The translations under genes were made by a program, and so were the position numbers. This document shows positions 1-64,000 of a stretch of DNA of 64,000 nucleotides, piece by piece. The stretch lies in contig NZ_JAEUYX010000003.1 in assembly GCF_016798225.1 (NCBI RefSeq), forward strand, positions 62,001-126,000. Reading direction: 5' to 3'. Source of the stretch: Anaerococcus sp. mt242 (lineage in GTDB: Bacteria > Bacillota > Clostridia > Tissierellales > Peptoniphilaceae). The notes beneath the pieces are model-generated. The model ran no database searches and had not been told where the DNA came from. It was given only the letters and a program-made list of their open reading frames with translations. The stretch's first letter is position 1. Every line of letters begins with the position of its first letter.

Positions 1-17
1 ATCGTAAGTAGGTAAAA

Positions 18-908
18 ATGTCATATAGAAGAATTAAAAAATCCAACAAATCTTTTATAATTACAGTCCTAGCGCTCTTAATAGTAATGGGAGTTTCTTC
101 ACAAACTGATGCTCTTTCAGGTGCTGGATCAAATATTGCAAATACAATATTTAAACCAATAGAGGGTGTTACATACTCGGTATCATCAGAAATAATGAAT
201 CAAATTGAAAGAACAGTTGGTTCTAAAGAAACCAGAGCAGAAGTAATGAGACTTGAAGCGGAGAATAGATCGCTAGTAATGGAAAATGCTAGACTTACAT
301 CTGTAATAAATAAAGAGGACTTTTTGAAAAATGAGGCAGAGGCTGTAGATAGTTCAAAAAATGAATACATTAAGGCAAATGTTGTAAACTCTGATGTAAG
401 TTCTCTAACCAGCAATTTTACAATAGATAAGGGGAAAAAAGATGGTATTAAACAAAATGATATTATCTTACAAGCTATTGGAGATAGTAAATATTACACA
501 GGATTAGTAGGTAAAGTTACTGAAGTATTTGAAAGTACAGCTCGTGTTGAAACAATTAATAATCAAGCAAATGACGTATCCTTTATAAACACCAGAAGTG
601 GTGACTATGGGGTTATTGATAAATTTACATCAAGAACTATTCAAGGATATATGCTAGATGTAGAAAGTGAAGCAAAAAATTCTGATGTAGTAATGACAAG
701 TGGTCTAGGTGGAGTATATCCATATGGTATATACATTGGGACAATCAGTAATGTTTCAATGAGTCAAGATTCACTTAGAAAAAATATTACAGTAGATTCA
801 CCAGTAGATTTTTCACATGTTTATAGAGTTTTAGTACTTAAAGGCAATAATTCTTATGAAATAGATGAAAAAGCTAATGGAGTAGAGGAGGAGAATATAA
901 GTGAATAA
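18..908 (+). CDS. mreC: Rod shape-determining protein MreC
   Basis: MreC is the bitopic scaffold joining the MreB cytoskeleton to the cell-elongation peptidoglycan machinery. A short basic N-terminus is followed by one membrane segment (about residues 14-32), a charged coiled coil (about 65-105) and the extracellular beta-rich MreC core (about 115-275). At 296 aa the length is normal. The acidic C-terminal tail looks disordered. mreD begins inside the last codons (8-base overlap) and a class B PBP follows, so this is the 3' part of an mre operon. mreB would be expected just upstream of the window. Confidence 0.95.
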   Translation: MSYRRIKKSNKSFIITVLALLIVMGVSSQTDALSGAGSNIANTIFKPIEGVTYSVSSEIMNQIERTVGSKETRAEVMRLEAENRSLVMENARLTSVINKEDFLKNEAEAVDSSKNEYIKANVVNSDVSSLTSNFTIDKGKKDGIKQNDIILQAIGDSKYYTGLVGKVTEVFESTARVETINNQANDVSFINTRSGDYGVIDKFTSRTIQGYMLDVESEAKNSDVVMTSGLGGVYPYGIYIGTISNVSMSQDSLRKNITVDSPVDFSHVYRVLVLKGNNSYEIDEKANGVEEENISE

Positions 909-1389
909 ATTTAAAACTTTTTTAGTATTTTTAATATCTTTTATTCTCCAAACAACAATTTTTTCTAAAATTGATATTTTTGGAGCTAATATTAACATTA
1001 TGATTCCAGCAATAGTTGCTCTTTCACAAATATTGGGCAATAAAATTGGACCATATGGGGCGATGATTACAGGATTAATTGAGGATTTTCTTTTTACTAA
1101 CCTAGTAGGTCCTAGAGCCTTATCATATTTTTTGGTAGGATCATTTGTTTCAAGTGATAGACTTAATTTAGCAAAAGATAAACCAACAGGTCTTGTCATG
1201 ACATTTTTTGCAAGTATTTTTAACTTCTTGCTTTTAACATTAATTTATTTTATATTTACTGGACAAAATAATTTGATGAATTACTTGCCAACACCTTTAC
1301 TAGTTGAATCTATATTAAATACACTTATTTACTTTATTTACTATTATATAGTTAAGAAAATAATGTATATACCAACATATAGGATTTAG
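901..1389 (+). CDS. mreD: Rod shape-determining protein MreD
   Basis: Small polytopic membrane protein of the elongasome, 162 aa, mostly hydrophobic with about five predicted membrane helices. The start is GTG at 901, placed behind a GAGGAG ribosome binding site that lies in the mreC coding sequence, so translation is probably coupled to mreC. MreD is weakly conserved in sequence. The assignment rests on hydrophobicity, size and its position between mreC and the PBP2 gene. Confidence 0.9.
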   Translation: MNKFKTFLVFLISFILQTTIFSKIDIFGANINIMIPAIVALSQILGNKIGPYGAMITGLIEDFLFTNLVGPRALSYFLVGSFVSSDRLNLAKDKPTGLVMTFFASIFNFLLLTLIYFIFTGQNNLMNYLPTPLLVESILNTLIYFIYYYIVKKIMYIPTYRI

Positions 1390-1400
1390 GAGTTTTTAAA

Positions 1401-4400
1401 GTGAGGAAGATAAAGGAAAGACGATTAGTATTTATTCAAGTTCTTGTAATTCTCCTAATGGCCGTTATAATCGGTAGGCTATTTACAGTTATGATTGGCC
1501 AGGGAGATTATTATAGAGACTTATCAGATAATAGAAAAGTAAAAGAGGTAGATGAAATTGCAAGCCGTGGTAATATTTATGATAGAAATGGGAAAATACT
1601 TGCAACAAGTATCCCATCTTTTGCTGTTCAAATTTATAAGGACCAACTTCAAGAAGTAGAAGAAAAAGACAGAATAAAAAATTTAGGAAAACTTGTTAAT
1701 ATCCTAGAGGCTGATGGAGTAAATTATACAGATGATTTTGCTTTAAAATTAAATTCATTTGTATATAAAAGAAAAGAAGATTATTTTATCTTAGGCCAAA
1801 TGCCTACAGAAGTAGCAGTATCAACAATAATAGACAATGATCTTGTAAGAGACTTTTTAACTACTGTATACAAAGATGAAAATATCGAATATGAAACTAT
1901 GAGCACAGCCTTGCTTGCACTAAAAAAACGTGGAATTGATATTCCAGCAAATGTTAGTCAAGAAGATGGTCAACTAAAAATGGCTTATAGGGAAAATTCA
2001 AAAAACAAGCTTAAAGCAGTCGGATATAGCGAAGACCAAGCTCCTATAGATGTTGTAGTTGATGCTGTAGGAAACGATAGATCAGTCTTGCTTTCAATTT
2101 TACAAAATTCAAATGCTAGAAGATTGGCATATGATCTTCTCAAAAATGCTAATTTACTAGGAAGCATTGAAATGGAACCATATGTTGTAAAAGCAAATGA
2201 AGATATGATTGAAAAAAAGGCTAAATTATCAAAAGTATATCCAGAAGTTACACTAAAAAGTGAACCAAGTAACGATTTTTACGAGATAGTAAAAACTTCA
2301 ACGATAAATGATGTTCTTAGCCAAGCTAGTGTAAAAGATGATGGATCTTATGTAATTCCAGCTGATATGCTTATTCAACAGCTAGAAAATCTAGGGATTT
2401 ATGCAAACTTTGAGACTGAAGTTATTACGGAAACAAAAGATGAAAAAAATACCTATAAGGTAAATATTAATTTTAAAAATCCACAAGCGGGATCACCAGT
2501 AGACGAACTAGCAAGAATTGCAGATGAAAATAATTTGCTAAAACCACTTATTTTATCTGAAGATATAAAATATATGGCGCAAAATGCAAACACACAAAAC
2601 AATATTTATCCATCCATAGATATTTCTGAAGATGACCCAGATGATTGGGACTATACATTTAATATCGAAAAAAATAATTTTTATACTTATTATGCAGGAA
2701 AAGATAAGATAAATGACCTTGATAAAGTTGTTTCAATACTTGAAAATGAACAAGACGCTAAGGAAATCTTAAATTATCTAAAGAAAATCAATGGTCTAGA
2801 AAATTATTCTGATCTTGAAGCCCTAGGTATCCTAACTATCGATAATAAAATTAATCGTCAAGGAAACTTTGGATATCGACCAATCAACTTAGTTTATAAT
2901 ATTGACGAATCCACAGTTTTAAAAATAGAAGAGAATATTGATTCGACTGCGGGCATCCAAGTAGATACCATACCAATTAGATCTTATCCAAATAGATATT
3001 TAGCAAGTCATATCCTAGGATATATGGGACCAATTGCGACAGCTGAAGAAGTAGATAAGTATGTAAATGAACGTGATTATTTACGTGATGAAATCATTGG
3101 TAAGACAGGTATTGAAGAATCATATCAAGATAACTTAAAGGGTAAAAACGGTAAATCATTAGTAACTGTAGATTCAGCAGGAAATAGAAAACAAACTATA
3201 TCTCAAACGCCTTCAGAACCGGGTGATGATTTATATTTATCAATTGATGCTGATCTTCAAGAACAAGCTGAGAAATCATTAGAAGGTGTTTTGGAAGCAA
3301 TAAGTAAAGGCTACCAATATGAATCAGATTATGGAAGCTTTATGCCACTTAGACAGGCTCCTCACGCATCAAGTGGTGCAGTTGTAGTGTCAAATGTAAA
3401 AACTGGGGAAGTCTTAGCTATGGCGTCTTTCCCAGATTATGATCCAAATTTATTTTCTACTGGTATTTCTCAATCAGACTGGGAAAGTTTACAGGTAGAA
3501 GAAGATAGTGGGCCACTCGTACCTCGTCCAATGCTAAATATTGCAACACAAACTGCCGTTATGCCTGGATCAACATTTAAATTAGTAACAGCACTAGCAG
3601 CATTAGAAAGTGGATTAGATCCACAAGCAGTAATTACAGACTATGGTTATGTAGAAGTAGGTAACCAGAGATTTAATAACTTAGCTTGGACAGAATATGG
3701 TATAACTCAAGGTGAAGAAAATTTATATGGGGCAATTAGAGATTCTAATAACTATTATTTCTATGTTTTAGCTCTTGGGGAAAATCCGCATGATGGTAAG
3801 TCCATAGGTACAAAACTAGACTTAAATGATATTAGGATTGCAGCAGAAAAACTAGGACTCGATCAACCGACAGGTATTGAGGTGAATATACCAAAAGAAA
3901 CAACTGGAAATATACCATCAGTTGGTAAAAAAGTTGAAATTACTAAGATGATGCTACAAAGCTATCTAGAAGAAAAATTGCCAGTATATCTAAAGGATGG
4001 AGTAAAAAAATCTAGAAGCGAATTTGAAAGTGATGTCCTAGAAATTGTAAAAATGACTGCAAATCCAAGCCAATGGACTCGTAAAAATATAATTGAGTTT
4101 TTAGATGAAAAAGGTTATGATGCAGAGATAGCAAAAGGTGAAGACAGAGCAGGTCTTACTGATACTATTAAATACACATATTTAAACCAAGCTGAATGGG
4201 ATATTACAGATATGCTAAACATTGTAATCGGCCAAGGGCAAAATTCTTACACCCCGATTCAGATGAACAGGGCTATTGCTACTCTTACAAATGGCGGTTA
4301 TTTAAATAAATTTACCCTAGTAGATAAGGTTACAAATCATGATTCTGGGGATATATTGTTTAACAATGTACCTGAAAGATCAAGGATAGATATAAAGGAT

Positions 4401-4844
4401 AAAAAATATCTTGAAGATATTAAATACGGTACACTTTTAGTATCTCAAAATAACAAAATATTAAATCAAATGCCGGTAGATATAGGTATCAAAACAGGTA
4501 CAGCAGAAGTAGAAGGTAAAAACCTAGATGGAACAGACTATGATTCTTATGCATGGATGGTAGGTTTTGCACCATATGATGACCCAGAAATTTCAATAAG
4601 TATAGTCCTCACTCAAGGTGATACATCATACAATGCAACTCCAATTATGAGAGATGTAATTTCCAAATATTTTGACCTAGACGTTTATCTTACAAATTCC
4701 GGAGATACTCCAAATGATGCAGATATTGCAGAACTTGGTGATTCTGTAGCAGATGATCAGCAAGGATTGCCTGAAGATAATCAAAATAAAGAAGATAAAG
4801 ATATAAAAGAAGATAATGATAGTGCCGATGGTACTCCAAACTAA
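1401..4844 (+). CDS. mrdA: Class B penicillin-binding protein 2 (elongasome transpeptidase), enlarged
   Basis: Peptidoglycan DD-transpeptidase of the rod complex, with GTG start at 1401. It has an N-terminal membrane anchor (about residues 9-30), a class B dimerisation motif (SRGNIYDRNG, about 55-64) and the three transpeptidase motifs: STFK with nucleophile Ser724, SNN at 782-784 and KTGT from Lys1031. The protein is 1147 aa, against about 600-750 for a typical PBP2. Roughly 350 extra residues lie in the N-terminal pedestal (about 130-500), and about 90 helical residues are inserted between SxN and KTG. An acidic D/E/N-rich tail of about 50 residues ends it. Promoter and translation are probably shared with mreCD. 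Confidence 0.95.
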   Translation: MRKIKERRLVFIQVLVILLMAVIIGRLFTVMIGQGDYYRDLSDNRKVKEVDEIASRGNIYDRNGKILATSIPSFAVQIYKDQLQEVEEKDRIKNLGKLVNILEADGVNYTDDFALKLNSFVYKRKEDYFILGQMPTEVAVSTIIDNDLVRDFLTTVYKDENIEYETMSTALLALKKRGIDIPANVSQEDGQLKMAYRENSKNKLKAVGYSEDQAPIDVVVDAVGNDRSVLLSILQNSNARRLAYDLLKNANLLGSIEMEPYVVKANEDMIEKKAKLSKVYPEVTLKSEPSNDFYEIVKTSTINDVLSQASVKDDGSYVIPADMLIQQLENLGIYANFETEVITETKDEKNTYKVNINFKNPQAGSPVDELARIADENNLLKPLILSEDIKYMAQNANTQNNIYPSIDISEDDPDDWDYTFNIEKNNFYTYYAGKDKINDLDKVVSILENEQDAKEILNYLKKINGLENYSDLEALGILTIDNKINRQGNFGYRPINLVYNIDESTVLKIEENIDSTAGIQVDTIPIRSYPNRYLASHILGYMGPIATAEEVDKYVNERDYLRDEIIGKTGIEESYQDNLKGKNGKSLVTVDSAGNRKQTISQTPSEPGDDLYLSIDADLQEQAEKSLEGVLEAISKGYQYESDYGSFMPLRQAPHASSGAVVVSNVKTGEVLAMASFPDYDPNLFSTGISQSDWESLQVEEDSGPLVPRPMLNIATQTAVMPGSTFKLVTALAALESGLDPQAVITDYGYVEVGNQRFNNLAWTEYGITQGEENLYGAIRDSNNYYFYVLALGENPHDGKSIGTKLDLNDIRIAAEKLGLDQPTGIEVNIPKETTGNIPSVGKKVEITKMMLQSYLEEKLPVYLKDGVKKSRSEFESDVLEIVKMTANPSQWTRKNIIEFLDEKGYDAEIAKGEDRAGLTDTIKYTYLNQAEWDITDMLNIVIGQGQNSYTPIQMNRAIATLTNGGYLNKFTLVDKVTNHDSGDILFNNVPERSRIDIKDKKYLEDIKYGTLLVSQNNKILNQMPVDIGIKTGTAEVEGKNLDGTDYDSYAWMVGFAPYDDPEISISIVLTQGDTSYNATPIMRDVISKYFDLDVYLTNSGDTPNDADIAELGDSVADDQQGLPEDNQNKEDKDIKEDNDSADGTPN

Positions 4845-4854
4845 AGGAAGAAAA

Positions 4855-5481
4855 ATGAAAGTTTATGTTATAAATGGGCCAAAAGCTATTGGAAAAACTG
4901 ATTTTTCAGTAAATTTAGCTGAATACTTACAAGAAAATAATAAAGTTTTATTACTCCAAGGAAAGCGCGCCACAAGCTCAAACATTGAAGATTATTTTCA
5001 AAAAGATGGGATGATTACTTATGATTTGGCAGATTATTTCACAGGGCTAGCACCACTTGAAACAGTGCTAGTTCATGAAAATGATAATCTAGACTTTATG
5101 ATAAGCCCTCTTTTAGAAGATAAATATGAAATCAAAGGGGAAGATATTAATAATCTCTTAAATGATATTTCATATGATTATGTTGTCATCGATGGAGTAG
5201 ATAAAAACTTAATTTCAAATAAGACTTCAGTAGACATTATTGGAGAAAATGATTTGGGATTAGTAAATGATAGCGATACATTTTTTATAAATAAAACATC
5301 AGATAATTTTGATATCAGAAAGCATAAAGATACTATCGATGGCAAATCATCAAGATATCTTGGATCTGTAAAAACAGGAGAATATTTTAAAAATGTTATT
5401 GATAATCTAATTTCTGAAAGAGAAGTAGAAATTCCAAAACTAGGATTTTTTGAAAAATTGAAGGCTAGTTTTAGAAGATAA
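4855..5481 (+). CDS. Divergent MinD/ParA-like P-loop ATPase
   Basis: A 208-residue protein that opens with a deviant Walker A (NGPKAIGKTD, residues 6-15), followed by an N-terminal helix typical of the MinD/ParA fold. A YVVIDG strand near residue 118 resembles Walker B. An upstream in-frame ATG at 4816 exists, but it lies deep inside the PBP gene. ATG 4855 has an AAAGGAAG ribosome binding site at the right distance and starts exactly at the fold. Position after mreCD-PBP2 matches operons in which minC/minD follow mreD. No minC is present, so a spatial-regulator role is inference. The C-terminus carries a basic amphipathic stretch (EKLKASFRR) that could bind membrane, as in MinD. Confidence 0.65.
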   Translation: MKVYVINGPKAIGKTDFSVNLAEYLQENNKVLLLQGKRATSSNIEDYFQKDGMITYDLADYFTGLAPLETVLVHENDNLDFMISPLLEDKYEIKGEDINNLLNDISYDYVVIDGVDKNLISNKTSVDIIGENDLGLVNDSDTFFINKTSDNFDIRKHKDTIDGKSSRYLGSVKTGEYFKNVIDNLISEREVEIPKLGFFEKLKASFRR

Positions 5482-5486
5482 AAATA

Positions 5487-5530
5487 AGGACTAAGTTAGA
5501 TTAAAATTTCTAACTAAGTCCTCTTTTTTT
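5487..5530. terminator. Intrinsic terminator between convergent genes
   Basis: A 14-bp perfect inverted repeat (5487-5500 with 5509-5522, loop of 8) is followed by a T run (5524-5530). It ends the mre/MinD-like operon. On the minus strand the same stem contains the stop codon and last codons of the GIY-YIG gene, and it is followed by a short T-rich tract, so it may work in both directions. Confidence 0.9.
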
Positions 5531-5748
5531 GCCTTTGATAATTTTTTTATTGCAATTTCTCTCTTTAAAGCCTCAGATTTATTAGATATTTCTTCATAAT
5601 AAACTAATTTGCAGGGTCTTTTTGATCTGGTATATTTTGCGCCCTTTCCAGAATTATGTAAGGCTAATCTCTTTTTTACATCAACACACCATCCAGTATA
5701 CAATGAGTCATCCTTGCATCTTAAAATATATACATAACCATAAGTCAT
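5491..5748 (-). CDS. GIY-YIG nuclease-superfamily protein (YhbQ/YazA type)
   Basis: An 85-residue single-domain GIY-YIG protein. The GYVYILRCKD opening with YTG at about 17-19 is the degenerate GIY...YIG pair; the basic helix KKRLALHNSGKGAKYTRSK and the Glu-containing helix near residue 62 follow. Family members are small DNA endonuclease-like proteins linked to repair, with no firm cellular role. Its ATG overlaps the recX stop codon (ATGA), so it is co-transcribed with recX on the minus strand. Its last codons form half of the terminator stem at 5487-5522. Confidence 0.85.
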   Translation of the reverse strand: MTYGYVYILRCKDDSLYTGWCVDVKKRLALHNSGKGAKYTRSKRPCKLVYYEEISNKSEALKREIAIKKLSKAKKEDLVRNFNLT

Positions 5749-6350
5749 TTAAAAAGTTCACCAACTACTTTATTAATGATATCAAATTCAAAACCCTTGC
5801 CCGCTAAATATCTATATACTTTTTGTTTATTTTCAATTGAAAAATCATCTCTAGCTTTTTTAAAAGCAAAATTGTAGGCGTTTTCGTATTCTTCGTCATA
5901 ATTTATTTTTTCTATATAAGTATCTATCAATTCATCACTAATTCTTTTAGATTTTAGAGAATAACGTATTTTATTTTTAGCCCATCTAGCAATATTGTGT
6001 TTATCAGCTACATAGGATTTTACGAAAAGATCATCATTTAAGATTCCATATTCATTTAGAAAATCTATTGTTTTTTGAATTGCTTCATTAGAAAAGTCAT
6101 TATCTTTTAATAATTTTTCTATTTCAAAACTAGTTTTTTGAGCGTAGGATATTTTTCCAAGTGCAAAGTTTTTTGCTCTATTAAACTCATCGTCATTTAA
6201 AATTTCTTTATATATATCAAAATCAAGCTCATCATCTATATTTAATTGTAAGTCATTGTATAAATCATATGATATATTAAAATTCTCACCAGATATGGTT
6301 AGGATTACTAAGTTATATTTATCAGAATAATCTATAGCCTCTATAATCAT
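5745..6350 (-). CDS. recX: Regulatory protein RecX
   Basis: RecX modulates RecA filament activity. The 201-residue protein has an N-terminal beta-rich extension (1-60) and then three RecX-type three-helix repeats, with landmarks such as FALGKISYAQKT, LNEYGILNDDLFVKSYV, and IRYSLKSKRIS with later VYRYLAGKGFE. Start ATG at 6350 overlaps by four bases (ATGA) with the stop of a 34-codon upstream gene, and the downstream GIY-YIG gene overlaps its stop in the same way. Two successive ATGA junctions imply strict translational coupling. Confidence 0.88.
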   Translation of the reverse strand: MIIEAIDYSDKYNLVILTISGENFNISYDLYNDLQLNIDDELDFDIYKEILNDDEFNRAKNFALGKISYAQKTSFEIEKLLKDNDFSNEAIQKTIDFLNEYGILNDDLFVKSYVADKHNIARWAKNKIRYSLKSKRISDELIDTYIEKINYDEEYENAYNFAFKKARDDFSIENKQKVYRYLAGKGFEFDIINKVVGELFK

Positions 6351-6451
6351 AGACCAGCAAATGAAGCATAAGCACTATACAAAATAGGGGCAACCATGGC
6401 AATGGCAATAATTACTGCAAATATTTTTAGTATTGTTTTATTATTTTTCAT
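6347..6451 (-). CDS. 34-residue single-helix membrane peptide upstream of recX
   Basis: Starts at ATG 6451-6449 behind an AGAGGTG ribosome binding site and reads MKNNKTILKIFAVIIAIAMV..., one hydrophobic helix (about residues 8-28) with a basic N-terminus. Its stop overlaps the recX ATG by four bases, which supports a real translated gene. It is similar in size and layout to the tiny Firmicutes proteins grouped as DUF4044, but that match is from memory and not certain. Function unknown. Confidence 0.6.
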   Translation of the reverse strand: MKNNKTILKIFAVIIAIAMVAPILYSAYASFAGL

Positions 6452-6532
6452 CTAATTCACCTCTCATATATTCTACTATTTATCTTGTAAAATACACTTT
6501 CAGAAAGTTTTAAAAATTTTTTTTAAAAAAGC

Positions 6533-6562
6533 TTGACAAGCTATGGTAAAAAGTATTATAAT
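6533..6562 (+). promoter_or_regulatory. Candidate sigma-A promoter, distal, upstream of tRNA-His
   Basis: TTGACA at 6533-6538 and TATAAT at 6557-6562 with an 18-base spacer. No gene lies between it and the tRNA promoter 90 bases downstream, so it may be a tandem promoter for the tRNA pair or the start of a short leader RNA. Confidence 0.6.
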
Positions 6563-6650
6563 TATTTTTGCAGTTAAGAATGCATGGATGGCCTTTAATT
6601 ATGCAGATAAATCTTATGTAAAGTAAATGTAAAAATTATATTAAAAAAAC

Positions 6651-6678
6651 TTGACATAGATTTCATATAGTGTATAAT
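6651..6678 (+). promoter_or_regulatory. Sigma-A promoter of the tRNA-His/tRNA-Leu unit
   Basis: Consensus TTGACA (6651-6656) and TATAAT (6673-6678) with a 16-base spacer, ending 17 bases before the first tRNA base. Confidence 0.85.
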
Positions 6679-6695
6679 AGTAAGAGTAATGACCT

Positions 6696-6773
6696 GGTGG
6701 GTATGGTCCAGTTGGTTAAGACACCTGGTTGTGGCCCAGGAGGCCGTGAGTTCGAATCTCACTACTCACCCCA
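6696..6773 (+). tRNA. tRNA-His (anticodon GTG)
   Basis: Cloverleaf with an 8-bp acceptor including the extra 5' G (position -1) paired to C73, typical of tRNA-His. The anticodon stem CCTGG/CCAGG encloses loop TTGTGGC with anticodon GTG (6731-6733). The T loop is TTCGAAT and the CCA end (6771-6773) is encoded in the DNA. Confidence 0.97.
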
Positions 6774-6774
6774 T

Positions 6775-6860
6775 GCGGGATTGGCGGAATTGGCAGACGC
6801 GCTAGACTTAGGATCTAGTGAGAATTTCTCGTGAAGGTTCAACTCCTTTATCCCGCACCA
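6775..6860 (+). tRNA. tRNA-Leu (anticodon TAG)
   Basis: Starts one base after tRNA-His. Acceptor GCGGGAT/ATCCCGC, anticodon stem CTAGA/TCTAG with loop CTTAGGA giving anticodon TAG (6809-6811), and the long variable arm expected of a class II tRNA. CCA is encoded (6858-6860). Confidence 0.97.
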
Positions 6861-6870
6861 ATGAATATTT

Positions 6871-6903
6871 TAAACCGTTGTTAGTTCAACGGTTTATTTT
6901 TTT
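6871..6903 (+). terminator. Intrinsic terminator of the tRNA unit
   Basis: Ten-bp stem TAAACCGTTG/CAACGGTTTA with a 6-base loop and a run of seven T. Confidence 0.93.
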
Positions 6904-7000
6904 GTCTAAAAATATATTTCTTAATATTTATATAAATTTTAAAGCCCCTATGTTAAAATTTTCTAAAATAGGTTATAATTTATATTAATAGGAGGCAGTT

Positions 7001-7717
7001 TTGCAAAAATTTAAAAGAGTTGTATTAAAATTAAGTGGTGAGGCCCTTGCGGGTGATAAGGGTTTTGGATTTGATGATGATGTTATAGAAAATATTTGTT
7101 CATCAATCAAAAAACTTCATATGCTTGATGTAGAGATAGCAATAGTTGTTGGGGGAGGTAATTTTTGGAGAGGCCGTTCAGGGGCTCAGATAGAAAGAGC
7201 TAGCTCAGATACTATTGGTATGCTAGGAACAGTTATGAATGGTCTTAGAATCCAAGGCAGCCTAGAAGAAATGGGCATGGATACTAGACTAATGACTGCT
7301 ATTGATATGAAAGAAGTAGCTGAACCTTATATTAGACGCAGAGCGATAAGACATTTAGAAAAAAATCGTATTGTTATTTTTTCTGCAGGAACTGGTTTAC
7401 CATATTTTTCAACAGATACTACAGCTAGCCTACGTGCTCTAGAAATTGATGCAGATGTAATCCTTCTAGGAAAAACAGGTACTGATGGAATATATGATAA
7501 AGATCCAAATCTTTTTGATGATGCAGTAAAATATGACAAATTAACATATAAAGAAATATTGCAACAAGAAATCAAAATCATGGATACCACAGCAACTAGT
7601 CTTGCTATGGATAATACTATGCCACTTATTGCGTTTGGAATAGATGACCCTAGCAATATGGTAAAAATTTTCACAGATGAACAAGCTATCGGTACAATTG
7701 TAAAGGAGAAATTTTAA
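7001..7717 (+). CDS. pyrH: UMP kinase
   Basis: Cytoplasmic UMP kinase of pyrimidine nucleotide synthesis, amino-acid-kinase fold. It opens with [14 protein letters not shown] (ATP site), followed by [10 protein letters not shown], the acceptor region [12 protein letters not shown] and the [13 protein letters not shown] loop. Length 238 aa is standard. The start is TTG at 7001, supported by AGGAGG about 8 bases upstream. A TATAAT at 6974-6979 may be its -10 box, but no good -35 is visible. frr follows directly, as in the usual tsf-pyrH-frr order. rpsB and tsf are not adjacent here. Confidence 0.96.
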
Positions 7718-8278
7718 ATGAATTATGAAGAAATTAAATCATCAGCTGATAAGGATATGAAACAGGCTGTTGAGTCATTCGAAAGTAGAATAGCAAATAT
7801 TAAAGCTGGTCGTGCTTCAGAAGCGGTTTTAGATGGTATTACTTTTTCATATTTTGGAAACGAAACTCCAATTAATCAAGCTGCGACAATAACTATTCCA
7901 GAGGCTAGACTTTTAGTTATCAAACCTTGGGATAAAACAAATGTTGGACCAATCGAAAAAGCTATTATTAAAGCAGATATTGGTATCAACCCACAAAACG
8001 ATGGAGAAGTTATCAGACTACCATTCCCAGCTCTTACTGAAGAAAGACGTAAAGAATACACAAAAGAAGTAGGAAAATACGCAGAAGATGCAAAAATTTC
8101 TATCAGAAATAAAAGACGTGATGCAATGGATGAAGTGAAAAAAAGTGAAAAATCTGGGGATATCACAGAAGATGATAGATTCTCACTTGAAGAAGAACTT
8201 CAAAATCTGACAGACAAACGTATCGAAGAAGTAGAACAATTAGCTGATAAGAAAAATAATGAATTATTAACAGTTTAA
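7718..8278 (+). CDS. frr: Ribosome recycling factor
   Basis: Releases ribosomes from mRNA after termination together with EF-G. The 186-residue sequence has the family landmarks IKAGRASEAVLDGI, NDGEVIRLPFPALTEERR and a C-terminal coiled-coil arm ending in a K/E-rich stretch. ATG 7718 immediately follows the pyrH stop, with AAGGAG inside the pyrH end. Genes for a pilus platform protein follow one base later. Confidence 0.97.
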   Translation: MNYEEIKSSADKDMKQAVESFESRIANIKAGRASEAVLDGITFSYFGNETPINQAATITIPEARLLVIKPWDKTNVGPIEKAIIKADIGINPQNDGEVIRLPFPALTEERRKEYTKEVGKYAEDAKISIRNKRRDAMDEVKKSEKSGDITEDDRFSLEEELQNLTDKRIEEVEQLADKKNNELLTV

Positions 8279-8279
8279 T

Positions 8280-9377
8280 GTGGCTAATTTAAATTTAAAT
8301 AAAATAAAAGAATTTTTAAATAAGGATATATCCTCTAGCAAGATTGATAGCAGGATTATGTCCTTATTTTTAAAACAATTATCTTTACTAATTGGGGCAG
8401 GTGTTCCACTTGATAGGAGTTTAAAGATAATTGAACAACAAAAGCTAGATAAAAAACTCAGCAAAGCTCTCCACCAAATAAATTTAGACTTATCAAAGGG
8501 ACTATCAATAAACGATGCCTTTACTCACAACAAGAAATTTTTTAATCCCATGTTAGTAGCTTTTATAAAAAGTGGAGATCAGAGTGGGCGAATGGCAGAA
8601 GTTCTTGATGAACTATCTACCTACATAAACGAAGAAAGCAAAAATAAAAACATAATCAAACAAGCACTTACATATCCCATTATGCTTTTATTTGTTATGA
8701 TTATCATAATTGTAATCATAATGAATTTTGTTTTGCCAACTTTTGAAGGGATATTCGAATCTTTCGGCAAAGATTTACCAACATCTACAAAAATTTTGTT
8801 GGAAATTTCGAGATTTATTTCTAATTATGGATTTTATATAATAATATTTCTTCTTGCAATTGTATTTAGTATTTTAATTTTAAGAAAAGATAATGAAACT
8901 CAGCTTAAGATAGATAAATTTGGTTTCTTAAAATTACCATTTTTTAAGTACAGAAGATTAAGCTTGGAATATCAACTTACATCCTTACTTTATATTCTAA
9001 AAGCTGGAGATGTCGATATAGTAACTAGTTTAGATATTATAAAAGAATCATTTAAAAATCAATTTGTTAAACAAATCTTCAATGAAATAATAATTGATCT
9101 AAAAAAAGGATTTAGTCTTAGTTCTAGTTTATCTAGTAAAAAAATATTTTCACCTCTATTGATATCAATGATAAAGATTGGTGAAGATAGTGGAGAGATG
9201 AGATCAGCCTTAGAGAAATCAAGTGAATATTTTGCCACAGATTATATTTATAAGCTTCGTCATATTTCATCTCTTGCAGAACCTGTGATGATAATTGTGA
9301 TGAGTATAGTAGTTGCTTTTGTAGTTTTTGCCATAGCATTGCCAATATTTGAATCGGTAAATGGGGTTGGATTTTAG
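8280..9377 (+). CDS. Type IV pilus / type II secretion inner-membrane platform protein (GspF/PilC family)
   Basis: A 365-residue integral membrane platform protein. It contains two T2SSF repeats (about 25-150 and 225-350), each with the LIGAGVPLDRSL / LKAGDVDIVTSL type helix and a GDQSG or GEDSG turn. Membrane helices lie at about 134-158, 178-198 and 336-358. The start is GTG one base after the frr stop with no strong ribosome binding site, so translation is probably coupled. It leads a run of pilin and prepilin-peptidase genes. The hexameric assembly ATPase normally next to this gene is absent. Confidence 0.9.
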   Translation: MANLNLNKIKEFLNKDISSSKIDSRIMSLFLKQLSLLIGAGVPLDRSLKIIEQQKLDKKLSKALHQINLDLSKGLSINDAFTHNKKFFNPMLVAFIKSGDQSGRMAEVLDELSTYINEESKNKNIIKQALTYPIMLLFVMIIIIVIIMNFVLPTFEGIFESFGKDLPTSTKILLEISRFISNYGFYIIIFLLAIVFSILILRKDNETQLKIDKFGFLKLPFFKYRRLSLEYQLTSLLYILKAGDVDIVTSLDIIKESFKNQFVKQIFNEIIIDLKKGFSLSSSLSSKKIFSPLLISMIKIGEDSGEMRSALEKSSEYFATDYIYKLRHISSLAEPVMIIVMSIVVAFVVFAIALPIFESVNGVGF

Positions 9378-9385
9378 GAGTGAAA

Positions 9386-9760
9386 ATGAAAAATAAAAAG
9401 AAAAAAGGATTTACTTTAATTGAATTAGTAATTGTAATAGCAATTATAGGAATTTTGGCTGCAGTAGCCCTTCCAAAATATAATAATTCAAGACTTGCTG
9501 CTGCTGAGGCTGCTCATAAAAGTAATGTGCAAATGTTAAAGTCTGCTGCGCTTGTAAGACAAAATGAGATGAAAGCTGGAGATGAAGACGTTAATTGGCC
9601 AAATAATGAAGACCCAAAAAATTATGTTGAAAAATGGCCAAAATTACCAAATGGTCTTAATTATAAAAACTTAAGACCTGAAAATCCTCAGGGATACACA
9701 GTTATTATAAATAATAACAAGATTGAAATTTATCCTGGAGAAAATGATTATTCAAAGTAA
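9386..9760 (+). CDS. Major-type prepilin (type IV pilin-like)
   Basis: A 124-residue prepilin with a very basic leader (MKNKKKK) and the class III cleavage motif G/FTLIELVIVI. It is followed by a roughly 25-residue hydrophobic helix ending in ALPKY, and then a short globular domain. GTG 9380 is in frame, but AGGAG (9376-9380) is correctly spaced for ATG 9386. Cleavage before Phe by the peptidase encoded next would give a mature pilin of about 116 residues. The canonical Glu5 is present. It is the best candidate for the main subunit. Confidence 0.88.
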   Translation: MKNKKKKGFTLIELVIVIAIIGILAAVALPKYNNSRLAAAEAAHKSNVQMLKSAALVRQNEMKAGDEDVNWPNNEDPKNYVEKWPKLPNGLNYKNLRPENPQGYTVIINNNKIEIYPGENDYSK

Positions 9761-9762
9761 TA

Positions 9763-10467
9763 ATGTGTAGACTATTGTTATTTTTCCTAGGAGCAATCTT
9801 TGGATCATTTGCAAATCTAGTTATAAATCACACAATCAAAGGTGAAAGCATAATAAGCCCTCCCAGCCATTGTGACAATTGTGGCCACAGATTACAAGCC
9901 TGGGATTTAGTTCCTATATTAAGTTTTATATTTTTAAAAGGTAGATGTAGATATTGCAAGAGTAAAATTTCAAGTGATAACTTAATATTAGAATTCATAT
10001 CAGGATTGTTTGCTATTATATTCTTCAATCCATTTGAAATAATTAAATCGGGCTTGATTTTTTTGGTAATATTACTTTCACTTATAATAGCAGTTATAGA
10101 TTTAAAAACTTTTGATATCTATATGAATCAAATTGAGATTTTAGCATTATTAGTCATAATATACAGGTATAATTTCTTAACATTTGATTTAGAGTTTTTT
10201 AAAATCACATTTTTATTTATAATTGCATATGTAATAATATATTTGGCATCAAACAAGGGATTGGGAGATGGTGATATTTATTATTATCTAACGCTATTTT
10301 TAATATTGCCTAATCAAAAAATTATTTATTTTATACTAATATCAATCTGGCTTGGTGCTATTTCAGGATTAGCTATCGCTTACAAAAATAGAACGCTAAA
10401 ATCACAAATACCATTTTGTATTTATATATTTATGTCATTTTTAATTTTAAATTTGCCTGGAGTTTAA
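9763..10467 (+). CDS. Prepilin peptidase (A24, PilD/ComC type)
   Basis: A 234-residue polytopic aspartic protease that cleaves and often N-methylates prepilins. The N-terminal cytoplasmic zinc loop has CDNC and CRYC pairs (about residues 37-40 and 62-65), usually linked to methylase activity. Catalytic aspartates lie in AVIDLKTFDI and in GLGDGD. Helices fill the rest. It starts two bases after the pilin stop with no clear ribosome binding site, so it is likely coupled to the pilin gene. Confidence 0.92.
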   Translation: MCRLLLFFLGAIFGSFANLVINHTIKGESIISPPSHCDNCGHRLQAWDLVPILSFIFLKGRCRYCKSKISSDNLILEFISGLFAIIFFNPFEIIKSGLIFLVILLSLIIAVIDLKTFDIYMNQIEILALLVIIYRYNFLTFDLEFFKITFLFIIAYVIIYLASNKGLGDGDIYYYLTLFLILPNQKIIYFILISIWLGAISGLAIAYKNRTLKSQIPFCIYIFMSFLILNLPGV

Positions 10468-10471
10468 GTAA

Positions 10472-10900
10472 ATGAAAAAGCGTGGGTTTACTTTAATCGA
10501 ATTAATAGTAGTTTTAGCTATAATGTCTGCTATACTAGCCATCGGTTTTTTTCGATTTTCAAGCTTACATAAAATAAAATCTGAAATTGAAGTTCAAACT
10601 TTGATTAACGATATCCAATATGCAAAAACTAAATCACAAACAACGGGTGATACATCCTACATATCTTTTAATAGGACTAATTACAGAATTGATTCGGGAA
10701 TTAATTACAAGAAAAGTCGCAAATTAGAGTATATTGAGATGCAAACTTATAACAATCAGCAAGTAAGTTTTTACTCAACAGGGAGTGTTGGTGGCTCGGA
10801 CACTATTTATTTAAAATATAAGTTTGATCCATTAGACAAAAACAGATATAAGCTAATTATTGCGCCGGTAGGGGGACGAACTAGAATTGAAAAAATATAA
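10472..10900 (+). CDS. Minor pseudopilin (GspH/ComGD-like)
   Basis: A 142-residue protein with prepilin leader MKKRG/FTLIELIVVLA, hydrophobic helix to about residue 28 and a beta-rich C-terminal domain containing an Ser/Gly-rich VGGSDTIYLKY segment, as in GspH/FimT-type minor pilins. Its end overlaps the next gene by 14 bases. Confidence 0.82.
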   Translation: MKKRGFTLIELIVVLAIMSAILAIGFFRFSSLHKIKSEIEVQTLINDIQYAKTKSQTTGDTSYISFNRTNYRIDSGINYKKSRKLEYIEMQTYNNQQVSFYSTGSVGGSDTIYLKYKFDPLDKNRYKLIIAPVGGRTRIEKI

Positions 10901-11237
10901 AGGGGGTTTCACTTTGATTGAAACCATACTAGCATTAGGGATACTTGCTTTAATCGCTACTTTTCTATTACCATCCTTACAAACTCTAATTAATTCTTCT
11001 AATGAATTAAAAGAAGATCCACAAATAATATTTGCTCTTGAAGAGGCCCTAGAAGCTGAGAAATCAAATACAAATCCAAGCTATAATTCAAAAGCAATAT
11101 ATGTAAATGGATATGAAATAACAATTACAAGGTCTATTTATAATAAAGATTTAGATAGAATAATAGTAAAACGAGATAAATATGAGCTTGAACTTTTAGA
11201 GGAAAATTATGAGAAAAAAAGGCTTTACTCTAATTGA
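10887..11237 (+). CDS. Minor pseudopilin (GspI-like)
   Basis: A 116-residue protein starting at TTG 10887, with leader MKKYKG/GFTLIETILALG. The motif has Glu5 and a hydrophobic helix to about residue 30, then a short acidic domain. GspI-type assignment rests on the small size and position between the GspH-like and GspJ-like genes. It overlaps both neighbours. Confidence 0.78.
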   Translation: MKKYKGGFTLIETILALGILALIATFLLPSLQTLINSSNELKEDPQIIFALEEALEAEKSNTNPSYNSKAIYVNGYEITITRSIYNKDLDRIIVKRDKYELELLEENYEKKRLYSN

Positions 11238-11721
11238 ATTACTAACATCACTAGCTATTGCATCTATCTTAATCTTAACTTCATACATGATTTTTGGAAC
11301 GAGCATTAATGCTTCAAAAAAAACTTTCACTAACGAGCTCGAATTCAAATCAACATCGGTTGGATTTACATATATAGAAAATATAATTAGAAACTCTTAT
11401 AAAATAGAAATTACAGAGGATAATGGAGAGAGTAATTGCAAATTTTACATAATTAATAAAGCACAGCAAAATAGTGATCAAGAAATTTCTACATACAGAT
11501 TTTTGACAGATATTAGCAAATCATCTAATGAAAAAACTTTATTTGCTGAAATAACAAATATCTCAAATCAAGGCTTACGAAATACAAAAGTGCCAATATC
11601 AAAATGCGATGACCTTTACTTATATTTCGACGTAGAAAATGAAAGGGTAAAAGTTATCATAAATAAGGACAATCCTAGGCTTAGATATGAAACTTTAATA
11701 AATGTTGGTAAAAGATTATGA
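11209..11721 (+). CDS. Minor pseudopilin (GspJ/ComGF-like)
   Basis: A 170-residue protein with leader MRKKG/FTLIELLTSLA, hydrophobic helix to about residue 28 and a larger beta-rich domain. It overlaps the previous gene by 29 bases and shares an ATGA junction with the next. Order and sizes fit the H-I-J-K series of minor pilins that form a pilus tip. Confidence 0.78.
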   Translation: MRKKGFTLIELLTSLAIASILILTSYMIFGTSINASKKTFTNELEFKSTSVGFTYIENIIRNSYKIEITEDNGESNCKFYIINKAQQNSDQEISTYRFLTDISKSSNEKTLFAEITNISNQGLRNTKVPISKCDDLYLYFDVENERVKVIINKDNPRLRYETLINVGKRL

Positions 11722-12200
11722 AAAAGGGATTTGTATCAATATTGACTCTATTTGTACTTTTAGTTTTATCCCTTACAATTACATTTGTTTATAGGCAAAA
11801 TGAAAATACAAATGAGTACATAAGAGATTTGTATAGTAAAAAACAATCTATTTATTTAGCTGAGTCTGTGATGAATAGATTTTTAGTTGAAAATTATGAT
11901 GAATTAAAGGATATAATCTTAGATGATAATTCTAAGCTTGATAAGAAAAATACAGATAATTATGAGTTAGATAAGTCAAGAAATGTATATTATGAAAATC
12001 AAAGATACTATATTAGAATTTGGCACTACAATAATAATGATGAATCGAAGTTACAAAATGTATATAAAGTAACAGTAGATAATGTAAGAGTAGGAAGTAG
12101 TAAAGCTAATTCTGAAGCTTGGTTTAAGCTAGTAGAAAATAATGATGATTTGGAAAAAGATAGCAAAAGTATTAAAATGATTATTAGACGTACCTATTGA
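11718..12200 (+). CDS. Tip-type minor pilin (PilX/GspK-like)
   Basis: A 160-residue protein with basic MKKG leader directly before a hydrophobic helix (FVSILTLFVLLVLSLTI). It lacks the usual FTLIE motif and has no Glu at position 5, as in GspK/PilX proteins that cap the pilus. The helix is followed by a Gln/Ala/Glu stretch (KKQSIYLAESVMNRF) typical of this class. It is the last gene of the pilus operon. Confidence 0.7.
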   Translation: MKKGFVSILTLFVLLVLSLTITFVYRQNENTNEYIRDLYSKKQSIYLAESVMNRFLVENYDELKDIILDDNSKLDKKNTDNYELDKSRNVYYENQRYYIRIWHYNNNDESKLQNVYKVTVDNVRVGSSKANSEAWFKLVENNDDLEKDSKSIKMIIRRTY

Positions 12201-12256
12201 TTTTAAATTTTAGAGGGTACAGGTATAATGTATGTATAAAAATATAAGGAGATAAA

Positions 12257-13447
12257 ATGAAAATATTAGTAATAAATTGCGGAAGTTCATCACTTAAATA
12301 CCAACTTTTCAACATGGACAATGAAGAAGTAATGGTAAAAGGACTTGTAGAGAGAATTGGAATTGAAGGAAGCCGTTTAGTTCAAAAAAACAACGGAGAT
12401 GAATTTGTAATCGAAGAAGCTATGGAAAATCACACACAAGCAGTATCACATGTATTTGATGCACTTGTTGATAGCGAAAATGGTGTAATTAATAGCCTTG
12501 ATGAAATTGATGCTGTAGGACATAGATTTGTTCACGGTGGAGAGAAAATGACAAAATCTGCCCTTATCACAGATGAGGTTAAAGATGCTATTAACGAAGC
12601 AGCTAAATTTGCTCCACTTCACAATCCTGCAAACTTAATGGGACTTAAAGCTTGTGAAGAATTACTACCAAATGTACCTAATGTAGCAGTATTTGATACA
12701 GCTTTCCATCAAACAATGCCTGCAAAAACTTATCTTTACGGTATTGACTATAAATACTATGAAGAAGATGCTATTAGAAAATATGGTTTCCACGGAACAA
12801 GCCACAATTATATTACAAATAGAGCAGCTGATCTTCTAGGAAAATCAGTTGAAGAAACAAACATCATTTCAGCTCACTTAGGAAACGGATCATCAATTAC
12901 AGCCGTTAAAGAAGGTAAATCATTTGATACATCAATGGGTCTTACTCCACTTGAAGGACTAGTAATGGGAACAAGATCAGGAGATTTAGATCCAGCAGTA
13001 GTAACATACATTGAACAAAAAGATGGAGTTTCTGCTGAAGATATGAGTAACATCTTAAACAAAGAATCAGGTGTACTTGGAGTATCAGGTGTAAGCTCAG
13101 ACTTTAGAGATCTTGAAGATGCAGCTAAGAATGGAAACGAAAGAGCTCAATATGCCCTTGATATGTTTACTACAAGAACAAAAAGATATATCGCAGGATA
13201 TATGGCAGAAATTGAAAAAGTAGATGCTATTGTATTTACAGGTGGTATCGGTGAAAACTCAATCGAAATGAGAGAAGAAATCCTAAAAGGATTTGAACAA
13301 TTTGGTATCAAAATCGATCCAGAAGCAAACAATATCCGTGGCGGCGAACACGTAATTTCTACAGAAGATTCTAAAGTAAAAGTTATGGTAATTGCTACAA
13401 ACGAAGAGCTAATGATTGCAAGGGATACACAAGATTTAGTAAAATAA
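12257..13447 (+). CDS. ackA: Acetate kinase
   Basis: Interconverts acetyl phosphate and acetate with ATP formation, the main energy-yielding step in acetogenic fermenters. The 396-residue sequence shows the ASKHA signatures VINCGSSSLKYQLF at the N-terminus, GHRFVHGG, FDTAFHQTMP, HLGNGSS and FTGGIGENS. AAGGAG precedes ATG 12257. A TATAAT at 12224-12229 suggests its own promoter after the pilus operon, though the nearest TTGATT is 21 bases upstream of it. No pta lies nearby. Codon use is smoother and more A-ending than in the neighbours, consistent with high expression. Confidence 0.98.
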   Translation: MKILVINCGSSSLKYQLFNMDNEEVMVKGLVERIGIEGSRLVQKNNGDEFVIEEAMENHTQAVSHVFDALVDSENGVINSLDEIDAVGHRFVHGGEKMTKSALITDEVKDAINEAAKFAPLHNPANLMGLKACEELLPNVPNVAVFDTAFHQTMPAKTYLYGIDYKYYEEDAIRKYGFHGTSHNYITNRAADLLGKSVEETNIISAHLGNGSSITAVKEGKSFDTSMGLTPLEGLVMGTRSGDLDPAVVTYIEQKDGVSAEDMSNILNKESGVLGVSGVSSDFRDLEDAAKNGNERAQYALDMFTTRTKRYIAGYMAEIEKVDAIVFTGGIGENSIEMREEILKGFEQFGIKIDPEANNIRGGEHVISTEDSKVKVMVIATNEELMIARDTQDLVK

Positions 13448-13452
13448 AAACC

Positions 13453-13481
13453 TTGACATATGGGATATCTCAATATATAAT
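13453..13481 (+). promoter_or_regulatory. Sigma-A promoter for rpmF-plsX operon
   Basis: TTGACA (13453-13458) and TATAAT (13476-13481) with a 17-base spacer, directly after ackA and 39 bases before the rpmF start. Confidence 0.88.
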
Positions 13482-13519
13482 ATAAAAGATTGCTAAAACT
13501 GATAAGAGGAGGTGTAACG

Positions 13520-13699
13520 ATGGCAGTACCAAAAAGAAGAACATCTAAAACTAGAAAAAATAAAAGAAGAGCCTCAGCTTATACTTTGAACAGATCAAAC
13601 TATGTTGAGTGTCCAAATTGCCACGAGCCAAAACTTCAACACAGAGTTTGCCCAAACTGTGGAGAATATAAAGGCGAAGCAATAATTGATGTAGAATAA
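13520..13699 (+). CDS. rpmF: 50S ribosomal protein L32
   Basis: A 59-residue basic L32 starting [17 protein letters not shown], with two zinc-binding CPNC knuckles (the four-Cys form). GAGGAGGTG ends 5 bases before ATG 13520. An upstream in-frame ATG at 13490 would add ten non-conserved residues and has no binding site, so it is rejected. The pairing with plsX-acpP is the common bacterial fatty-acid/ribosome linkage. Confidence 0.97.
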
Positions 13700-13726
13700 G
13701 ATAGTGTTTAAGCACTATCTTTTTTT
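13698..13726 (+). terminator. Intrinsic terminator or attenuator between rpmF and plsX
   Basis: Nine-bp stem AAGATAGTG/CACTATCTT with a 6-base loop and a T run. The stem overlaps the rpmF stop codon. Because plsX follows 22 bases later without an obvious new promoter, partial read-through is likely needed. Confidence 0.8.
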
Positions 13727-13747
13727 ATACAAAAAATGAGGAAAATT

Positions 13748-14731
13748 ATGAGAATATTAATAGATACTTATGGAGCAGATGCTGGTGCAAAGCCAATTAT
13801 CGATGGTACAGTAAAAGCACTTGAAAAACGTGATTTTATACCTGTTTTTGTAGGAAATGATAGGGAAATAAAACTTTTAGTTCACGATAGAATAAAAAAT
13901 TACGAAATAATTCCTACAAATGAATTTATTTCAAATGATGAAGACCCAGTAAGAGCCATTAGGAAGAAAAAAGATGCTTCCATAGTTTTAGCTTATGAAA
14001 AGAGTAAAGAAGAAGGATATGATGGAGTAATTTCTGCAGGGTCTACTGGAGCCTTGCTTGCTGGCGGATTGTTTATTGCAGGAAGAATCCCGGGCATAAA
14101 AAGAGCTTGTCTTGCTGCAAACATCCCATCTTTAAATGAAGAAATAACTCTATTGATGGATACTGGTGCAAATATGGATTGCAAGCCAGAATTTTTATAT
14201 GAGTTTGCCCTAATGGGGAGGGTATATCTTGAAAATGTAATGCACATAACTAATCCTAAAATAGGGCTTTTAAATGTTGGCGTTGAAGAACATAAGGGAA
14301 ATGCTCTTACAAAAGAGGCTTACAAACTTCTTAAAGAATCTAATATGAATTTCACAGGAAATATTGAAGCCCGTGATTTATTAACTGGAAAAGTAAATGT
14401 AATTGTGGCAGATGGATTTGATGGAAATATTGCAATAAAAACAACAGAAGGCGTTTTAAAAAGTTTTGGATCTGAACTTAAAAAATTAATATATTCATCT
14501 CCTAAAAATAAAATTGCAGGTGCAATACTTAAAAATGATATAAAATCTCTGGCAAACAAATTTAGTCCAGATGAAGTTGGAGGAGCGCCACTTCTTGGGG
14601 TAAAATCTTATGTATACAAGGCCCATGGCAGCACAAATGACATAGCATTTTCAAATGCAATCCTAGGCCTAATAGAATATATAGAAATGAATGTTATAGA
14701 AAAAATCGAAGGAGAATTAAATGGTAATTGA
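13748..14731 (+). CDS. plsX: Phosphate acyltransferase PlsX
   Basis: Converts acyl-ACP to acyl-phosphate for membrane phospholipid synthesis. The 327-residue sequence has VISAGSTGALLAGG, LMDTGAN, ADGFDGNIAIKT and GGAPLLGVK landmarks. The usual N-terminal DAMGGD motif is altered to IDTYGAD. ATG 13748 is chosen over in-frame ATG 13736 because TGAGGA lies at ribosome-binding distance from the later one and the fold starts there. acpP overlaps its last codons. Confidence 0.93.
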   Translation: MRILIDTYGADAGAKPIIDGTVKALEKRDFIPVFVGNDREIKLLVHDRIKNYEIIPTNEFISNDEDPVRAIRKKKDASIVLAYEKSKEEGYDGVISAGSTGALLAGGLFIAGRIPGIKRACLAANIPSLNEEITLLMDTGANMDCKPEFLYEFALMGRVYLENVMHITNPKIGLLNVGVEEHKGNALTKEAYKLLKESNMNFTGNIEARDLLTGKVNVIVADGFDGNIAIKTTEGVLKSFGSELKKLIYSSPKNKIAGAILKNDIKSLANKFSPDEVGGAPLLGVKSYVYKAHGSTNDIAFSNAILGLIEYIEMNVIEKIEGELNGN

Positions 14732-14945
14732 TGAATTAATCAAACTAGCAAATGATAATCTTGACATAGATTTTAATGATTTAGACATGAATACAAAATT
14801 ATCAGATCTTGATATTGATTCTATTGATATGCTTGATTTTATAATGCTTATAGAAGAAAAATACGACATAGAATTTGAAGAAGATGAGCTAGATGAAATC
14901 GAAAGTTTAGATGATATAGCAAGTCTTATAGAAAGTAAAATTTGA
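14721..14945 (+). CDS. acpP: Acyl carrier protein
   Basis: A 74-residue very acidic helical protein. The phosphopantetheine attachment site is DIDSID with Ser34 (normally DSLD/DSID). It carries acyl chains for fatty-acid synthesis and PlsX. Ribosome binding site GGAG lies within plsX and the start overlaps plsX by 11 bases. The stop TGA is shared with the rnc start (TGATG). Confidence 0.94.
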   Translation: MVIDELIKLANDNLDIDFNDLDMNTKLSDLDIDSIDMLDFIMLIEEKYDIEFEEDELDEIESLDDIASLIESKI

Positions 14946-15655
14946 TGATAACACAATTAAGACTCGAACAAATAAAAGAATTTGAAGATAAGATTGGCTA
15001 CACATTCAATGACAAATCGTTGATAGATGTAGCCTTTACTCATTCTTCCTATACAAATGAAGCAAAGACAAATGTAAAAAGCAACGAACGCTTGGAATTT
15101 TTGGGAGATAGCGTTTTGGATTTGGTTGTAAGTGAAGTTTTATTTAAAAATTTCAATAACAAACCAGAAGGATGGCTTACAAAAACAAGATCTAGATTAG
15201 TATGCACAGATTCTTTTGCAAAAGCCAGTGAAAAATATGACTTAACAAGTTATTTAAATTTTGGAAAAGGTGAAAAGCAACACGGTGGGGGACTAAAAAA
15301 ACACGTAAAAGCAGATACTTTTGAAGCAGTTTGTGCGGCAATTTATCTTGACGCAGGTTTTGGTTATTTGTATGAATTTTTAGTCAAAAATTATACTGAT
15401 GCTGCTAAGAAAATTATTGAAGACGACTCCATGTTTAATGATTACAAAACAAGGCTTCAAGAATATCACAATGCACATGATAAAAAAATCCTAAAATACA
15501 CATTGATTAATCAAGAAGGCCCGGAGCATGATAAAATTTTTACTATGCAAGTTAAGGCTGGAGATAAAATTTTGGCAACTGGTGTTGGTAAAAATAAGAA
15601 AAAAGCTGAGCAAGATGCAGCTAAAAATGCCTACGAAAGAATAAAAAATGACTAA
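14945..15655 (+). CDS. rnc: Ribonuclease III
   Basis: Double-strand-specific endoribonuclease for rRNA and mRNA processing, 236 aa. The catalytic signature NERLEFLGDSVLDL is present (about residues 44-57), the second acidic cluster lies in DTFEAVCAAIYLDAG, and a C-terminal double-stranded RNA-binding domain spans about 160-236 (GVGKNKKKAEQDAAKNAYE). An in-frame TTG lies at 14942, but ATG 14945 joined to the acpP stop is more likely. The plsX-acpP-rnc-smc order is conserved in Firmicutes. Confidence 0.96.
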   Translation: MITQLRLEQIKEFEDKIGYTFNDKSLIDVAFTHSSYTNEAKTNVKSNERLEFLGDSVLDLVVSEVLFKNFNNKPEGWLTKTRSRLVCTDSFAKASEKYDLTSYLNFGKGEKQHGGGLKKHVKADTFEAVCAAIYLDAGFGYLYEFLVKNYTDAAKKIIEDDSMFNDYKTRLQEYHNAHDKKILKYTLINQEGPEHDKIFTMQVKAGDKILATGVGKNKKKAEQDAAKNAYERIKND

Positions 15656-16739
15656 AAAAGAATATATTATCCCAATTTTTATACCATTTTTAGGCTGCCC
15701 ACATGATTGTGCCTTTTGCAATCAAATAAAAATTACCAATTATAAAGACAAAATGGATCCTAGCAAAGTAATTGGCGAGATCGAGAAAAATTTAGAATAT
15801 TTTCCGGACAATGATAATATAAAGGAAATTGCATTTTTTGGTGGATCTTTTACTGGACTTGACCCAGATATAATGATTGGATATTTAGAAATTGCAAAAG
15901 AATACAAAGAGAAGGGAATTATTGATAGAATCAGACTTTCTACTAGACCTGATTATATAAATAATTCTATTCTTGATATACTAAAAGATTACAAAGTTGA
16001 TATCATAGAGCTTGGAATTCAATCCTTGACCCAGAAAGTTTTGGATGCCAATGAGAGAGGGCACAGTGTAGAGGCAAGTTATGAAGCATCAAAAATGATA
16101 AAAAAATATGGTTTTACCCTAGGCCATCAAATAATGCCTGGACTTTTTAACGATACTTTTGATAAAACTATAGAAACTGTTATAAAATCCATAAAATTTG
16201 GGCCAGATATTGTAAGGATTTATCCTACACTTGTAATTAAAGATACAAAGCTTGAAATGCTTTATAATGCAGGAATTTATAAACCACTTACTATTAATGA
16301 AGCAGTAAAAGTTTCTGCTGAAGCTGCTATGCTTTATAAATTCGCTGATATAAATATTATAAGGATAGGCCTTCAGCCAACAGAAAATATAAATGAAGGT
16401 GCAGATGTAGTGGCGGGACCATTTCACCCAGCCTTTAGACAATTGGTAGAAGCTGAAATTTATAAAAAATATCTTGAAGAAATTATAAATAAAAATCATA
16501 TTGAAAATGAATTTACAATTTATACTAACAATCGCAATATTTCTTTGATAGCTGGAAATAATAAGGCCAACAAGAAGTATTTTTATGATAGATACAAAAT
16601 AAATCTAAAATTCCAAAATAGTTATGAAGATTTTATTTTATATAATGATAAGAAACTAGAATTCAATATCGACAAATTTATAGAAAATTATGTAAGAAAA
16701 AACTACGGCGGTGATTTACTATTAGACTCGAAAGCATAG
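15648..16739 (+). CDS. Radical SAM protein, Elp3-like family
   Basis: A 363-residue radical SAM enzyme with the cluster motif CPHDCAFC (Cys17, Cys21, Cys24) and the SAM-binding FFGGSFTG (about 63-70). The C-terminal part lacks the acetyltransferase domain of true Elp3. Proteins of this type sit between rnc and smc in many Clostridia and Tissierellia. The substrate is unknown, and a tRNA-modification role is only an inference from the family. It overlaps rnc by 8 bases and extends 19 bases into smc. Confidence 0.85.
   Translation: MTKKEYIIPIFIPFLGCPHDCAFCNQIKITNYKDKMDPSKVIGEIEKNLEYFPDNDNIKEIAFFGGSFTGLDPDIMIGYLEIAKEYKEKGIIDRIRLSTRPDYINNSILDILKDYKVDIIELGIQSLTQKVLDANERGHSVEASYEASKMIKKYGFTLGHQIMPGLFNDTFDKTIETVIKSIKFGPDIVRIYPTLVIKDTKLEMLYNAGIYKPLTINEAVKVSAEAAMLYKFADINIIRIGLQPTENINEGADVVAGPFHPAFRQLVEAEIYKKYLEEIINKNHIENEFTIYTNNRNISLIAGNNKANKKYFYDRYKINLKFQNSYEDFILYNDKKLEFNIDKFIENYVRKNYGGDLLLDSKA
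16704..16714 (+). promoter_or_regulatory. Ribosome binding site that fixes the smc start
   Basis: ACGGCGGTGA (16704-16714 region) matches the extended anti-Shine-Dalgarno partner AAGGAGGTGA except at two positions. It ends 6 bases before ATT 16721. This is what decides the unusual smc start. Confidence 0.75.
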
Positions 16740-19700
16740 AACTTAAAGGATTTAAATCCTTTGCAAATAAAACAATAATACCATTTGAAAAACAAATCAC
16801 AGCCATAGTGGGCCCAAATGGTTCTGGAAAATCAAATATTTCCGATGCTATTAGATGGGTTTTGGGAGAGCAATCTGTAAAATCCCTCCGTGGTGCAAAA
16901 ATGAATGATGTCATTTTCCAAGGAGCAGAGGGAAAAAATTCATTAAATCTTGCTGAAGTTAATTTAATATTTGACAACCAAGATAAATCTTTGCCTACAG
17001 AATACGAGAAAGTTGTAATTTCCAGACGAATCTACCGTGATGGAGAAAATGAATACAAAATTAATGGCAAAAAAGTAAGGCTAAAGGATGTTCGAGAATT
17101 ATTTTTGGATACCGGCATTGGTAAAGAAGGATATTCACTAATCGGACAAGGAAGAATAGATGAGATAATTAGCTCATCAAACTTTGAGAGAAGAGCCCTT
17201 TTTGAAGAAGCAAGTGGTATATCAAAACACAAATATAGACGAGATGAGGCAGGTAAAAAGCTTACAAAAGTAAGCAATGACTTAGAAATTATCGAGAGAG
17301 AGTGGGAATATAAATTTAAAGACCTAGAAAAATTATCTAATGAAGCAAAAAATTATGAAAAATGGCAAGAGTTAAGTGCTGATTTGGATAAAAAAGCCTA
17401 TGGGTATTTAAAAGGAAAATCTGCTAGTCTAATACAAACTAAAGACAAACTAGCTGGTGAAATTAAGGAAATTTCAAAAGATTTAGATGATAAAAATAAT
17501 AAACTAGAAAAGCTTGGCAAAGACCTAAACCCATTTAACAAACACTTCGAAGAGTTATCCCGCTCTATCGAAGATTTAGAGAAAAATTTATCTAAATCAA
17601 AAAAAGTTATTGAGAATAATAAAAATAAAATCGAATTAAATGATAAAGAATTGACCTACAATAAAAAAGATTTAGATAGAATCAGCCAAAACATTTTTAC
17701 AAATGATGAAAAGTCAAAAAGTTTAAATGAAAAATTAGCTTATGATGAGAAAAATCTAAAAGCAAAGTCTGATGAAATAAATAAATCTAAAGATGAAATA
17801 AGTAGTTTAAATGATAAGATTAATGACTTAGTTGATACTAATAAAAAATTAAATACTGATATAAAAATTATAAAATCAGAAGATAAAAATCTCTCTGAGC
17901 AAATTTATGATTTAGAAATAAATACAAAGACAAATGAACTACTTAAAGAAAAGCATGCAGCAGAAATCAGTGAAAAGCAAGAAAAAATTAAGTCTTTGGA
18001 TCTTGAAATAAAAGCTATCAATGAAAAAATCGATCGACTTTCTGCGAAAAAAATAGAAAATCTAGAAGTTAGCAAAAATTTAAGTGAGAAAAAAGAAAAG
18101 ATAGAAAGTCATTTAGTAAATATAGAAAATGATATAAATAACTCACAAAAAAGATTAAATAATAACAATATTGAGCTAAAAACATCGATAAATGAATATA
18201 AGTTTAACAAAAATCTTATAGATTCTAATGAGGGCTACTTTTATTCTGTTCAGAACTTTTTAAATAAAACTAAGGCAAATAATTTAGACCATTTATATGA
18301 AGATACCCTAGCAAATCTTATCAGCGTTAAAGCTGGCTATGAAGAAATAATCGATAACCTAATGGGTCAAGCTGTGCAAAACATAGTAACTAGAACAAAA
18401 GATGATAGTAAGACTTTGATAAATTTTGTAAACAAAAATAATATTGGCCGCATCACATTTTTACCGATTGATTCTATAAATTCTTTTGAAAAAGCAAAGC
18501 CAAATGAGCCAGAAGTAATTGCAATGGCTAATGAATTGCTAGACTTTGATTCAAAATATAAGTCAATCATAAATCATTTTTTAGGGTCAACTGTCGTTGT
18601 AAAAAACATTGATGATGCAATAAATTTATCCAAAAAAATTAAGGGATACAGAATTATAACTTTAAATCTAGATGTTATAAATAGTTGGGGATCCATGGTT
18701 GCAGGTTCCAATAAAAATAAAAAAACAAATACAGGTATCCTTAATCGCAATAAAAAGTTAGAGCAAAATAAAGAAAAAATAACTGATTTAAAAAAGGTAA
18801 ATGCAGAAATAAGAAATAAATTAAATGAACTTTTAAATACTAGAAATAATTTATCTACAGAAAATAAAAATGTTCAAGAAAAATTTGAACAAACAAAAAT
18901 AATAATAAATGATATAAATAATGAAATTTCAAATATATCTTATAAACTGCAAAACCTTAATTTACAAAAAGAGGACTTAAACAAAAATTTAAACATAGTA
19001 GAAAATGAAAATTTTGATTTAAATTTAGATGACTTAAAAACTAAAAAAATTAAATATGAAAATTTATTGGCTGAAAATCAGAAAAAAGTAAGCCAGAACG
19101 AAGAACAAATAAAAGAATTGCAAGCTAATTTAATTAAAAATCAAAACAGAGTTGAGATTTTAAGTCGAGATATCAATATGATAGAAAATGCTATTTCTGG
19201 ATTTAAAGCGGAATTATCAAATATATTTGAGAGTAAAAAGATTGAAAGTAAATTAAAAATAGAAACTGAAAATCTAATTACAAGTAAAGAAGCTGAGAAT
19301 GAAAAATTAAATAGTCAAATAGAAAAATTATCTGCTGAAATAACTGACTTAGAAAAAGAATTAACTAATAAAAAGCAAATCCTAAGTGAAAGTAAGTCAG
19401 AAAATGAAAAATTAATAACAATTGCAAAAAAACTTGAAGAAGACTTAAATAAATTAAATATTAAAAAAGTAGAGTTATCATATAAATACGAGTCAGTTAT
19501 AAAAGATTACGATAATCTTATAGACGAAATAAAACCGTTTTTATCAAAAGAAATTGATGAACTTGATAAGGATTACAAAGACACAAAATTTGAAAAGATA
19601 AATAAAACTGATTTGATAAATCTACAAAAAAGTATAAATAATATTGGATATTTTACAGCTGATTCATTAAATAACTACAATGATACAAAAAAAGAGTTTG

Positions 19701-20239
19701 ACTTTATTGATAGCCAAGTAAAAGACTTAAAGCAATCAAAAATAAATATTGAAAAGCTAATTAAAAGTCTAGAAGATGAAATGAAAGATGAGTTTAAGAA
19801 AAACTTTGACATAATCAATAACAGATTTACTGAAATATTTAAAGTCTTATTTATGGGTGGAAATGCTAGGCTAAAACTCGACAGCGATGATGAGTTATTA
19901 GCAGGTGTAGAAATCGAAGCTCGTCCACCATCGAAATCTTTAAAATCCATATCATTATTATCAGGTGGGGAGAAAGCCCTAACGGCAGTTGCACTTTTAT
20001 TTGCAATTTTTGAAACAAATCCAGCACCATTTGCAATACTTGATGAAATCGATGCAGCACTTGATGAGACAAATATAAAAAGATATATCGAATACCTAAC
20101 ATCACTATCAAAAAATTCTCAATTTATAATGATAACTCATAGGCAAACAACCATGCAGCTTGCAGAAAAAATCCATGGAGTTACTATTGGTGATGATGGT
20201 ATAAGTAAGGTATACTCAATAGACTTTGATGAAAATTGA
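16721..20239 (+). CDS. smc: Chromosome segregation protein SMC, with ATT start codon
   Basis: SMC ATPase of the condensin complex, 1172 aa from the proposed start. Walker A GPNGSGKS is at residues 31-38, long coiled coils flank a hinge (about 500-660), and the C-terminal head has LSGGEKALTAVALL and Walker B FAILDEIDAALDE. The conserved first strand (RLESIELKGFKSFA) is encoded upstream of the first GTG (16808), yet between the in-frame stop at 16712-16714 and that GTG there is no ATG, GTG or TTG. ATT 16721 gives exactly the family N-terminus and has a strong ribosome binding site. It overlaps the radical SAM gene by 19 bases. Starting at 16808 would delete the strand before Walker A. Confidence 0.9.
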   Translation: MRLESIELKGFKSFANKTIIPFEKQITAIVGPNGSGKSNISDAIRWVLGEQSVKSLRGAKMNDVIFQGAEGKNSLNLAEVNLIFDNQDKSLPTEYEKVVISRRIYRDGENEYKINGKKVRLKDVRELFLDTGIGKEGYSLIGQGRIDEIISSSNFERRALFEEASGISKHKYRRDEAGKKLTKVSNDLEIIEREWEYKFKDLEKLSNEAKNYEKWQELSADLDKKAYGYLKGKSASLIQTKDKLAGEIKEISKDLDDKNNKLEKLGKDLNPFNKHFEELSRSIEDLEKNLSKSKKVIENNKNKIELNDKELTYNKKDLDRISQNIFTNDEKSKSLNEKLAYDEKNLKAKSDEINKSKDEISSLNDKINDLVDTNKKLNTDIKIIKSEDKNLSEQIYDLEINTKTNELLKEKHAAEISEKQEKIKSLDLEIKAINEKIDRLSAKKIENLEVSKNLSEKKEKIESHLVNIENDINNSQKRLNNNNIELKTSINEYKFNKNLIDSNEGYFYSVQNFLNKTKANNLDHLYEDTLANLISVKAGYEEIIDNLMGQAVQNIVTRTKDDSKTLINFVNKNNIGRITFLPIDSINSFEKAKPNEPEVIAMANELLDFDSKYKSIINHFLGSTVVVKNIDDAINLSKKIKGYRIITLNLDVINSWGSMVAGSNKNKKTNTGILNRNKKLEQNKEKITDLKKVNAEIRNKLNELLNTRNNLSTENKNVQEKFEQTKIIINDINNEISNISYKLQNLNLQKEDLNKNLNIVENENFDLNLDDLKTKKIKYENLLAENQKKVSQNEEQIKELQANLIKNQNRVEILSRDINMIENAISGFKAELSNIFESKKIESKLKIETENLITSKEAENEKLNSQIEKLSAEITDLEKELTNKKQILSESKSENEKLITIAKKLEEDLNKLNIKKVELSYKYESVIKDYDNLIDEIKPFLSKEIDELDKDYKDTKFEKINKTDLINLQKSINNIGYFTADSLNNYNDTKKEFDFIDSQVKDLKQSKINIEKLIKSLEDEMKDEFKKNFDIINNRFTEIFKVLFMGGNARLKLDSDDELLAGVEIEARPPSKSLKSISLLSGGEKALTAVALLFAIFETNPAPFAILDEIDAALDETNIKRYIEYLTSLSKNSQFIMITHRQTTMQLAEKIHGVTIGDDGISKVYSIDFDEN

Positions 20240-20284
20240 TTAAATACTTGGCAAAAAGTAAAATATGAGTAAATAGGAGGACTT

Positions 20285-20761
20285 ATGGCTATTAGAAATA
20301 TAAGAATTGAAGGCGATCCTATACTTAGAAAGGTATGTAGGGAAGTCCCAGAGATAACAGACAGAATTAAAATTTTATTAGAAGATATGGGCCAAACAAT
20401 GTACCATGCTGATGGAGTTGGTCTTGCAGCCCCTCAAGTTGGTATTTTAAAACGTATTATAGTAGTAGATCCACGCGATGAAGAAACTGGACTTGTAAAA
20501 CTAATCAATCCAGAAATTATCGAAGCTGATGGAGAACAAGTAGGTGTAGAAGGTTGTCTTTCTATACCAAATTTTAACGCAACTGTAAAAAGACCAGAGC
20601 ACGTTAAAGTTAAATATTTAGATGAAAATGGTAAAGAACAAATCTGGGATGCTCATGGTTTCCCAGCAGTAATTTTATCTCACGAAATCGACCACCTAAA
20701 CGGAGTACTTTTCAGAGATAAATATATAGATGAGATAAATTATGATGTCGAAAATGCTTAA
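20285..20761 (+). CDS. def: Peptide deformylase
   Basis: Metalloenzyme removing the formyl group from new proteins, 158 aa. All three motifs are intact: GVGLAAPQVG (motif 1), EGCLSIP (motif 2, metal Cys) and HEIDHLNGVLF (motif 3, HExxH with metal histidines). AGGAGG lies 6 bases before ATG 20285. fmt overlaps its end, giving the usual def-fmt-rsmB order. Confidence 0.98.
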   Translation: MAIRNIRIEGDPILRKVCREVPEITDRIKILLEDMGQTMYHADGVGLAAPQVGILKRIIVVDPRDEETGLVKLINPEIIEADGEQVGVEGCLSIPNFNATVKRPEHVKVKYLDENGKEQIWDAHGFPAVILSHEIDHLNGVLFRDKYIDEINYDVENA

Positions 20762-21689
20762 TATATGTTTTATGGGCAATCCAAAGTTTGCGGTGCAGAC
20801 TTTGGATGTTCTTTATAAGGAAGAAAATATTGATGTAAAATTAGTTGTTTCATCAAAAGATAAGAAAAGATCTAGAAATAAAGTAACACCAACACCTATA
20901 AAGCAATATGCTTTGGATAATGATATACCAGTAGATACTCCAGATTCTGTAAATACAGAAGAATTTGTAAATCAACTAAAAGATCTTGGAATTGATTTCA
21001 TAGTTGTTGTTGCCTTTGGTCAGCTAATCGGTGATTTACTATTAAAAGAATTTAAAGACCGAATTATAAATCTACATCCATCCATACTTCCAAAATATAG
21101 GGGAGCAGCCCCAATGCAATTTACATTATTGAATGGGGATACAAAAACCGCACCTACTACCATGCTTATAGAAAAAGGTATGGATAGTGGTGATATTTTA
21201 ATGCAAAATATTGTTGATGTTGATTTAAAAGATGATTACTACAGTCTAGAAGAAAAAATGTCCGACTTAGGTTCACAAGCTATATGTGATACACTTTTAA
21301 ACTTTGATATAGTTTACCAAAATCGTACAAAGCAAGACGATGATAAAGCAACATTTACCTCTAAAATTAGCAAAGAAATGGGAAAAATAGATTGGGAGAA
21401 ATCTAGTTTTGAGATTTATAATCAAATTAGGGCTCTAATTGATTTTCCAAAAGCTTATTTTGTTTATGAGGGAGAAAATGTAAAAGTACTAGAAGCTGAG
21501 ATTTTAGAAAATTATGATTCTAAACCAGGATATATTTATAAGGCTGATAGCAAAAATAATATCATCATAGGTACTGGAGATGGGGCAATAAAAATAAATA
21601 AATTGCAATTTCCTGGTAAAAAAGCTATGGAAACAAAGGCTTTTCTGATGGGGAATGAATTTAAAAAAGGAATTATCCTTGATGACTGA
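20742..21689 (+). CDS. fmt: Methionyl-tRNA formyltransferase
   Basis: Formylates initiator Met-tRNA, the reaction partner of def. The 315-residue protein has an N-terminal Rossmann-like domain with CFMGNPKFA and the catalytic signature LHPSILPKYRGAAP, plus a C-terminal OB-like domain from about 205. Start choice is uncertain: ATG codons at 20742, 20745 and 20754 all lie inside the def end, and family alignment favours the last (MLNICFMGNP). Confidence 0.95.
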   Translation: MMSKMLNICFMGNPKFAVQTLDVLYKEENIDVKLVVSSKDKKRSRNKVTPTPIKQYALDNDIPVDTPDSVNTEEFVNQLKDLGIDFIVVVAFGQLIGDLLLKEFKDRIINLHPSILPKYRGAAPMQFTLLNGDTKTAPTTMLIEKGMDSGDILMQNIVDVDLKDDYYSLEEKMSDLGSQAICDTLLNFDIVYQNRTKQDDDKATFTSKISKEMGKIDWEKSSFEIYNQIRALIDFPKAYFVYEGENVKVLEAEILENYDSKPGYIYKADSKNNIIIGTGDGAIKINKLQFPGKKAMETKAFLMGNEFKKGIILDD

Positions 21690-22962
21690 TTTAGAATTAA
21701 GCTTTGAAATTCTTGATAGGGTTATAAATAAAGAAGCAAAATCAAATGATGAAATAAATAAGATTGCAGATACTGCAAATAATTTAGGATTTGTGACCAA
21801 AAATGTCTATGGAGTCTTAGAAAATAAAATTTATCTTGACTACATGATCAGAAAACTTTCTACAATAAGACTTAAAAAAATCCACCCTTCAGTGTTAATT
21901 ATTTTAGAAATTGGTATATACAATATCCATTTTTTAAATACAAAAGATTATGCAATTGTAAATCAGCTAGTAGACTTAACAAAGCAAAAAAACAAAAGAT
22001 CAGCTGGTTTTGTAAATGCAATTTTAAGAAATTTTATAAGAGATGAAGAAAAAATTGCAAAGATTAAAGAAAGCGATGATATAAAATCCCTTTCCATTAG
22101 GTATTCACTACCGGAGGAATTAACCCGCTATATATTTAATAATTATGGTATGGAATATACCAAAAATTTCTTAAGGTATATTAATAGCGAGCAAACAATA
22201 TCTATCAGGGTAAATAATTTAAAAACTGATAAGGATACCCTAAAAAAATCTCTAGAAGATAAAGGTTATAAGGTAGAAAATGGAAATCTATCAGTAAATG
22301 CTCTTAAAATTTTAAATCCATCTGGACTAGTAAATACTGATGAGTTTAAAAATGGATTTTTTACCATCCAACAAGAAGGATCTATGAAAACTATAGAAAT
22401 CCTAGATCCTAAAGAAAATTCTAAAATCTTAGATTTGTGTGCTGCTCCAGGCACAAAAACTTCCTATATAGGAGAGTATGTTAAAAATAATGGAGAAATA
22501 ATTGCAAATGATATATCAGAAGATAAATTACCTTTGATAAAAGAAAATATTGATAGATTGGGCCTAGAAAATATAAAATTAACTAGCTTTGATGCTAGTA
22601 TTTTAAAAAAAGAATATGAGGATCAATTTGATTATGTCCTTATTGATGCACCTTGCTCAGGACTGGGTGTTATGGGAAGAAAGCCAGAAATACGCTATAA
22701 TAGAAGCAGGGATGATATAAAAATATTGGCAGAATTACAAAAAGAAATTTTAAAAAATGCTATAAAATATTTGAAAAAAGACGGAGTTCTGGTTTACTCA
22801 ACTTGTACCATAGGTGATATTGAAAATAAGGAAAATTTTTTATATTTATCATCTGACGATAATTTGGAAATCATGTCAATTGATGGCAAAGATTACATAG
22901 AATATGTAAATTACATCGACAAAACTGATGGATTTTTTATAAGTAAATTTAAGAAGATTTAA
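21682..22962 (+). CDS. rsmB: 16S rRNA (cytosine-967-C5)-methyltransferase
   Basis: A 426-residue methyltransferase with an N-terminal NusB-like RNA-binding domain (about 1-140) and a SAM-dependent domain with LDLCAAPGTKTSY. The two catalytic cysteines are Cys325 (DAPCSG) and Cys375 (YSTCTI). ATG 21682 overlaps the fmt stop and has AAGGA about 10 bases upstream. ATG 21655 is in frame but adds nine residues of fmt-derived sequence. Confidence 0.94.
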   Translation: MTDLELSFEILDRVINKEAKSNDEINKIADTANNLGFVTKNVYGVLENKIYLDYMIRKLSTIRLKKIHPSVLIILEIGIYNIHFLNTKDYAIVNQLVDLTKQKNKRSAGFVNAILRNFIRDEEKIAKIKESDDIKSLSIRYSLPEELTRYIFNNYGMEYTKNFLRYINSEQTISIRVNNLKTDKDTLKKSLEDKGYKVENGNLSVNALKILNPSGLVNTDEFKNGFFTIQQEGSMKTIEILDPKENSKILDLCAAPGTKTSYIGEYVKNNGEIIANDISEDKLPLIKENIDRLGLENIKLTSFDASILKKEYEDQFDYVLIDAPCSGLGVMGRKPEIRYNRSRDDIKILAELQKEILKNAIKYLKKDGVLVYSTCTIGDIENKENFLYLSSDDNLEIMSIDGKDYIEYVNYIDKTDGFFISKFKKI

Positions 22963-22963
22963 T

Positions 22964-23989
22964 ATGAAACAAACTATAAATGATAAGACAATTAAAGAAA
23001 TAGAAGATATTTTTACAAAGCTTGGTTTTCAAAAATTTAGGGCAAAGCAAGTCTATCGTCAAATACATGTTAATAAAATTAATGATTTTGACCAAATGAC
23101 AGACTTGCCTTTAGATATGAGAGAGAAACTATCTAATGATTTTGAGATTCAAAAGGTAAAATTATTAGAAACTTACGAATCAAAAATAGATTCTACAAAA
23201 AAATATCTTTTTGAACTAAATGATGGCAATATTATAGAAGCAGTTTTTATGGAATATGATGATCGCAAGACTATTTGCATATCATCTCAAGTAGGATGCA
23301 GAATGGGCTGTACTTTTTGTGCGTCAACTAAAAATGGTCTTGTAAGACATCTTAGCTCATCAGAAATAATTGATGAAGTTTATGAACTTGAAAGGCTAAA
23401 TGGCGATATAAATAATATTGTAATCATGGGAATAGGTGAGCCCTTAGATAATTTTAAAAATATAACAAAATTCATAGAAATTATCACAGACGAGAAGGGT
23501 AGAAATCTTTCCCATAGATCAATCACACTTTCAACATCTGGACTAACACCTAAGATCTATGAGCTCGCTGATACAGGTCTTGATGTAAATCTTGCCGTAA
23601 GCTTACATTATGCTACAGATGAACAAAGAAAAGAATATATGCCTGTTGCAAGAAAATACAATATAAATGGACTTTTAAAGGCAACTGATTATTATCTTGA
23701 TAAAACTAAAAGACGTGTGTCATTTGAATATGTTGTAATAGATGGTGTAAATAATAGGGACACTGATATTGAGAATCTAACAAAACTTATGCGTGGAAAA
23801 AACATACACATCAATTTAATACCATTAAATCCAATTGAAGAATTTAAGCATGGAAAAACTAGCAAAAAAGTTATACATGATTTTAAGGATAAACTTATAA
23901 GCAAAGGATTAAATGCTACAATCAGATATTCCATGGGTCAAGACATAGATGCTAGCTGTGGTCAGCTAAGAAATAATTATGCGAGGTAG
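22964..23989 (+). CDS. rlmN: 23S rRNA/tRNA adenine-C2 methyltransferase RlmN
   Basis: Radical SAM methylase acting on 23S A2503 and some tRNAs. The 341-residue sequence has the cluster motif CRMGCTFC (Cys112, Cys116, Cys119). The C-terminal cysteine used in the mechanism is in DIDASCGQL, near the end. It starts one base after the rsmB stop. Confidence 0.97.
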   Translation: MKQTINDKTIKEIEDIFTKLGFQKFRAKQVYRQIHVNKINDFDQMTDLPLDMREKLSNDFEIQKVKLLETYESKIDSTKKYLFELNDGNIIEAVFMEYDDRKTICISSQVGCRMGCTFCASTKNGLVRHLSSSEIIDEVYELERLNGDINNIVIMGIGEPLDNFKNITKFIEIITDEKGRNLSHRSITLSTSGLTPKIYELADTGLDVNLAVSLHYATDEQRKEYMPVARKYNINGLLKATDYYLDKTKRRVSFEYVVIDGVNNRDTDIENLTKLMRGKNIHINLIPLNPIEEFKHGKTSKKVIHDFKDKLISKGLNATIRYSMGQDIDASCGQLRNNYAR

Positions 23990-23991
23990 TA

Positions 23992-24714
23992 ATGAAATTT
24001 TCTTCTATATCTAACATTGGTAAACTTAGAGAAACCAATGAAGATTTTTATAGCAATGTTTCAATTGATAATTATGATTTTTTTATAGTAGCAGATGGCA
24101 TGGGTGGCCACAGTGATGGAGAGTTGGCTAGTTCTATGGCTAGCAAAAGCTTTACAGAATTTATAGAAAGTAAAAACCTAAAGAACTTTGATTCAATCAC
24201 AGATTTTCAAGAAAGTGCAATAAGATATGCAAATGAAAAAGTATTTGACATTGCATGCGAAAAACAAGAGAAAATAGGAACTACTGTAGTTTGTCTGTGC
24301 TTAGATTATAATGAAAACCTATATCACATAAGTCATATCGGGGATTCTAGATTATATTTATATCGCAAAGGTGAGATTACCCAGCTTACAAGGGATCATT
24401 CATTAGTAAATGAACTTATTGAAAGTGGAGCTTTAAAAGAAGATGAAGCTGAAAACTTTATCAATAAAAGTGCAATAACCAGAGCTGTGGGTATAGCTGC
24501 TGATGTAAATATTGATAGCAAAACTATCGATATGGAAGATAGTGATGTGATTTTAATAGTAACAGATGGCTTAACAAATGAAGTAAGTACTGATGATATA
24601 AAAAAAATTATTAGTGAAAATTCAGATGTTTACGACATTTCAAATAAGCTTGTTGAAGCTGCCAATCAATCAGGTGGTAGAGACAATATAACAGTAACAA
24701 CCGTTAAGATTTAA
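23992..24714 (+). CDS. stp: PP2C-type serine/threonine phosphatase
   Basis: A 240-residue PPM phosphatase, the partner of the PASTA kinase encoded next. Metal-binding motifs are complete: ETNEDF, VADGMGGHSDGE, HIGDSRLYLYR, TDGLTNE and GGRDNITV. It dephosphorylates kinase targets in cell-wall and translation control. Only 2 bases separate it from rlmN. Confidence 0.96.
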   Translation: MKFSSISNIGKLRETNEDFYSNVSIDNYDFFIVADGMGGHSDGELASSMASKSFTEFIESKNLKNFDSITDFQESAIRYANEKVFDIACEKQEKIGTTVVCLCLDYNENLYHISHIGDSRLYLYRKGEITQLTRDHSLVNELIESGALKEDEAENFINKSAITRAVGIAADVNIDSKTIDMEDSDVILIVTDGLTNEVSTDDIKKIISENSDVYDISNKLVEAANQSGGRDNITVTTVKI

Positions 24715-24723
24715 GAGGGTATT

Positions 24724-26730
24724 ATGGAAAAAATAATTTTGGACGATAGGTACGAGATTATCGAACAGATCGGCGTAGGAGGTATGGCAAAGGTTTATAA
24801 GGCCAAAGATAAACTCCTAGATAGATTTGTAGCTATCAAAATACTCAAAGACCAATACGCTGAAGATATCGAATTTCTTAAAAAATTTAATAATGAGGCA
24901 CAATCAGCTGCCAAACTTTCTCATATAAATATTGTAAATGTATTTGATATAGGTGAAGACCTTTATAAGGGAGAGCGCATCTATTATATAGTAATGGAAT
25001 ATGTAAATGGGCAGACCTTAAAAGACTTGATTGTAAAAGAAGGAAGACTTTCAAATCCTGATATAATAGATTATTCAGTACAAATTGCTCAAGCTTTAAA
25101 AACAGCTCACCAGGCAGGGATTATCCATAGAGATATCAAACCACAAAATATTTTGATAGATAATTATGGATTGTTAAAAGTAACTGATTTTGGGATTGCA
25201 AGGGTTTCATCAAATGCAACTATCACATATACAAGTTCCATATTAGGAACAGTTCATTATATTTCGCCAGAACAAGCAAAGGGAAAAATTGTGGATGAAA
25301 AATCTGATTTATACTCCTTAGGTGCTGTAATGTATGAAATGGCTACAGGAAAAGTTCCTTTTGATGCTGATAATTCAGTAGGAATTGCTGTTATGCATAT
25401 TCAAGATGAACCAGAACCCGCTAAAAATCTAAATCCAGATCTTTCTGATCATTTAAATTACATTATCATGAAACTTTTGGATAAAGATCCTGCTAATAGA
25501 TTCTTAAATGCAAAAGAGTTAATAGATGCCTTAGAAGATCAAAATTTTATACAGGAGGAAGAGGATTTAACAGATACTGCAAGAATACCAATCGTAGTTC
25601 CTCAAGAACGTTCATATCAAAAAGTTTATAACGATCAAGCTCAGATGGAACGTAAAGAGGAAGAAGAAAAAGAAGAAGCAGTCTATGTTTCAAACTCTGA
25701 TAAAAAAGTAAAAAGCAAACACAAAAAGCCTGACAAAAAAATTTGGCCATTGTTATTACTTGCTTTAGTTTTAGTGTCTGCAGTTTATTTTCTAAGTGGT
25801 AGGGCAAATAGTAAGGAAACTATTGAAGTCCCTATGCTATTAAATCTTGATCAAGAGCAAGCAGTAAATGAGCTTGAAAGAAGAGGTCTTAAAGCAAATA
25901 TATCTAGAACTGAAGAAAGTGATGAGTATGAGATTGGTAAAGTCATGAGTCAAGACCCAGAGCAAAATACAAAGGTAGATCGAGGTACAACTGTAAATCT
26001 TGTTATAAGTGGTGGCCGTGAGGTAGAGGTACCAGATTTAAGAAATATGACATTATCTCAAGCAGATGAAACATTAAAAGAGGTTGGACTAAGGCTAGGT
26101 AGAACAAATCCACAATCTAGTGACAATGTAGAAAAAGACTTAATCTTAAGTCAAACACCAAGATCATATTCAAAACTACAAGCAGGTAGCGAAGTAGATG
26201 TTGTAGTAAGTACCGGTCCAGATCAGAGAGTAAATACAGTAGAAGTACCTAATCTTATTGGTAAAAGTGAGCAAGATGCAAAAGCTGTTATAAATCAATA
26301 CGGTTTAAACTTACGTGATGTAAAATATCAAAATAGCTCAAGTGTAGAAAAAGGTTTTGTAATTAGTCAGTCTATTGCAAATGGTACTCAAGTTGCAAAT
26401 AATTCAAATATAGATTTAGTGGTTAGCCTAGGAGCTGAAGAAGATACAGAAGAAGAAACTCCTGATCAAAATCAAGATCAAAACACTGATACAAATGGTC
26501 TTAGAAATGTTGTTCTAAGAGTAAACCTACCAGAACAAAAAGATCAATTCAAGGTAATGGTGTTTGATATAGTAGATGGACAAAGAAATCAAGCTATCAT
26601 AAATCAAACTATGACAAGTGCAGATTTAAATAGTGATGGTAGATTAATATTAAATGTAAAAGCAAGGTATGGAGCAAGTCTTGAAGTAATAGTAGATGAT
26701 GAAACCTTAGGAGTGTATAAAGTAGAGTAA
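24724..26730 (+). CDS. prkC: PASTA-domain serine/threonine kinase
   Basis: A 668-residue membrane receptor kinase sensing peptidoglycan fragments. The cytoplasmic kinase domain (about 10-270) has GVGGMAKVY, Lys39, HRDIKPQN (His135-Asp137) and DFG (155). A charged linker leads to one membrane helix (about 340-360). Three extracellular PASTA repeats follow (about 367-432, 435-504, 510-575). After an acidic linker, residues 600-668 form an extra beta-rich domain common in this order of Firmicutes. RsgA, a frequent target of this kinase family, is encoded next. Confidence 0.97.
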   Translation: MEKIILDDRYEIIEQIGVGGMAKVYKAKDKLLDRFVAIKILKDQYAEDIEFLKKFNNEAQSAAKLSHINIVNVFDIGEDLYKGERIYYIVMEYVNGQTLKDLIVKEGRLSNPDIIDYSVQIAQALKTAHQAGIIHRDIKPQNILIDNYGLLKVTDFGIARVSSNATITYTSSILGTVHYISPEQAKGKIVDEKSDLYSLGAVMYEMATGKVPFDADNSVGIAVMHIQDEPEPAKNLNPDLSDHLNYIIMKLLDKDPANRFLNAKELIDALEDQNFIQEEEDLTDTARIPIVVPQERSYQKVYNDQAQMERKEEEEKEEAVYVSNSDKKVKSKHKKPDKKIWPLLLLALVLVSAVYFLSGRANSKETIEVPMLLNLDQEQAVNELERRGLKANISRTEESDEYEIGKVMSQDPEQNTKVDRGTTVNLVISGGREVEVPDLRNMTLSQADETLKEVGLRLGRTNPQSSDNVEKDLILSQTPRSYSKLQAGSEVDVVVSTGPDQRVNTVEVPNLIGKSEQDAKAVINQYGLNLRDVKYQNSSSVEKGFVISQSIANGTQVANNSNIDLVVSLGAEEDTEEETPDQNQDQNTDTNGLRNVVLRVNLPEQKDQFKVMVFDIVDGQRNQAIINQTMTSADLNSDGRLILNVKARYGASLEVIVDDETLGVYKVE

Positions 26731-27599
26731 TGAATGGCAAGATAATCAAAGCTCAAAAAGAATTATATTATGTAGAAACCGGTGATAATATATACATGGC
26801 AAAGGCACGTGGCAATTTCCGCAAAAAAGGTATCAAGCCCTTAGTGGGAGATAATGTAGTTATTGATATCCAAGATGAAAATAATGCCTACATTACAGAA
26901 ATTTTGGAAAGAAGAAACACCATAAAAAGACCAAATATTGCAAATGTAGATCAAATGCTGGTATTTATTACTATTACTGACCCACCACTTAATTTATATA
27001 ATCTAGATAAATACTTATCCATGTGTGAATACGAAAATATCAATGTGGTTATAGTATTATCGAAAAAAGACTTGGCAACTAGTGAAAAAATTAATAATTT
27101 AACCGATATTTATCAAAAAATTAGTTATACTATCCTTACTTTGGATAATTACAATGATTTCCCAGAAGAAGAAATAAAAGAAATCTTAAAGGAAAAAACT
27201 TCTGCAGTCTCAGGAGCATCAGGAGTTGGAAAATCAACTTTCTTAAATAATCTTGTTGAAAATAATTTAGAAATTGGTGAGATTTCAGAAAAATTAAAAA
27301 GAGGAAAAAATACTACCCGCCATACAGAAATATTTACTATAGAAAATAATACTTACATTTTTGATACTCCGGGTTTTGATAGCTTTGACTTTGATTTTCT
27401 AGAAGATGAAAATAATTTAAAATATACTTTTAGAGAAATGGCTGATACGAATTGTAGATTTAAAAACTGCAACCACATAAATGAGCCAGATTGTGAAGTA
27501 AAGGAAAAACTAGCCAATGGAGAAATAGCAAAATCAAGATATGAAAATTATCTAATGATATTTAATGAATTAAAAGATAGGAGAGAAAACAAATGGTAG
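26730..27599 (+). CDS. rsgA: Ribosome small subunit-dependent GTPase A
   Basis: Circularly permuted GTPase for 30S maturation, 289 aa. An N-terminal OB fold (1-65) is followed by the G4-G1-G3 order: SKKD, GASGVGKST and DTPGFDS. A zinc knuckle (CRFKNCNHINEPDC) lies near residue 245. The start shares one base with the prkC stop (TAATG). Confidence 0.97.
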   Translation: MNGKIIKAQKELYYVETGDNIYMAKARGNFRKKGIKPLVGDNVVIDIQDENNAYITEILERRNTIKRPNIANVDQMLVFITITDPPLNLYNLDKYLSMCEYENINVVIVLSKKDLATSEKINNLTDIYQKISYTILTLDNYNDFPEEEIKEILKEKTSAVSGASGVGKSTFLNNLVENNLEIGEISEKLKRGKNTTRHTEIFTIENNTYIFDTPGFDSFDFDFLEDENNLKYTFREMADTNCRFKNCNHINEPDCEVKEKLANGEIAKSRYENYLMIFNELKDRRENKW

Positions 27600-28255
27600 A
27601 ACTAGCCCCATCAATTTTATCTTGTGACTTTTCAAATTTACAAAGAGATTTGGACCAAACAAAGGGTACAGATTTAAAAATGATCCACATCGACGTAATG
27701 GATGGGATTTTTGTACCAAATATATCTTTTGGTTTTAAGGTTATAAAAGATATTAGAGATAAAAATGATTATTTTTTTGATACTCATGCTATGATTGTTG
27801 AACCAATAAAGTACATTGAAGAATTTAAAAACTCAGGAGTAGATAGACTTACAATTCATTACGAAGCTTGCGAAAATCTTGATCAAACAATAAAAGAAAT
27901 TAAAGAAAGCGGAATGGAAGTAGGACTTACATTTAAGCCAGCAACTGACATTAATTTAATAATCCCATATCTTGATAAAATTGATTTAGTTTTAGTAATG
28001 AGTGTTGAGCCTGGTTTTGGCGGACAAAAATTTATGGAAGATTCTGTTGAAAAAATCAAAATTCTAAGAGCTTATATTGATGAAAATAATCTGGATGTTA
28101 AAATTCAAGTAGATGGTGGAATAAAAACAACAAATGTAGAAAAAGTTATTGATGCGGGTGCAGATGAGATTGTATCAGGATCTGATGTATTTGGCAAAGA
28201 TATAAAAGAACAAATAAATAAATACTATGAAATATTTAAAGAAAAGTCACTTTAA
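27593..28255 (+). CDS. rpe: Ribulose-phosphate 3-epimerase
   Basis: Pentose phosphate epimerase with a TIM barrel, 220 aa. Motifs: APSILSCDFSNL, HIDVMDGIFVPN, MSVEPGFGGQKF and IQVDGGI. It overlaps rsgA by 7 bases, the standard stp-prkC-rsgA-rpe cluster. Its stop codon lies in the loop of the terminator. Thiamine genes that often follow are absent. Confidence 0.97.
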   Translation: MVELAPSILSCDFSNLQRDLDQTKGTDLKMIHIDVMDGIFVPNISFGFKVIKDIRDKNDYFFDTHAMIVEPIKYIEEFKNSGVDRLTIHYEACENLDQTIKEIKESGMEVGLTFKPATDINLIIPYLDKIDLVLVMSVEPGFGGQKFMEDSVEKIKILRAYIDENNLDVKIQVDGGIKTTNVEKVIDAGADEIVSGSDVFGKDIKEQINKYYEIFKEKSL

Positions 28256-28268
28256 AAGTGGCTTTTTT
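28242..28268 (+). terminator. Intrinsic terminator of the def-rpe operon
   Basis: Eleven-bp stem (28242-28252 with 28256-28266) containing one or two G-U-type pairs, loop TAA, and eight T. The loop is the rpe stop codon. Confidence 0.88.
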
Positions 28269-28300
28269 TTATTTGAGGGTATGTATATACAGACGTAATG

Positions 28301-28315
28301 TTAAAATAATTTAAA
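28301..28315 (+). promoter_or_regulatory. Possible PerR-like operator before catalase
   Basis: TTAAAATAATTTAAA resembles the 7-1-7 PerR box TTATAATNATTATAA at 11 of the 14 defined positions, and it lies 10 bases before the catalase start, overlapping the ribosome binding site. In DNA this AT-rich such a match is weak evidence. Confidence 0.25.
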
Positions 28316-28325
28316 GGAGATAACA

Positions 28326-30455
28326 ATGGCAAAAAAACAAGACAATAAAAACGAGCATGATTTTAAAAAAGCTCCCCTAACTCCTCCAGATATAGATAAA
28401 GTAGAGCAAGTTGCAGATAATGCTAAGCAAAAAGACTTAGAAAAAAATAAAATTGATAATAAAAATCAAGCATTTACTACAAACAAAGGCCTTAAAATGG
28501 CTGAAGATGAATTTTCATTAAAAGCTGACAGACGTGGCCCAACTCTTATTGAAGACTTCCATTTAAGAGAAAAGATAATGCACTTTGACCATGAAAGAAT
28601 TCCTGAAAGAATCGTTCACGCTCGTGGTGTAGGTGCTCACGGTGTATTTAAATGTACAAAAGATATGAGTGAATATACAAAAGCATCTATTTTTACAGAG
28701 GAGGGAAAAGAAACTCCATTATTTACTAGAATTTCTACAGTAGCAGGTTTTAGAGGATCAACAGATACACCTCGTGATGTGCGTGGATTTGCTCTAAAAT
28801 TCTACACTGAAGAAGGAAACTACGATATAGTAGGTAATAATATCCCAGTATTCTTTATCCAAGATGCAATCAAATTCCCTGATTTCGTACACGCAGTAAA
28901 ACCAGAACCAGATACAGAAGTACCACAAGCACAATCAGCTCACGATACTTTCTGGGATTTTGTAAGCCGCAACCAAGAATCAGCACACATGACAATGTGG
29001 GCAATGAGTGACAGAGCAATTCCTTTAAGCCTTAGAATGATGGATGGATTTGCTGTTCATACATTTAGATTTGTAAATGAAGAGGGAAAAGGAACATTTG
29101 TAAGATTCCAATGGAACCCACAACTAGGTGTACATTCAAGAGTATGGGATGAAACCTTAAAAGTTTCTGGTAACGATCCAGATAGTCAAAGAAAAGATTT
29201 ATACGATGCAATCGATGAAGGAAACTATCCTGTTTGGGACTTCTGCGTACAATTATTGCCAGAAGAAAAAGAATTCGACTTCCCATTTGATATTCTTGAT
29301 CCAACAAAAGTTTGGCCAGAAGACCAAATCGAAAAAATTAAAATTGGTGAAATTACATTAAATAGAAATGTAGACAACTTCTTTGCAGAAACAGAACAAG
29401 TTGCCTTTAACCCAGGAAATGTAATACCAGGAATTGATTTTACCAATGACCCACTATTACAAGGAAGACTTTTCTCATACACAGATACACAATTACTAAG
29501 ACTTGGTGGACCAAACTTTGCACAAATTCCTATCAATAGACCGATTTCTGAAGTTCACAACAACCAAAGAGACGGTTGGCACCAACATATGATTAACAAA
29601 GGACCTGTTTCCTACCATAAATCAGCTATTGATGACCAATCACCTTATTATGAATCAGCAGAAAATGGTGGATACGAACATTATCAAGAAAAAATTGATG
29701 GTGTAGTTATAAAAGATCGTGATGATAGCTTTAGAGATCACTTCAGCCAAGCTACTGCATTTTATAAATCACTTAGTGAGGTAGAACAAAAACACATAAA
29801 AGATGCTTTTTCATTCGAACTTTCTAAGGTAAGAAGACCAGAGATTAGACAAAATGTTGTAGACATGTTTGCAAATGTAGATGAAAAATTAACAGAAGAA
29901 ATTGCAAATAATGTTGGAGCAGATAAACCAAATGCGGAAAGAGGATTTGATCCAGCAGGAATAAAAGCAAGCAAAGAAGCCCAAGAAGTAAAAATGACAG
30001 AATTTTCACAAGAAAATACAACCTTTAAAGCAGATACTCTAAAAGTAGGCATCTACTCTGACAACGACGATGACTTTGATTTCAAAGCTCTTGTAAATGC
30101 GATTAAAGAAAATAAAGCAAAAGCAGAAATCATACAAGGCGACCTTCAAGATACAAAAGATGGCTCTATGGTAAAACATAGATACGAAACAATTCACCCA
30201 GTTCTAGAAGATGCGCTAATCGTAGTTGTACCAGAAAAACCAAGCCATGAATTTAGCAAAAATGTTGGTGAATTTGTTGATGAAACATTTAAACACTACA
30301 AACCAATTTGGGTAATTGGTGATGCTAGCGATATCCTAACTAGCGAGCAAGAAAAAGCAGACGGGGTAATGGTTACAGAAGATAGCAAAGATATTGATAA
30401 ATTTATTGAAAATTTAGCAAAACAAAGATTCTGGAACAGAGATGGCTCAAACTAG
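28326..30455 (+). CDS. katE: Large-subunit monofunctional heme catalase (HPII/KatE-like)
   Basis: Breaks down hydrogen peroxide. It is 709 aa and belongs to the large (clade 2) class. An N-terminal lysine/asparagine-rich extension precedes the core with catalytic His105 (GVGAHGVF), the Asn171-Asn172 pair (VGNNIPVFF) and proximal heme ligand Tyr385 (LFSYTDTQLLRLG). A C-terminal flavodoxin/PfpI-like domain (about 570-705) is present but shorter than in E. coli HPII. It stands alone between two terminators. Highly uniform codon use suggests strong expression. No signal peptide, so it is cytoplasmic. Confidence 0.95.
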   Translation: MAKKQDNKNEHDFKKAPLTPPDIDKVEQVADNAKQKDLEKNKIDNKNQAFTTNKGLKMAEDEFSLKADRRGPTLIEDFHLREKIMHFDHERIPERIVHARGVGAHGVFKCTKDMSEYTKASIFTEEGKETPLFTRISTVAGFRGSTDTPRDVRGFALKFYTEEGNYDIVGNNIPVFFIQDAIKFPDFVHAVKPEPDTEVPQAQSAHDTFWDFVSRNQESAHMTMWAMSDRAIPLSLRMMDGFAVHTFRFVNEEGKGTFVRFQWNPQLGVHSRVWDETLKVSGNDPDSQRKDLYDAIDEGNYPVWDFCVQLLPEEKEFDFPFDILDPTKVWPEDQIEKIKIGEITLNRNVDNFFAETEQVAFNPGNVIPGIDFTNDPLLQGRLFSYTDTQLLRLGGPNFAQIPINRPISEVHNNQRDGWHQHMINKGPVSYHKSAIDDQSPYYESAENGGYEHYQEKIDGVVIKDRDDSFRDHFSQATAFYKSLSEVEQKHIKDAFSFELSKVRRPEIRQNVVDMFANVDEKLTEEIANNVGADKPNAERGFDPAGIKASKEAQEVKMTEFSQENTTFKADTLKVGIYSDNDDDFDFKALVNAIKENKAKAEIIQGDLQDTKDGSMVKHRYETIHPVLEDALIVVVPEKPSHEFSKNVGEFVDETFKHYKPIWVIGDASDILTSEQEKADGVMVTEDSKDIDKFIENLAKQRFWNRDGSN

Positions 30456-30465
30456 GCAAAAAAAG

Positions 30466-30495
30466 ACCACTAGGAAATTTCCTAGTGGTTTTATT
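30466..30495 (+). terminator. Intrinsic terminator of catalase gene
   Basis: A perfect 24-base palindrome (30466-30489) rich in GC for this genome, followed by TTTTATTTT. Confidence 0.9.
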
Positions 30496-30512
30496 TTGAA
30501 TTCAAAATAAAA
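30489..30512. repeat. Perfect 24-base palindrome between two convergent terminators
   Basis: A perfect inverted repeat centred on GAATTC (30498-30503). It links the catalase terminator (+) and the rpmB terminator (-), forming three adjacent hairpins in about 70 bases. Confidence 0.8.
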
Positions 30513-30534
30513 AAAGCACTCGATTATGCTTTTT
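30511..30534 (-). terminator. Intrinsic terminator of rpmB
   Basis: On the minus strand, AAAAAGCA/TGCTTTTT (30527-30534 with 30511-30518) with a T run. The loop contains the rpmB stop codon. Confidence 0.75.
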
Positions 30535-30712
30535 GTACTCTTCCAGATTTTAAACATTTAGTACATACGTTGATTGATTTTGGAGATCCATCTACTATAG
30601 CTCTTACTCTATGCACATTTGGTTTAAAAGTTCTGTTGTTGATTTTGTGTGAGAAAGTAACAGTTTTACCTGCTTTTGTACCTTTACCACAAACTTCGCA
30701 TGTTTTTGCCAT
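30524..30712 (-). CDS. rpmB: 50S ribosomal protein L28
   Basis: A 62-residue basic L28 with two zinc-binding Cys pairs (CEVCGKG and CTKCLKSG). AGGAGG lies just before its ATG (30712). Transcribed alone from the minus strand, convergent with catalase and divergent from murB. Confidence 0.97.
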   Translation of the reverse strand: MAKTCEVCGKGTKAGKTVTFSHKINNRTFKPNVHRVRAIVDGSPKSINVCTKCLKSGRVQKA

Positions 30713-30866
30713 ATAAACACCTCCTAGCTTTTTACAATTAATCTTTATTATTTTACCAAACCTTCGGCCAAATTACAAATTTTTTTATCATAAACAAAGA
30801 AAACAAATTAGAGTATAATAAAATAATAGAAAACTTTGATTTAATTTATTAAATCTAGGAGGATAT

Positions 30867-31769
30867 ATGGATTACAAATCTATTTATGAGGGAAAGAGAT
30901 TTGGAGAAATACTTTTTGACGAACCCTTAAAAGATTACACAACTTGGGGTATAGGCGGACCGTCAGATGTGCTTATCAAACCAAGTAATGAAGAAGAATT
31001 AAAAAATTTATTAAAATTTAACAATGAAAACAAAATTCCAACCACAGTTATAGGACTAGGATCAAACCTACTTATTACAGATAAGGGTATCCGAGGATGC
31101 GTTTTAGTTTTATCAGATAATTATGATGACATAACAATAGATGGAACTAGAATTACAGTTCTAGCTGGTACATCATTAAACAAAGCTGCTACAACTTCTA
31201 TTGCAAATCATCTTACAGGCATGGAAGAAATTTCTGGCATACCAGGAACAGTTGGTGGTGCAGTAGCTATGAATGCTGGTGCCTATGGGAGAGAAATAAA
31301 AGATGTTTGTATTAGTGTAAAAGCCTTTGATTTTGCTGGTAATGAGTACAACTTTACAAATGAAGAAATGAATTTTTCATATAGACATTCAAAAATTTTT
31401 GAACAAGACTTAATAGTATCATCAGCAGTATTTGAACTTATGCCAGATACCTTAAATGAAGCACTCAACAAATATGAAGATTATACAAATCGACGTGAAA
31501 CCAAACAGCCTCTTGATAAAAAATCCGCTGGATCCACATTCAAAAGACCTGAAGGCTCTTATGCATCAAAATTAATTGATGAATGCGGTCTAAGAGGATA
31601 TAGAATTGGTAATTGCCAGGTAAGTGAAAAACACTGTGGATTTATAATTAATGCGGGTAATGCAACTTGTGCCGAAATGTTAGAATTTATCGATGAAGTT
31701 GCAAAAATTGTCTATGACAAAACAGGATTTACTTTAGAACGCGAGGTTAAATTAATCGGAGAATTATAA
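30867..31769 (+). CDS. murB: UDP-N-acetylenolpyruvoylglucosamine reductase
   Basis: FAD enzyme making UDP-MurNAc, 300 aa, type II MurB. Motifs: LGSNLLITDKGIRG, ISGIPGTVGGAVAMNAGAYG and the catalytic Ser region SAGSTFKRPEG. AGGAGG precedes ATG 30867. A TATAAT at 30814-30819 is the likely -10 box. It heads a four-gene operon. Confidence 0.97.
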   Translation: MDYKSIYEGKRFGEILFDEPLKDYTTWGIGGPSDVLIKPSNEEELKNLLKFNNENKIPTTVIGLGSNLLITDKGIRGCVLVLSDNYDDITIDGTRITVLAGTSLNKAATTSIANHLTGMEEISGIPGTVGGAVAMNAGAYGREIKDVCISVKAFDFAGNEYNFTNEEMNFSYRHSKIFEQDLIVSSAVFELMPDTLNEALNKYEDYTNRRETKQPLDKKSAGSTFKRPEGSYASKLIDECGLRGYRIGNCQVSEKHCGFIINAGNATCAEMLEFIDEVAKIVYDKTGFTLEREVKLIGEL

Positions 31770-32618
31770 ATGAAACTTAAAATAATTACTGGTTTAAGTG
31801 GTTCTGGAAAGACTACAACTTTGAGGGCGTATGAAGATATGGGTTACTATGCTATGGACAACTCTCCAGCATATTTAATAGAGAAGTTTATAGAACTTAA
31901 CGAAACCCAAGAAAAACCAATTGATAAAATGGCTGTTGTAATTGATTTTAGGTCCCACAATCTTGATAGTAATATGTATGAGTCCTTTAAATCTTTAAAA
32001 GAGAAAAATGCTGACACTGAAATAATATATGTATATTGCAATGATAGCATAATTTTAAAAAGGTACAATGAACTACGTCGCCCACATCCATTGGGAGAAT
32101 TTGGGAATGTTTCTGATGGAATAGAAAAAGAAAAAATATTTCTAGAAGATATAAGAAAAATATCTGATAGATTTATAGATACCAGTAATTATACAGCCAA
32201 GGAACTAAAAAAAGTTATAGAAGATTCTTTGGAAAAAAAAGATTCCATGATAGTAAATGTCCTATCATTTGGTTACAAAAATGGGATTAGCGAGGATTTT
32301 GATTATGTATTTGATATGAGATTTCTCCCAAATCCATTCTACATACAAGAATTAAAACCATTAAATGGGACAGATAAAAAGCTTAAAAAATACTTAGATG
32401 AGTTTGAAATTATAGATGATTTTGCCGATGATGTTTATAAAATGATTAATTATCTAATCCCAGAATTTAAAAATCAAGGCAAAAATACAGTTACGATAGC
32501 CTTTGGTTGTACAGGTGGCAAACATCGTTCAGTTTATATGGCAGAAAGAATGTATAAAAGACTTAAAAACGAAGATTACATAGTTGTAAAAAAACATAGA
32601 GATAAGGAAAAGTGGTGA
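31770..32618 (+). CDS. rapZ: RNase adapter / nucleotide-binding protein RapZ
   Basis: A 282-residue P-loop protein with Walker A GLSGSGKTT (8-16), DNSPAYL and the C-terminal GCTGGKHRSVYMAER motif. In other bacteria it senses GlcNAc-6-P and controls amino-sugar supply, which fits its place directly after murB with no gap. In Firmicutes rapZ is usually followed by yvcK and whiA; here yvcK is missing. Confidence 0.95.
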   Translation: MKLKIITGLSGSGKTTTLRAYEDMGYYAMDNSPAYLIEKFIELNETQEKPIDKMAVVIDFRSHNLDSNMYESFKSLKEKNADTEIIYVYCNDSIILKRYNELRRPHPLGEFGNVSDGIEKEKIFLEDIRKISDRFIDTSNYTAKELKKVIEDSLEKKDSMIVNVLSFGYKNGISEDFDYVFDMRFLPNPFYIQELKPLNGTDKKLKKYLDEFEIIDDFADDVYKMINYLIPEFKNQGKNTVTIAFGCTGGKHRSVYMAERMYKRLKNEDYIVVKKHRDKEKW

Positions 32619-32619
32619 A

Positions 32620-33336
32620 ATGCAGTATTATAAAAGATTACCTTTTGAAAATATAAAAAATGCAAGAGAAATAGGAGGGGTGCCAACCGTAGATGGTAAG
32701 GTAACTCAATGGAAAAACTTTTTAAGAACTGCAAATCTAGATGACATTAGCATTGAAGAAATAAATATATTAAAAGAATATGGGGTTGAATCAATTATTG
32801 ATCTAAGGCGTGAAAGAGAAATCCCATTTGAAAGCGAAAGTCACAAAAAAATTGCTAATAATTTTAATTTCTATAATATTTCCCTTGCACCAAATGATGA
32901 GTTTCGAAAAGAAGAAATAGAACAGATAATAAATAGAGAAGTGTCTATTGGATCGACTTATAGAAATTTAATAGATAATTTTACAAAAATTAAAGAAATA
33001 ATGGAAGTTTTTGCAAATACTAAGGGAGCAACACTTTTTCATTGTCAAGAAGGCAAGGACCGCACAGGAATCGTATCTATGATACTGATGGGTCTTGCGA
33101 ATGTGGGGCGTGCTGATATAATAGCAGATTATGAAATCTCTTCAGCATATCTTGGATATATTGAAAGATATGACGAAGAAGAACCATATTCTGTATTTAG
33201 AATTACCAACCCATATGCAATGAAAGAAGCTTATGAGTATATAGAACGCAAATATAAAAGCTTTGAAGAATATTTGCTCTATGCAAAAGTTGACCAAGAT
33301 ACAATTGATAAGGTAAAAAATAAATTAATTAACTAG
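32620..33336 (+). CDS. Tyrosine-protein phosphatase (Y_phosphatase3 / dual-specificity type)
   Basis: A 238-residue cytoplasmic phosphatase with the P-loop FHCQEGKDRTG (CX5R signature, Cys near 142) and an N-terminal NAREIGGVPT motif typical of bacterial PTPs acting on phosphotyrosine or phosphoinositide-like substrates. It begins one base after rapZ and is followed by whiA, so it takes the place normally held by yvcK. The substrate is unknown. Confidence 0.88.
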   Translation: MQYYKRLPFENIKNAREIGGVPTVDGKVTQWKNFLRTANLDDISIEEINILKEYGVESIIDLRREREIPFESESHKKIANNFNFYNISLAPNDEFRKEEIEQIINREVSIGSTYRNLIDNFTKIKEIMEVFANTKGATLFHCQEGKDRTGIVSMILMGLANVGRADIIADYEISSAYLGYIERYDEEEPYSVFRITNPYAMKEAYEYIERKYKSFEEYLLYAKVDQDTIDKVKNKLIN

Positions 33337-33344
33337 GTGATACT

Positions 33345-34241
33345 ATGTCTTTTTCAAAAAGATGTAAAAAAGAAGTCTTAAAAAAGGACCCAATTAATCC
33401 ATTGGCAGAACTAATGTGTGTTGTAGATTTTATTGGGTCGATAAGGATTTCTAATGGCGGCTACAAGATAGTTTTTAAAACTTATTCAAACACTGAAGCT
33501 AGATACATTTACAATATAATAAAGGCTGCTTACAACTATTCTTCAACATTTGAGATAAAAGATTTGGCCAATGATGAGAGATTATTTACAGTTATTATTG
33601 AAGAAAGTGAAATATCTGAAGATATAATTGATAAAAGTAGCAAGTTTTTTATAAACAATTCGATAGATTTAGAAGATGTGTCCTTTGACGAAATAAAAGC
33701 TTTTTTAAAAACAGCTTTTGTTTTTAAAGGATCAGTAAATGACCCACAAAGGGGATATAATCTTGAAATAGGCTCAAATGAAGAATCTGGGGCTGATTTA
33801 ATAAAAAAATCAATGGAAATATTTTCACTAAATCCAAAAGTAAATGTAAAAAAAGATAGTTTTGTAGTATATCTAAAAGATAGCGATAAAATTTCTGATT
33901 TTTTGGCAATTATTGAAGCCAACAAGTCATTGTTTGAACTAGAAAATGTCAGAGCCATGAGATCTATTCGAAATGATATCAATAGACAAACAAATTTTGA
34001 CAAGGCCAATATTGATAGGACTGTAAATGCATCGTTAAAACAGGTTGATGCAATAAATTATTTGATAAAACAAAATGAATTTCAAAAACTATCTAATGAT
34101 ATGATTGAAATTGGTAACTTAAGACTCGAAAATCCCTATGCATCCATAGAGGAACTAGGGTCTATGGTTAATCCACCTATGAGCAAATCAAAAGTAAACT
34201 ATAGGTTACAAAAATTTATAAAATTGGCTGAAGATTTGTGA
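33345..34241 (+). CDS. whiA: Sporulation/division regulator WhiA homologue
   Basis: A 298-residue protein with a degenerate LAGLIDADG homing-endonuclease-like N-terminal domain (about 1-190) and a C-terminal helix-turn-helix (about 215-298) with NASLKQVDAINYL and ASIEELGSMVNPPMSKS. It affects division and chromosome segregation in Gram-positives. Its stop codon lies in the loop of the following terminator. Confidence 0.94.
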   Translation: MSFSKRCKKEVLKKDPINPLAELMCVVDFIGSIRISNGGYKIVFKTYSNTEARYIYNIIKAAYNYSSTFEIKDLANDERLFTVIIEESEISEDIIDKSSKFFINNSIDLEDVSFDEIKAFLKTAFVFKGSVNDPQRGYNLEIGSNEESGADLIKKSMEIFSLNPKVNVKKDSFVVYLKDSDKISDFLAIIEANKSLFELENVRAMRSIRNDINRQTNFDKANIDRTVNASLKQVDAINYLIKQNEFQKLSNDMIEIGNLRLENPYASIEELGSMVNPPMSKSKVNYRLQKFIKLAEDL

Positions 34242-34260
34242 TAAGCAAATCTTTTTATTT
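34231..34260 (+). terminator. Intrinsic terminator of murB-whiA operon
   Basis: Eight-bp stem AAGATTTG/CAAATCTT, 7-base loop holding the whiA stop, then TTTTTATTT. It ends 12 bases before dnaE, so dnaE must use read-through or a promoter within whiA. Confidence 0.75.
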
Positions 34261-34271
34261 GGAGACATATA

Positions 34272-37200
34272 ATGGAAAATAAATTTACTCACTTACACTT
34301 GCATACTGAATATTCTTTGCTGGATGGCTTTTCTAGAATCGATGAATTAATTGAAAAAGCCAAGTCCTTTGGCATGGATTCTCTAGCTATTACTGATCAT
34401 GGACAAATGTATGGAGTAATTGAATTTTACAAAAAAGCTACAGCAGCTGGGATAAAACCAATTATAGGTTGCGAGGTCTATGTAACTGAAAAAGACCATT
34501 TAATAAAAGATCCTACAAATAAGCGCTATTACCATCTTATTTTGCTTGCAAAAAATAATAATGGCTACCAAAATCTTTTAAAAATAGTTTCTGAAGGATA
34601 TGTAAATGGATATTATTACAAACCTAGAGTTGACCTAGATTTTATTGAAAAATATTCAGAAGATATCATAGCCTTAAGTGCTTGCCTAAGTGGAGAAGTA
34701 AATCAAAGAATTTTAGAAAATGATATAGATGCTGCATATGAAACAGCAAAAAAATATGCAGAAGTTTTTGGTAGGGAAAATTATTACTTAGAGTTACAAA
34801 ACCATGGACTTCCTGAGCAAAGAAGAGTCAATGAAATTTTGGTAAAAATGCATAATGATTTGGATATAGAACTTATTGCCACAAATGATGTTCACTACAT
34901 AAACAGGGAAGATAGTTTTTATCAAGATGTTCTTTTATGTATACAAACAGGGGCGCTATTAAAAGATGAAGACAGGATGAAGATGCCATGTGATGAGTTT
35001 TATTTAAAATCTCCTGATGAAATGTATGCTATCTTTAAAGATTATGAGCGTGCCTTAGAAAATACAAATAAAATTGCAGAAATGTGCAATGTTGAAATAG
35101 AGTTTCATCATCCACACTTGCCGTATTTTTCAAAATTACCGGATAATATGACAAACTTAGACTATCTAACTCAATTAGTTGATGAGGGACTGGACAGAAA
35201 ATATGAAAATGTGGATGAGGAGATAAGAGCTCGTGCCCTTAAGGAAATAAATGTAATCAATAATATGGGCTACATTGATTATTTCCTTATTGTTTGGGAT
35301 TTTGTGCGTTTTGCAAAAGAAAATGATATAGCAGTTGGCCCAGGCCGTGGTTCCGCTGCTGGATCTTTGGTTTCTTATGCCCTAGATATTACACAAATTG
35401 ATCCCTTAAAATACGATTTGATTTTCGAAAGATTTTTAAATCCTGAAAGGGTATCTATGCCTGATATCGATATTGATTTTGATTATGTAAGGCGTGATGA
35501 AGTTGTAGAATATGTAAACGAACTATATGGTCGAGATCATGTATCGCAAATTGTGACCTTTGGTAGGATGCAAGCTAGAAATGCCATACGTGATGTTGGA
35601 CGTGTTTTAGATATTTCCTATGGAAAAGTTGATAAAATTGCAAAATTAGTACCTGCAGTTATAAATATGACACTGGACCGTGCCTTGAAAGAATCGGATA
35701 AATTTAAAGAGGCTTATGAAAGTGATGCGGAGAATAAAAGATTAATAGATACAGCAAGAAAAGTAGAAGCCTTACCTAGACACACTTCAATTCATGCTGC
35801 AGGTGTGGTGATGAGTAAGGAAATTTTGACAGATATTGTTCCACTTGCCTTATCCAATGACCAAGTTGTTACTCAGTTTAATATGACAGAAATTGAAGAA
35901 CTGGGCCTTTTAAAAATGGATTTTTTGGGCCTTCGAAATCTTACTGTCATAAAAGATACCATAAAAGATGTCAAAGAAAATCACGGCATAGATGTTGATA
36001 TTGAAAATATTGATGAAAATGACCCCAATATTATTGACCAATTTAACAAGGCAAAAACAATAGGTCTTTTCCAATTTGAATCTCCAGGGATGAGAAATTT
36101 CCTAAAAAATTTAAAGCCAACCGTATTTGATGACTTGGTTGCAGCAAACTCATTATTTAGACCAGGGCCAATGGATGAGATCCCAACCTACATCCACAAC
36201 AAAAATAATCCAGAGGATGTATCATTTTTAGATGAAAAACTAAAGCCTATTTTGGGAGTTACTTATGGAATTATAGTTTACCAAGAGCAGGTAATGCAAA
36301 TTGTTCAAAAGCTAGGAGGTTTTTCTCTTGGAGAAGCTGACAATTTAAGACGTGCCATGAGTAAGAAAAAAATGGATGTTATGGAGGCGAACAGGGATAT
36401 TTTTGTAAATGGGAAAGTGGATGAAAACGGAGAAGTTATAATACCAGGTTGTATCCGTAATGGAGTAAGTGAAAAGGCGGCAAATAAAATCTATGATGAG
36501 ATGATTTCCTTTGCAAAATATGCCTTTAATAAATCTCACTCTGCCGCTTATTCCTTGGTGGCAGTACAAACTGCATATTTAAAACACTATTTCCCTGAAG
36601 AATACATGGCCAATCTTATTTCATCAGTTATGGACAGTGCATCAAAACTTTACTTATATGTTAGTGAAGCAAAATCTATGGGAATAGATGTAATCGCTCC
36701 AGATGTTAATTTGTCATACCAGAAATTTTTTGCTAAAGATGGCAAGATTATTTTTGGTCTTTCAGGAATTAAAAATTTAGGAATTAACTTTATAAATGCC
36801 ATCATAGATGCTAGGCAAAAAGATGGAAAGTTTTTAAATTTTAAAGACTTCTTAGAAAGAGTTGAAGCTGTTGATAGTAGAGCCTTAAACAAAAAGGGAT
36901 TAGAATCGCTAATAAAGGCTGGTGTTTTTGATTCTTTGGGATATGCTAGGTCAAAACTAATGGCTGTTTATGAAAAAGCCATGACAAACGTCCACGAGGG
37001 TCAAAAAGTAAATGTAAAAGGTCAAATGAATTTGCTAGACATGACTGGGGAAACAAATAAAAATTCAACAGAAGATATGACATTTCCTGATGTAAGCGAA
37101 TATCCCAAAAAAGTAAAACTATCCTTAGAAAAGGATGTACTAGGATTTTATATTTCTGATCACCCCCTCAGCGAAGCCAATGATAAACTAAAAAATACCA

Positions 37201-37727
37201 TTACATTTAGGACAAACTATAAAGATCAGATGACTGATCCTGAAATAGCAAGACTTGATAATCAATTTGTAACTATGGCTGGTATAATTACTGGCAAGTC
37301 AGAAATAATGACAAAGAAAAGAAGTCTAATGGCCTTTGCAAATATTGAAGACTTGCATGGTTCGATAGAAATGGTAATATTTCCAGAAACTTACAAAAAA
37401 TATAGAAATTTAATAGAAGATGATAATGTTGTGCTTGTTAAGGGTAAATTACAAGTGGATGATGAAGATATAAAACTTCTAAGTCAAGAATTTATTGACA
37501 TAGAAAGTTTAGATTTTAGAACATTATACTTAAAAACAAGGTATAATGAGTATAATAATCTACGAGAAGTATTAAAGGAGTACAGTGGTAAAACACCTGT
37601 TGTAGTATATTTTGAAGATCGCAACAAGTCTTTTAAGCTTGATCAAAGGTTGTGGGTTGATGCCAATGACCAAAATATTAGTAGATTAGAACAATTTTTA
37701 GGAAAAGAAAATGTTAAGTTAAATTAA
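34272..37727 (+). CDS. dnaE: DNA polymerase III alpha subunit
   Basis: Replicative-type C family polymerase, 1151 aa, DnaE class without a proofreading exonuclease insert. It has the N-terminal PHP domain (THLHLHTEYSLLDG), the polymerase active-site acidic motif PDIDIDFDY, GPGRGSAAGSLVSY, a helix-hairpin-helix region and a C-terminal OB domain (about 980-1080). In Firmicutes this enzyme extends primers in cooperation with PolC. GGAG precedes ATG 34272. pfkA and pyk follow, a conserved dnaE-pfkA-pyk order. Confidence 0.97.
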   Translation: MENKFTHLHLHTEYSLLDGFSRIDELIEKAKSFGMDSLAITDHGQMYGVIEFYKKATAAGIKPIIGCEVYVTEKDHLIKDPTNKRYYHLILLAKNNNGYQNLLKIVSEGYVNGYYYKPRVDLDFIEKYSEDIIALSACLSGEVNQRILENDIDAAYETAKKYAEVFGRENYYLELQNHGLPEQRRVNEILVKMHNDLDIELIATNDVHYINREDSFYQDVLLCIQTGALLKDEDRMKMPCDEFYLKSPDEMYAIFKDYERALENTNKIAEMCNVEIEFHHPHLPYFSKLPDNMTNLDYLTQLVDEGLDRKYENVDEEIRARALKEINVINNMGYIDYFLIVWDFVRFAKENDIAVGPGRGSAAGSLVSYALDITQIDPLKYDLIFERFLNPERVSMPDIDIDFDYVRRDEVVEYVNELYGRDHVSQIVTFGRMQARNAIRDVGRVLDISYGKVDKIAKLVPAVINMTLDRALKESDKFKEAYESDAENKRLIDTARKVEALPRHTSIHAAGVVMSKEILTDIVPLALSNDQVVTQFNMTEIEELGLLKMDFLGLRNLTVIKDTIKDVKENHGIDVDIENIDENDPNIIDQFNKAKTIGLFQFESPGMRNFLKNLKPTVFDDLVAANSLFRPGPMDEIPTYIHNKNNPEDVSFLDEKLKPILGVTYGIIVYQEQVMQIVQKLGGFSLGEADNLRRAMSKKKMDVMEANRDIFVNGKVDENGEVIIPGCIRNGVSEKAANKIYDEMISFAKYAFNKSHSAAYSLVAVQTAYLKHYFPEEYMANLISSVMDSASKLYLYVSEAKSMGIDVIAPDVNLSYQKFFAKDGKIIFGLSGIKNLGINFINAIIDARQKDGKFLNFKDFLERVEAVDSRALNKKGLESLIKAGVFDSLGYARSKLMAVYEKAMTNVHEGQKVNVKGQMNLLDMTGETNKNSTEDMTFPDVSEYPKKVKLSLEKDVLGFYISDHPLSEANDKLKNTITFRTNYKDQMTDPEIARLDNQFVTMAGIITGKSEIMTKKRSLMAFANIEDLHGSIEMVIFPETYKKYRNLIEDDNVVLVKGKLQVDDEDIKLLSQEFIDIESLDFRTLYLKTRYNEYNNLREVLKEYSGKTPVVVYFEDRNKSFKLDQRLWVDANDQNISRLEQFLGKENVKLN

Positions 37728-37736
37728 GGAGTTTAT

Positions 37737-38696
37737 ATGAATACTATAGGTATTTTAACAAGCGGTGGCGATGCACCTGGTATGAACTCAACCATAAGAG
37801 CGGCAGTGAGAACAGCTTTAAATAATGGGATGAGAATAAAGGGTATCAGAAATGGATATGATGGCTTGATGAAAGGTGACATTTATGAAATGAATGTATC
37901 ATCAGTTGCTGATATTATCCACAAGGGTGGTACCATCCTTGGTACTGCAAGGTCCACAGAATTTACAAACGAAGAAGGCAAAAAAAGAGGAGCTCAAATT
38001 TTATCTGATTATGGTATTGAAGGGCTAATCGTTATTGGTGGAGATGGATCATTTAAGGGGGCAAAGGCTCTTTCAGATTTAGGTATAAAAACAATTGGTA
38101 TACCTGGAACTATCGATAATGATATGGGTTATACTGATTTTACAATTGGATTTTTTACAGCAATGGAGACAGTAAGTGATGCTATCGGTAAACTAAGAGA
38201 TACATCTAGCTCACACGGACGCGCTGTTGTTATTGAAGTTATGGGTAGACACTGTGGAGACTTAGGTCTTTACTCAGGTCTTGCTGGTGGTGCAGAGTCA
38301 ATAATTGTGCCAGAACATGAGTTTTCTATTGAAGATATAGTAGAAAAAATGGAGCATGGTAGAAAAAGAGGAAAACTTCACCATCTTATTACCCTTGCAG
38401 AAGGTGTCGGCGATCCATACTCTATTGCAAAAGAGTTAGAAGAAAAAACAGGAATTGAGACAAAAGTAACAATTCTGGGCCATGTTCAAAGGGGTGGTTC
38501 TCCATCAGTTGTAGATAGACTTTTAGGATCTACTATGGGGGCACACGCTGTAGAACTGCTTTCAGAAGAAAAAACTAATCTTGCGATTGGATATGTAAAT
38601 GGAAAACTTATTGAAGTTAGCATTGATGAAGCTGTAAACACAAAATCCCAATTTGATGAACATTTATACGAATTAGCAAATAACTTATCAAAGTAG
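37737..38696 (+). CDS. pfkA: ATP-dependent 6-phosphofructokinase
   Basis: Committing step of glycolysis, 319 aa. Motifs: TSGGDAPGMNSTIRA, GGDGSFKGA, catalytic GTIDNDM and GHVQRGGSPS. The GGDG Gly motif indicates ATP rather than PPi as donor. Nine bases after dnaE, with AAGGAG before the start. Forms a glycolytic pair with pyk. Confidence 0.98.
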   Translation: MNTIGILTSGGDAPGMNSTIRAAVRTALNNGMRIKGIRNGYDGLMKGDIYEMNVSSVADIIHKGGTILGTARSTEFTNEEGKKRGAQILSDYGIEGLIVIGGDGSFKGAKALSDLGIKTIGIPGTIDNDMGYTDFTIGFFTAMETVSDAIGKLRDTSSSHGRAVVIEVMGRHCGDLGLYSGLAGGAESIIVPEHEFSIEDIVEKMEHGRKRGKLHHLITLAEGVGDPYSIAKELEEKTGIETKVTILGHVQRGGSPSVVDRLLGSTMGAHAVELLSEEKTNLAIGYVNGKLIEVSIDEAVNTKSQFDEHLYELANNLSK

Positions 38697-38710
38697 AAAG
38701 GAAGTTATAA

Positions 38711-40489
38711 ATGAATCAAGTACCTGATATACTTAAAAAGACCAAAATAGTTTGTACAATTGGACCAGCATCTGAATCTCCAGAAATATTAGAAGAACTA
38801 ATCAAAAATGGAATGAACGTTGCTAGATTAAACTTCTCACACGGAACTCATGAAGAACACCTTGAAAAAATAAAAACAATCAAAAAAATTAGAAGAAAAT
38901 TAAATGAACCAATTGCAATTATGCTTGATACAAAGGGACCAGAAATTAGAACTGGTAACTTTACTGTAGATGAAATATTCCTAAAACCAGATGATATATT
39001 TACACTTACAACTCGTGATGTAGAGGGAACACAAGATATAGTTTCAGTATCATACGAAGGCCTTCCAAATGATGTTGAAAGGGGATCATATATTTATATC
39101 GATGATGGTTTAGTACAACTTGAAGTTATAGAAATAAAAGATGGTACAGATGTAATATGTAGGGCAATCAATAATGGTGTGCTTTCTGACCATAAGGGTG
39201 TAAACTTGCCAGGTCGTCAAACAAATCTACCGTCATTAACACCAAAAGATATTGATGATATCAAATTTGGTATTGAAAATGATATAGACTTTATAGCAGC
39301 ATCATTCGTTCGTAAAAAAGAAGACGTATATGATATTAGACGTGTGCTAGAAGACCACGGTGGAGAACATATCAAAATCTTCTCTAAAATCGAAAGCCAA
39401 GAAGGTGTAGATAACCTTGATGAAATCATAGATGCAAGTGATGGTATCATGATTGCTCGTGGTGACTTAGGTATAGAAATCAGAACAGAGCTAATCCCAA
39501 TTGTTCAAAAAGAAATGATTAGAAAAACAAATCTAGCTGCAAAACCAGTTATAACAGCAACCCAAATGCTAGATTCTATGATCAGAAATCCAAGACCAAC
39601 CAGAGCAGAAACTACAGACGTTGCTAATGCCATTATTGATGGAACCGACTGTGTAATGCTTTCAGGAGAAACTGCCGGTGGTAAATATCCAGTTGAAGCA
39701 GTTCGTACTATGAGAGATATTTGTATTACAACAGAATTATCTGATGACTTTAGAGAAAATATTTACGAAACAGATATTACTTCATCTAATACAACAACAA
39801 ATGCTATTGCGAAAAATACTTGTCAATTAGCAAAACAACTAGATGCAAAAGCTATCATTTCTTGTACATCAAGTGGTAATACTTCAAGAATAATTTCAAA
39901 ATTCAAACCACAAACAAATTCTATAGCAGCGACTACCACAGAAAGAGTAGCTCGTCAATTATCAGTAGTTTGGGGAGTATATCCAATAGTAATCCAAGAA
40001 GCAGGAGAAACAGATGAACTTATCGATCGCGCAATATTTGGAGCAATTGATAATGGATTTGTATCAGAAGGAGACCTTACAGTAGTAACAGCAGGTATAC
40101 CACTAGGTATTTCTGGAAACTCAAATTTAATCAAAGTTCATATCATAGGTGATATCATTACAAGTGGTACAGGCATAGGAACAAAATCTGTTTCAGGTAA
40201 AGTATGTCTTGCTTCAACAAAAAAAGAACTCGAAGAAAAATTTGAAGAAGGCGACATTATTGTAGCCAAATTTACAGATGCTGATATTACAGAATACATT
40301 CAAAAATCAAAAGCTATTGTCACAGAAGAAGGTGGACTAACAAGTCATACAGCAATAGCAGCAGTTCACTTTGGACTTCCAGCAGTAGTTGGAGCATTTA
40401 ATATTAGAAATCTAGTAAAAGATGGCGATACAATAACAGTAGATCCAATCGGTGGTGTAATTTATAAAGGGGAAGCAAAAGTTATCTAA
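38711..40489 (+). CDS. pyk: Pyruvate kinase with C-terminal PEP-utiliser domain
   Basis: Final ATP-forming step of glycolysis. The 592-residue protein has ARLNFSHG, MLDTKGPEIRTG, the metal-site ARGDLGIEI and TQMLDSMIRNPRPTRAE. Residues about 505-590 form an extra PEP-utiliser mobile domain with the TSHTAIAA histidine motif, as in Bacillus-type enzymes. Its last base is the first base of rlmD. Confidence 0.98.
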   Translation: MNQVPDILKKTKIVCTIGPASESPEILEELIKNGMNVARLNFSHGTHEEHLEKIKTIKKIRRKLNEPIAIMLDTKGPEIRTGNFTVDEIFLKPDDIFTLTTRDVEGTQDIVSVSYEGLPNDVERGSYIYIDDGLVQLEVIEIKDGTDVICRAINNGVLSDHKGVNLPGRQTNLPSLTPKDIDDIKFGIENDIDFIAASFVRKKEDVYDIRRVLEDHGGEHIKIFSKIESQEGVDNLDEIIDASDGIMIARGDLGIEIRTELIPIVQKEMIRKTNLAAKPVITATQMLDSMIRNPRPTRAETTDVANAIIDGTDCVMLSGETAGGKYPVEAVRTMRDICITTELSDDFRENIYETDITSSNTTTNAIAKNTCQLAKQLDAKAIISCTSSGNTSRIISKFKPQTNSIAATTTERVARQLSVVWGVYPIVIQEAGETDELIDRAIFGAIDNGFVSEGDLTVVTAGIPLGISGNSNLIKVHIIGDIITSGTGIGTKSVSGKVCLASTKKELEEKFEEGDIIVAKFTDADITEYIQKSKAIVTEEGGLTSHTAIAAVHFGLPAVVGAFNIRNLVKDGDTITVDPIGGVIYKGEAKVI

Positions 40490-41739
40490 TGATTATAAAA
40501 AATATTAAGATAATTGATATCCTACAAGATGGCAGAGGTGTAGCCCGCACAGAAGGCAAAACAGTATTTGTAGAAAATGCTGTTTATGGCGAAACTCTAG
40601 ATGCCGAAATCCTTGCAGAAAAGAAAAATTTCTTAGAAGCAAGAAAATCACAAACAAAATTAAAAAGTGATTATCAAAGAAAACCTCCATGTCCATATTT
40701 TTATGAATGTGGAGGTTGTTCTATAATGGATATTAATTATAAAACACAAATAGACTTAAAACAGAATCTTATAAAAAATGCAATAAAAAAATCCACTGGC
40801 ATTAATTTAGAAGACATTGAAGTAATTGAAAGCCCAGAATTTAGCTATAGAAATAAAATTAGATTGCAAGTAGATAAAGATGGTGGATTAAATTATCTAG
40901 AGACTTATTCTAAAAAAATGGTAAAAATAGATGATTGTCTAATTGCAAATGAAAAAATAGCTGAAAATTTAGTTGATATTGCAAAAATAACCAGAGAGAT
41001 CAATCAAAAATTTACAGGTATTATAGAAGAAATTTCCATTAGAGCAAGCGAAAAAAATATTTTATTAAACCTGCAAGGAAACTTTAATAATAAAGCTATT
41101 GCATACATAAAAGAAAGATATTCAAATAGCATTTATAATATCAACTTATTAGTAGCTAGAGATTTAATTATTATCAGTGGAGAAGGATACCTAGATTATA
41201 AAATTGGTCAAAAAGAATTTAAAATAAGTGCCAATGATTTTTACCAGGTAAATGACTACCAGATAGAAAAGTTATATGGTGTGGCCAGAGAATTTTTAGG
41301 AGAAAATCAAAAACTCCTAGACCTCTATTGCGGATCAGCAACAAGCTCCATGTCAATAAATGACGATAACATAGTAGGTGTAGAAATAAATAAAAATGCA
41401 ATAGAAGATGCCAAAGAAAATGCAAAAAGAAATGGACTTCGTGACTATAAATTTATAGCAAAAAATGCAAAATTTATAGATAATAATTTCATAAACAAAG
41501 AAAAAATAGACGCAATAACAGTAGACCCACCAAGAGCCGGCCTAGATAAAGAAGTAGTAAAGACAATAGCAAATGCAGATATAGAAAAAATAGTTTATAT
41601 ATCCTGTAATCCTCAGACCTTAGCCCGTGATATAAAAAGATTTATAGACAGGGGATATAAATTAGAAAAAATAAAAGCAGTAGACATGTTCCCTCAGACC
41701 ATGCATGTGGAGACTGTGGTATTGATGTCAAGAAAATAA
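40489..41739 (+). CDS. rlmD: 23S rRNA (uracil-C5)-methyltransferase RlmD/RumA family
   Basis: A 416-residue SAM-dependent RNA methylase. N-terminal TRAM-like domain (1-55), a four-Cys iron-sulfur site (CPYFYECGGC with a later Cys), SAM-binding LDLYCGSATSS and catalytic Cys in YISCNPQTLARD. It ends in HVETVVLMSRK, the conserved C-terminus of the family. Members of this gene family (rum/rumA) are integration sites for mobile elements in Firmicutes, and the DNA right after it contains recombinase relics and two more copies of its 3' end. Confidence 0.95.
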   Translation: MIIKNIKIIDILQDGRGVARTEGKTVFVENAVYGETLDAEILAEKKNFLEARKSQTKLKSDYQRKPPCPYFYECGGCSIMDINYKTQIDLKQNLIKNAIKKSTGINLEDIEVIESPEFSYRNKIRLQVDKDGGLNYLETYSKKMVKIDDCLIANEKIAENLVDIAKITREINQKFTGIIEEISIRASEKNILLNLQGNFNNKAIAYIKERYSNSIYNINLLVARDLIIISGEGYLDYKIGQKEFKISANDFYQVNDYQIEKLYGVAREFLGENQKLLDLYCGSATSSMSINDDNIVGVEINKNAIEDAKENAKRNGLRDYKFIAKNAKFIDNNFINKEKIDAITVDPPRAGLDKEVVKTIANADIEKIVYISCNPQTLARDIKRFIDRGYKLEKIKAVDMFPQTMHVETVVLMSRK

Positions 41740-41767
41740 GATAATAGGCTATAAGACTGTTTAAATC

Positions 41768-41810
41768 AATGGCTTTTAAGATTTCTAAAGAAATCCTAAA
41801 AGTCATTTTT
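41768..41810 (+). terminator. Intrinsic terminator after rlmD
   Basis: Eighteen-base arms (41768-41785 with 41790-41807) with two mismatched or G-U positions, loop TAAA, and a T run. A related hairpin follows the third rlmD-end copy at 46161. Confidence 0.8.
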
Positions 41811-41975
41811 CTATTTGGAAAACACCTTGTGGGAACACATCAATAGAAAAAATCGAAAAGGTATGTAGACAGGATAGATATTTATAGGGAGAGTGAACAG
41901 GATAAATAATATCAGACTACTTATCATGTAATAAAAATTATATAATAGTAATTAGGTTGAATTAAGGAGTTCAAT

Positions 41976-42883
41976 ATGAATAAAAAAACAAATCTGATAT
42001 TATCTAAAAAACAATTCCAAATTCAACGAGTAGGAATCTATGCACGAGTCAGCACGACAGATAAAGAACAGTTAAATAGTTTAGTTGCCCAAATATCTGC
42101 TTTAACTAGGCTTGTATATCATTATTACAATTGGAAACTTGTAGATATTTATATTGATATTGCATCAGAAAAAACTAAATCAAGTAGGAAAGGATTCTCA
42201 AGAATGGTTGAAGACATAAAGAAATAAGATATTAATATAATCGTTACAAAGAGCGTCAGTAGATTTGGTAGAGATACAGTAGATGCTTTAGAAGCGTTAA
42301 AAGTAATAAAGCAAGCCAGTGCAAGAATTATCTTTGAACAAGAAAACCTAGATAGCCAAGAAGATGATACAGATATGATCATATCCATTATGGAATCATT
42401 AGCACAATCAGAAAATGAACAGCGAAGTGAAATATAAAATGGGGTCTAAAACAAAGAGCTGCACAAGGCACATCAAAACTTTATAATCGAAAGTGCTATG
42501 GCTATGATCATGATGAAAATGGAGAGCTGATTATAAATTTTCAACAAGCAAAAATAGTCAAGAAAATATTTAATTGGTACTTAGATGGGAAAAGTGTCAT
42601 AGGCATTGTCAAAGAATTTGAAAAAGAAAAGATTAAATCTGCAACAGGGAAAAACAAATGGCCAAAAAGAAGTATTGAAACTATGTTAGAAAATGAAAAG
42701 TATACAGGTTCTGTAAAACTATTAGATTCAGTAAATAAAGAAAATTATTATCTTCTAAAAGATAATCACGAAGCAATTATTACCGAGGAAGTATTTAATA
42801 AAGTTCAAGAAGAAAAATCAAGTAGGAGTAATCTTGATGAGGAAAATAATAGAAAGAGTAGAAAATATAGTTCGAAAAATTGA
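41976..42883 (+). pseudogene. Large serine recombinase, broken (integrase of a decayed element)
   Basis: The first piece holds the resolvase catalytic start GIYARVSTTDKEQLNSL with the nucleophile Ser. An in-frame TAA at 42225-42227 interrupts it, after which the same frame continues (KSVSRFGRDTVDALEAL, IMESLAQSENEQRSE). Near 42430 one base is missing. The -1 frame from 42437 then encodes KWGLKQRAAQGTSKLYNRK and the recombinase domain (WYLDGKSVIGIVKEFE, MLENEKYTGSVKLL), ending at 42883. About 300 codons remain of a protein that is usually 450-550. The zinc ribbon and C-terminal coiled coil are lost. It lies 236 bases after the rlmD stop, where an integrase of this class would sit. Confidence 0.9.
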
Positions 42884-42968
42884 TTGATCTACAAAAAAAT
42901 TATAATAATAAAAATTGCTATTTAAAGAAAAAAGTTTTTTCTTATTTTAAATAAAAGATAGGAGTTAT

Positions 42969-43901
42969 ATGTTGAATAAAAAAAACAAATTAAAAATCGA
43001 TGATGTTGAAAATTTAGAATCAGTCATGTCAAGTCACAATTTTAATATTATAAGAAATAATAAACCATTTCCATTTCGAGGTGTAATGAGTATATTTGCA
43101 TTAATTGTAGTAGGACTAGTTATGCTGATTATTTTTGCTGAAAATTTTACGAATAAGCAAATAAATTTTTTGGGAATTATGGGCGCGACGTTTATATCTT
43201 TCTTTGCGGTTTTTTACACAATAAATAAAGAAGGTAGGGATAGTTATATATTAGCAAAAAAATCTGCAGCAGTATTGTCTAAAATTTTAGAATCAGTAGA
43301 TAACCAAATATCAAGAATAGAAAATGGTATGCTTTATCCTGTTATTTATCCGAAAAATTGGCTTGATTATTATGGAAACTGTTCATTTTATTTAGAATAT
43401 GATTACATGGAATATCTTTTCAGAGAATTTGAAATTATAGATAAAATAAATTACTGTATTAAAAAAAACGATAAAGAAGAACTTTTAGAGGTGATTAAAT
43501 ATAGAAGAAAAATTCTTACTGATTGGAATACAGACTATGATATTCTCACTACTCGTCTTAACTTATCTAGTTTTTCAATAGGTATGAATGAGATTATATC
43601 TTGGAGATTTCAAAAATCTTATAAGGATTTTGAAAAATTTTTTATTGAAAATTATTCTGATAAAGTAAAAGAATTGACTATGGAATATTTAAAAAAGAAC
43701 AATAATTCCTGTGATGTTAATCTAGCTTTATACTATGTTATGGATAAAATAAGAGAAGACTCTGATTTAAAAGATGGTAGTTATAAATTTGAAGTTATCG
43801 AAAATAAAAAAATGGTAAATACAATTTTTAAGGTTTATTTATCGCTTCAAGAAGATGATTTATTTTATTTGTGTTGGGGAGAGCTTCATTTGAATGAATA
43901 A
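42969..43901 (+). CDS. Uncharacterised two-helix membrane protein, probable element cargo
   Basis: A 310-residue protein with an intact frame and AGGAG before ATG 42969. A 38-residue N-terminal cytoplasmic part leads to two membrane helices (about 40-60 and 66-86), then a largely helical cytoplasmic domain rich in aromatic and charged residues (about 95-300). I recognise no motif. The layout, two helices and then a helical soluble domain, recalls the putative abortive-infection (putAbiC-type) membrane proteins, but this is layout only. It is the only intact gene between the broken recombinase and the second rlmD-end copy. Confidence 0.75.
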   Translation: MLNKKNKLKIDDVENLESVMSSHNFNIIRNNKPFPFRGVMSIFALIVVGLVMLIIFAENFTNKQINFLGIMGATFISFFAVFYTINKEGRDSYILAKKSAAVLSKILESVDNQISRIENGMLYPVIYPKNWLDYYGNCSFYLEYDYMEYLFREFEIIDKINYCIKKNDKEELLEVIKYRRKILTDWNTDYDILTTRLNLSSFSIGMNEIISWRFQKSYKDFEKFFIENYSDKVKELTMEYLKKNNNSCDVNLALYYVMDKIREDSDLKDGSYKFEVIENKKMVNTIFKVYLSLQEDDLFYLCWGELHLNE

Positions 43902-44035
43902 TAAGAAATATTGATTTGGGGTCTTCAAAATAGCCTAATCAAAATCAATGGTGAAGTAGATAGAATTGACAGCAAAATAATGAAATATCAACAAAATATG
44001 AAGTAAACAAGTTTCAGAAAAAAGCATATGTATTA

Positions 44036-44077
44036 CATGTAGAGAGTGTAGTATTGATGTCAAGATTGAAGGACTAA
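44036..44077 (+). repeat. Second copy of the rlmD 3' end (att-like relic)
   Basis: Reads HVESVVLMSRLKD and a stop in one frame. Bases 44036-44065 match the true rlmD end (41704-41733) at 27 of 30 positions. No other part of a methyltransferase gene precedes it. It is the footprint expected when an element carrying its own gene end integrates into rlmD. Confidence 0.8.
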
Positions 44078-44249
44078 ACGGCATAGAAAAGCCTTGAAAT
44101 AAAGGGGTTTTGATGGTGTTGCCAAGAAAAGATGCATCATCGTAATCCCATTTTCAGATCGTTTAAAACAGCCCTGACTACTGGAAATCCAAGGCAAGGC
44201 AAGTAACTACGGAATTGTTTTTTTGACATTTTGAGACAACAAAACTGTT

Positions 44250-44399
44250 GTCAATGGTGTATTTCTCAACAAACAGGTCAGGAAGATTACCGAATACACT
44301 GAATCTCTGGTTAGAAGGCTTAGTGAAAACATTACAGTTTATGATGAGAAACAGGCTGTGGAATTCAAATCAAGTCTTGAGATAGAAAGCGGTGGATAA
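44250..44399 (+). pseudogene. C-terminal remnant of a second serine recombinase
   Basis: The frame from about 44250 reads NKQVRKITEYTESLVRRL, then ENITVYDEKQAVEFKS and ends ESGG. This is the typical C-terminal end of large serine recombinases, where a Glu/Lys helix is followed by a short beta strand region with VEFKS. No start or catalytic domain is present. It lies shortly after the second rlmD-end copy, mirroring the first recombinase after rlmD itself. Confidence 0.7.
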
Positions 44400-44420
44400 A
44401 AATAATATATCAGGATAGGT

Positions 44421-44453
44421 CACCTCGTCAGGCAATGACGGGGTGATTTTTTT
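44421..44453 (+). terminator. Intrinsic terminator after recombinase remnant
   Basis: Ten-bp GC-rich stem CACCTCGTCA/TGACGGGGTG, 5-base loop, then seven T. Confidence 0.9.
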
Positions 44454-44528
44454 GTAAAAATGCTTTAAAAATAGAAAGCATATGAAACTGCTACAACATT
44501 GTCGAGTTGATATTTACATAATTTTTAC

Positions 44529-44556
44529 TTGAAAAGACAATAACACATGATATAAT
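44529..44556 (+). promoter_or_regulatory. Sigma-A promoter for abrB-hydrolase pair
   Basis: TTGAAA (44529-44534) and TATAAT (44551-44556), spacer 16 bases, 49 bases before the abrB-like ATG. Confidence 0.75.
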
Positions 44557-44605
44557 TAGTATGAAATGTATAACAAAGAATACTGATTGTTAAGGAGATA
44601 AAGAT

Positions 44606-44863
44606 ATGAAAAAAAGCAAGCAGAGTCAAACAAACTTGGAATATGAGAATAAAACTGAGAAAAACGAACAAGGGTTTTATGCATGGACTGCAAAAGTTGG
44701 CACTAAAGGGCAGATTGTAATTCCAAAAGAGGCAAGGAAATTGTTCCATATCGAAAGTGGTGACACAATCCTCCTGCTGGGTGATCAAAATCAGGGAATA
44801 GCATTGATAAGCGGTGATAAAATGACTGAGATGCTACAGGCAATTAAGGGGGAAATACTATGA
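44606..44863 (+). CDS. AbrB/SpoVT-family DNA-binding regulator
   Basis: An 85-residue protein with a charged N-terminal extension (1-30) and a swapped-hairpin AbrB domain (about 33-80): VGTKGQIVIPKEARKLFHIE then GDTILLL. The family includes transition-state regulators and antitoxins. AAGGAG precedes ATG 44606, and the downstream hydrolase overlaps by ATGA, so it probably controls its own operon. Base composition is more G+C-rich than the backbone, which points to transfer. Confidence 0.88.
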   Translation: MKKSKQSQTNLEYENKTEKNEQGFYAWTAKVGTKGQIVIPKEARKLFHIESGDTILLLGDQNQGIALISGDKMTEMLQAIKGEIL

Positions 44864-45987
44864 AACGTATGAAACGATTAAAAATCATTATAGTTGTTTT
44901 GATAGTGATAGTTGTGATTTTAGTAGGCTTTGCATATCGAACGCTTTACTTTGATTATGGAAACGATCGGTTTATGAAGAAAAAGGGGAAGCAATTAGGA
45001 TTTACAGAAAAAGTGTACAAGACAGCTGATGGTAGTGAAATAGCATACTTAGAAGGACCTGATAATGGGGAGCCGCTTTTACTAATTCACGGTCAGATGG
45101 TATCAAAAGAAGATTATACAAAAGTTTTACCGGAACTCTCAAATCATTTTCACATCTTTGCAGTAGACTGTTACGGACATGGAAAATCATCTAAAAATCC
45201 AGACAAGTATCAGCTTATTTCCATTCGTGATGATTTGATTGATTTTATGAGAGATGTAATCCGTGATAAAACATTTCTTTCGGGGCATTCTTCCGGAGCT
45301 TTAATATCTGCGGCCATAGCATCAAAAGACAAAGAACAGGTGAAGGGACTTCTCCTTGAAGATGGACCTTTCTTCTCTACTGAGCCAGGTAGAGCCGAAC
45401 ATACTTTTTCTTATCTTGAGTTTAAGACGATCCATGATTTTCTTTCGCAAAAAGTGGAGAAGAATTATACGAGATATTATCTTGATAATACTTATATGAA
45501 ATCACTTTTCAATAAAGATGGAAAAAATAATTGGGACTTTATAGTCAAAAATCCTTTTTCCGAGAGAATTAGGGAAAATAGTGGGAAAATGCCAATTGTT
45601 TGGTATTATCCTCCTGAAATCGGTCTGAATGGAATTATATTCTTAACGCGTAATATGCAGGACGGAACAGGAAACTATGATTTAAGATTTGGGGAGACTT
45701 TTTACGATTTTTCCTGGTTTGATGGAGTTGACCAGAAAAAGATGTTGAGCGAAATAGAATGCCCGACGATCATTCTTCATGTTGCGCCTTCAAAGGAAAC
45801 TGCGCCGAGCTATTATGATGAAAAAGGAATATTACTATCTGCCATGGACGAAAAAGATGCAGAAGAAGTTCATACTTTAATCAAAAACAGTACGCTTAAA
45901 TCTGGTTATGAATCAAGTCACGATATTCATGCTGACTTACCGGAACAGTTCGTTGATGCAATGATGGAGATGAAGCAGCAGAAGTAG
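44860..45987 (+). CDS. Membrane-anchored alpha/beta hydrolase
   Basis: A 375-residue protein with an N-terminal membrane helix (about 7-28) and an extracytoplasmic alpha/beta-hydrolase fold. Landmarks: LLIHGQMVSKED (oxyanion HG), nucleophile elbow GHSSG with Ser144, and a late His in SSHDIHADLP. The first 28 residues are a basic-hydrophobic anchor. Overlaps the abrB-like gene by four bases. Higher G+C than the backbone. The substrate is unknown; esterase or peptide-modifying roles are possible. Confidence 0.85.
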   Translation: MKRMKRLKIIIVVLIVIVVILVGFAYRTLYFDYGNDRFMKKKGKQLGFTEKVYKTADGSEIAYLEGPDNGEPLLLIHGQMVSKEDYTKVLPELSNHFHIFAVDCYGHGKSSKNPDKYQLISIRDDLIDFMRDVIRDKTFLSGHSSGALISAAIASKDKEQVKGLLLEDGPFFSTEPGRAEHTFSYLEFKTIHDFLSQKVEKNYTRYYLDNTYMKSLFNKDGKNNWDFIVKNPFSERIRENSGKMPIVWYYPPEIGLNGIIFLTRNMQDGTGNYDLRFGETFYDFSWFDGVDQKKMLSEIECPTIILHVAPSKETAPSYYDEKGILLSAMDEKDAEEVHTLIKNSTLKSGYESSHDIHADLPEQFVDAMMEMKQQK

Positions 45988-46114
45988 CGGATATGCCCAT
46001 TGAACGGGCATTGACATTTACCCGGAAACATCATTTTTTTTGCCAACTTCTATCGTGCAACGAGCGTGGAGGCTCTCTTCCAAATGTATCGTTATCGTCA
46101 GGGTGGTCTTGGTA

Positions 46115-46150
46115 CATGTGGAGACGGTAGTCTTACTTGAGAAAAAATAA
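46115..46150 (+). repeat. Third copy of the rlmD 3' end (right junction of the island)
   Basis: Reads HVETVVLLEKK then stop. It shares CATGTGGAGAC exactly with the true rlmD end at 41704 and encodes the same C-terminal motif. Unlike the middle copy, it is followed by a terminator similar to the one behind rlmD, as expected if this is the original chromosomal gene end displaced by insertion. Confidence 0.72.
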
Positions 46151-46160
46151 ATACTTCATA

Positions 46161-46202
46161 TGACTTTTAGGATAAAGAATATGTTCTAGAAGTCTTTTTT
46201 AG
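46161..46202 (+). terminator. Intrinsic terminator after third rlmD-end copy
   Basis: GACTTTTAGGA paired with TTCTAGAAGTC (two G-U pairs), then a T run. Its left arm resembles that of the rlmD terminator at 41768-41810. Confidence 0.75.
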
Positions 46203-46537
46203 TATCCTTGCTTTTCTTAAAAAAGAATTTGATTTATTGTAATAATAAAAATATTGGAATTATCATTACAAAAGATAGTTATTTATGAAGAGGAACTTAT
46301 GACGATTTTACATTTGAGAATAAGATTAACATAGAAAAAATTTAGTTTTACAAAATTTATACACATAAGTTAGCAGTAATTTGTTTTACTTGAGCTTATA
46401 ATTAAATATAGGATTAAATATAGATAAATCAAAAAGTTTAATATAGAAATAACAATAATATAGATAGTGGAATTGAATTAAACTTAATTTTAATATTGGG
46501 ATTGAAGACATAAATAGCATTAGAAAAGGAGTGTAGG

Positions 46538-48085
46538 TTGAAAAAACAAAATGTAATTTTAATTATGCATTTATTACTGCAAGTTATTTTATTTATGCCT
46601 ATAGCACCATTTATAAAATATCAGCAAACATTAGATGTGGGAATTTTTATAGTATTTTTACTAAGCATTATTAATTTTATAGCCTATATCGTATGTGTGT
46701 TAAATTCTGAAAAAAATTATATACTGATTCATAGCCTAGTAGTTGAATTATTTATTATTTTCAATTTTTTAGAAGATTTAATATTAAGAGACTTATTAAT
46801 AGGAAAACATATTGAACTATTAATCTATAGCTTGATATTATTTGCAAGTTTTAATCTTATAAATCCATCGAATAAAAATAAGTTCATGCCATTAATTACA
46901 ACAATAGGAATTATTATATCGATAATAATGATGGAATTTAATACTTCTCTAGCATATTCAATATTTAATTATGTTGTGATTATTTTATTATTGACTCCAA
47001 TAATATTATATTCAAAGGATAAAAACATTCGAAAATATGAAAGTAAAACAATTATAATATTGCAAACTCTGTTTACAATAACTTTTTTCATATACAAGAA
47101 GTATGAAGGCGAGGGGCTTGTTTCTATAAGTGAGTATCAATTATTTACATGTATCTTCATTGAATTTGTATTGTTATATAGGATTAGTAAGACAAAAATT
47201 AAAAGCGGTTTAGTATTTTTTTCCCGTTCTTTGAGAAAAATATTTCCTGAATTTATCATTTTATTTATAATGTTGTATTTAACATCAATATCTTTTCCAG
47301 GAGTTACATTATTTTCTTTAAGCTTTTTTATGTTTTTAGTAGAATTTAGATTGTACGAAAAATATAAAAAATCTAACTTGATAACTTTTGAGGAAATGTT
47401 GGATAACTATTATGTTGAAAAACATAGAAATTTAGAAATTGAAAAATTAAATACTTTAAGGATACAGACATTTTTACATGATGACATTCTACAGATTATA
47501 ATAGCAATACGAAGGTGGATAGAAGATAATCTTTCAGGATCTGGCAAAAAATACATTATAGAAAACCTGGATAAGTTAAATGATCTGATTCGCCATGAAA
47601 TAAATTCATTTAATCCAATGTTAAATGATTATAATTCTCTATATGACGCATATAACAGACTTATAGTAGATTTAGAAAACATGTATTTAAACAATAATAT
47701 GCTTATAGAATTTGAGTGTGATAGAAATATAGATTTGCCCAGTCCGTACGCCGAGTTAATTTATAAATGTATTAATGAATTATTAATAAATGCATTAAAA
47801 CATTCAAAAGGTTATAGTACTGACATTATTCTCAAAACGGTAAACGATAAAATCAATCTTAAAATAACAAATTATGGGGATTATTTAGAAGATGAAGAAA
47901 AAATAGTAGAGGGAAATATAGGATTAAATATATTAAGGTTTAACTTAAGCGAATATGGTGGAAAATTTCATTTTTATTTTTCTAAAAATCAAAATGAATT
48001 GGATGAATCATTTGTAGAATTTAAAATAGAAGTTCCAGTAGATAGGAGTGTAGTAAATGAAAATCTTATTAATAGAAGATCATAA
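46538..48085 (+). CDS. Sensor histidine kinase (HisKA_3/NarL-partner type)
   Basis: A 515-residue kinase starting at TTG 46538 behind AAAGGAG. About eight hydrophobic helices fill residues 5-285, with no extracellular domain. The phospho-acceptor is His314 in FLHDDILQ. The ATPase domain has CINELLINALKHSKG (N box) and GNIGLNILRF (G box). Architecture resembles ComP/lantibiotic-sensing kinases that detect peptides in the membrane. It overlaps its response regulator by 29 bases. Confidence 0.9.
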   Translation: MKKQNVILIMHLLLQVILFMPIAPFIKYQQTLDVGIFIVFLLSIINFIAYIVCVLNSEKNYILIHSLVVELFIIFNFLEDLILRDLLIGKHIELLIYSLILFASFNLINPSNKNKFMPLITTIGIIISIIMMEFNTSLAYSIFNYVVIILLLTPIILYSKDKNIRKYESKTIIILQTLFTITFFIYKKYEGEGLVSISEYQLFTCIFIEFVLLYRISKTKIKSGLVFFSRSLRKIFPEFIILFIMLYLTSISFPGVTLFSLSFFMFLVEFRLYEKYKKSNLITFEEMLDNYYVEKHRNLEIEKLNTLRIQTFLHDDILQIIIAIRRWIEDNLSGSGKKYIIENLDKLNDLIRHEINSFNPMLNDYNSLYDAYNRLIVDLENMYLNNNMLIEFECDRNIDLPSPYAELIYKCINELLINALKHSKGYSTDIILKTVNDKINLKITNYGDYLEDEEKIVEGNIGLNILRFNLSEYGGKFHFYFSKNQNELDESFVEFKIEVPVDRSVVNENLINRRS

Positions 48086-48662
48086 AATGGTCGCAACTTC
48101 TTTAAAAATGAGCTTAGAGACGGACGAATCTATTTCTGTAGATATAGTAAATAATGTTACAGACCTTAGCATAAATGAATCCATCCTTAACTATGATTTG
48201 TTACTAGTAGATATTAATTTGACAGGAATAGATGGAACAATAAATGGTTTAGATCTGACAGAAGAACTGATTAATATATATGAAGACTTAAAAATTGTAA
48301 TTTTAACTGCGTATAAATTAGACTTCTACATTAAAAGAGCAAAAAGAATTGGTTGTAAAGGATTTATTTCCAAAGAAGAAGAGACAACTAAACTAATAGA
48401 GGATATAAAATCTATAGTTCTGGAAGATAAAGCTATATTTTCAGAAGAAAATTATATGGTAGAGCCATTAACAAAAAGTGAAATCCATATAGTTAAACTT
48501 TATTCAAACGGACTATCAAGGAAAGAGTTAGCTAAAGAACTAAATACAAATGTAAGAAGCCTAGCAGTATCATTATCAAGAATTTATCAAAAGTTAGGTG
48601 TTAGAAATTATCAAGAATTGATAGATAAAGTACGTGAATTAGGGTACGTAGATTCATTTTAA
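48057..48662 (+). CDS. LuxR/NarL-type response regulator
   Basis: A 201-residue regulator with receiver domain (1-120): acidic pocket LLIEDHKM, phospho-acceptor Asp52 (LLVDINLTG), switch Thr in ILTAYK and Lys in FISKEE. The C-terminal LuxR helix-turn-helix (about 138-195) has GLSRKELAKELNT. It likely controls the adjacent ABC transporter genes, since transcription resumes after the terminator just downstream. Confidence 0.92.
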   Translation: MKILLIEDHKMVATSLKMSLETDESISVDIVNNVTDLSINESILNYDLLLVDINLTGIDGTINGLDLTEELINIYEDLKIVILTAYKLDFYIKRAKRIGCKGFISKEEETTKLIEDIKSIVLEDKAIFSEENYMVEPLTKSEIHIVKLYSNGLSRKELAKELNTNVRSLAVSLSRIYQKLGVRNYQELIDKVRELGYVDSF

Positions 48663-48666
48663 AGAC

Positions 48667-48702
48667 AAGCATTAGAATTTTATAATTCTAATGCTTTTTT
48701 TA
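48667..48702 (+). terminator. Intrinsic terminator of the two-component operon
   Basis: Thirteen-bp perfect stem AAGCATTAGAATT/AATTCTAATGCTT, 4-base loop, seven T. Confidence 0.93.
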
Positions 48703-48841
48703 TTCACAAAAGTTAGCTGAAGTGAAATTTTATTTATATTAGAATGTTAAAAGAATGAGTCATGTAATATATATTTTATGTTCATGAGTATAGAAGTAAC
48801 TTATTTTTAGTATTAGAAATTAATAAAAAGGAGAGATAGAA

Positions 48842-49243
48842 GTGAAAAAATCAAAATTTAAAATTGCTATAATAATACTTATCTTAGCATTTGTTGTATT
48901 ATTATTTAATGCTAGAAAAGATAAAAATTGGGTTGCAGATTATTCGGAGAATGAGAACATTAAAACATATAGTCTATTGATAACTAATAATAAAAATGAA
49001 GATATTAATAAACAGTTTAAATCTCTAGCTTTAAATGAAAAAATGTATTTGAGGATACTTAATATTGATAAGACTAATGAAGAAAAAAGTAATATAGATA
49101 TTGATAATAATAAAATACCTTATATCATCATGGTAGATAATGGGCGTCCTAAAAATGTAATATCTTTAGAAAGATATAATGAGTTAGAAAATAATTTAAA
49201 AGAATATTTAGATGAAGAATTAGATAAAGATTATTTTGACTAA
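48842..49243 (+). CDS. Small membrane-anchored protein before ABC transporter
   Basis: A 133-residue protein starting at GTG 48842 with GGAGAG upstream. One N-terminal membrane helix (about 6-25) lacks a lipobox. The remaining domain is very Asn/Asp/Lys/Glu-rich with a YIIMVDNGRP strand-turn that recalls a cysteine-less thioredoxin-like fold. I do not recognise the family. It is first in the regulated transporter operon, where immunity or accessory proteins often sit. ATGAGT occurs twice upstream (48755, 48784), a possible pair of regulator contacts. Confidence 0.65.
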   Translation: MKKSKFKIAIIILILAFVVLLFNARKDKNWVADYSENENIKTYSLLITNNKNEDINKQFKSLALNEKMYLRILNIDKTNEEKSNIDIDNNKIPYIIMVDNGRPKNVISLERYNELENNLKEYLDEELDKDYFD

Positions 49244-49286
49244 CTTATTATTCTAAGATTCATATACAAAAAGGAGAAGAATGTAA

Positions 49287-50171
49287 ATGAATTACCTACA
49301 AATAACACATTTAACAAAATCATATGGGAAAACTATAATTTTAGATAATGTAAATTTGTCAATAGATAGAGGAGAAATAGTTGGGTTACTTGGTAGAAAT
49401 GGAGCAGGTAAATCTACTTTAATGAAATGTATAGTTGGATTAGTAAGGAAAGATTCTGGAACGATAAAATTTAATGGTGTAGTTTCTAATAAATTCGGAT
49501 ATTTGATTGAATATCCAGCTTTTTATCCAAACTTATCCGCATATGATAATTTGAAAATTTTTGCGTCAATATTAAATGTAAGTGATAAAAGAATTAAAGA
49601 TATCATAGATATAGTGGGTCTTACAAAGCATGGAGATAAAATATTCGCAAATTATTCTTTAGGAATGAAACAAAGGCTTGGCTTAGGGCGAGTTTTGTTA
49701 ACTGATCCGGATTTGTTGATATTAGATGAACCTTTTAATGGATTAGATCCTTCAGGAATAATAGAAATTAGAGAATTATTAAAAGAATTAGCAAAATCAG
49801 GAAAATCTATCTTAATATCAAGTCATAATTTACCAGAAATCGAAAGAATTGTGAATCAAATCAATCTACTTCATAACACAAAAATAGTTAAGAGTGTGAA
49901 TATAAACGAAATTCATAAAGAAAAGAGATTGGTAATTAAATCGAAAGATTCCGAAAAAATTATGGGAATTCTTAAAACACATAAGTTAAATCAAAACTAT
50001 CTAGTAGATGAAAATGCTATAAAAATAGATGGTAATGATATAAATTCTGAAATGATTATCCAATTAATATATTCTAATGGAGGTAGAATTTCAGAAATAT
50101 ATTATGAGAAAACTACGTTGGAAGATTATTTTGAGGAAATAGCGGGTGATATATATGAAGAAATTAAATAG
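49287..50171 (+). CDS. ABC transporter ATPase (lantibiotic-immunity / BcrA type)
   Basis: A 294-residue ATPase with Walker A GRNGAGKST, Q-loop replaced region YLIEYPAFYPNL, signature SLGMKQRLGLG, Walker B LLILDEPFNG and H-loop SSHNL. The C-terminal 80 residues form the extension seen in LanF/BcrA ATPases. The permease gene overlaps its end. It is placed with a two-component system, as in bacteriocin or peptide-antibiotic self-protection and resistance modules. Confidence 0.92.
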   Translation: MNYLQITHLTKSYGKTIILDNVNLSIDRGEIVGLLGRNGAGKSTLMKCIVGLVRKDSGTIKFNGVVSNKFGYLIEYPAFYPNLSAYDNLKIFASILNVSDKRIKDIIDIVGLTKHGDKIFANYSLGMKQRLGLGRVLLTDPDLLILDEPFNGLDPSGIIEIRELLKELAKSGKSILISSHNLPEIERIVNQINLLHNTKIVKSVNINEIHKEKRLVIKSKDSEKIMGILKTHKLNQNYLVDENAIKIDGNDINSEMIIQLIYSNGGRISEIYYEKTTLEDYFEEIAGDIYEEIK

Positions 50172-50880
50172 AGAATTATTAAAACTTAAGAACACAAAAA
50201 TTTATACTTACTCAATATATTTTTCATTACTATTAATAGGTATGTTAGTTATTAAGGATATTTTTATGTGTGAATCAGTAAGTAGGGTAGGACTAAATGA
50301 GTGGATAAAATCTAATATAATGATTGGAAATTTTATATTTATACATGCAATAAGTATTACTTTTATTACGTTAATATTTCAAAGGGAATACGCAAATAAT
50401 ATAGTACAAAATATTTTACCTTATATTGAAAGAAAAAGTAGTTTTATTATTGAAAAAATAATTACATGGTTTAGATTGCATTTAATAATGACACTTATTA
50501 GCTTTTTATTTACCATGATTGGTGGAATAATAATTTTTAAAGAACTAAATATATCTGATTATATTATTTCATTGATACCATTATATTCTAAGACTTGTAT
50601 ACTAGGTTTTGCTATATTACTTCCAAACTTAATAATTTGTATTTTACAGAGAAACTCATTTGTATTATCGTTAATATCAGGCACTCTTTCTATTATACTT
50701 TCAGTAGGAATATTACAGTCAAGTAATATATTACCTTATGTTTTACCATGGAGTTCCGCCTTCATATTAATATTTAATAGTAACAATCCTTATGTTTATT
50801 GGGAAGTCGCCTCTATATTGATTCTATCATTATTATCATTTATAGTTTCGATTAAAGTATTGAAAAAACAAGAATTTTGA
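50155..50880 (+). CDS. ABC transporter permease (LanE/ABC-2 type)
   Basis: A 241-residue membrane protein with six predicted helices, typical of ABC-2 permeases for peptide antibiotics. ATG 50155 has GGTGAT four bases upstream; GTG 50146 is in frame and possible. It overlaps the ATPase gene. Only one permease is intact, although LanFEG-type exporters usually have two. Confidence 0.82.
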   Translation: MKKLNRELLKLKNTKIYTYSIYFSLLLIGMLVIKDIFMCESVSRVGLNEWIKSNIMIGNFIFIHAISITFITLIFQREYANNIVQNILPYIERKSSFIIEKIITWFRLHLIMTLISFLFTMIGGIIIFKELNISDYIISLIPLYSKTCILGFAILLPNLIICILQRNSFVLSLISGTLSIILSVGILQSSNILPYVLPWSSAFILIFNSNNPYVYWEVASILILSLLSFIVSIKVLKKQEF

Positions 50881-50926
50881 TGAAATAATTTGAGATAAAA
50901 ATATTTAATATTTAAAATTAAGTGGA

Positions 50927-51196
50927 GTGAATATTTGTGAAAAAACTAGTAGAAATTTATTTGCACTTGGTGCGATTATATTTGTAATATCATATTTTAT
51001 ACCTTTAGATTTATTTAATACCTTTACAAATTTAAAGCCAACAGGACTTACATCTATGTTTGTTTGTCCGATTATTGGACTAGTAGGATCAATATTTGGA
51101 ATTAAAGAAAGTAACAAGTTATTTATAGTATTGAATGTACTTTTAATCTTATTACTGCCTATAGCAATGTTTGCTGGACATATTATTGCAACATAA
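50927..51196 (+). CDS. Small hydrophobic protein, possibly 5'-damaged
   Basis: An 89-residue protein with three predicted helices and a central ...LKPTGLTSMFVCPIIG loop. GTG 50927 begins directly after GTGGAG, too close for good initiation. A GTG at 50937 in another frame sits at ideal distance and would join the same protein if one A were added to the following A run, so a one-base loss near the start is possible. Function unknown; co-directional with the transporter genes. Confidence 0.55.
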   Translation: MNICEKTSRNLFALGAIIFVISYFIPLDLFNTFTNLKPTGLTSMFVCPIIGLVGSIFGIKESNKLFIVLNVLLILLLPIAMFAGHIIAT

Positions 51197-51241
51197 TTAG
51201 ATTATGAGTGTATAAAAACTATATTTTAGCGCTGGAGAGTA

Positions 51242-52153
51242 ATGAATTAGTATAATTGAACAAGCAACTATTGAAACAAAAAATTATAAACATAACACAA
51301 CTCTTAACAATATTAATTTAAAGTTAGAAAAAGGTAAAGTTTATGGATTTGTTGGGGAAAATGGTGCAGGTAAGACCACATTTATAAGAATGATTACAGG
51401 TCTAGCTTTTCCAACTAGTGGTGAATTATTACTTTTTGGAAACTCAAATGAAAAAGAGCTACAAAAGGTCAGGATAAAGATAGGAGCCTTAGTTGAAGAT
51501 CCTTCTTATATCCTTTTATGAGTGCTAAAGAGAATTTAAAGGCTCAACAGATTTAATTAGGAAAAGAAGATGAGCGTGAGATAGATGAATTTTTAGAACT
51601 TGTTGGACTTAGTAGTGTAGGAAATAAAAAAGTACGTAATTTTTCTTTGGGCATGAAGCAAAGACTTGGAATAGCCATGTCACTTGTAGGAGATCCGGAT
51701 TTTCTTATTTGGGATGAACCAATAAACGGTTTAGATCTAGAAGGAATAAAAGAAATTAGAATTCTCGTAGATGACTTAAATAAAAAAAGATAAAACATTT
51801 TTAATTTCAAGTCATATTTTAGGAGAGCTTGAGAATACTGCGATAGATTTCATTATAATAGATAAGGGAAATATCATAGAAGAAATGAAATTTCTAAAGA
51901 TGAATTTTTAAATAAAAGAAGAGACTATGTCTATCTAGTTACCAGCGATAACAGTAGTATAATCAGTATATCAAAAGACAAGATTCCTGATGTAGGCACA
52001 AATATAGAAGGAGAACATCTATTAATAGAAAACTTTAGTGAGAATGTTGAGGATTTATCTATCTTGCTTTCTAAAAATCAAATCAATATAAGAGAAATGC
52101 GTAACGAAAAAGAATCACTAGAAAACTATGTATTTGCAAAGATAAGGTCATAG
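51242..52153 (+). pseudogene. ABC transporter ATPase, broken by several frameshifts
   Basis: Three frames together encode one full ATPase. The first (to about 51519) has VGENGAGKTTFIRMITGL. The second (about 51521-51793) has a TAA after KAQQI, then SLGMKQRLGIAMSL and FLIWDEPINGLDLEG. The third has LISSHILGELEN and, after another shift near 51885, runs to the stop at 52153 (ENYVFAKIRS). The start (ATG 51242) also needs a one-base correction to enter frame. At least three frameshifts and one stop rule out function. It is homologous in type to the intact ATPase upstream. Confidence 0.92.
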
Positions 52154-52155
52154 TT

Positions 52156-52828
52156 ATGAAGGATATACTAAAATTAGAATTTTATCAAATAACAAGAGAT
52201 AAAAAGAACCTATTTATTTTGATTGCATCTTTAATCATAAGTTCTGTTTTACTACTAGATAGCGATAGAAGTTTTATATCAAACTCTTTACAATATGTCT
52301 CTTATTTTTATAGTTGTGAATGTGTTTATCTCTTTATATATTGGTGATAATTTTTCTGAAATACAAATTAATAGACATATTGCGTCAGGCCATAAGAGAA
52401 AAGATGTAGTATTTGCACAAAATATTGTACTCTAATATGATTTTAATATTACAACCACTTGATGTAACTATTATTTTTGCATCAATAAAGGTCTGGGGCG
52501 AAATGTATTTATTATCATAAGGGATAACTATTATATTAATAAATATTTTATTAAATAGTGCTTTCATAAGTGTAATTATATATTTAGCAATTTTGTTAAA
52601 AAAACCAGGTATGATATTAGTGACATCCACTGGTCTATACTTTTTGATGATTTTTTATTAAATTCACAAAATGCTTTAAGCTTTGCTCATATACTCCCAT
52701 TAGGACAAGCAAGGCTGCTGATAGAGAATACAACAGGAAATATTGAAGCGCTGTTTGTTTCTCTAGCCTATTTAGTGTTCTTTAATGCCTTGGCAGTAGT
52801 ATACTTTAGAAAATGTGATTTGAAATAG
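52156..52828 (+). pseudogene. ABC-2 permease, broken (first)
   Basis: ATG 52156 starts KLEFYQITRDKKNLFI, a typical LanE/LanG-type permease opening. The frame is lost near 52310, continues as FISLYIGDNFSEIQINRH, is interrupted again near 52435 and 52518, and ends in a final frame with FAHILPLGQARLLIENT and VYFRKCDLK (stop 52826-52828). Several independent lesions. Confidence 0.88.
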
Positions 52829-52837
52829 GAGGGCAAA

Positions 52838-53613
52838 ATAAAAAAACTAATAAATAAAGACTTATATCAAATAAAACACAATAAAATTGTATTATTCTCC
52901 TTGTTAGCCATTATACTAATGGGGATTTCTGGCGCAGAAAGTTATATTTTAGATTTAAGAAGTAGTAAATATGCCATTGATATATTTGACGCTATGGTTT
53001 TTGATTCTACAGTAAAGTGATACTAGCAGTGCTTATAACTTCATCATTATAGGGAATAGAATTTTAAAATAGCACTATAAATAATGATATTTATTCTGGC
53101 AATTCAAGAAAGAATATATTTTTTTCTAAAATTATAGTTTACTTAATCATTTATAATTTAATCATTATAGTTTTTCCTATAGCAGGATGTATATGAACGA
53201 TTTCAAAATTTGGCTTTGCTATGAGTGCAGCAGATGAATTGGTTCATATAATAAAGATTACTCTTTACTCTATACTGTTAAATAGTGCTATGTTTTCTGT
53301 ATGTGTTTTTATTGTATTTATGTCTAGATATAGGAAAGACTTTAAGATTATCAGCAATATATATTCTATCATTTTCCTTATTAATGGTTTATGGAAAGCC
53401 AAAAAGCTTATTTGATAAAGTAAGTATACTAAACTTTCTTCCACTAATAGAGATTAGATATGTAGTTTACGAGAATCTAAGTTATATAGGTCATATTATG
53501 AATGTTATTGGTACATTGATAATTTTCATATTTTTACTATACTAGCGAGTAAAACTTTTATGAAAGCAGAATGTAAAAAGAATGAGAAAGAGAACGCTCA
53601 ATTAGGTTATTAA
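52838..53613 (+). pseudogene. ABC-2 permease, broken (second), start codon lost
   Basis: AGGAGGG is followed by ATA (52838-52840) where an ATG would be expected, then KKLINKDLYQIKHNKIVLF. A TGA at about 53020 and several later stops and frame changes follow; the remaining pieces at 53221-53545 (MSAADELVHIIKITLYS) and to 53613 are hydrophobic permease segments. With the two preceding pseudogenes this was a LanFEG-like exporter. Confidence 0.82.
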
Positions 53614-53615
53614 TT

Positions 53616-54380
53616 ATGGATACTTGGTTTACAATAGAAAAGATAGATTCTCAAACATTTGCATTAGGTGAATACAAACACTGGGAAGAGACTCATTGCT
53701 ACTTATTATGTGGAGAGAATAAGGCACTCTTAATAGACACAGGACTCGGTGTATCAAATATTAAAGAAGTTGTAGAAGAATTAACAGATTTACCAGTTAC
53801 AGTTTTTACTACACATGTTCATTGGGATCACATTGGTGGCCATAGATATTTTGATTGTATTGGTGTTCACAAAGAAGAAAAAGAATGGCTTTCAAAAAAA
53901 TTTCCTCTTCCATTAGAAGTTGTAAAAAAGCAATTAACAGAGAAAGCACACAATTTTCCTTGTGATTTTAATATTGATGACTATAAGATTTTCCAAGTAA
54001 AGCCACAAATAGTTTTTCAAGATAGCTATACATTTGATTTAGGCGGGAGAACTATTGAGGTTATACATACACCGGGACATTCTCCTGGTCATTGTTGTTT
54101 TTATGAACATGAAAGGAAATATTTATATTCTGGAGATTTAATTTATAAAGGATGTCTATACGCTTTTTATCCTACAACTGATCCTAAATTATTTTATAAA
54201 TCAATAAAAAAGATACAAAAATATGATATTAAAAGAGTTTTGCCTGGTCATCATGATTTAAATATTACAAGCTCATTAATTAATGAGATAGAGGATGGCT
54301 TTAGATTATTAGAATCAAGAGGAGATTTGAAACAGGGAAAAGGGATATTCAATTTCGGTAACTATCAAATTCAGATTTGA
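53616..54380 (+). CDS. Metallo-beta-lactamase-fold hydrolase
   Basis: A 254-residue cytoplasmic MBL-fold protein with complete metal ligands: THVHWDHIGGH (HxHxDH), HTPGHSPGHCC, SGDLIY (bridging Asp) and PGHHDLN. The glyoxalase-II-like layout suggests a small-molecule hydrolase, substrate unknown. It begins two bases after the broken permease with no clear ribosome binding site; it was probably translated by coupling, so its present expression is uncertain. Confidence 0.85.
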   Translation: MDTWFTIEKIDSQTFALGEYKHWEETHCYLLCGENKALLIDTGLGVSNIKEVVEELTDLPVTVFTTHVHWDHIGGHRYFDCIGVHKEEKEWLSKKFPLPLEVVKKQLTEKAHNFPCDFNIDDYKIFQVKPQIVFQDSYTFDLGGRTIEVIHTPGHSPGHCCFYEHERKYLYSGDLIYKGCLYAFYPTTDPKLFYKSIKKIQKYDIKRVLPGHHDLNITSSLINEIEDGFRLLESRGDLKQGKGIFNFGNYQIQI

Positions 54381-54752
54381 TCCTTAAATTATATTAGATA
54401 TATTCCATATATGATGGTTTAAAAAATCAAATGTTTTCCATAATTATCACTCAAGTCTGTAATATTGACGTCAATAAATTAAATACTTGAATAAATCTTA
54501 AATCTACATAATTAAACTAAAAACATCTTATGGTAAAATCTAAATTAGATATTTATGTAGTTGAATAAAAAGTAATTCAAGGTATATATTTTAAAAGTAA
54601 GTAGGCCTGTACCAATTTTGGTGCAGGCCATTTTATTGGTCTTAATTAATGTAGACTTTCCTTATAGTTAATAAAAATAAAATAAGTATACTAATAGTTT
54701 CTTGATGGTTTATTAAATAAAATGATAGGATACAAATAAAGGAGGAGATAAT
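54381..54752. other. Intergenic stretch with one terminator
   Basis: About 370 AT-rich bases. The only firm signal is the terminator at 54604-54634. TTGATG (54702-54707) with TAGGAT (54726-54731) is a weak candidate promoter for the next operon, which has a good GGAGGAG ribosome binding site. Confidence 0.5.
54604..54634 (+). terminator. Intrinsic terminator
   Basis: Eleven-bp stem GGCCTGTACCA/TGGTGCAGGCC with one G-U pair, 4-base loop, then ATTTTATT. It lies 220 bases after the MBL-fold gene. Confidence 0.75.
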
Positions 54753-54953
54753 ATGGACTTTATTAGAGAATTTTTTCCTGTTCTTTTACCTATTGTTATC
54801 TTGGAGATTATACTTATGATTTATGCTTTAAGTCATGTTTTAAAACACGATAGATACAAATTTGGCAGTAGAACCATGTGGATTTTAATTGTGATTTTTA
54901 TTCAAATTATTGGACCTATTTTATACTTAACAATAGGTAGGGAGGAAGAATGA
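54753..54953 (+). CDS. PLDc_N-domain small membrane protein (YxlE-like)
   Basis: A 66-residue protein with two helices (about 8-28 and 42-60) and the PLDc_N signature pattern: LKHDRYKFGSRTMWILIV, GPILYLTIGR. In B. subtilis, YxlE of this type is encoded with the ABC transporter YxlFG. The same order is found here. GGAGGAG precedes ATG 54753, and an ATGA overlap joins it to the ATPase gene. Confidence 0.88.
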   Translation: MDFIREFFPVLLPIVILEIILMIYALSHVLKHDRYKFGSRTMWILIVIFIQIIGPILYLTIGREEE

Positions 54954-55867
54954 TGGAAGCACTTAAAATTGAAAATCTTCATAAATCTTTCGGAAAAAAC
55001 ACGATTATTAATGGCTTATCCATGTCGATTCCTGAAAATACAATCTTTGGGTTTTTAGGTAAAAATGGTGCTGGAAAAACTACGACAATGAAAATGATTT
55101 TAGGATTTTTGAAAATTGATGAAGGCTCAATTGAAGTATTTGGAGAAAAAGTTAGCTTTGGTCAGTCAAAAACCAATCGATTTATCGGATATCTTCCAGA
55201 TGTACCTGAATTTTATGGCTATATGACTGCAAAAGAATATCTCAATTTATGTGGATCTATAACTGGTCTTAGCAAAGATGAAATTAAAAACAAGAGCGAG
55301 GAACTTTTAGAATTGGTGGGATTAAGGGATGTCAATAAAAGAATTAGTGGCTATTCTAGAGGCATGAAACAGCGCTTGGGTATAGCCCAAGCCTTGTTAA
55401 ATAGTCCCAAATTATTAATATGTGATGAACCAACTTCCGCCCTTGATCCACTTGGAAGAAAAGAGATATTAGACATCATATTAAAGATAAAAGACTCTAC
55501 AACTGTTATTTTTTCCACACATATTTTATCGGATGTTGAAGCGATCTGCGATCATGTTGTGGTGCTTGATAAAGGAAAAAATGTACTAGAAGGTTCGATA
55601 GATGAGCTAAAAAATATAAAGAGAAAAAATACAATTAAAATCAGGTTTAAGTCGAACAAAGAGCTAAAGGTATTTAAGTCACTAGATAAATTTTCAAATC
55701 TTGTAACGAATGAAAAAGGAGATATTTTATACCTTACAGACGAAGACAATAAAATAAAAGATATTGATATTTTATATGAGCTATATAAGCTAAACATATT
55801 TCCTCTAGAAATAAAAATAGAAGAACCTACATTAGAAAATATTTTTATGGAGGTGACGAAAGCATGA
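54950..55867 (+). CDS. ABC transporter ATPase (YxlF-like)
   Basis: A 305-residue ATPase with GKNGAGKTTTMKM (Walker A), signature GYSRGMKQRLGIAQ, Walker B LLICDEPTSALDP and H-loop FSTHIL, plus the C-terminal extension of drug/peptide exporter ATPases. Starts at tandem ATG codons 54950/54953. Four-base overlaps on both sides make this a tightly coupled PLDc_N-ATPase-permease operon. Confidence 0.93.
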   Translation: MMEALKIENLHKSFGKNTIINGLSMSIPENTIFGFLGKNGAGKTTTMKMILGFLKIDEGSIEVFGEKVSFGQSKTNRFIGYLPDVPEFYGYMTAKEYLNLCGSITGLSKDEIKNKSEELLELVGLRDVNKRISGYSRGMKQRLGIAQALLNSPKLLICDEPTSALDPLGRKEILDIILKIKDSTTVIFSTHILSDVEAICDHVVVLDKGKNVLEGSIDELKNIKRKNTIKIRFKSNKELKVFKSLDKFSNLVTNEKGDILYLTDEDNKIKDIDILYELYKLNIFPLEIKIEEPTLENIFMEVTKA

Positions 55868-56631
55868 GGATATTTTTATCTCTATTGAAGAAAGAAGCTA
55901 TTGAAGGTTCAAGGACTAAAAAAATGATTTCTACCTTTATCCTGTTCTTGTTTATAGGGTTAATAAGTCCTTTGACAGCGAAATTAACTCCCATGATACT
56001 TCAATCCATAGCTACAGGCAATATAGATATTAACGCAGTACCACCATCAGAAATTGACTCTTGGACACAATTCTTTAAAAACATTAGTCAAATAGGTATG
56101 CTTGGCTTAGCCATTATACTAAGTACACAAATGGCAAATGAATTCCAAAAGGGAACCTTAATTAATTTGTTATCTAAGGGACTGCCAAGGTATCAAGTAG
56201 TGCTATCGAAGATTTTTTATAATTTCATTTTGTGGTTTATTGCTTACTTTGGTTCTTTTATACTTACTTATTTCTATACAAAGTACTTTTTCGGGATTTC
56301 ATTTCCTATAATAAATATACTTATGGCAGCCTTGCTTCCTTTTATATTTGGTTTATTTTTAATAGCGTTAGAGATATTGTCTGGAGTGATTTCAGGAAAT
56401 GTTATAGGTACATTAATATTAACGACCGCTGGGATTGTGATTCAACTTATATTATCCATTCGAGATGAAATTGTTAAATACATGCCTATTGCATTAATAG
56501 GAAAGCCTGTGAATCTTATAAAAGGAATTGGATATGATGACTACTATGTACCGATTATTACAGGCAGCATTTTGGTTATAATCTGTATCGTAATTTCGAT
56601 TGCTGTAATAAACAAAAAACAAATCAGCTAG
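55864..56631 (+). CDS. ABC transporter permease (YxlG-like)
   Basis: A 255-residue membrane protein with six predicted helices; the N-terminal SLLKKEAIEGSRTKKM cytoplasmic patch and an extracellular loop after helix 1 are typical of ABC-2 permeases. Overlaps the ATPase gene by four bases. An XRE regulator follows 13 bases later. Confidence 0.88.
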   Translation: MRIFLSLLKKEAIEGSRTKKMISTFILFLFIGLISPLTAKLTPMILQSIATGNIDINAVPPSEIDSWTQFFKNISQIGMLGLAIILSTQMANEFQKGTLINLLSKGLPRYQVVLSKIFYNFILWFIAYFGSFILTYFYTKYFFGISFPIINILMAALLPFIFGLFLIALEILSGVISGNVIGTLILTTAGIVIQLILSIRDEIVKYMPIALIGKPVNLIKGIGYDDYYVPIITGSILVIICIVISIAVINKKQIS

Positions 56632-56644
56632 GAGGTAAAATATA

Positions 56645-57748
56645 ATGATAAAAATTGGAGGAAATATTCTTCAGAAACGAAAAGAAAGAGGTATAACTCA
56701 GGAGGAATTAGCAGAATTCATGATGGTGACAAAAGCGTCCGTATCAAAATGGGAGACAGGTCAAAGCCATCCAGATATTTTACTTCTACCAAAACTTGCC
56801 ACTTTTTTCAATATAAGTGTGGATGATTTAATAGGATATGACCCAGATTTATCTTCAGCTCAAATAAAAAAAATTTATATAGACTTAGAGAACCGTGTCT
56901 TAGATGCAGGTATGGATAGTATCGTAGAAGATATAGAAATTAAAATAAAACAATATTATTCTTGTTTTGAACTTCTTTATTACATGGCTTTGTTTATTTT
57001 GAACCATTGTGATTTAGCAACTGATGATGTGAAAAAAGAAGAATATCTCGAATACGCAAATAATATATTAAAAAGAGTGTGTGAAGATTCGAAAGATCCT
57101 ATACTTAAAGATCAATCATTGAGCTTAAGGGCAGCCTGTTTAATTAGTTTAGGAAAACCGGAAGAAGCATTAAATATTTTGCCTTCTTCTGACATGCTAT
57201 CTATATCAAAAGATTGCTTGGTGGCTTCAGCTTATTTAAAAACGAAGGAAGAAAATAAAGTAGATCAAAAACTTCAAGTAATGATTTATAAGAACATAAT
57301 TGATTTAATCACCCTTCTTATGATGAAGAGTAGTTTGCATGATGACGATCGGGTCGAAACATTGGAAAGAGTGGAAGATTTAATAGAAACTTTTAATCTC
57401 ATTGAAATAAATGTTTCTATTGTTTTAAATTTCTATTTATCCTTGGCAACTCATTATATTGAATATAATAACCCAAAACTCTCTATTCAATATGTAGAAA
57501 AATTACTCAACCTGCTAATAAAAAGCAAGGAAAAATCTTTTAATATAAGAGGAGATGAGTATTTTGATCAAATAGATAAATGGATTGATGAAAATTTATT
57601 ATTATCTACTAAGCCAAATAGAAGTGACGATATGATTGCTCGTTCTTATATAGGATTATTAACTAATAATGAGAGTTTTAAAGATATTATTATTCAGGAA
57701 AAAATAAAGCTATTAGTTGATAAGGTTAAAGAAATCTATTCATTCTAA
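56645..57748 (+). CDS. XRE-family regulator with TPR-like C-terminal domain
   Basis: A 367-residue protein. The N-terminal HTH (about 6-62) reads RKERGITQEELAEFMMVTK followed by SVSKWETGQSHPDI. The rest is all-helical with tetratricopeptide-like pairs (RAACLISLGKPEEALNILP and others), the layout of peptide-sensing RRNPP regulators, though no peptide is evident nearby. AGGAGG precedes the start. Being last in the PLDc_N/ABC operon, it probably regulates it. Confidence 0.85.
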   Translation: MIKIGGNILQKRKERGITQEELAEFMMVTKASVSKWETGQSHPDILLLPKLATFFNISVDDLIGYDPDLSSAQIKKIYIDLENRVLDAGMDSIVEDIEIKIKQYYSCFELLYYMALFILNHCDLATDDVKKEEYLEYANNILKRVCEDSKDPILKDQSLSLRAACLISLGKPEEALNILPSSDMLSISKDCLVASAYLKTKEENKVDQKLQVMIYKNIIDLITLLMMKSSLHDDDRVETLERVEDLIETFNLIEINVSIVLNFYLSLATHYIEYNNPKLSIQYVEKLLNLLIKSKEKSFNIRGDEYFDQIDKWIDENLLLSTKPNRSDDMIARSYIGLLTNNESFKDIIIQEKIKLLVDKVKEIYSF

Positions 57749-57763
57749 TTAAAAGTCTATTGT

Positions 57764-57810
57764 AAAAATAAAAGCTTATAATTTTCATAAACTATAAGCT
57801 TTTATTTTTT
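57764..57810 (+). terminator. Intrinsic terminator of the PLDc_N/ABC/XRE operon
   Basis: Seventeen-bp perfect stem (57764-57780 with 57793-57809), 12-base loop, T-rich 3' arm. Confidence 0.85.
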
Positions 57811-57910
57811 GTTTCTATCATTAAGAATAAAAAAATTACTCAAAAACATCATTTCATACGAATGAATACAATAAATAAAAAAATAGAGTAATATTAAAAA
57901 TTGATCTTAT

Positions 57911-57931
57911 TGATATGTCCATGACATATCA
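57911..57931. promoter_or_regulatory. Candidate repressor operator (9-3-9 dyad)
   Basis: TGATATGTC-CAT-GACATATCA is a perfect inverted repeat without a T run, so it is not a terminator. It lies about 100 bases upstream of the probable -10 box of the hydrolase gene at 58065. Confidence 0.5.
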
Positions 57932-58064
57932 GATTGAAATAAATGTATTTATTTATATAAAATAAGCATATAAATATAAAAAAAGGTTTCATTAATGTAG
58001 TTTGAAAAATAAATTTCATTCTAAAATTGGGTATAATTTTGTTAAGATTAGGAGGATTTAATAA

Positions 58065-59090
58065 ATGAAAAAGATTTTAAAAAGAACTTTTTTCATAGCA
58101 TTGGGCTTATTTGCTATAATTTTTGTAGTTAGAGTCTATAATGACTACAAGTACAAAGATTCTAATAATGTGGAAACTCCTGAATACTACAAGGATGTAA
58201 GAAATATTAGTCTTTACCCAACAGACATTGAAGGTGTAGATGTTAGATATGTTGATGAGAGAAGCTTGCAGGGATTTCAATTTACTCCTAAAAAGAAACT
58301 GTATAATGGTGTAGTACTTTGTTTTGGAGGATCTGAGGGCAGCCCAAATTTTGAAACTGCACAAAAGTTATCTCAAAAAGGTTTTGAAACATTTGCAATA
58401 TTTATGTTCGGTATGAAGAATCAGCAAGATACATTGGTAAGAATACCATTAGAACAATTTGAAGATATACTAGCTTATCTACACAAGACTATGGATGATC
58501 AAGTTCCGATAAGTATTATAGCAGCATCAAAAGGAGCTGAATATGTCCTTAATCTAGCAAGTAAATATCCAGAAATTTCAAATTTAGTTTTGATTGCTCC
58601 ATCAAGTTATAATTTTGCAGGGCTAGACTTTAATGATTATGGCTCTTCTTGGACATATAAGGGAGAAGAACTTCCCTATATAGATATAAAAAAAGGATCT
58701 TTTGGCTCTTTCTTTAAAAATATTGTTTTATCTTCAATTGTAAACGCACCAATTTCTTACAAAGATACATATACAAGCGCAGTAGAATCTGACTCAAATA
58801 GAGAAGAAAAAATGATACCGATAAAGGATGTAAAGGCAAATATTTTGATGATTGCGGGAGTTGAGGACGCTATGTGGGACAGCTTAAATATGGCAAATAT
58901 CATTAAGAATCAATCACCTCATGCAAAGCTACTTTCCTATGAAGGTGCTGGACATATTTTTGGAGCTAACGGTATATTAAACTTGGAGAATATGAGAATA
59001 AAAACAGGTGGAAATTTAAAAGCAAATCAAAAGGCTCAAGTAGAGTCAGAAGAAGCTATTGAAAACTTTTTGAAAGATCAACATAAATAA
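58065..59090 (+). CDS. Membrane-anchored alpha/beta hydrolase (acyl-CoA thioester hydrolase/BAAT C-terminal type)
   Basis: A 341-residue protein with an N-terminal membrane helix (about 7-24) and an alpha/beta-hydrolase domain. VVLCFGGSEG forms the oxyanion strand, the nucleophile elbow is AASKGAE with Ser155, and the catalytic His is in GAGHIFG. Several Firmicutes carry this BAAT-type domain without a known substrate. AGGAGG precedes ATG 58065, and it stands alone with its own promoter region. Confidence 0.85.
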   Translation: MKKILKRTFFIALGLFAIIFVVRVYNDYKYKDSNNVETPEYYKDVRNISLYPTDIEGVDVRYVDERSLQGFQFTPKKKLYNGVVLCFGGSEGSPNFETAQKLSQKGFETFAIFMFGMKNQQDTLVRIPLEQFEDILAYLHKTMDDQVPISIIAASKGAEYVLNLASKYPEISNLVLIAPSSYNFAGLDFNDYGSSWTYKGEELPYIDIKKGSFGSFFKNIVLSSIVNAPISYKDTYTSAVESDSNREEKMIPIKDVKANILMIAGVEDAMWDSLNMANIIKNQSPHAKLLSYEGAGHIFGANGILNLENMRIKTGGNLKANQKAQVESEEAIENFLKDQHK

Positions 59091-59263
59091 TCCACTGTTT
59101 TTAAATAAAATATTATTTGAATCCATTATTTGTTTATTTTACGCATTAAAGATGGCCGAGAAATTAGTATGTATATAAATTGATTAAGATTTTATCAAAG
59201 AATTCTATACTATAATTATTAGATAGTAGATATGAAATTATACATAGATTGGAGTTATTTATA

Positions 59264-59443
59264 GTGAAAATTTTTGAGTTATTAAAACAAAATTTTCATT
59301 TTATATTAATATTTATTGGGTTGATACTCTTTTCCTATTCATTAGTTGCTAAAGATGAATTGAACAAAAATACAAGAAAAATCTATAAAATAATAGGAAT
59401 TGCAATTACTATAATAGGATGTATAATTTATTATCTTAAGTGA
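59264..59443 (+). CDS. Small two-helix membrane protein
   Basis: A 59-residue protein from GTG 59264 with TTGGAG at ribosome-binding distance; the in-frame TTG at 59249 is part of that site. Helices at about 10-30 and 43-58 are separated by a charged KDELNKNTRK loop. No family recognised. Confidence 0.6.
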   Translation: MKIFELLKQNFHFILIFIGLILFSYSLVAKDELNKNTRKIYKIIGIAITIIGCIIYYLK

Positions 59444-59858
59444 AAAAAGTATGTAACTTTTTATTTTTCAATTGAATTTTCTACAAATGAGAAAATTATC
59501 CTTTATAAAGATTTTCTAGCACCTATAACAACAGGTGCTATTTTATTGTTTAAATTTAGGATATGAGCTGACGATAATTTCATGAATATGGTTAAGTTAT
59601 AAGTAGTTTTTATTTTATATTATTCTTTATTTACTAGCAATTCATAAAGTTACTGACTGAAACTTGACTATTATATCTTATAATAAAATAAAGGTGATAA
59701 AAATAATAGTGGATGATTTTAATTAGAGTGAAGTTTTAAGAGTTATAAGAATTGCAAATATAATATTGATAAGTTATAAATGCTATAATATTTGTATTAA
59801 TATTATTGAGTATAAATTAACAAATCCTTGTACAATTTAAATGAAAGGTGGTGGAAAT
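59444..59858. other. Intergenic stretch
   Basis: About 415 AT-rich bases with one terminator (59517-59548). I see no further gene or clear promoter before the AraC-type gene. Confidence 0.5.
59517..59548 (+). terminator. Intrinsic terminator
   Basis: Eight-bp stem TAGCACCT/AGGTGCTA, 8-base loop, then TTTTATTG. Confidence 0.75.
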
Positions 59859-60707
59859 ATGGATATAATGAAATCTTTTAACTCAGCAATAGACTATATT
59901 GAAGATAACTTAACTGAAGAACTTGATGAGAAAGAGATAACACGGATAACAGGATATTCATTTCCAATGTTTTCAAGAATATTTTCAATCATATCAGGAT
60001 GTTCATTATCTGAATATATAAGGTTAAGAAAGATGACAAATGCAGCAATTGAATTAAAAAATTCAGATAAAAGGATTATAGATATAGCAATAAAATATGG
60101 CTATAATTCTCAAGATTCTTTTGCCTTAGCTTTTAAAAGTTTTCATGAGTTAACTCCAGGACAAGTAAAAAGAGGAGAAAAATATCAATATTTCCCAAGG
60201 ATCTACTTTTCAATTTCAGTTCAAGGAGGAAATCAAATGGATATTAAGATTGAGAAAAAGAAAGCATTTAAAGTAGCTGGTATTAAATCGGATGTAACTA
60301 AAAGCTCAAATTTTCCAAAAGTTTGGGATAGACTGGTTGAAAAAGTACCAAGAGAAAAATTTGAAGAGTTTGGTAGTGGTCAAATCTTTGGCGTAGGATA
60401 TGACTATCTAATGGATGAAGAAGATTCATTTACATATTTAGCTGGTTTTGATTTGACGGATGAGGTAAAAGCTAAGGAATTAGGATTAGATACACTCAGT
60501 ATTCCTGAAAAAGAGTATGCTATTGTAAGCTTAGAAGGTCCTATACCAAAATGCATTCACGAAGGATGGAAGTATATTATTTCATATTTCTTCCCAAAAG
60601 AAGGATATAGACATGATGAAAGTCCCGATTTTGAAGTATATGGAGATGGAGACCCTAATTCAAAAGATTATCAAATGGAATTATGGGTTCCAATAGTAAA
60701 AGAATAA
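59859..60707 (+). CDS. AraC-family regulator with GyrI-like effector-binding domain
   Basis: A 282-residue protein. The N-terminal AraC double helix-turn-helix (about 1-108) includes GYSFPMFSRIFS, IDIAIKYGYNSQDSFALAFK and LTPGQVKRG. The C-terminal GyrI-like (AraC_E_bind) domain (about 125-282) is the type that binds small hydrophobic drugs. The upstream in-frame ATG 59841 is part of the AAGGTGGTGG ribosome binding region, so ATG 59859 is preferred. Likely a multidrug-responsive activator; no target transporter is adjacent. Confidence 0.9.
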   Translation: MDIMKSFNSAIDYIEDNLTEELDEKEITRITGYSFPMFSRIFSIISGCSLSEYIRLRKMTNAAIELKNSDKRIIDIAIKYGYNSQDSFALAFKSFHELTPGQVKRGEKYQYFPRIYFSISVQGGNQMDIKIEKKKAFKVAGIKSDVTKSSNFPKVWDRLVEKVPREKFEEFGSGQIFGVGYDYLMDEEDSFTYLAGFDLTDEVKAKELGLDTLSIPEKEYAIVSLEGPIPKCIHEGWKYIISYFFPKEGYRHDESPDFEVYGDGDPNSKDYQMELWVPIVKE

Positions 60708-60726
60708 GATAGCATTAACAGATTTG

Positions 60727-60758
60727 AAAGCATCTATCAAAATGATAGGTGCTTTTTT
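60727..60758 (+). terminator. Intrinsic terminator before the phage-chaperone-like gene
   Basis: Thirteen-bp stem AAAGCATCTATCA/TGATAGGTGCTTT with two G-U-type pairs, loop AAA, six T. A sister hairpin with the same core precedes the second chaperone relic at 63242. Confidence 0.88.
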
Positions 60759-60782
60759 GATGCCTAAAATTAAGGAGTAATC

Positions 60783-61156
60783 TTGACATATGATATTAGA
60801 TTTTTGGAAAACATAGTCTATGTAACGGCAAAACATGGAGATAAATCTGTGCCAGATAGTCCAGAAGAAAGGTTGGATAATTTCTCAACTTTTTCAATTT
60901 ATCAAATTCTACCTCAGCTAATTGAGTTATGGGGACTTAATATAAAATCGGAAGAAGTTCCTAAAAAAAAGTAAGACCAACAGAAAGACCAATGACTACA
61001 CCCTTGTTTTTACTAAGGGCAGTGGAACTTGGTCTTTCTGTTTCTGATTTATCTCTACTAACAATTGGACTTATAAATGATATGTTTACAGAAAAGAATA
61101 ACGATGATTATAAATATAAGGAAGTGGCTACACAAGAAGACTTTGATAAGTTTTAA
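60783..61156 (+). CDS. Phage tail-assembly-chaperone-like protein, short and -1 frameshifted long forms
   Basis: The short form (60783-60974, TTG start, AAGGAG five bases upstream) is a 63-residue acidic-aromatic protein: ENIVYVTAKHGDKSVPDSPE and IYQILPQLIELWG. The second part (60971-61156) continues in the -1 frame: MTTPLFLLRAVELGLSVSDL then INDMF, and ATQEDFDKF. Slippage at 60965-60971 would fuse both into about 124 residues. Siphophage tail chaperones (G and GT type) are made this way, and I recall similar sequences in Firmicutes phages, but the family call is from memory. No other tail gene is near, so this is an isolated piece of a phage. Confidence 0.65.
60965..61040 (+). promoter_or_regulatory. 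Programmed -1 ribosomal frameshift signal
   Basis: Slippery heptamer A-AAA-AAG (60965-60971) in the zero frame of the short protein, with the zero-frame stop TAA immediately after. After a 9-base spacer a perfect 12-bp stem follows: CAGAAAGACCAA (60981-60992) with TTGGTCTTTCTG (61029-61040). Its 36-base loop contains a nested CCCTT/AAGGG hairpin (61001-61005, 61015-61019). Confidence 0.8.
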
Positions 61157-61162
61157 TAACAA

Positions 61163-61202
61163 TGCAAATATATTTGCAATATAAAAAGAAATATATTATA
61201 AT
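61163..61202 (+). promoter_or_regulatory. XRE promoter with operator dyad over the -35 box
   Basis: TTGCAA (61174-61179) and TATAAT (61197-61202), spacer 17. The perfect 16-base palindrome TGCAAATATATTTGCA (61163-61178) covers most of the -35 box, a typical site for an autoregulating repressor such as the XRE protein encoded 43 bases downstream. Confidence 0.7.
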
Positions 61203-61244
61203 AGAGTTAAATTAAGAATGTTAGATAGGTAGGTTCAAAATACT

Positions 61245-61478
61245 TTGGAAAATAGTATAAGACAAATTAGGAAAGAAAAAGAATTAACCCAAGAACAATT
61301 AGCTGATGGGCTTAGTGTAACAAGACAATTTATTAGTCTTTTGGAACGTGGAGAGGCTCAAGCCACAATTTCAGTAGGAATAGAAATTGCAAACAAACTA
61401 GACACATGTGTTTATACATTATTTGGTTTTGATAAGTTTGAGTGTGAGCAGTGTCATGAAGGTGCAGGAGGAAATTAA
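61245..61478 (+). CDS. Small XRE-family transcriptional regulator
   Basis: A 77-residue HTH_3 protein from TTG 61245, with IRQIRKEKELTQEQLADG and TRQFISLLERGEA (recognition helix), followed by DTCVYTLFGFDKFECEQCHE. The C-terminal CEQC pair could bind metal or be redox-active. A TAGGTAGG motif lies about 14 bases upstream. The palindrome at 61163 overlapping its promoter suggests autoregulation. Confidence 0.85.
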   Translation: MENSIRQIRKEKELTQEQLADGLSVTRQFISLLERGEAQATISVGIEIANKLDTCVYTLFGFDKFECEQCHEGAGGN

Positions 61479-61547
61479 ATGGTATATTTAAATCCACAAA
61501 GGTATAAGAATGGTGATTGAGAAGATGATATTTTGGTTTTAGATTAA
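61479..61547 (+). pseudogene. Short decayed gene behind the XRE regulator
   Basis: ATG 61479 directly follows the XRE stop and has GGAGG eight bases upstream. It reads MVYLNPQRYKNGD, then TGA (61518-61520), then EDDILVLD and TAA. A good ribosome binding site with an early stop suggests the remnant of a small co-transcribed gene. Confidence 0.35.
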
Positions 61548-61634
61548 GATTGGTAGTTAAAACATGAAGTATCTAAATTCTATAAGGTAGAAATAGTACT
61601 AAATAGCGTAATCTAGGAGACTAGAAAAAGAAGG

Positions 61635-62744
61635 ATGAAGAGGTTGTTAACATTAGTGATAGCATTAGTAATGATGCTACCAGTTTTATCGTCGAGGTCT
61701 ATTGCAGCTAATGAAGGTGAGCAACCGGATGTAAAAGAATTATATTTAGTTTCCGATAAGGTTAATGAGAATCATATTACATATGCTAATAGCGAAAAAG
61801 AGAACGTGCTAATGGCTTTAAAAGATGTAATATCTCTAGATGGATTTGTTTTGGAAGACATGATTTCATTTGGGAAACCATTTAATTTAAACGAATCAAC
61901 ATATATACCAATCATAATAGATAATAAAATAGTAGCATTGATGGCTGTATCGGATTTCGAAGGAGAATTATGATGGACTCTGTCAAAGGATTTTTCTGAT
62001 GGCTTAAATCAAATTTCTGAACTTACAAGTCTCGAATCACCTGCTTTTTTATATACAGTGAAGGGAAATGTCTTTGCAACTATTTCGGGTAAAGAAATAC
62101 AGTTGACTTTTTATCCTGAACTGGAAGTATCTAGTGATTCAAAATTATATAATGAGACTGAAATTCCTTCAAAAAATGCAGTAAATATAATGGAAATCGA
62201 AAACTTAGAGGATAGCTATAGACTAGATAATATGGTTTATGAACCAAGGTCTTCGAGTAGTAAATATATTGATTTAGATCTAGCAGAAACTCAAGGGGAT
62301 CAGTCTTGGTGTTCGGCTTTTGCTGGTGCTCAAATTTTAAGACAAAGAGGAAAAGGAAAGATTTATGCAATCAATATAATGAGATATTTCTATCCAAATG
62401 TTAGTTATGCCGATTTAAAGAAAAAATCTATTTCACATAAGCAACTAATTAAATATGCTAATAACAAAAAGTCATATCCATCAGAAAGTACAGGAACTTT
62501 AAGTCTAGATTCAGTAAAGAAGCAAATTAATTCTAACAAATCAATATATCTCAATTGTTATGGGACAGGGACATACAAAAAAGCAAATCATGCCCTTGTC
62601 TTAAGAGGTTACAACACAAGAAGCAACACGTATTCTATATGGAATCCTTGGAATGCTAGTTATGTCAGTATGTCCATATCAAGTAAGAGTATATCTGTAA
62701 ATGGTGGCAAGTTTGTATGGAGTTCGACAATTTATGGATGGTAG
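61635..62744 (+). pseudogene. Staphopain-like (C47) secreted cysteine protease interrupted by one UGA
   Basis: A signal peptide (about 1-24, MKRLLTLVIALVMMLPVLSS), propeptide and papain-like domain lie in one reading frame. The domain has GDQSWC (oxyanion Gln223, catalytic Cys226), NHALVLRGYN (His319) and WNPWN (Asn337), then FVWSSTIYGW, very close to the end of staphopains. Codon 113 (61971-61973) is TGA; the frame is open on both sides, and all catalytic residues are intact. The part after the stop has no obvious new start. Either a recent nonsense mutation or read-through. Start ATG 61635 has AAGAAGGA upstream. Confidence 0.82.
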
Positions 62745-63096
62745 ATATAAAAAAATCTTTGCTTCTATATTATTACTAATTACTGTAATAGGAGGAATAT
62801 ATATAGCAAAGAATACAAGTAAAGATGATATTGATGCTAATTATAAACCTATGGTAAAAGTAGAAGACAAAATTTATTATTGGTCCAAAGATCTAGAGGA
62901 TATTAGTCTAAAAGATTTTACCTTGATAGGAGAAGTAAAAAAATCATATAATTCTGGATCCAAGTCAATAGATGAAGGAAGTGAAAATTACTCAAGTAAT
63001 GTATTTCCTACAGGGTCGAAACTTTATCTTTATGATAAAACTAGTATTATTGTTGAGACCAATAGTGGAGTCAGCCTATGTGTTGAAGGAAAATAA
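62734..63096 (+). CDS. Membrane-anchored small protein paired with the C47 protease
   Basis: A 120-residue protein from ATG 62734, overlapping the protease end by 11 bases. One N-terminal helix (about 6-22) and an extracytoplasmic beta-rich domain with NVFPTGSKLYLYDKTSIIVE. The in-frame ATG 62701 would need a longer overlap and adds residues before the helix. Staphopain genes are followed by a small inhibitor gene (staphostatin); position matches, but staphostatins are cytoplasmic, so an inhibitor role is only a guess. Confidence 0.65.
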   Translation: MDGRYKKIFASILLLITVIGGIYIAKNTSKDDIDANYKPMVKVEDKIYYWSKDLEDISLKDFTLIGEVKKSYNSGSKSIDEGSENYSSNVFPTGSKLYLYDKTSIIVETNSGVSLCVEGK

Positions 63097-63241
63097 CTTT
63101 TTTCTATGGGACTACAAACAACAAAATTTTAAAATTTGATACCTAATAAAAATTAAAAAATCAAGATTGTTTATATAGAATAGCGTGAACACAGAAGCCA
63201 TGTTTTGTGGAATTAGTAGTGAAGTTAGTAACCAACAAATG

Positions 63242-63273
63242 AAGGCATCTAGAAAAAATCTAGGTGCCTTTTT
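63242..63273 (+). terminator. Intrinsic terminator, sister of that at 60727
   Basis: Twelve-bp stem AAGGCATCTAGA/TCTAGGTGCCTT, 5-base loop, five T. Shares the GCATCTA/TAGGTGC core with 60727-60758. Confidence 0.88.
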
Positions 63274-63302
63274 CATGTCTACTTTTAGGATAAATGACAA
63301 TA

Positions 63303-63341
63303 AAAGAAGTAGCTACGCAAGAAGACTTTGATAAATTTTAA
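63303..63341 (+). pseudogene. Relic of a second tail-chaperone-like gene (C-terminus only)
   Basis: Reads KEVATQEDFDKF then stop, identical in protein to the end of the gene at 60783-61156 but with silent base changes. It follows a sister terminator, so both the terminator and the gene end were copied or inherited, with the middle deleted. Confidence 0.7.
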
Positions 63342-63357
63342 GTCATTACGAATGATA

Positions 63358-63416
63358 TTGACAAATTATAATTATTGTTTTACAATAATCAAAGATAATT
63401 ATCGTTTTACAATAAT
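63358..63416 (+). promoter_or_regulatory. Promoter of the lipoprotein gene with tandem operator
   Basis: TTGACA (63358-63363) and TACAAT (63381-63386), spacer 17. The dyad ATTATTGT-TTT-ACAATAAT (63371-63389) covers the -10 box and is repeated with one change at 63398-63416, 27 bases on. Between them GATAATTATC (63394-63403) is itself palindromic. This is a strong candidate for a repressor binding two or more sites. Confidence 0.7.
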
Positions 63417-63434
63417 TCGATAGGGAGGATTATC

Positions 63435-63905
63435 ATGAGAAAAAGATTTTTAATAATGGCTATTTTTCTTGTTTTTTCTATAGTTTTAACTTCTTGTAGT
63501 CCAAATACTACAACAGAACAAACGAGTAGTAAAAAAGAAGAAAAGATTGAAATATTTGATTCTAACAGTAAAAAAATTGTAGAAACAGAAGAACAAGAAG
63601 TTCTAGACTGTTTTAGTAATTTGACAGGAATGAGTGTAGAAAATATTAATGATAAAAACGTCGACGATTATTTTAAAGAAATACCAGATGATGCAATAGT
63701 GTCCTACCACTTCTTATTAACCAGCAAGAGAAAGGATAAAAAAGCTACAAAGATAGATTTTTATATTTATGAAAATTATCCATATATTACAATGGATGGA
63801 ATGCCCTTGATGTCATCTTCATTAACCTGGGAACTTTCTAAAGAAGATTTAAATGATCTGAAAGATAGAGTACAAGAAAGGAAAGATGTAGATGATAAGA
63901 GATAA
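63435..63905 (+). CDS. Lipoprotein of unknown function
   Basis: A 156-residue protein with a type II signal peptide and lipobox LTSC (Cys21). A Ser/Thr/Lys linker leads to an acidic mixed domain (about 40-150) with DCFSNLTGMSVENINDKNV and YHFLLTSKRKDKK. GGGAGG precedes ATG 63435. No family recognised; expected on the outer face of the membrane. Confidence 0.8.
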   Translation: MRKRFLIMAIFLVFSIVLTSCSPNTTTEQTSSKKEEKIEIFDSNSKKIVETEEQEVLDCFSNLTGMSVENINDKNVDDYFKEIPDDAIVSYHFLLTSKRKDKKATKIDFYIYENYPYITMDGMPLMSSSLTWELSKEDLNDLKDRVQERKDVDDKR

Positions 63906-63928
63906 AGCGAAAGTGTTGAGGAAGAGTT

Positions 63929-64000
63929 ATGAAAAATTTTATTTTTAAAATAGCGATTATATTATCTAAGGTTTTAAGATATATTTCATATTTGGGAGCA
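63929..64000 (+). CDS. Start of a short peptide gene, cut by the window end (possible AgrD-like)
   Basis: ATG 63929 behind GAGGAAG gives 24 visible codons: MKNFIFKIAIILSKVLRYIS then YLGA. A basic amphipathic N-terminal helix of this kind, ending near a Gly before the peptide core, is typical of cyclic-lactone autoinducer precursors (AgrD). The core and acidic tail would lie outside the window, so this cannot be confirmed; it could equally be the signal anchor of a longer protein. Confidence 0.35.
   Translation, partial: MKNFIFKIAIILSKVLRYISYLGA

Follow-up and report, generated by a model that had tools for sequence, protein, structure and literature searches.

A 64,000-nt stretch of the Anaerococcus sp. 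mt242 genome (contig NZ_JAEUYX010000003.1, positions 62,001 to 126,000) was analysed and is called the window here. Near its right end, truncated copies of a phage tail-chaperone gene lie between groups of accessory genes. The truncated copies are referred to as scars, the accessory groups as cargos 1 to 3, and the interval between the chaperone and tape-measure genes of phages as the slot. The features are as follows:

59768..59779, + strand: weak candidate for a third chaperone 3′ end, very short, 5′ of cargo 1 (~9 of 12 nt aligned with phage chaperone ends)
59841..60707, + strand: cargo 1, AraC-family regulator with a GyrI-like domain (Pfam; slot cargo in loci L063, L068 and L145)
60724..60777, + strand: terminator-like hairpin and ribosome-binding site, located 5′ of the tape-measure gene in phages (matches L063 and L068)
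60778..61156, + strand: tail-chaperone scar, from chaperone nt 159 to the stop (old part to ~60826, phage-like from ~60851)
60783..60974, + strand: 0-frame ORF with TTG start (ORF reading and PHROG match)
60965..60971, + strand: slippery heptamer A_AAA_AAG
60971..61156, + strand: −1-frame half, phrog_3033 (open frame and PHROG match)
60980..61041, + strand: stem-loop 3′ of the heptamer (fold and stem comparison)
61245..61478, + strand: cargo 2, XRE-type regulator (Pfam; prophages L069 and L148 have a relative in this position)
61635..62744, + strand: cargo 2, C47 peptidase-like gene interrupted by a stop at 61971-61973 (Pfam; uninterrupted relative in genome G006)
62701..63096, + strand: cargo 2, 131-aa ORF without a Pfam match (ORF list)
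63236..63298, + strand: terminator-like end of cargo 2 (hairpin and alignment)
63299..63341, + strand: second chaperone scar, last 43 nt (repeat and phage alignment)
63435..63905, + strand: cargo 3, lipoprotein-like gene (in the slot of the G077 prophage)
63929..64000, + strand: cargo 3, start of a DUF2975-type gene, which runs past the window to 64450 and is followed by an XRE gene

Frameshift signal in the truncated gene

A preliminary description of this DNA had reported a complete −1 frameshift cassette. Direct reading bore this out: the heptamer, the TAA directly after it (60972-60974), the spacer and the stem with its nested hairpin are all present, in the right order and at the coordinates listed above. 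The stem has 12 bp and a 9-nt spacer, or an 8-nt spacer if a 13th pair is counted. Its arms (60980-60992 and 61029-61041) enclose the nested hairpin, as read directly. The stretch 60972-61046 folds at −31.5 kcal/mol, compared with −13.66 ± 2.77 for dinucleotide shuffles (z −6.44, with 0 of 200 shuffles as good).

The claim that the downstream part is open only in the −1 frame stood as far as the open frame is concerned, which runs to 61156, but this part also has its own ATG at 60992. Upstream, the sequence 5′ of the TTG is the stretch that carries the ribosome-binding site of the tape-measure gene in phages. Without a 2-nt deletion, which is also found in the scars of genomes G012 and G016, the TTG would not lie in the phage frame. 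The gene had further been called isolated. No tail gene accompanies the window copy, but a second copy of its final 43 nt is located at 63299-63341. A tape-measure query against the genome's own assembly gave nothing at E up to 10, in a search without a positive control of its own.

Identity and truncation of the chaperone piece

A homology search, which the preliminary description had proposed for the halves, gave PHROG matches for both. The N half matched positions 66-123 of 133 in phrog_709 (E 7.2e-14), and the C half matched phrog_3033 over its full length (1-59 of 59, E 6e-23). The PHROG label of both families is unknown function. Because the phrog_709 match covers only these positions, the N half is truncated. 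The phage match of the window copy begins at chaperone nt 159, and thus the first 52 codons are missing. An intact relative, L063, has 118 + 61 codons.

Assignment to the tail chaperones was made through the fold of this relative. A Foldseek search of BFVD with a model of the intact L063 N half (pLDDT 79.1) gave three matches at E up to 0.001, each to a protein named tail assembly chaperone. The same model had no match at E up to 0.001 in a PDB fold search, and Pfam (one match below cut-off), NCBIfam and PDB sequence searches gave nothing usable for naming the chaperone. The window copy carries the putative −1 frameshift signal, as judged from sequence. It has neither a complete N-terminal half nor a place between major tail and tape-measure genes, where the gene does lie in the intact loci L063 and L214 and in the Terrisporobacter phage TPDSL_ph1, whose record has culture supernatant as its source.

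Intact relatives in phages

Among 50,697 phage records, 35 matched the query, with at least 80% of its length covered in every case. Loci encoding relatives numbered 67 in IMG/VR and 59 in one-genome-per-species contigs, the latter mostly from Peptoniphilaceae and Ruminococcus by title; these counts are not all independent, with some phages present in both collections (e.g. L089, which is the same as L171). On one side of the intact copies lies the major tail gene (phrog_88), on the other the tape-measure gene, which is assigned to several tape-measure phrogs.

The two frames stand in a −1 relation in 101 of 103 intact loci. Among the close ones, A_AAA_AAG TAA was found in 49 of 51, while L045 and L059 have one A fewer. 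The proposed origin from a tail chaperone of long-tailed phages, whose −1 frameshift is conserved in relatives, was upheld; the pair is the one located before the tape-measure gene in siphophages of Gram-positive bacteria. The stem is kept across 17 sequences (92.6% of cells paired), with weak covariation (2 pairs changed on both sides). The frameshift signal of the window matches that of the intact phages and is identical over ~95 nt.

A cargo slot between chaperone and tape-measure gene

The slot was surveyed in 104 loci with an intact chaperone, and the tape-measure start was located in 94 of them. The gap measured 12-68 nt in 26 loci and 417-3198 nt in 68, with none in between. After removal of near-identical copies, 66 loci remained, 20 of them empty and 46 loaded. 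Slot ORFs of at least 60 aa formed 45 clusters, some of which are surely spurious; by eye, the clusters include toxin-antitoxin-like pairs, regulators and lipoproteins. In the empty slots of close phages (L047, L054), the chaperone stop runs into the ribosome-binding site of the tape-measure gene. Several loaded slots have a terminator-like hairpin 5′ of this site. In the window, terminator-like hairpins stand at the ends of cargos 1 and 2. As with morons, the slot cargo has a fixed place and is absent from some relatives. Cargos 1 and 3 of the window were found in the slot, cargo 2 by its XRE part only.

Some phage slots contain repeats of the chaperone end themselves. The slot of L171 (Ruminococcus flavefaciens; L089 is the same) contains a further chaperone 3′ end as well as one that is joined to a tape-measure start of 57 nt. 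In L090, cargo ORFs are separated by a chaperone repeat of 37 nt. Among the slots searched, these 3 loci, representing 2 phages (L171/L089 and L090), were the only ones flagged for internal repeats.

Stacked cargo in the window

At the seam 60777/60778, the AraC-terminator stretch is fused to the chaperone interior. On the other side, DNA homology to phage L069 is continuous through the chaperone stop into the XRE gene. The label of the DUF2975-type gene is based on a weak partial Pfam match (E 0.012) and an annotated relative on the plasmid pAPRE01. Of five proteins submitted to PADLOC, the XRE protein alone was matched, by HTH-type models. Protein searches of viral_contigs gave 14 pattern matches for the C47 part of cargo 2 and 11 for the cargo 3 lipoprotein, none of which was confirmed.

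Several other features were noted in and around the stack. A perfect 16-nt palindrome seen by eye at 61163-61178, after the chaperone stop and before the XRE gene, may be an operator. An N-terminal fragment of a serine recombinase (41976-42227; Resolvase, E 4.3e-9) lies at the left border of the variable island, soon after a gene ending at 41739. In G012 (L109), the blocks of the island occur in another order, 59760-69497 first and then 46118-49579, as if modules had been shuffled.

Scars and lipoprotein loci in other genomes

The cargo 3 lipoprotein had matches at E up to 0.001 in 30 of 130 genomes of the host family. Scars were tallied at the 23 lipoprotein loci with E below 1e-40, the window's own included; the seven weak loci L207-L213 and three entries without loci were left out. 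At identities of 84% or more, the lipoprotein gene is preceded by a chaperone 3′ end in all 19 loci; this end is truncated in 18 and intact in one, the G077 prophage, where the lipoprotein module lies between the full chaperone and the tape-measure gene. L203, at 67% identity, also follows a chaperone 3′ end, and the more distant loci L204-L206 have no scar. The scars start at chaperone nt 159, 177, 287, 307, 314, 425/426, 476 or 496, and a joint between the major tail gene and the chaperone is common to many of them.

One copy is located on the conjugative plasmid pAPRE01 of Anaerococcus prevotii, and one in Varibaculum cambriense (L159), which we take to lie outside the host family. Copies in G006 and G007, aligned over 4774 columns, share 99.5% identity. 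Together, these three observations indicate that the module moves horizontally.

The seam between the AraC terminator and the chaperone was found in the window and in G012, and its right part also in G016. In both relatives, the scar passes straight to the lipoprotein, with no XRE unit between. Two strings spanning this seam had 0 exact matches in viral_contigs; as no phage with the seam was found, it may have formed in a chromosome. The right seam (63298/63299), at which the cargo 2 terminator meets the chaperone 3′ end, is also present in G006 L224. In this locus, part of the XRE gene and the C47-ORF-terminator unit lead up to the same chaperone 3′ end, and similarity to the window does not extend past the chaperone stop.

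Two neighbourhoods were inspected by eye. G008 (L119, ~9100-14000) has what resembles a decayed prophage, with a terminase-like fragment and a chaperone piece, beside the same housekeeping block and before the same two-component/ABC block. In G016 (L110, 107-1135), a reverse transcriptase, apparently of group II intron type, lies directly 5′ of the scar.

Decay of the signal and mosaic structure of the window scar

In addition to the window scar, there are 16 truncated scars that include the region of the heptamer. The full A8G-TAA run is kept in the window scar and in none of these others (0/16); the string AAAAAAG is still present in 11 of the 16. In L187-L189, the run is two shorter and both halves share one frame. 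This literally matches the preliminary description's own counter-case, relatives with both halves in one frame without a signal, but these frames carry stops elsewhere. A short hypothetical protein is annotated at the scar of pAPRE01. G012 and G016 share a stop in the N half, which the window does not have.

We compared 30 sites at which G012 and G016 share a state that differs from the phage consensus. Up to 60826, the window followed G012 and G016 at 17 of 17 sites; beyond it, 12 of 13 sites had the phage state. No permutation was as extreme (0/20000), and 261 of 100000 were when clustered sites were collapsed to 17 events. The window scar is therefore a mosaic, whose first ~50 nt match the old scars of the two relatives and whose remainder matches phages, with the switch located between 60826 and 60851. 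The later part is 95.4% identical to the best phage, compared with 90.1% to G012 and 87.0% to G016.

Over their first 55 nt, the three related scars differ from each other at 0-1 positions, and over the rest at 3-11 per 55 nt in all pairs. Since the pair G012-G016 shows this pattern as well, recombination in the window lineage alone does not explain it.

The signal looks intact because phage DNA probably overwrote the scar recently. Most likely, it was renewed by the recombination that brought in cargo 2. The preliminary description had suggested that the recoding signal outlived its phage; this is probably not the reason for its integrity, as the part bearing the signal looks newly supplied by phage DNA.

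Discussion

We interpret 60783-61156 as a recombination scar between stacked phage cargos rather than as a working gene, with a probability of about 0.82. A recoding function of the window scar is unlikely.

Ordinary decay of a prophage in place is an improbable alternative. A single prophage would have carried all the cargo, the chaperone pieces would be deletion remnants, and G012 and G016 would have lost the XRE unit between the 43-nt repeats. Deletion joints of this kind do exist, as the major-tail/chaperone joint common to many scars shows, and the XRE unit is indeed flanked by direct repeats. However, decay needs a second step to account for the switch of state within one scar, from the decayed G012/G016 type to a phage-like later part.

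The suggestion that the gene was kept for another use, as a truncated chaperone translated with frameshifting for a host function, found no support, and its likelihood is very small. It would fit the two open frames, the ~95 nt shared with intact phages and the ribosome-binding site before the TTG. Against it stand the 52 missing codons of the N half, the loss of the full run in all 16 comparable scars and the stop shared by the two nearest relatives, while a recent phage origin explains the intact part. We rejected this reading on the truncation and on the decay of the run in comparable scars. Insertion of cargo units by an integrase, with the chaperone 3′ end serving as its attachment site, can hardly be the explanation either: the units do abut the chaperone stop and a recombinase fragment lies at 41976-42227, but the scars begin at many different positions, unlike a fixed core, and no integrase was seen by eye inside the units.

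What the sequences show is the homology, the truncation, the slot, the seams and the mosaic; the order of events and the enzymes behind the recombination scar, as well as its absence of function, are our inference. In the parent phages, the slot for accessory 'moron' cargo is flanked by the tail chaperone, with its −1 frameshift, and the tape-measure gene. The process may have started from different cargos carried by a pair of related phages, or by a phage and the remnant of a prophage. A junction between the end of one cargo and the 3′ part of the other's chaperone would stack both cargos, with a truncated chaperone between them. The stack in the window consists of AraC, a scar (379 nt), the unit of XRE, C47 peptidase-like gene and ORF, a second scar (43 nt), and finally lipoprotein, DUF2975 and XRE. 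Being direct repeats, the scars provide homology at which more exchanges can occur.

Most likely, recombination between the incoming chaperone ends and the resident scar brought the XRE-C47 unit into a G012-like locus, although G012 and G016 may instead have lost the unit by deletion. Its entry would have overwritten most of the resident scar, and the frameshift signal would have been renewed in the process. Since the right seam is present in G006 too, both exchanges may have been homologous. We had also considered that this seam was made in the window lineage by one-sided illegitimate recombination, which was dropped because G006 L224 has the same seam.

More tentatively, and at clearly less than even odds, the chaperone 3′ end may be a general, integrase-free cassette seam. 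Each exchange would leave a direct repeat that is the next landing site, so that cargo would accumulate stepwise in phages, conjugative plasmids and chromosomes of the Peptoniphilaceae and beyond, and the scars would record the order of capture.

Frameshift pairs of −1 type before the tape-measure gene are described for Streptococcus and Bacillus phages (PMC3952083, PMC6316719). The intact relatives resemble lambda gpG/gpGT, S. thermophilus phage TP-J34 orf41/orf42 and SPP1 17.5/17.5* in having −1 frames between major tail and tape-measure genes and a slippery heptamer. In contrast to gpG/gpGT-type pairs, the window copy is truncated, does not lie between tail genes and is probably non-functional.

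HK97 gp15 is a phage moron located before the tape-measure gene. The P2/P4 hotspots described in PMC9122126 likewise have variable accessory genes in a fixed slot, and the same paper proposes that defence islands are built up as cargo from mobile elements accumulates. Unlike in phage morons and P2/P4 hotspots, the cargos here are stacked outside a phage, and their seams keep pieces of the phage anchor gene.

The T6SS immunity-gene arrays of V. cholerae, for which PMC5361080 proposes an origin by homology-facilitated illegitimate recombination, are similar in their stacked modules, homologous anchor and displaced 3′ ends. They differ in that the anchor here is a phage tail gene, and the units occur in phages, a conjugative plasmid and chromosomes. 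In the literature on tail-gene morons, truncated chaperones, Anaerococcus/Peptoniphilus prophages and cassette arrays, as represented by partial texts including few subscription papers, no account of chaperone scars was found.

At the window locus, the seams between units are preserved and readable, each being a truncated copy of one phage gene. With such seams in phages, a conjugative plasmid and chromosomes, the order of cargo stacking and its dependence on homology become testable. The scar is a clue to how bacteria collect phage cargo. It also calls for caution: when a bacterial chromosome contains a perfect recoding signal, a selected function does not necessarily follow.
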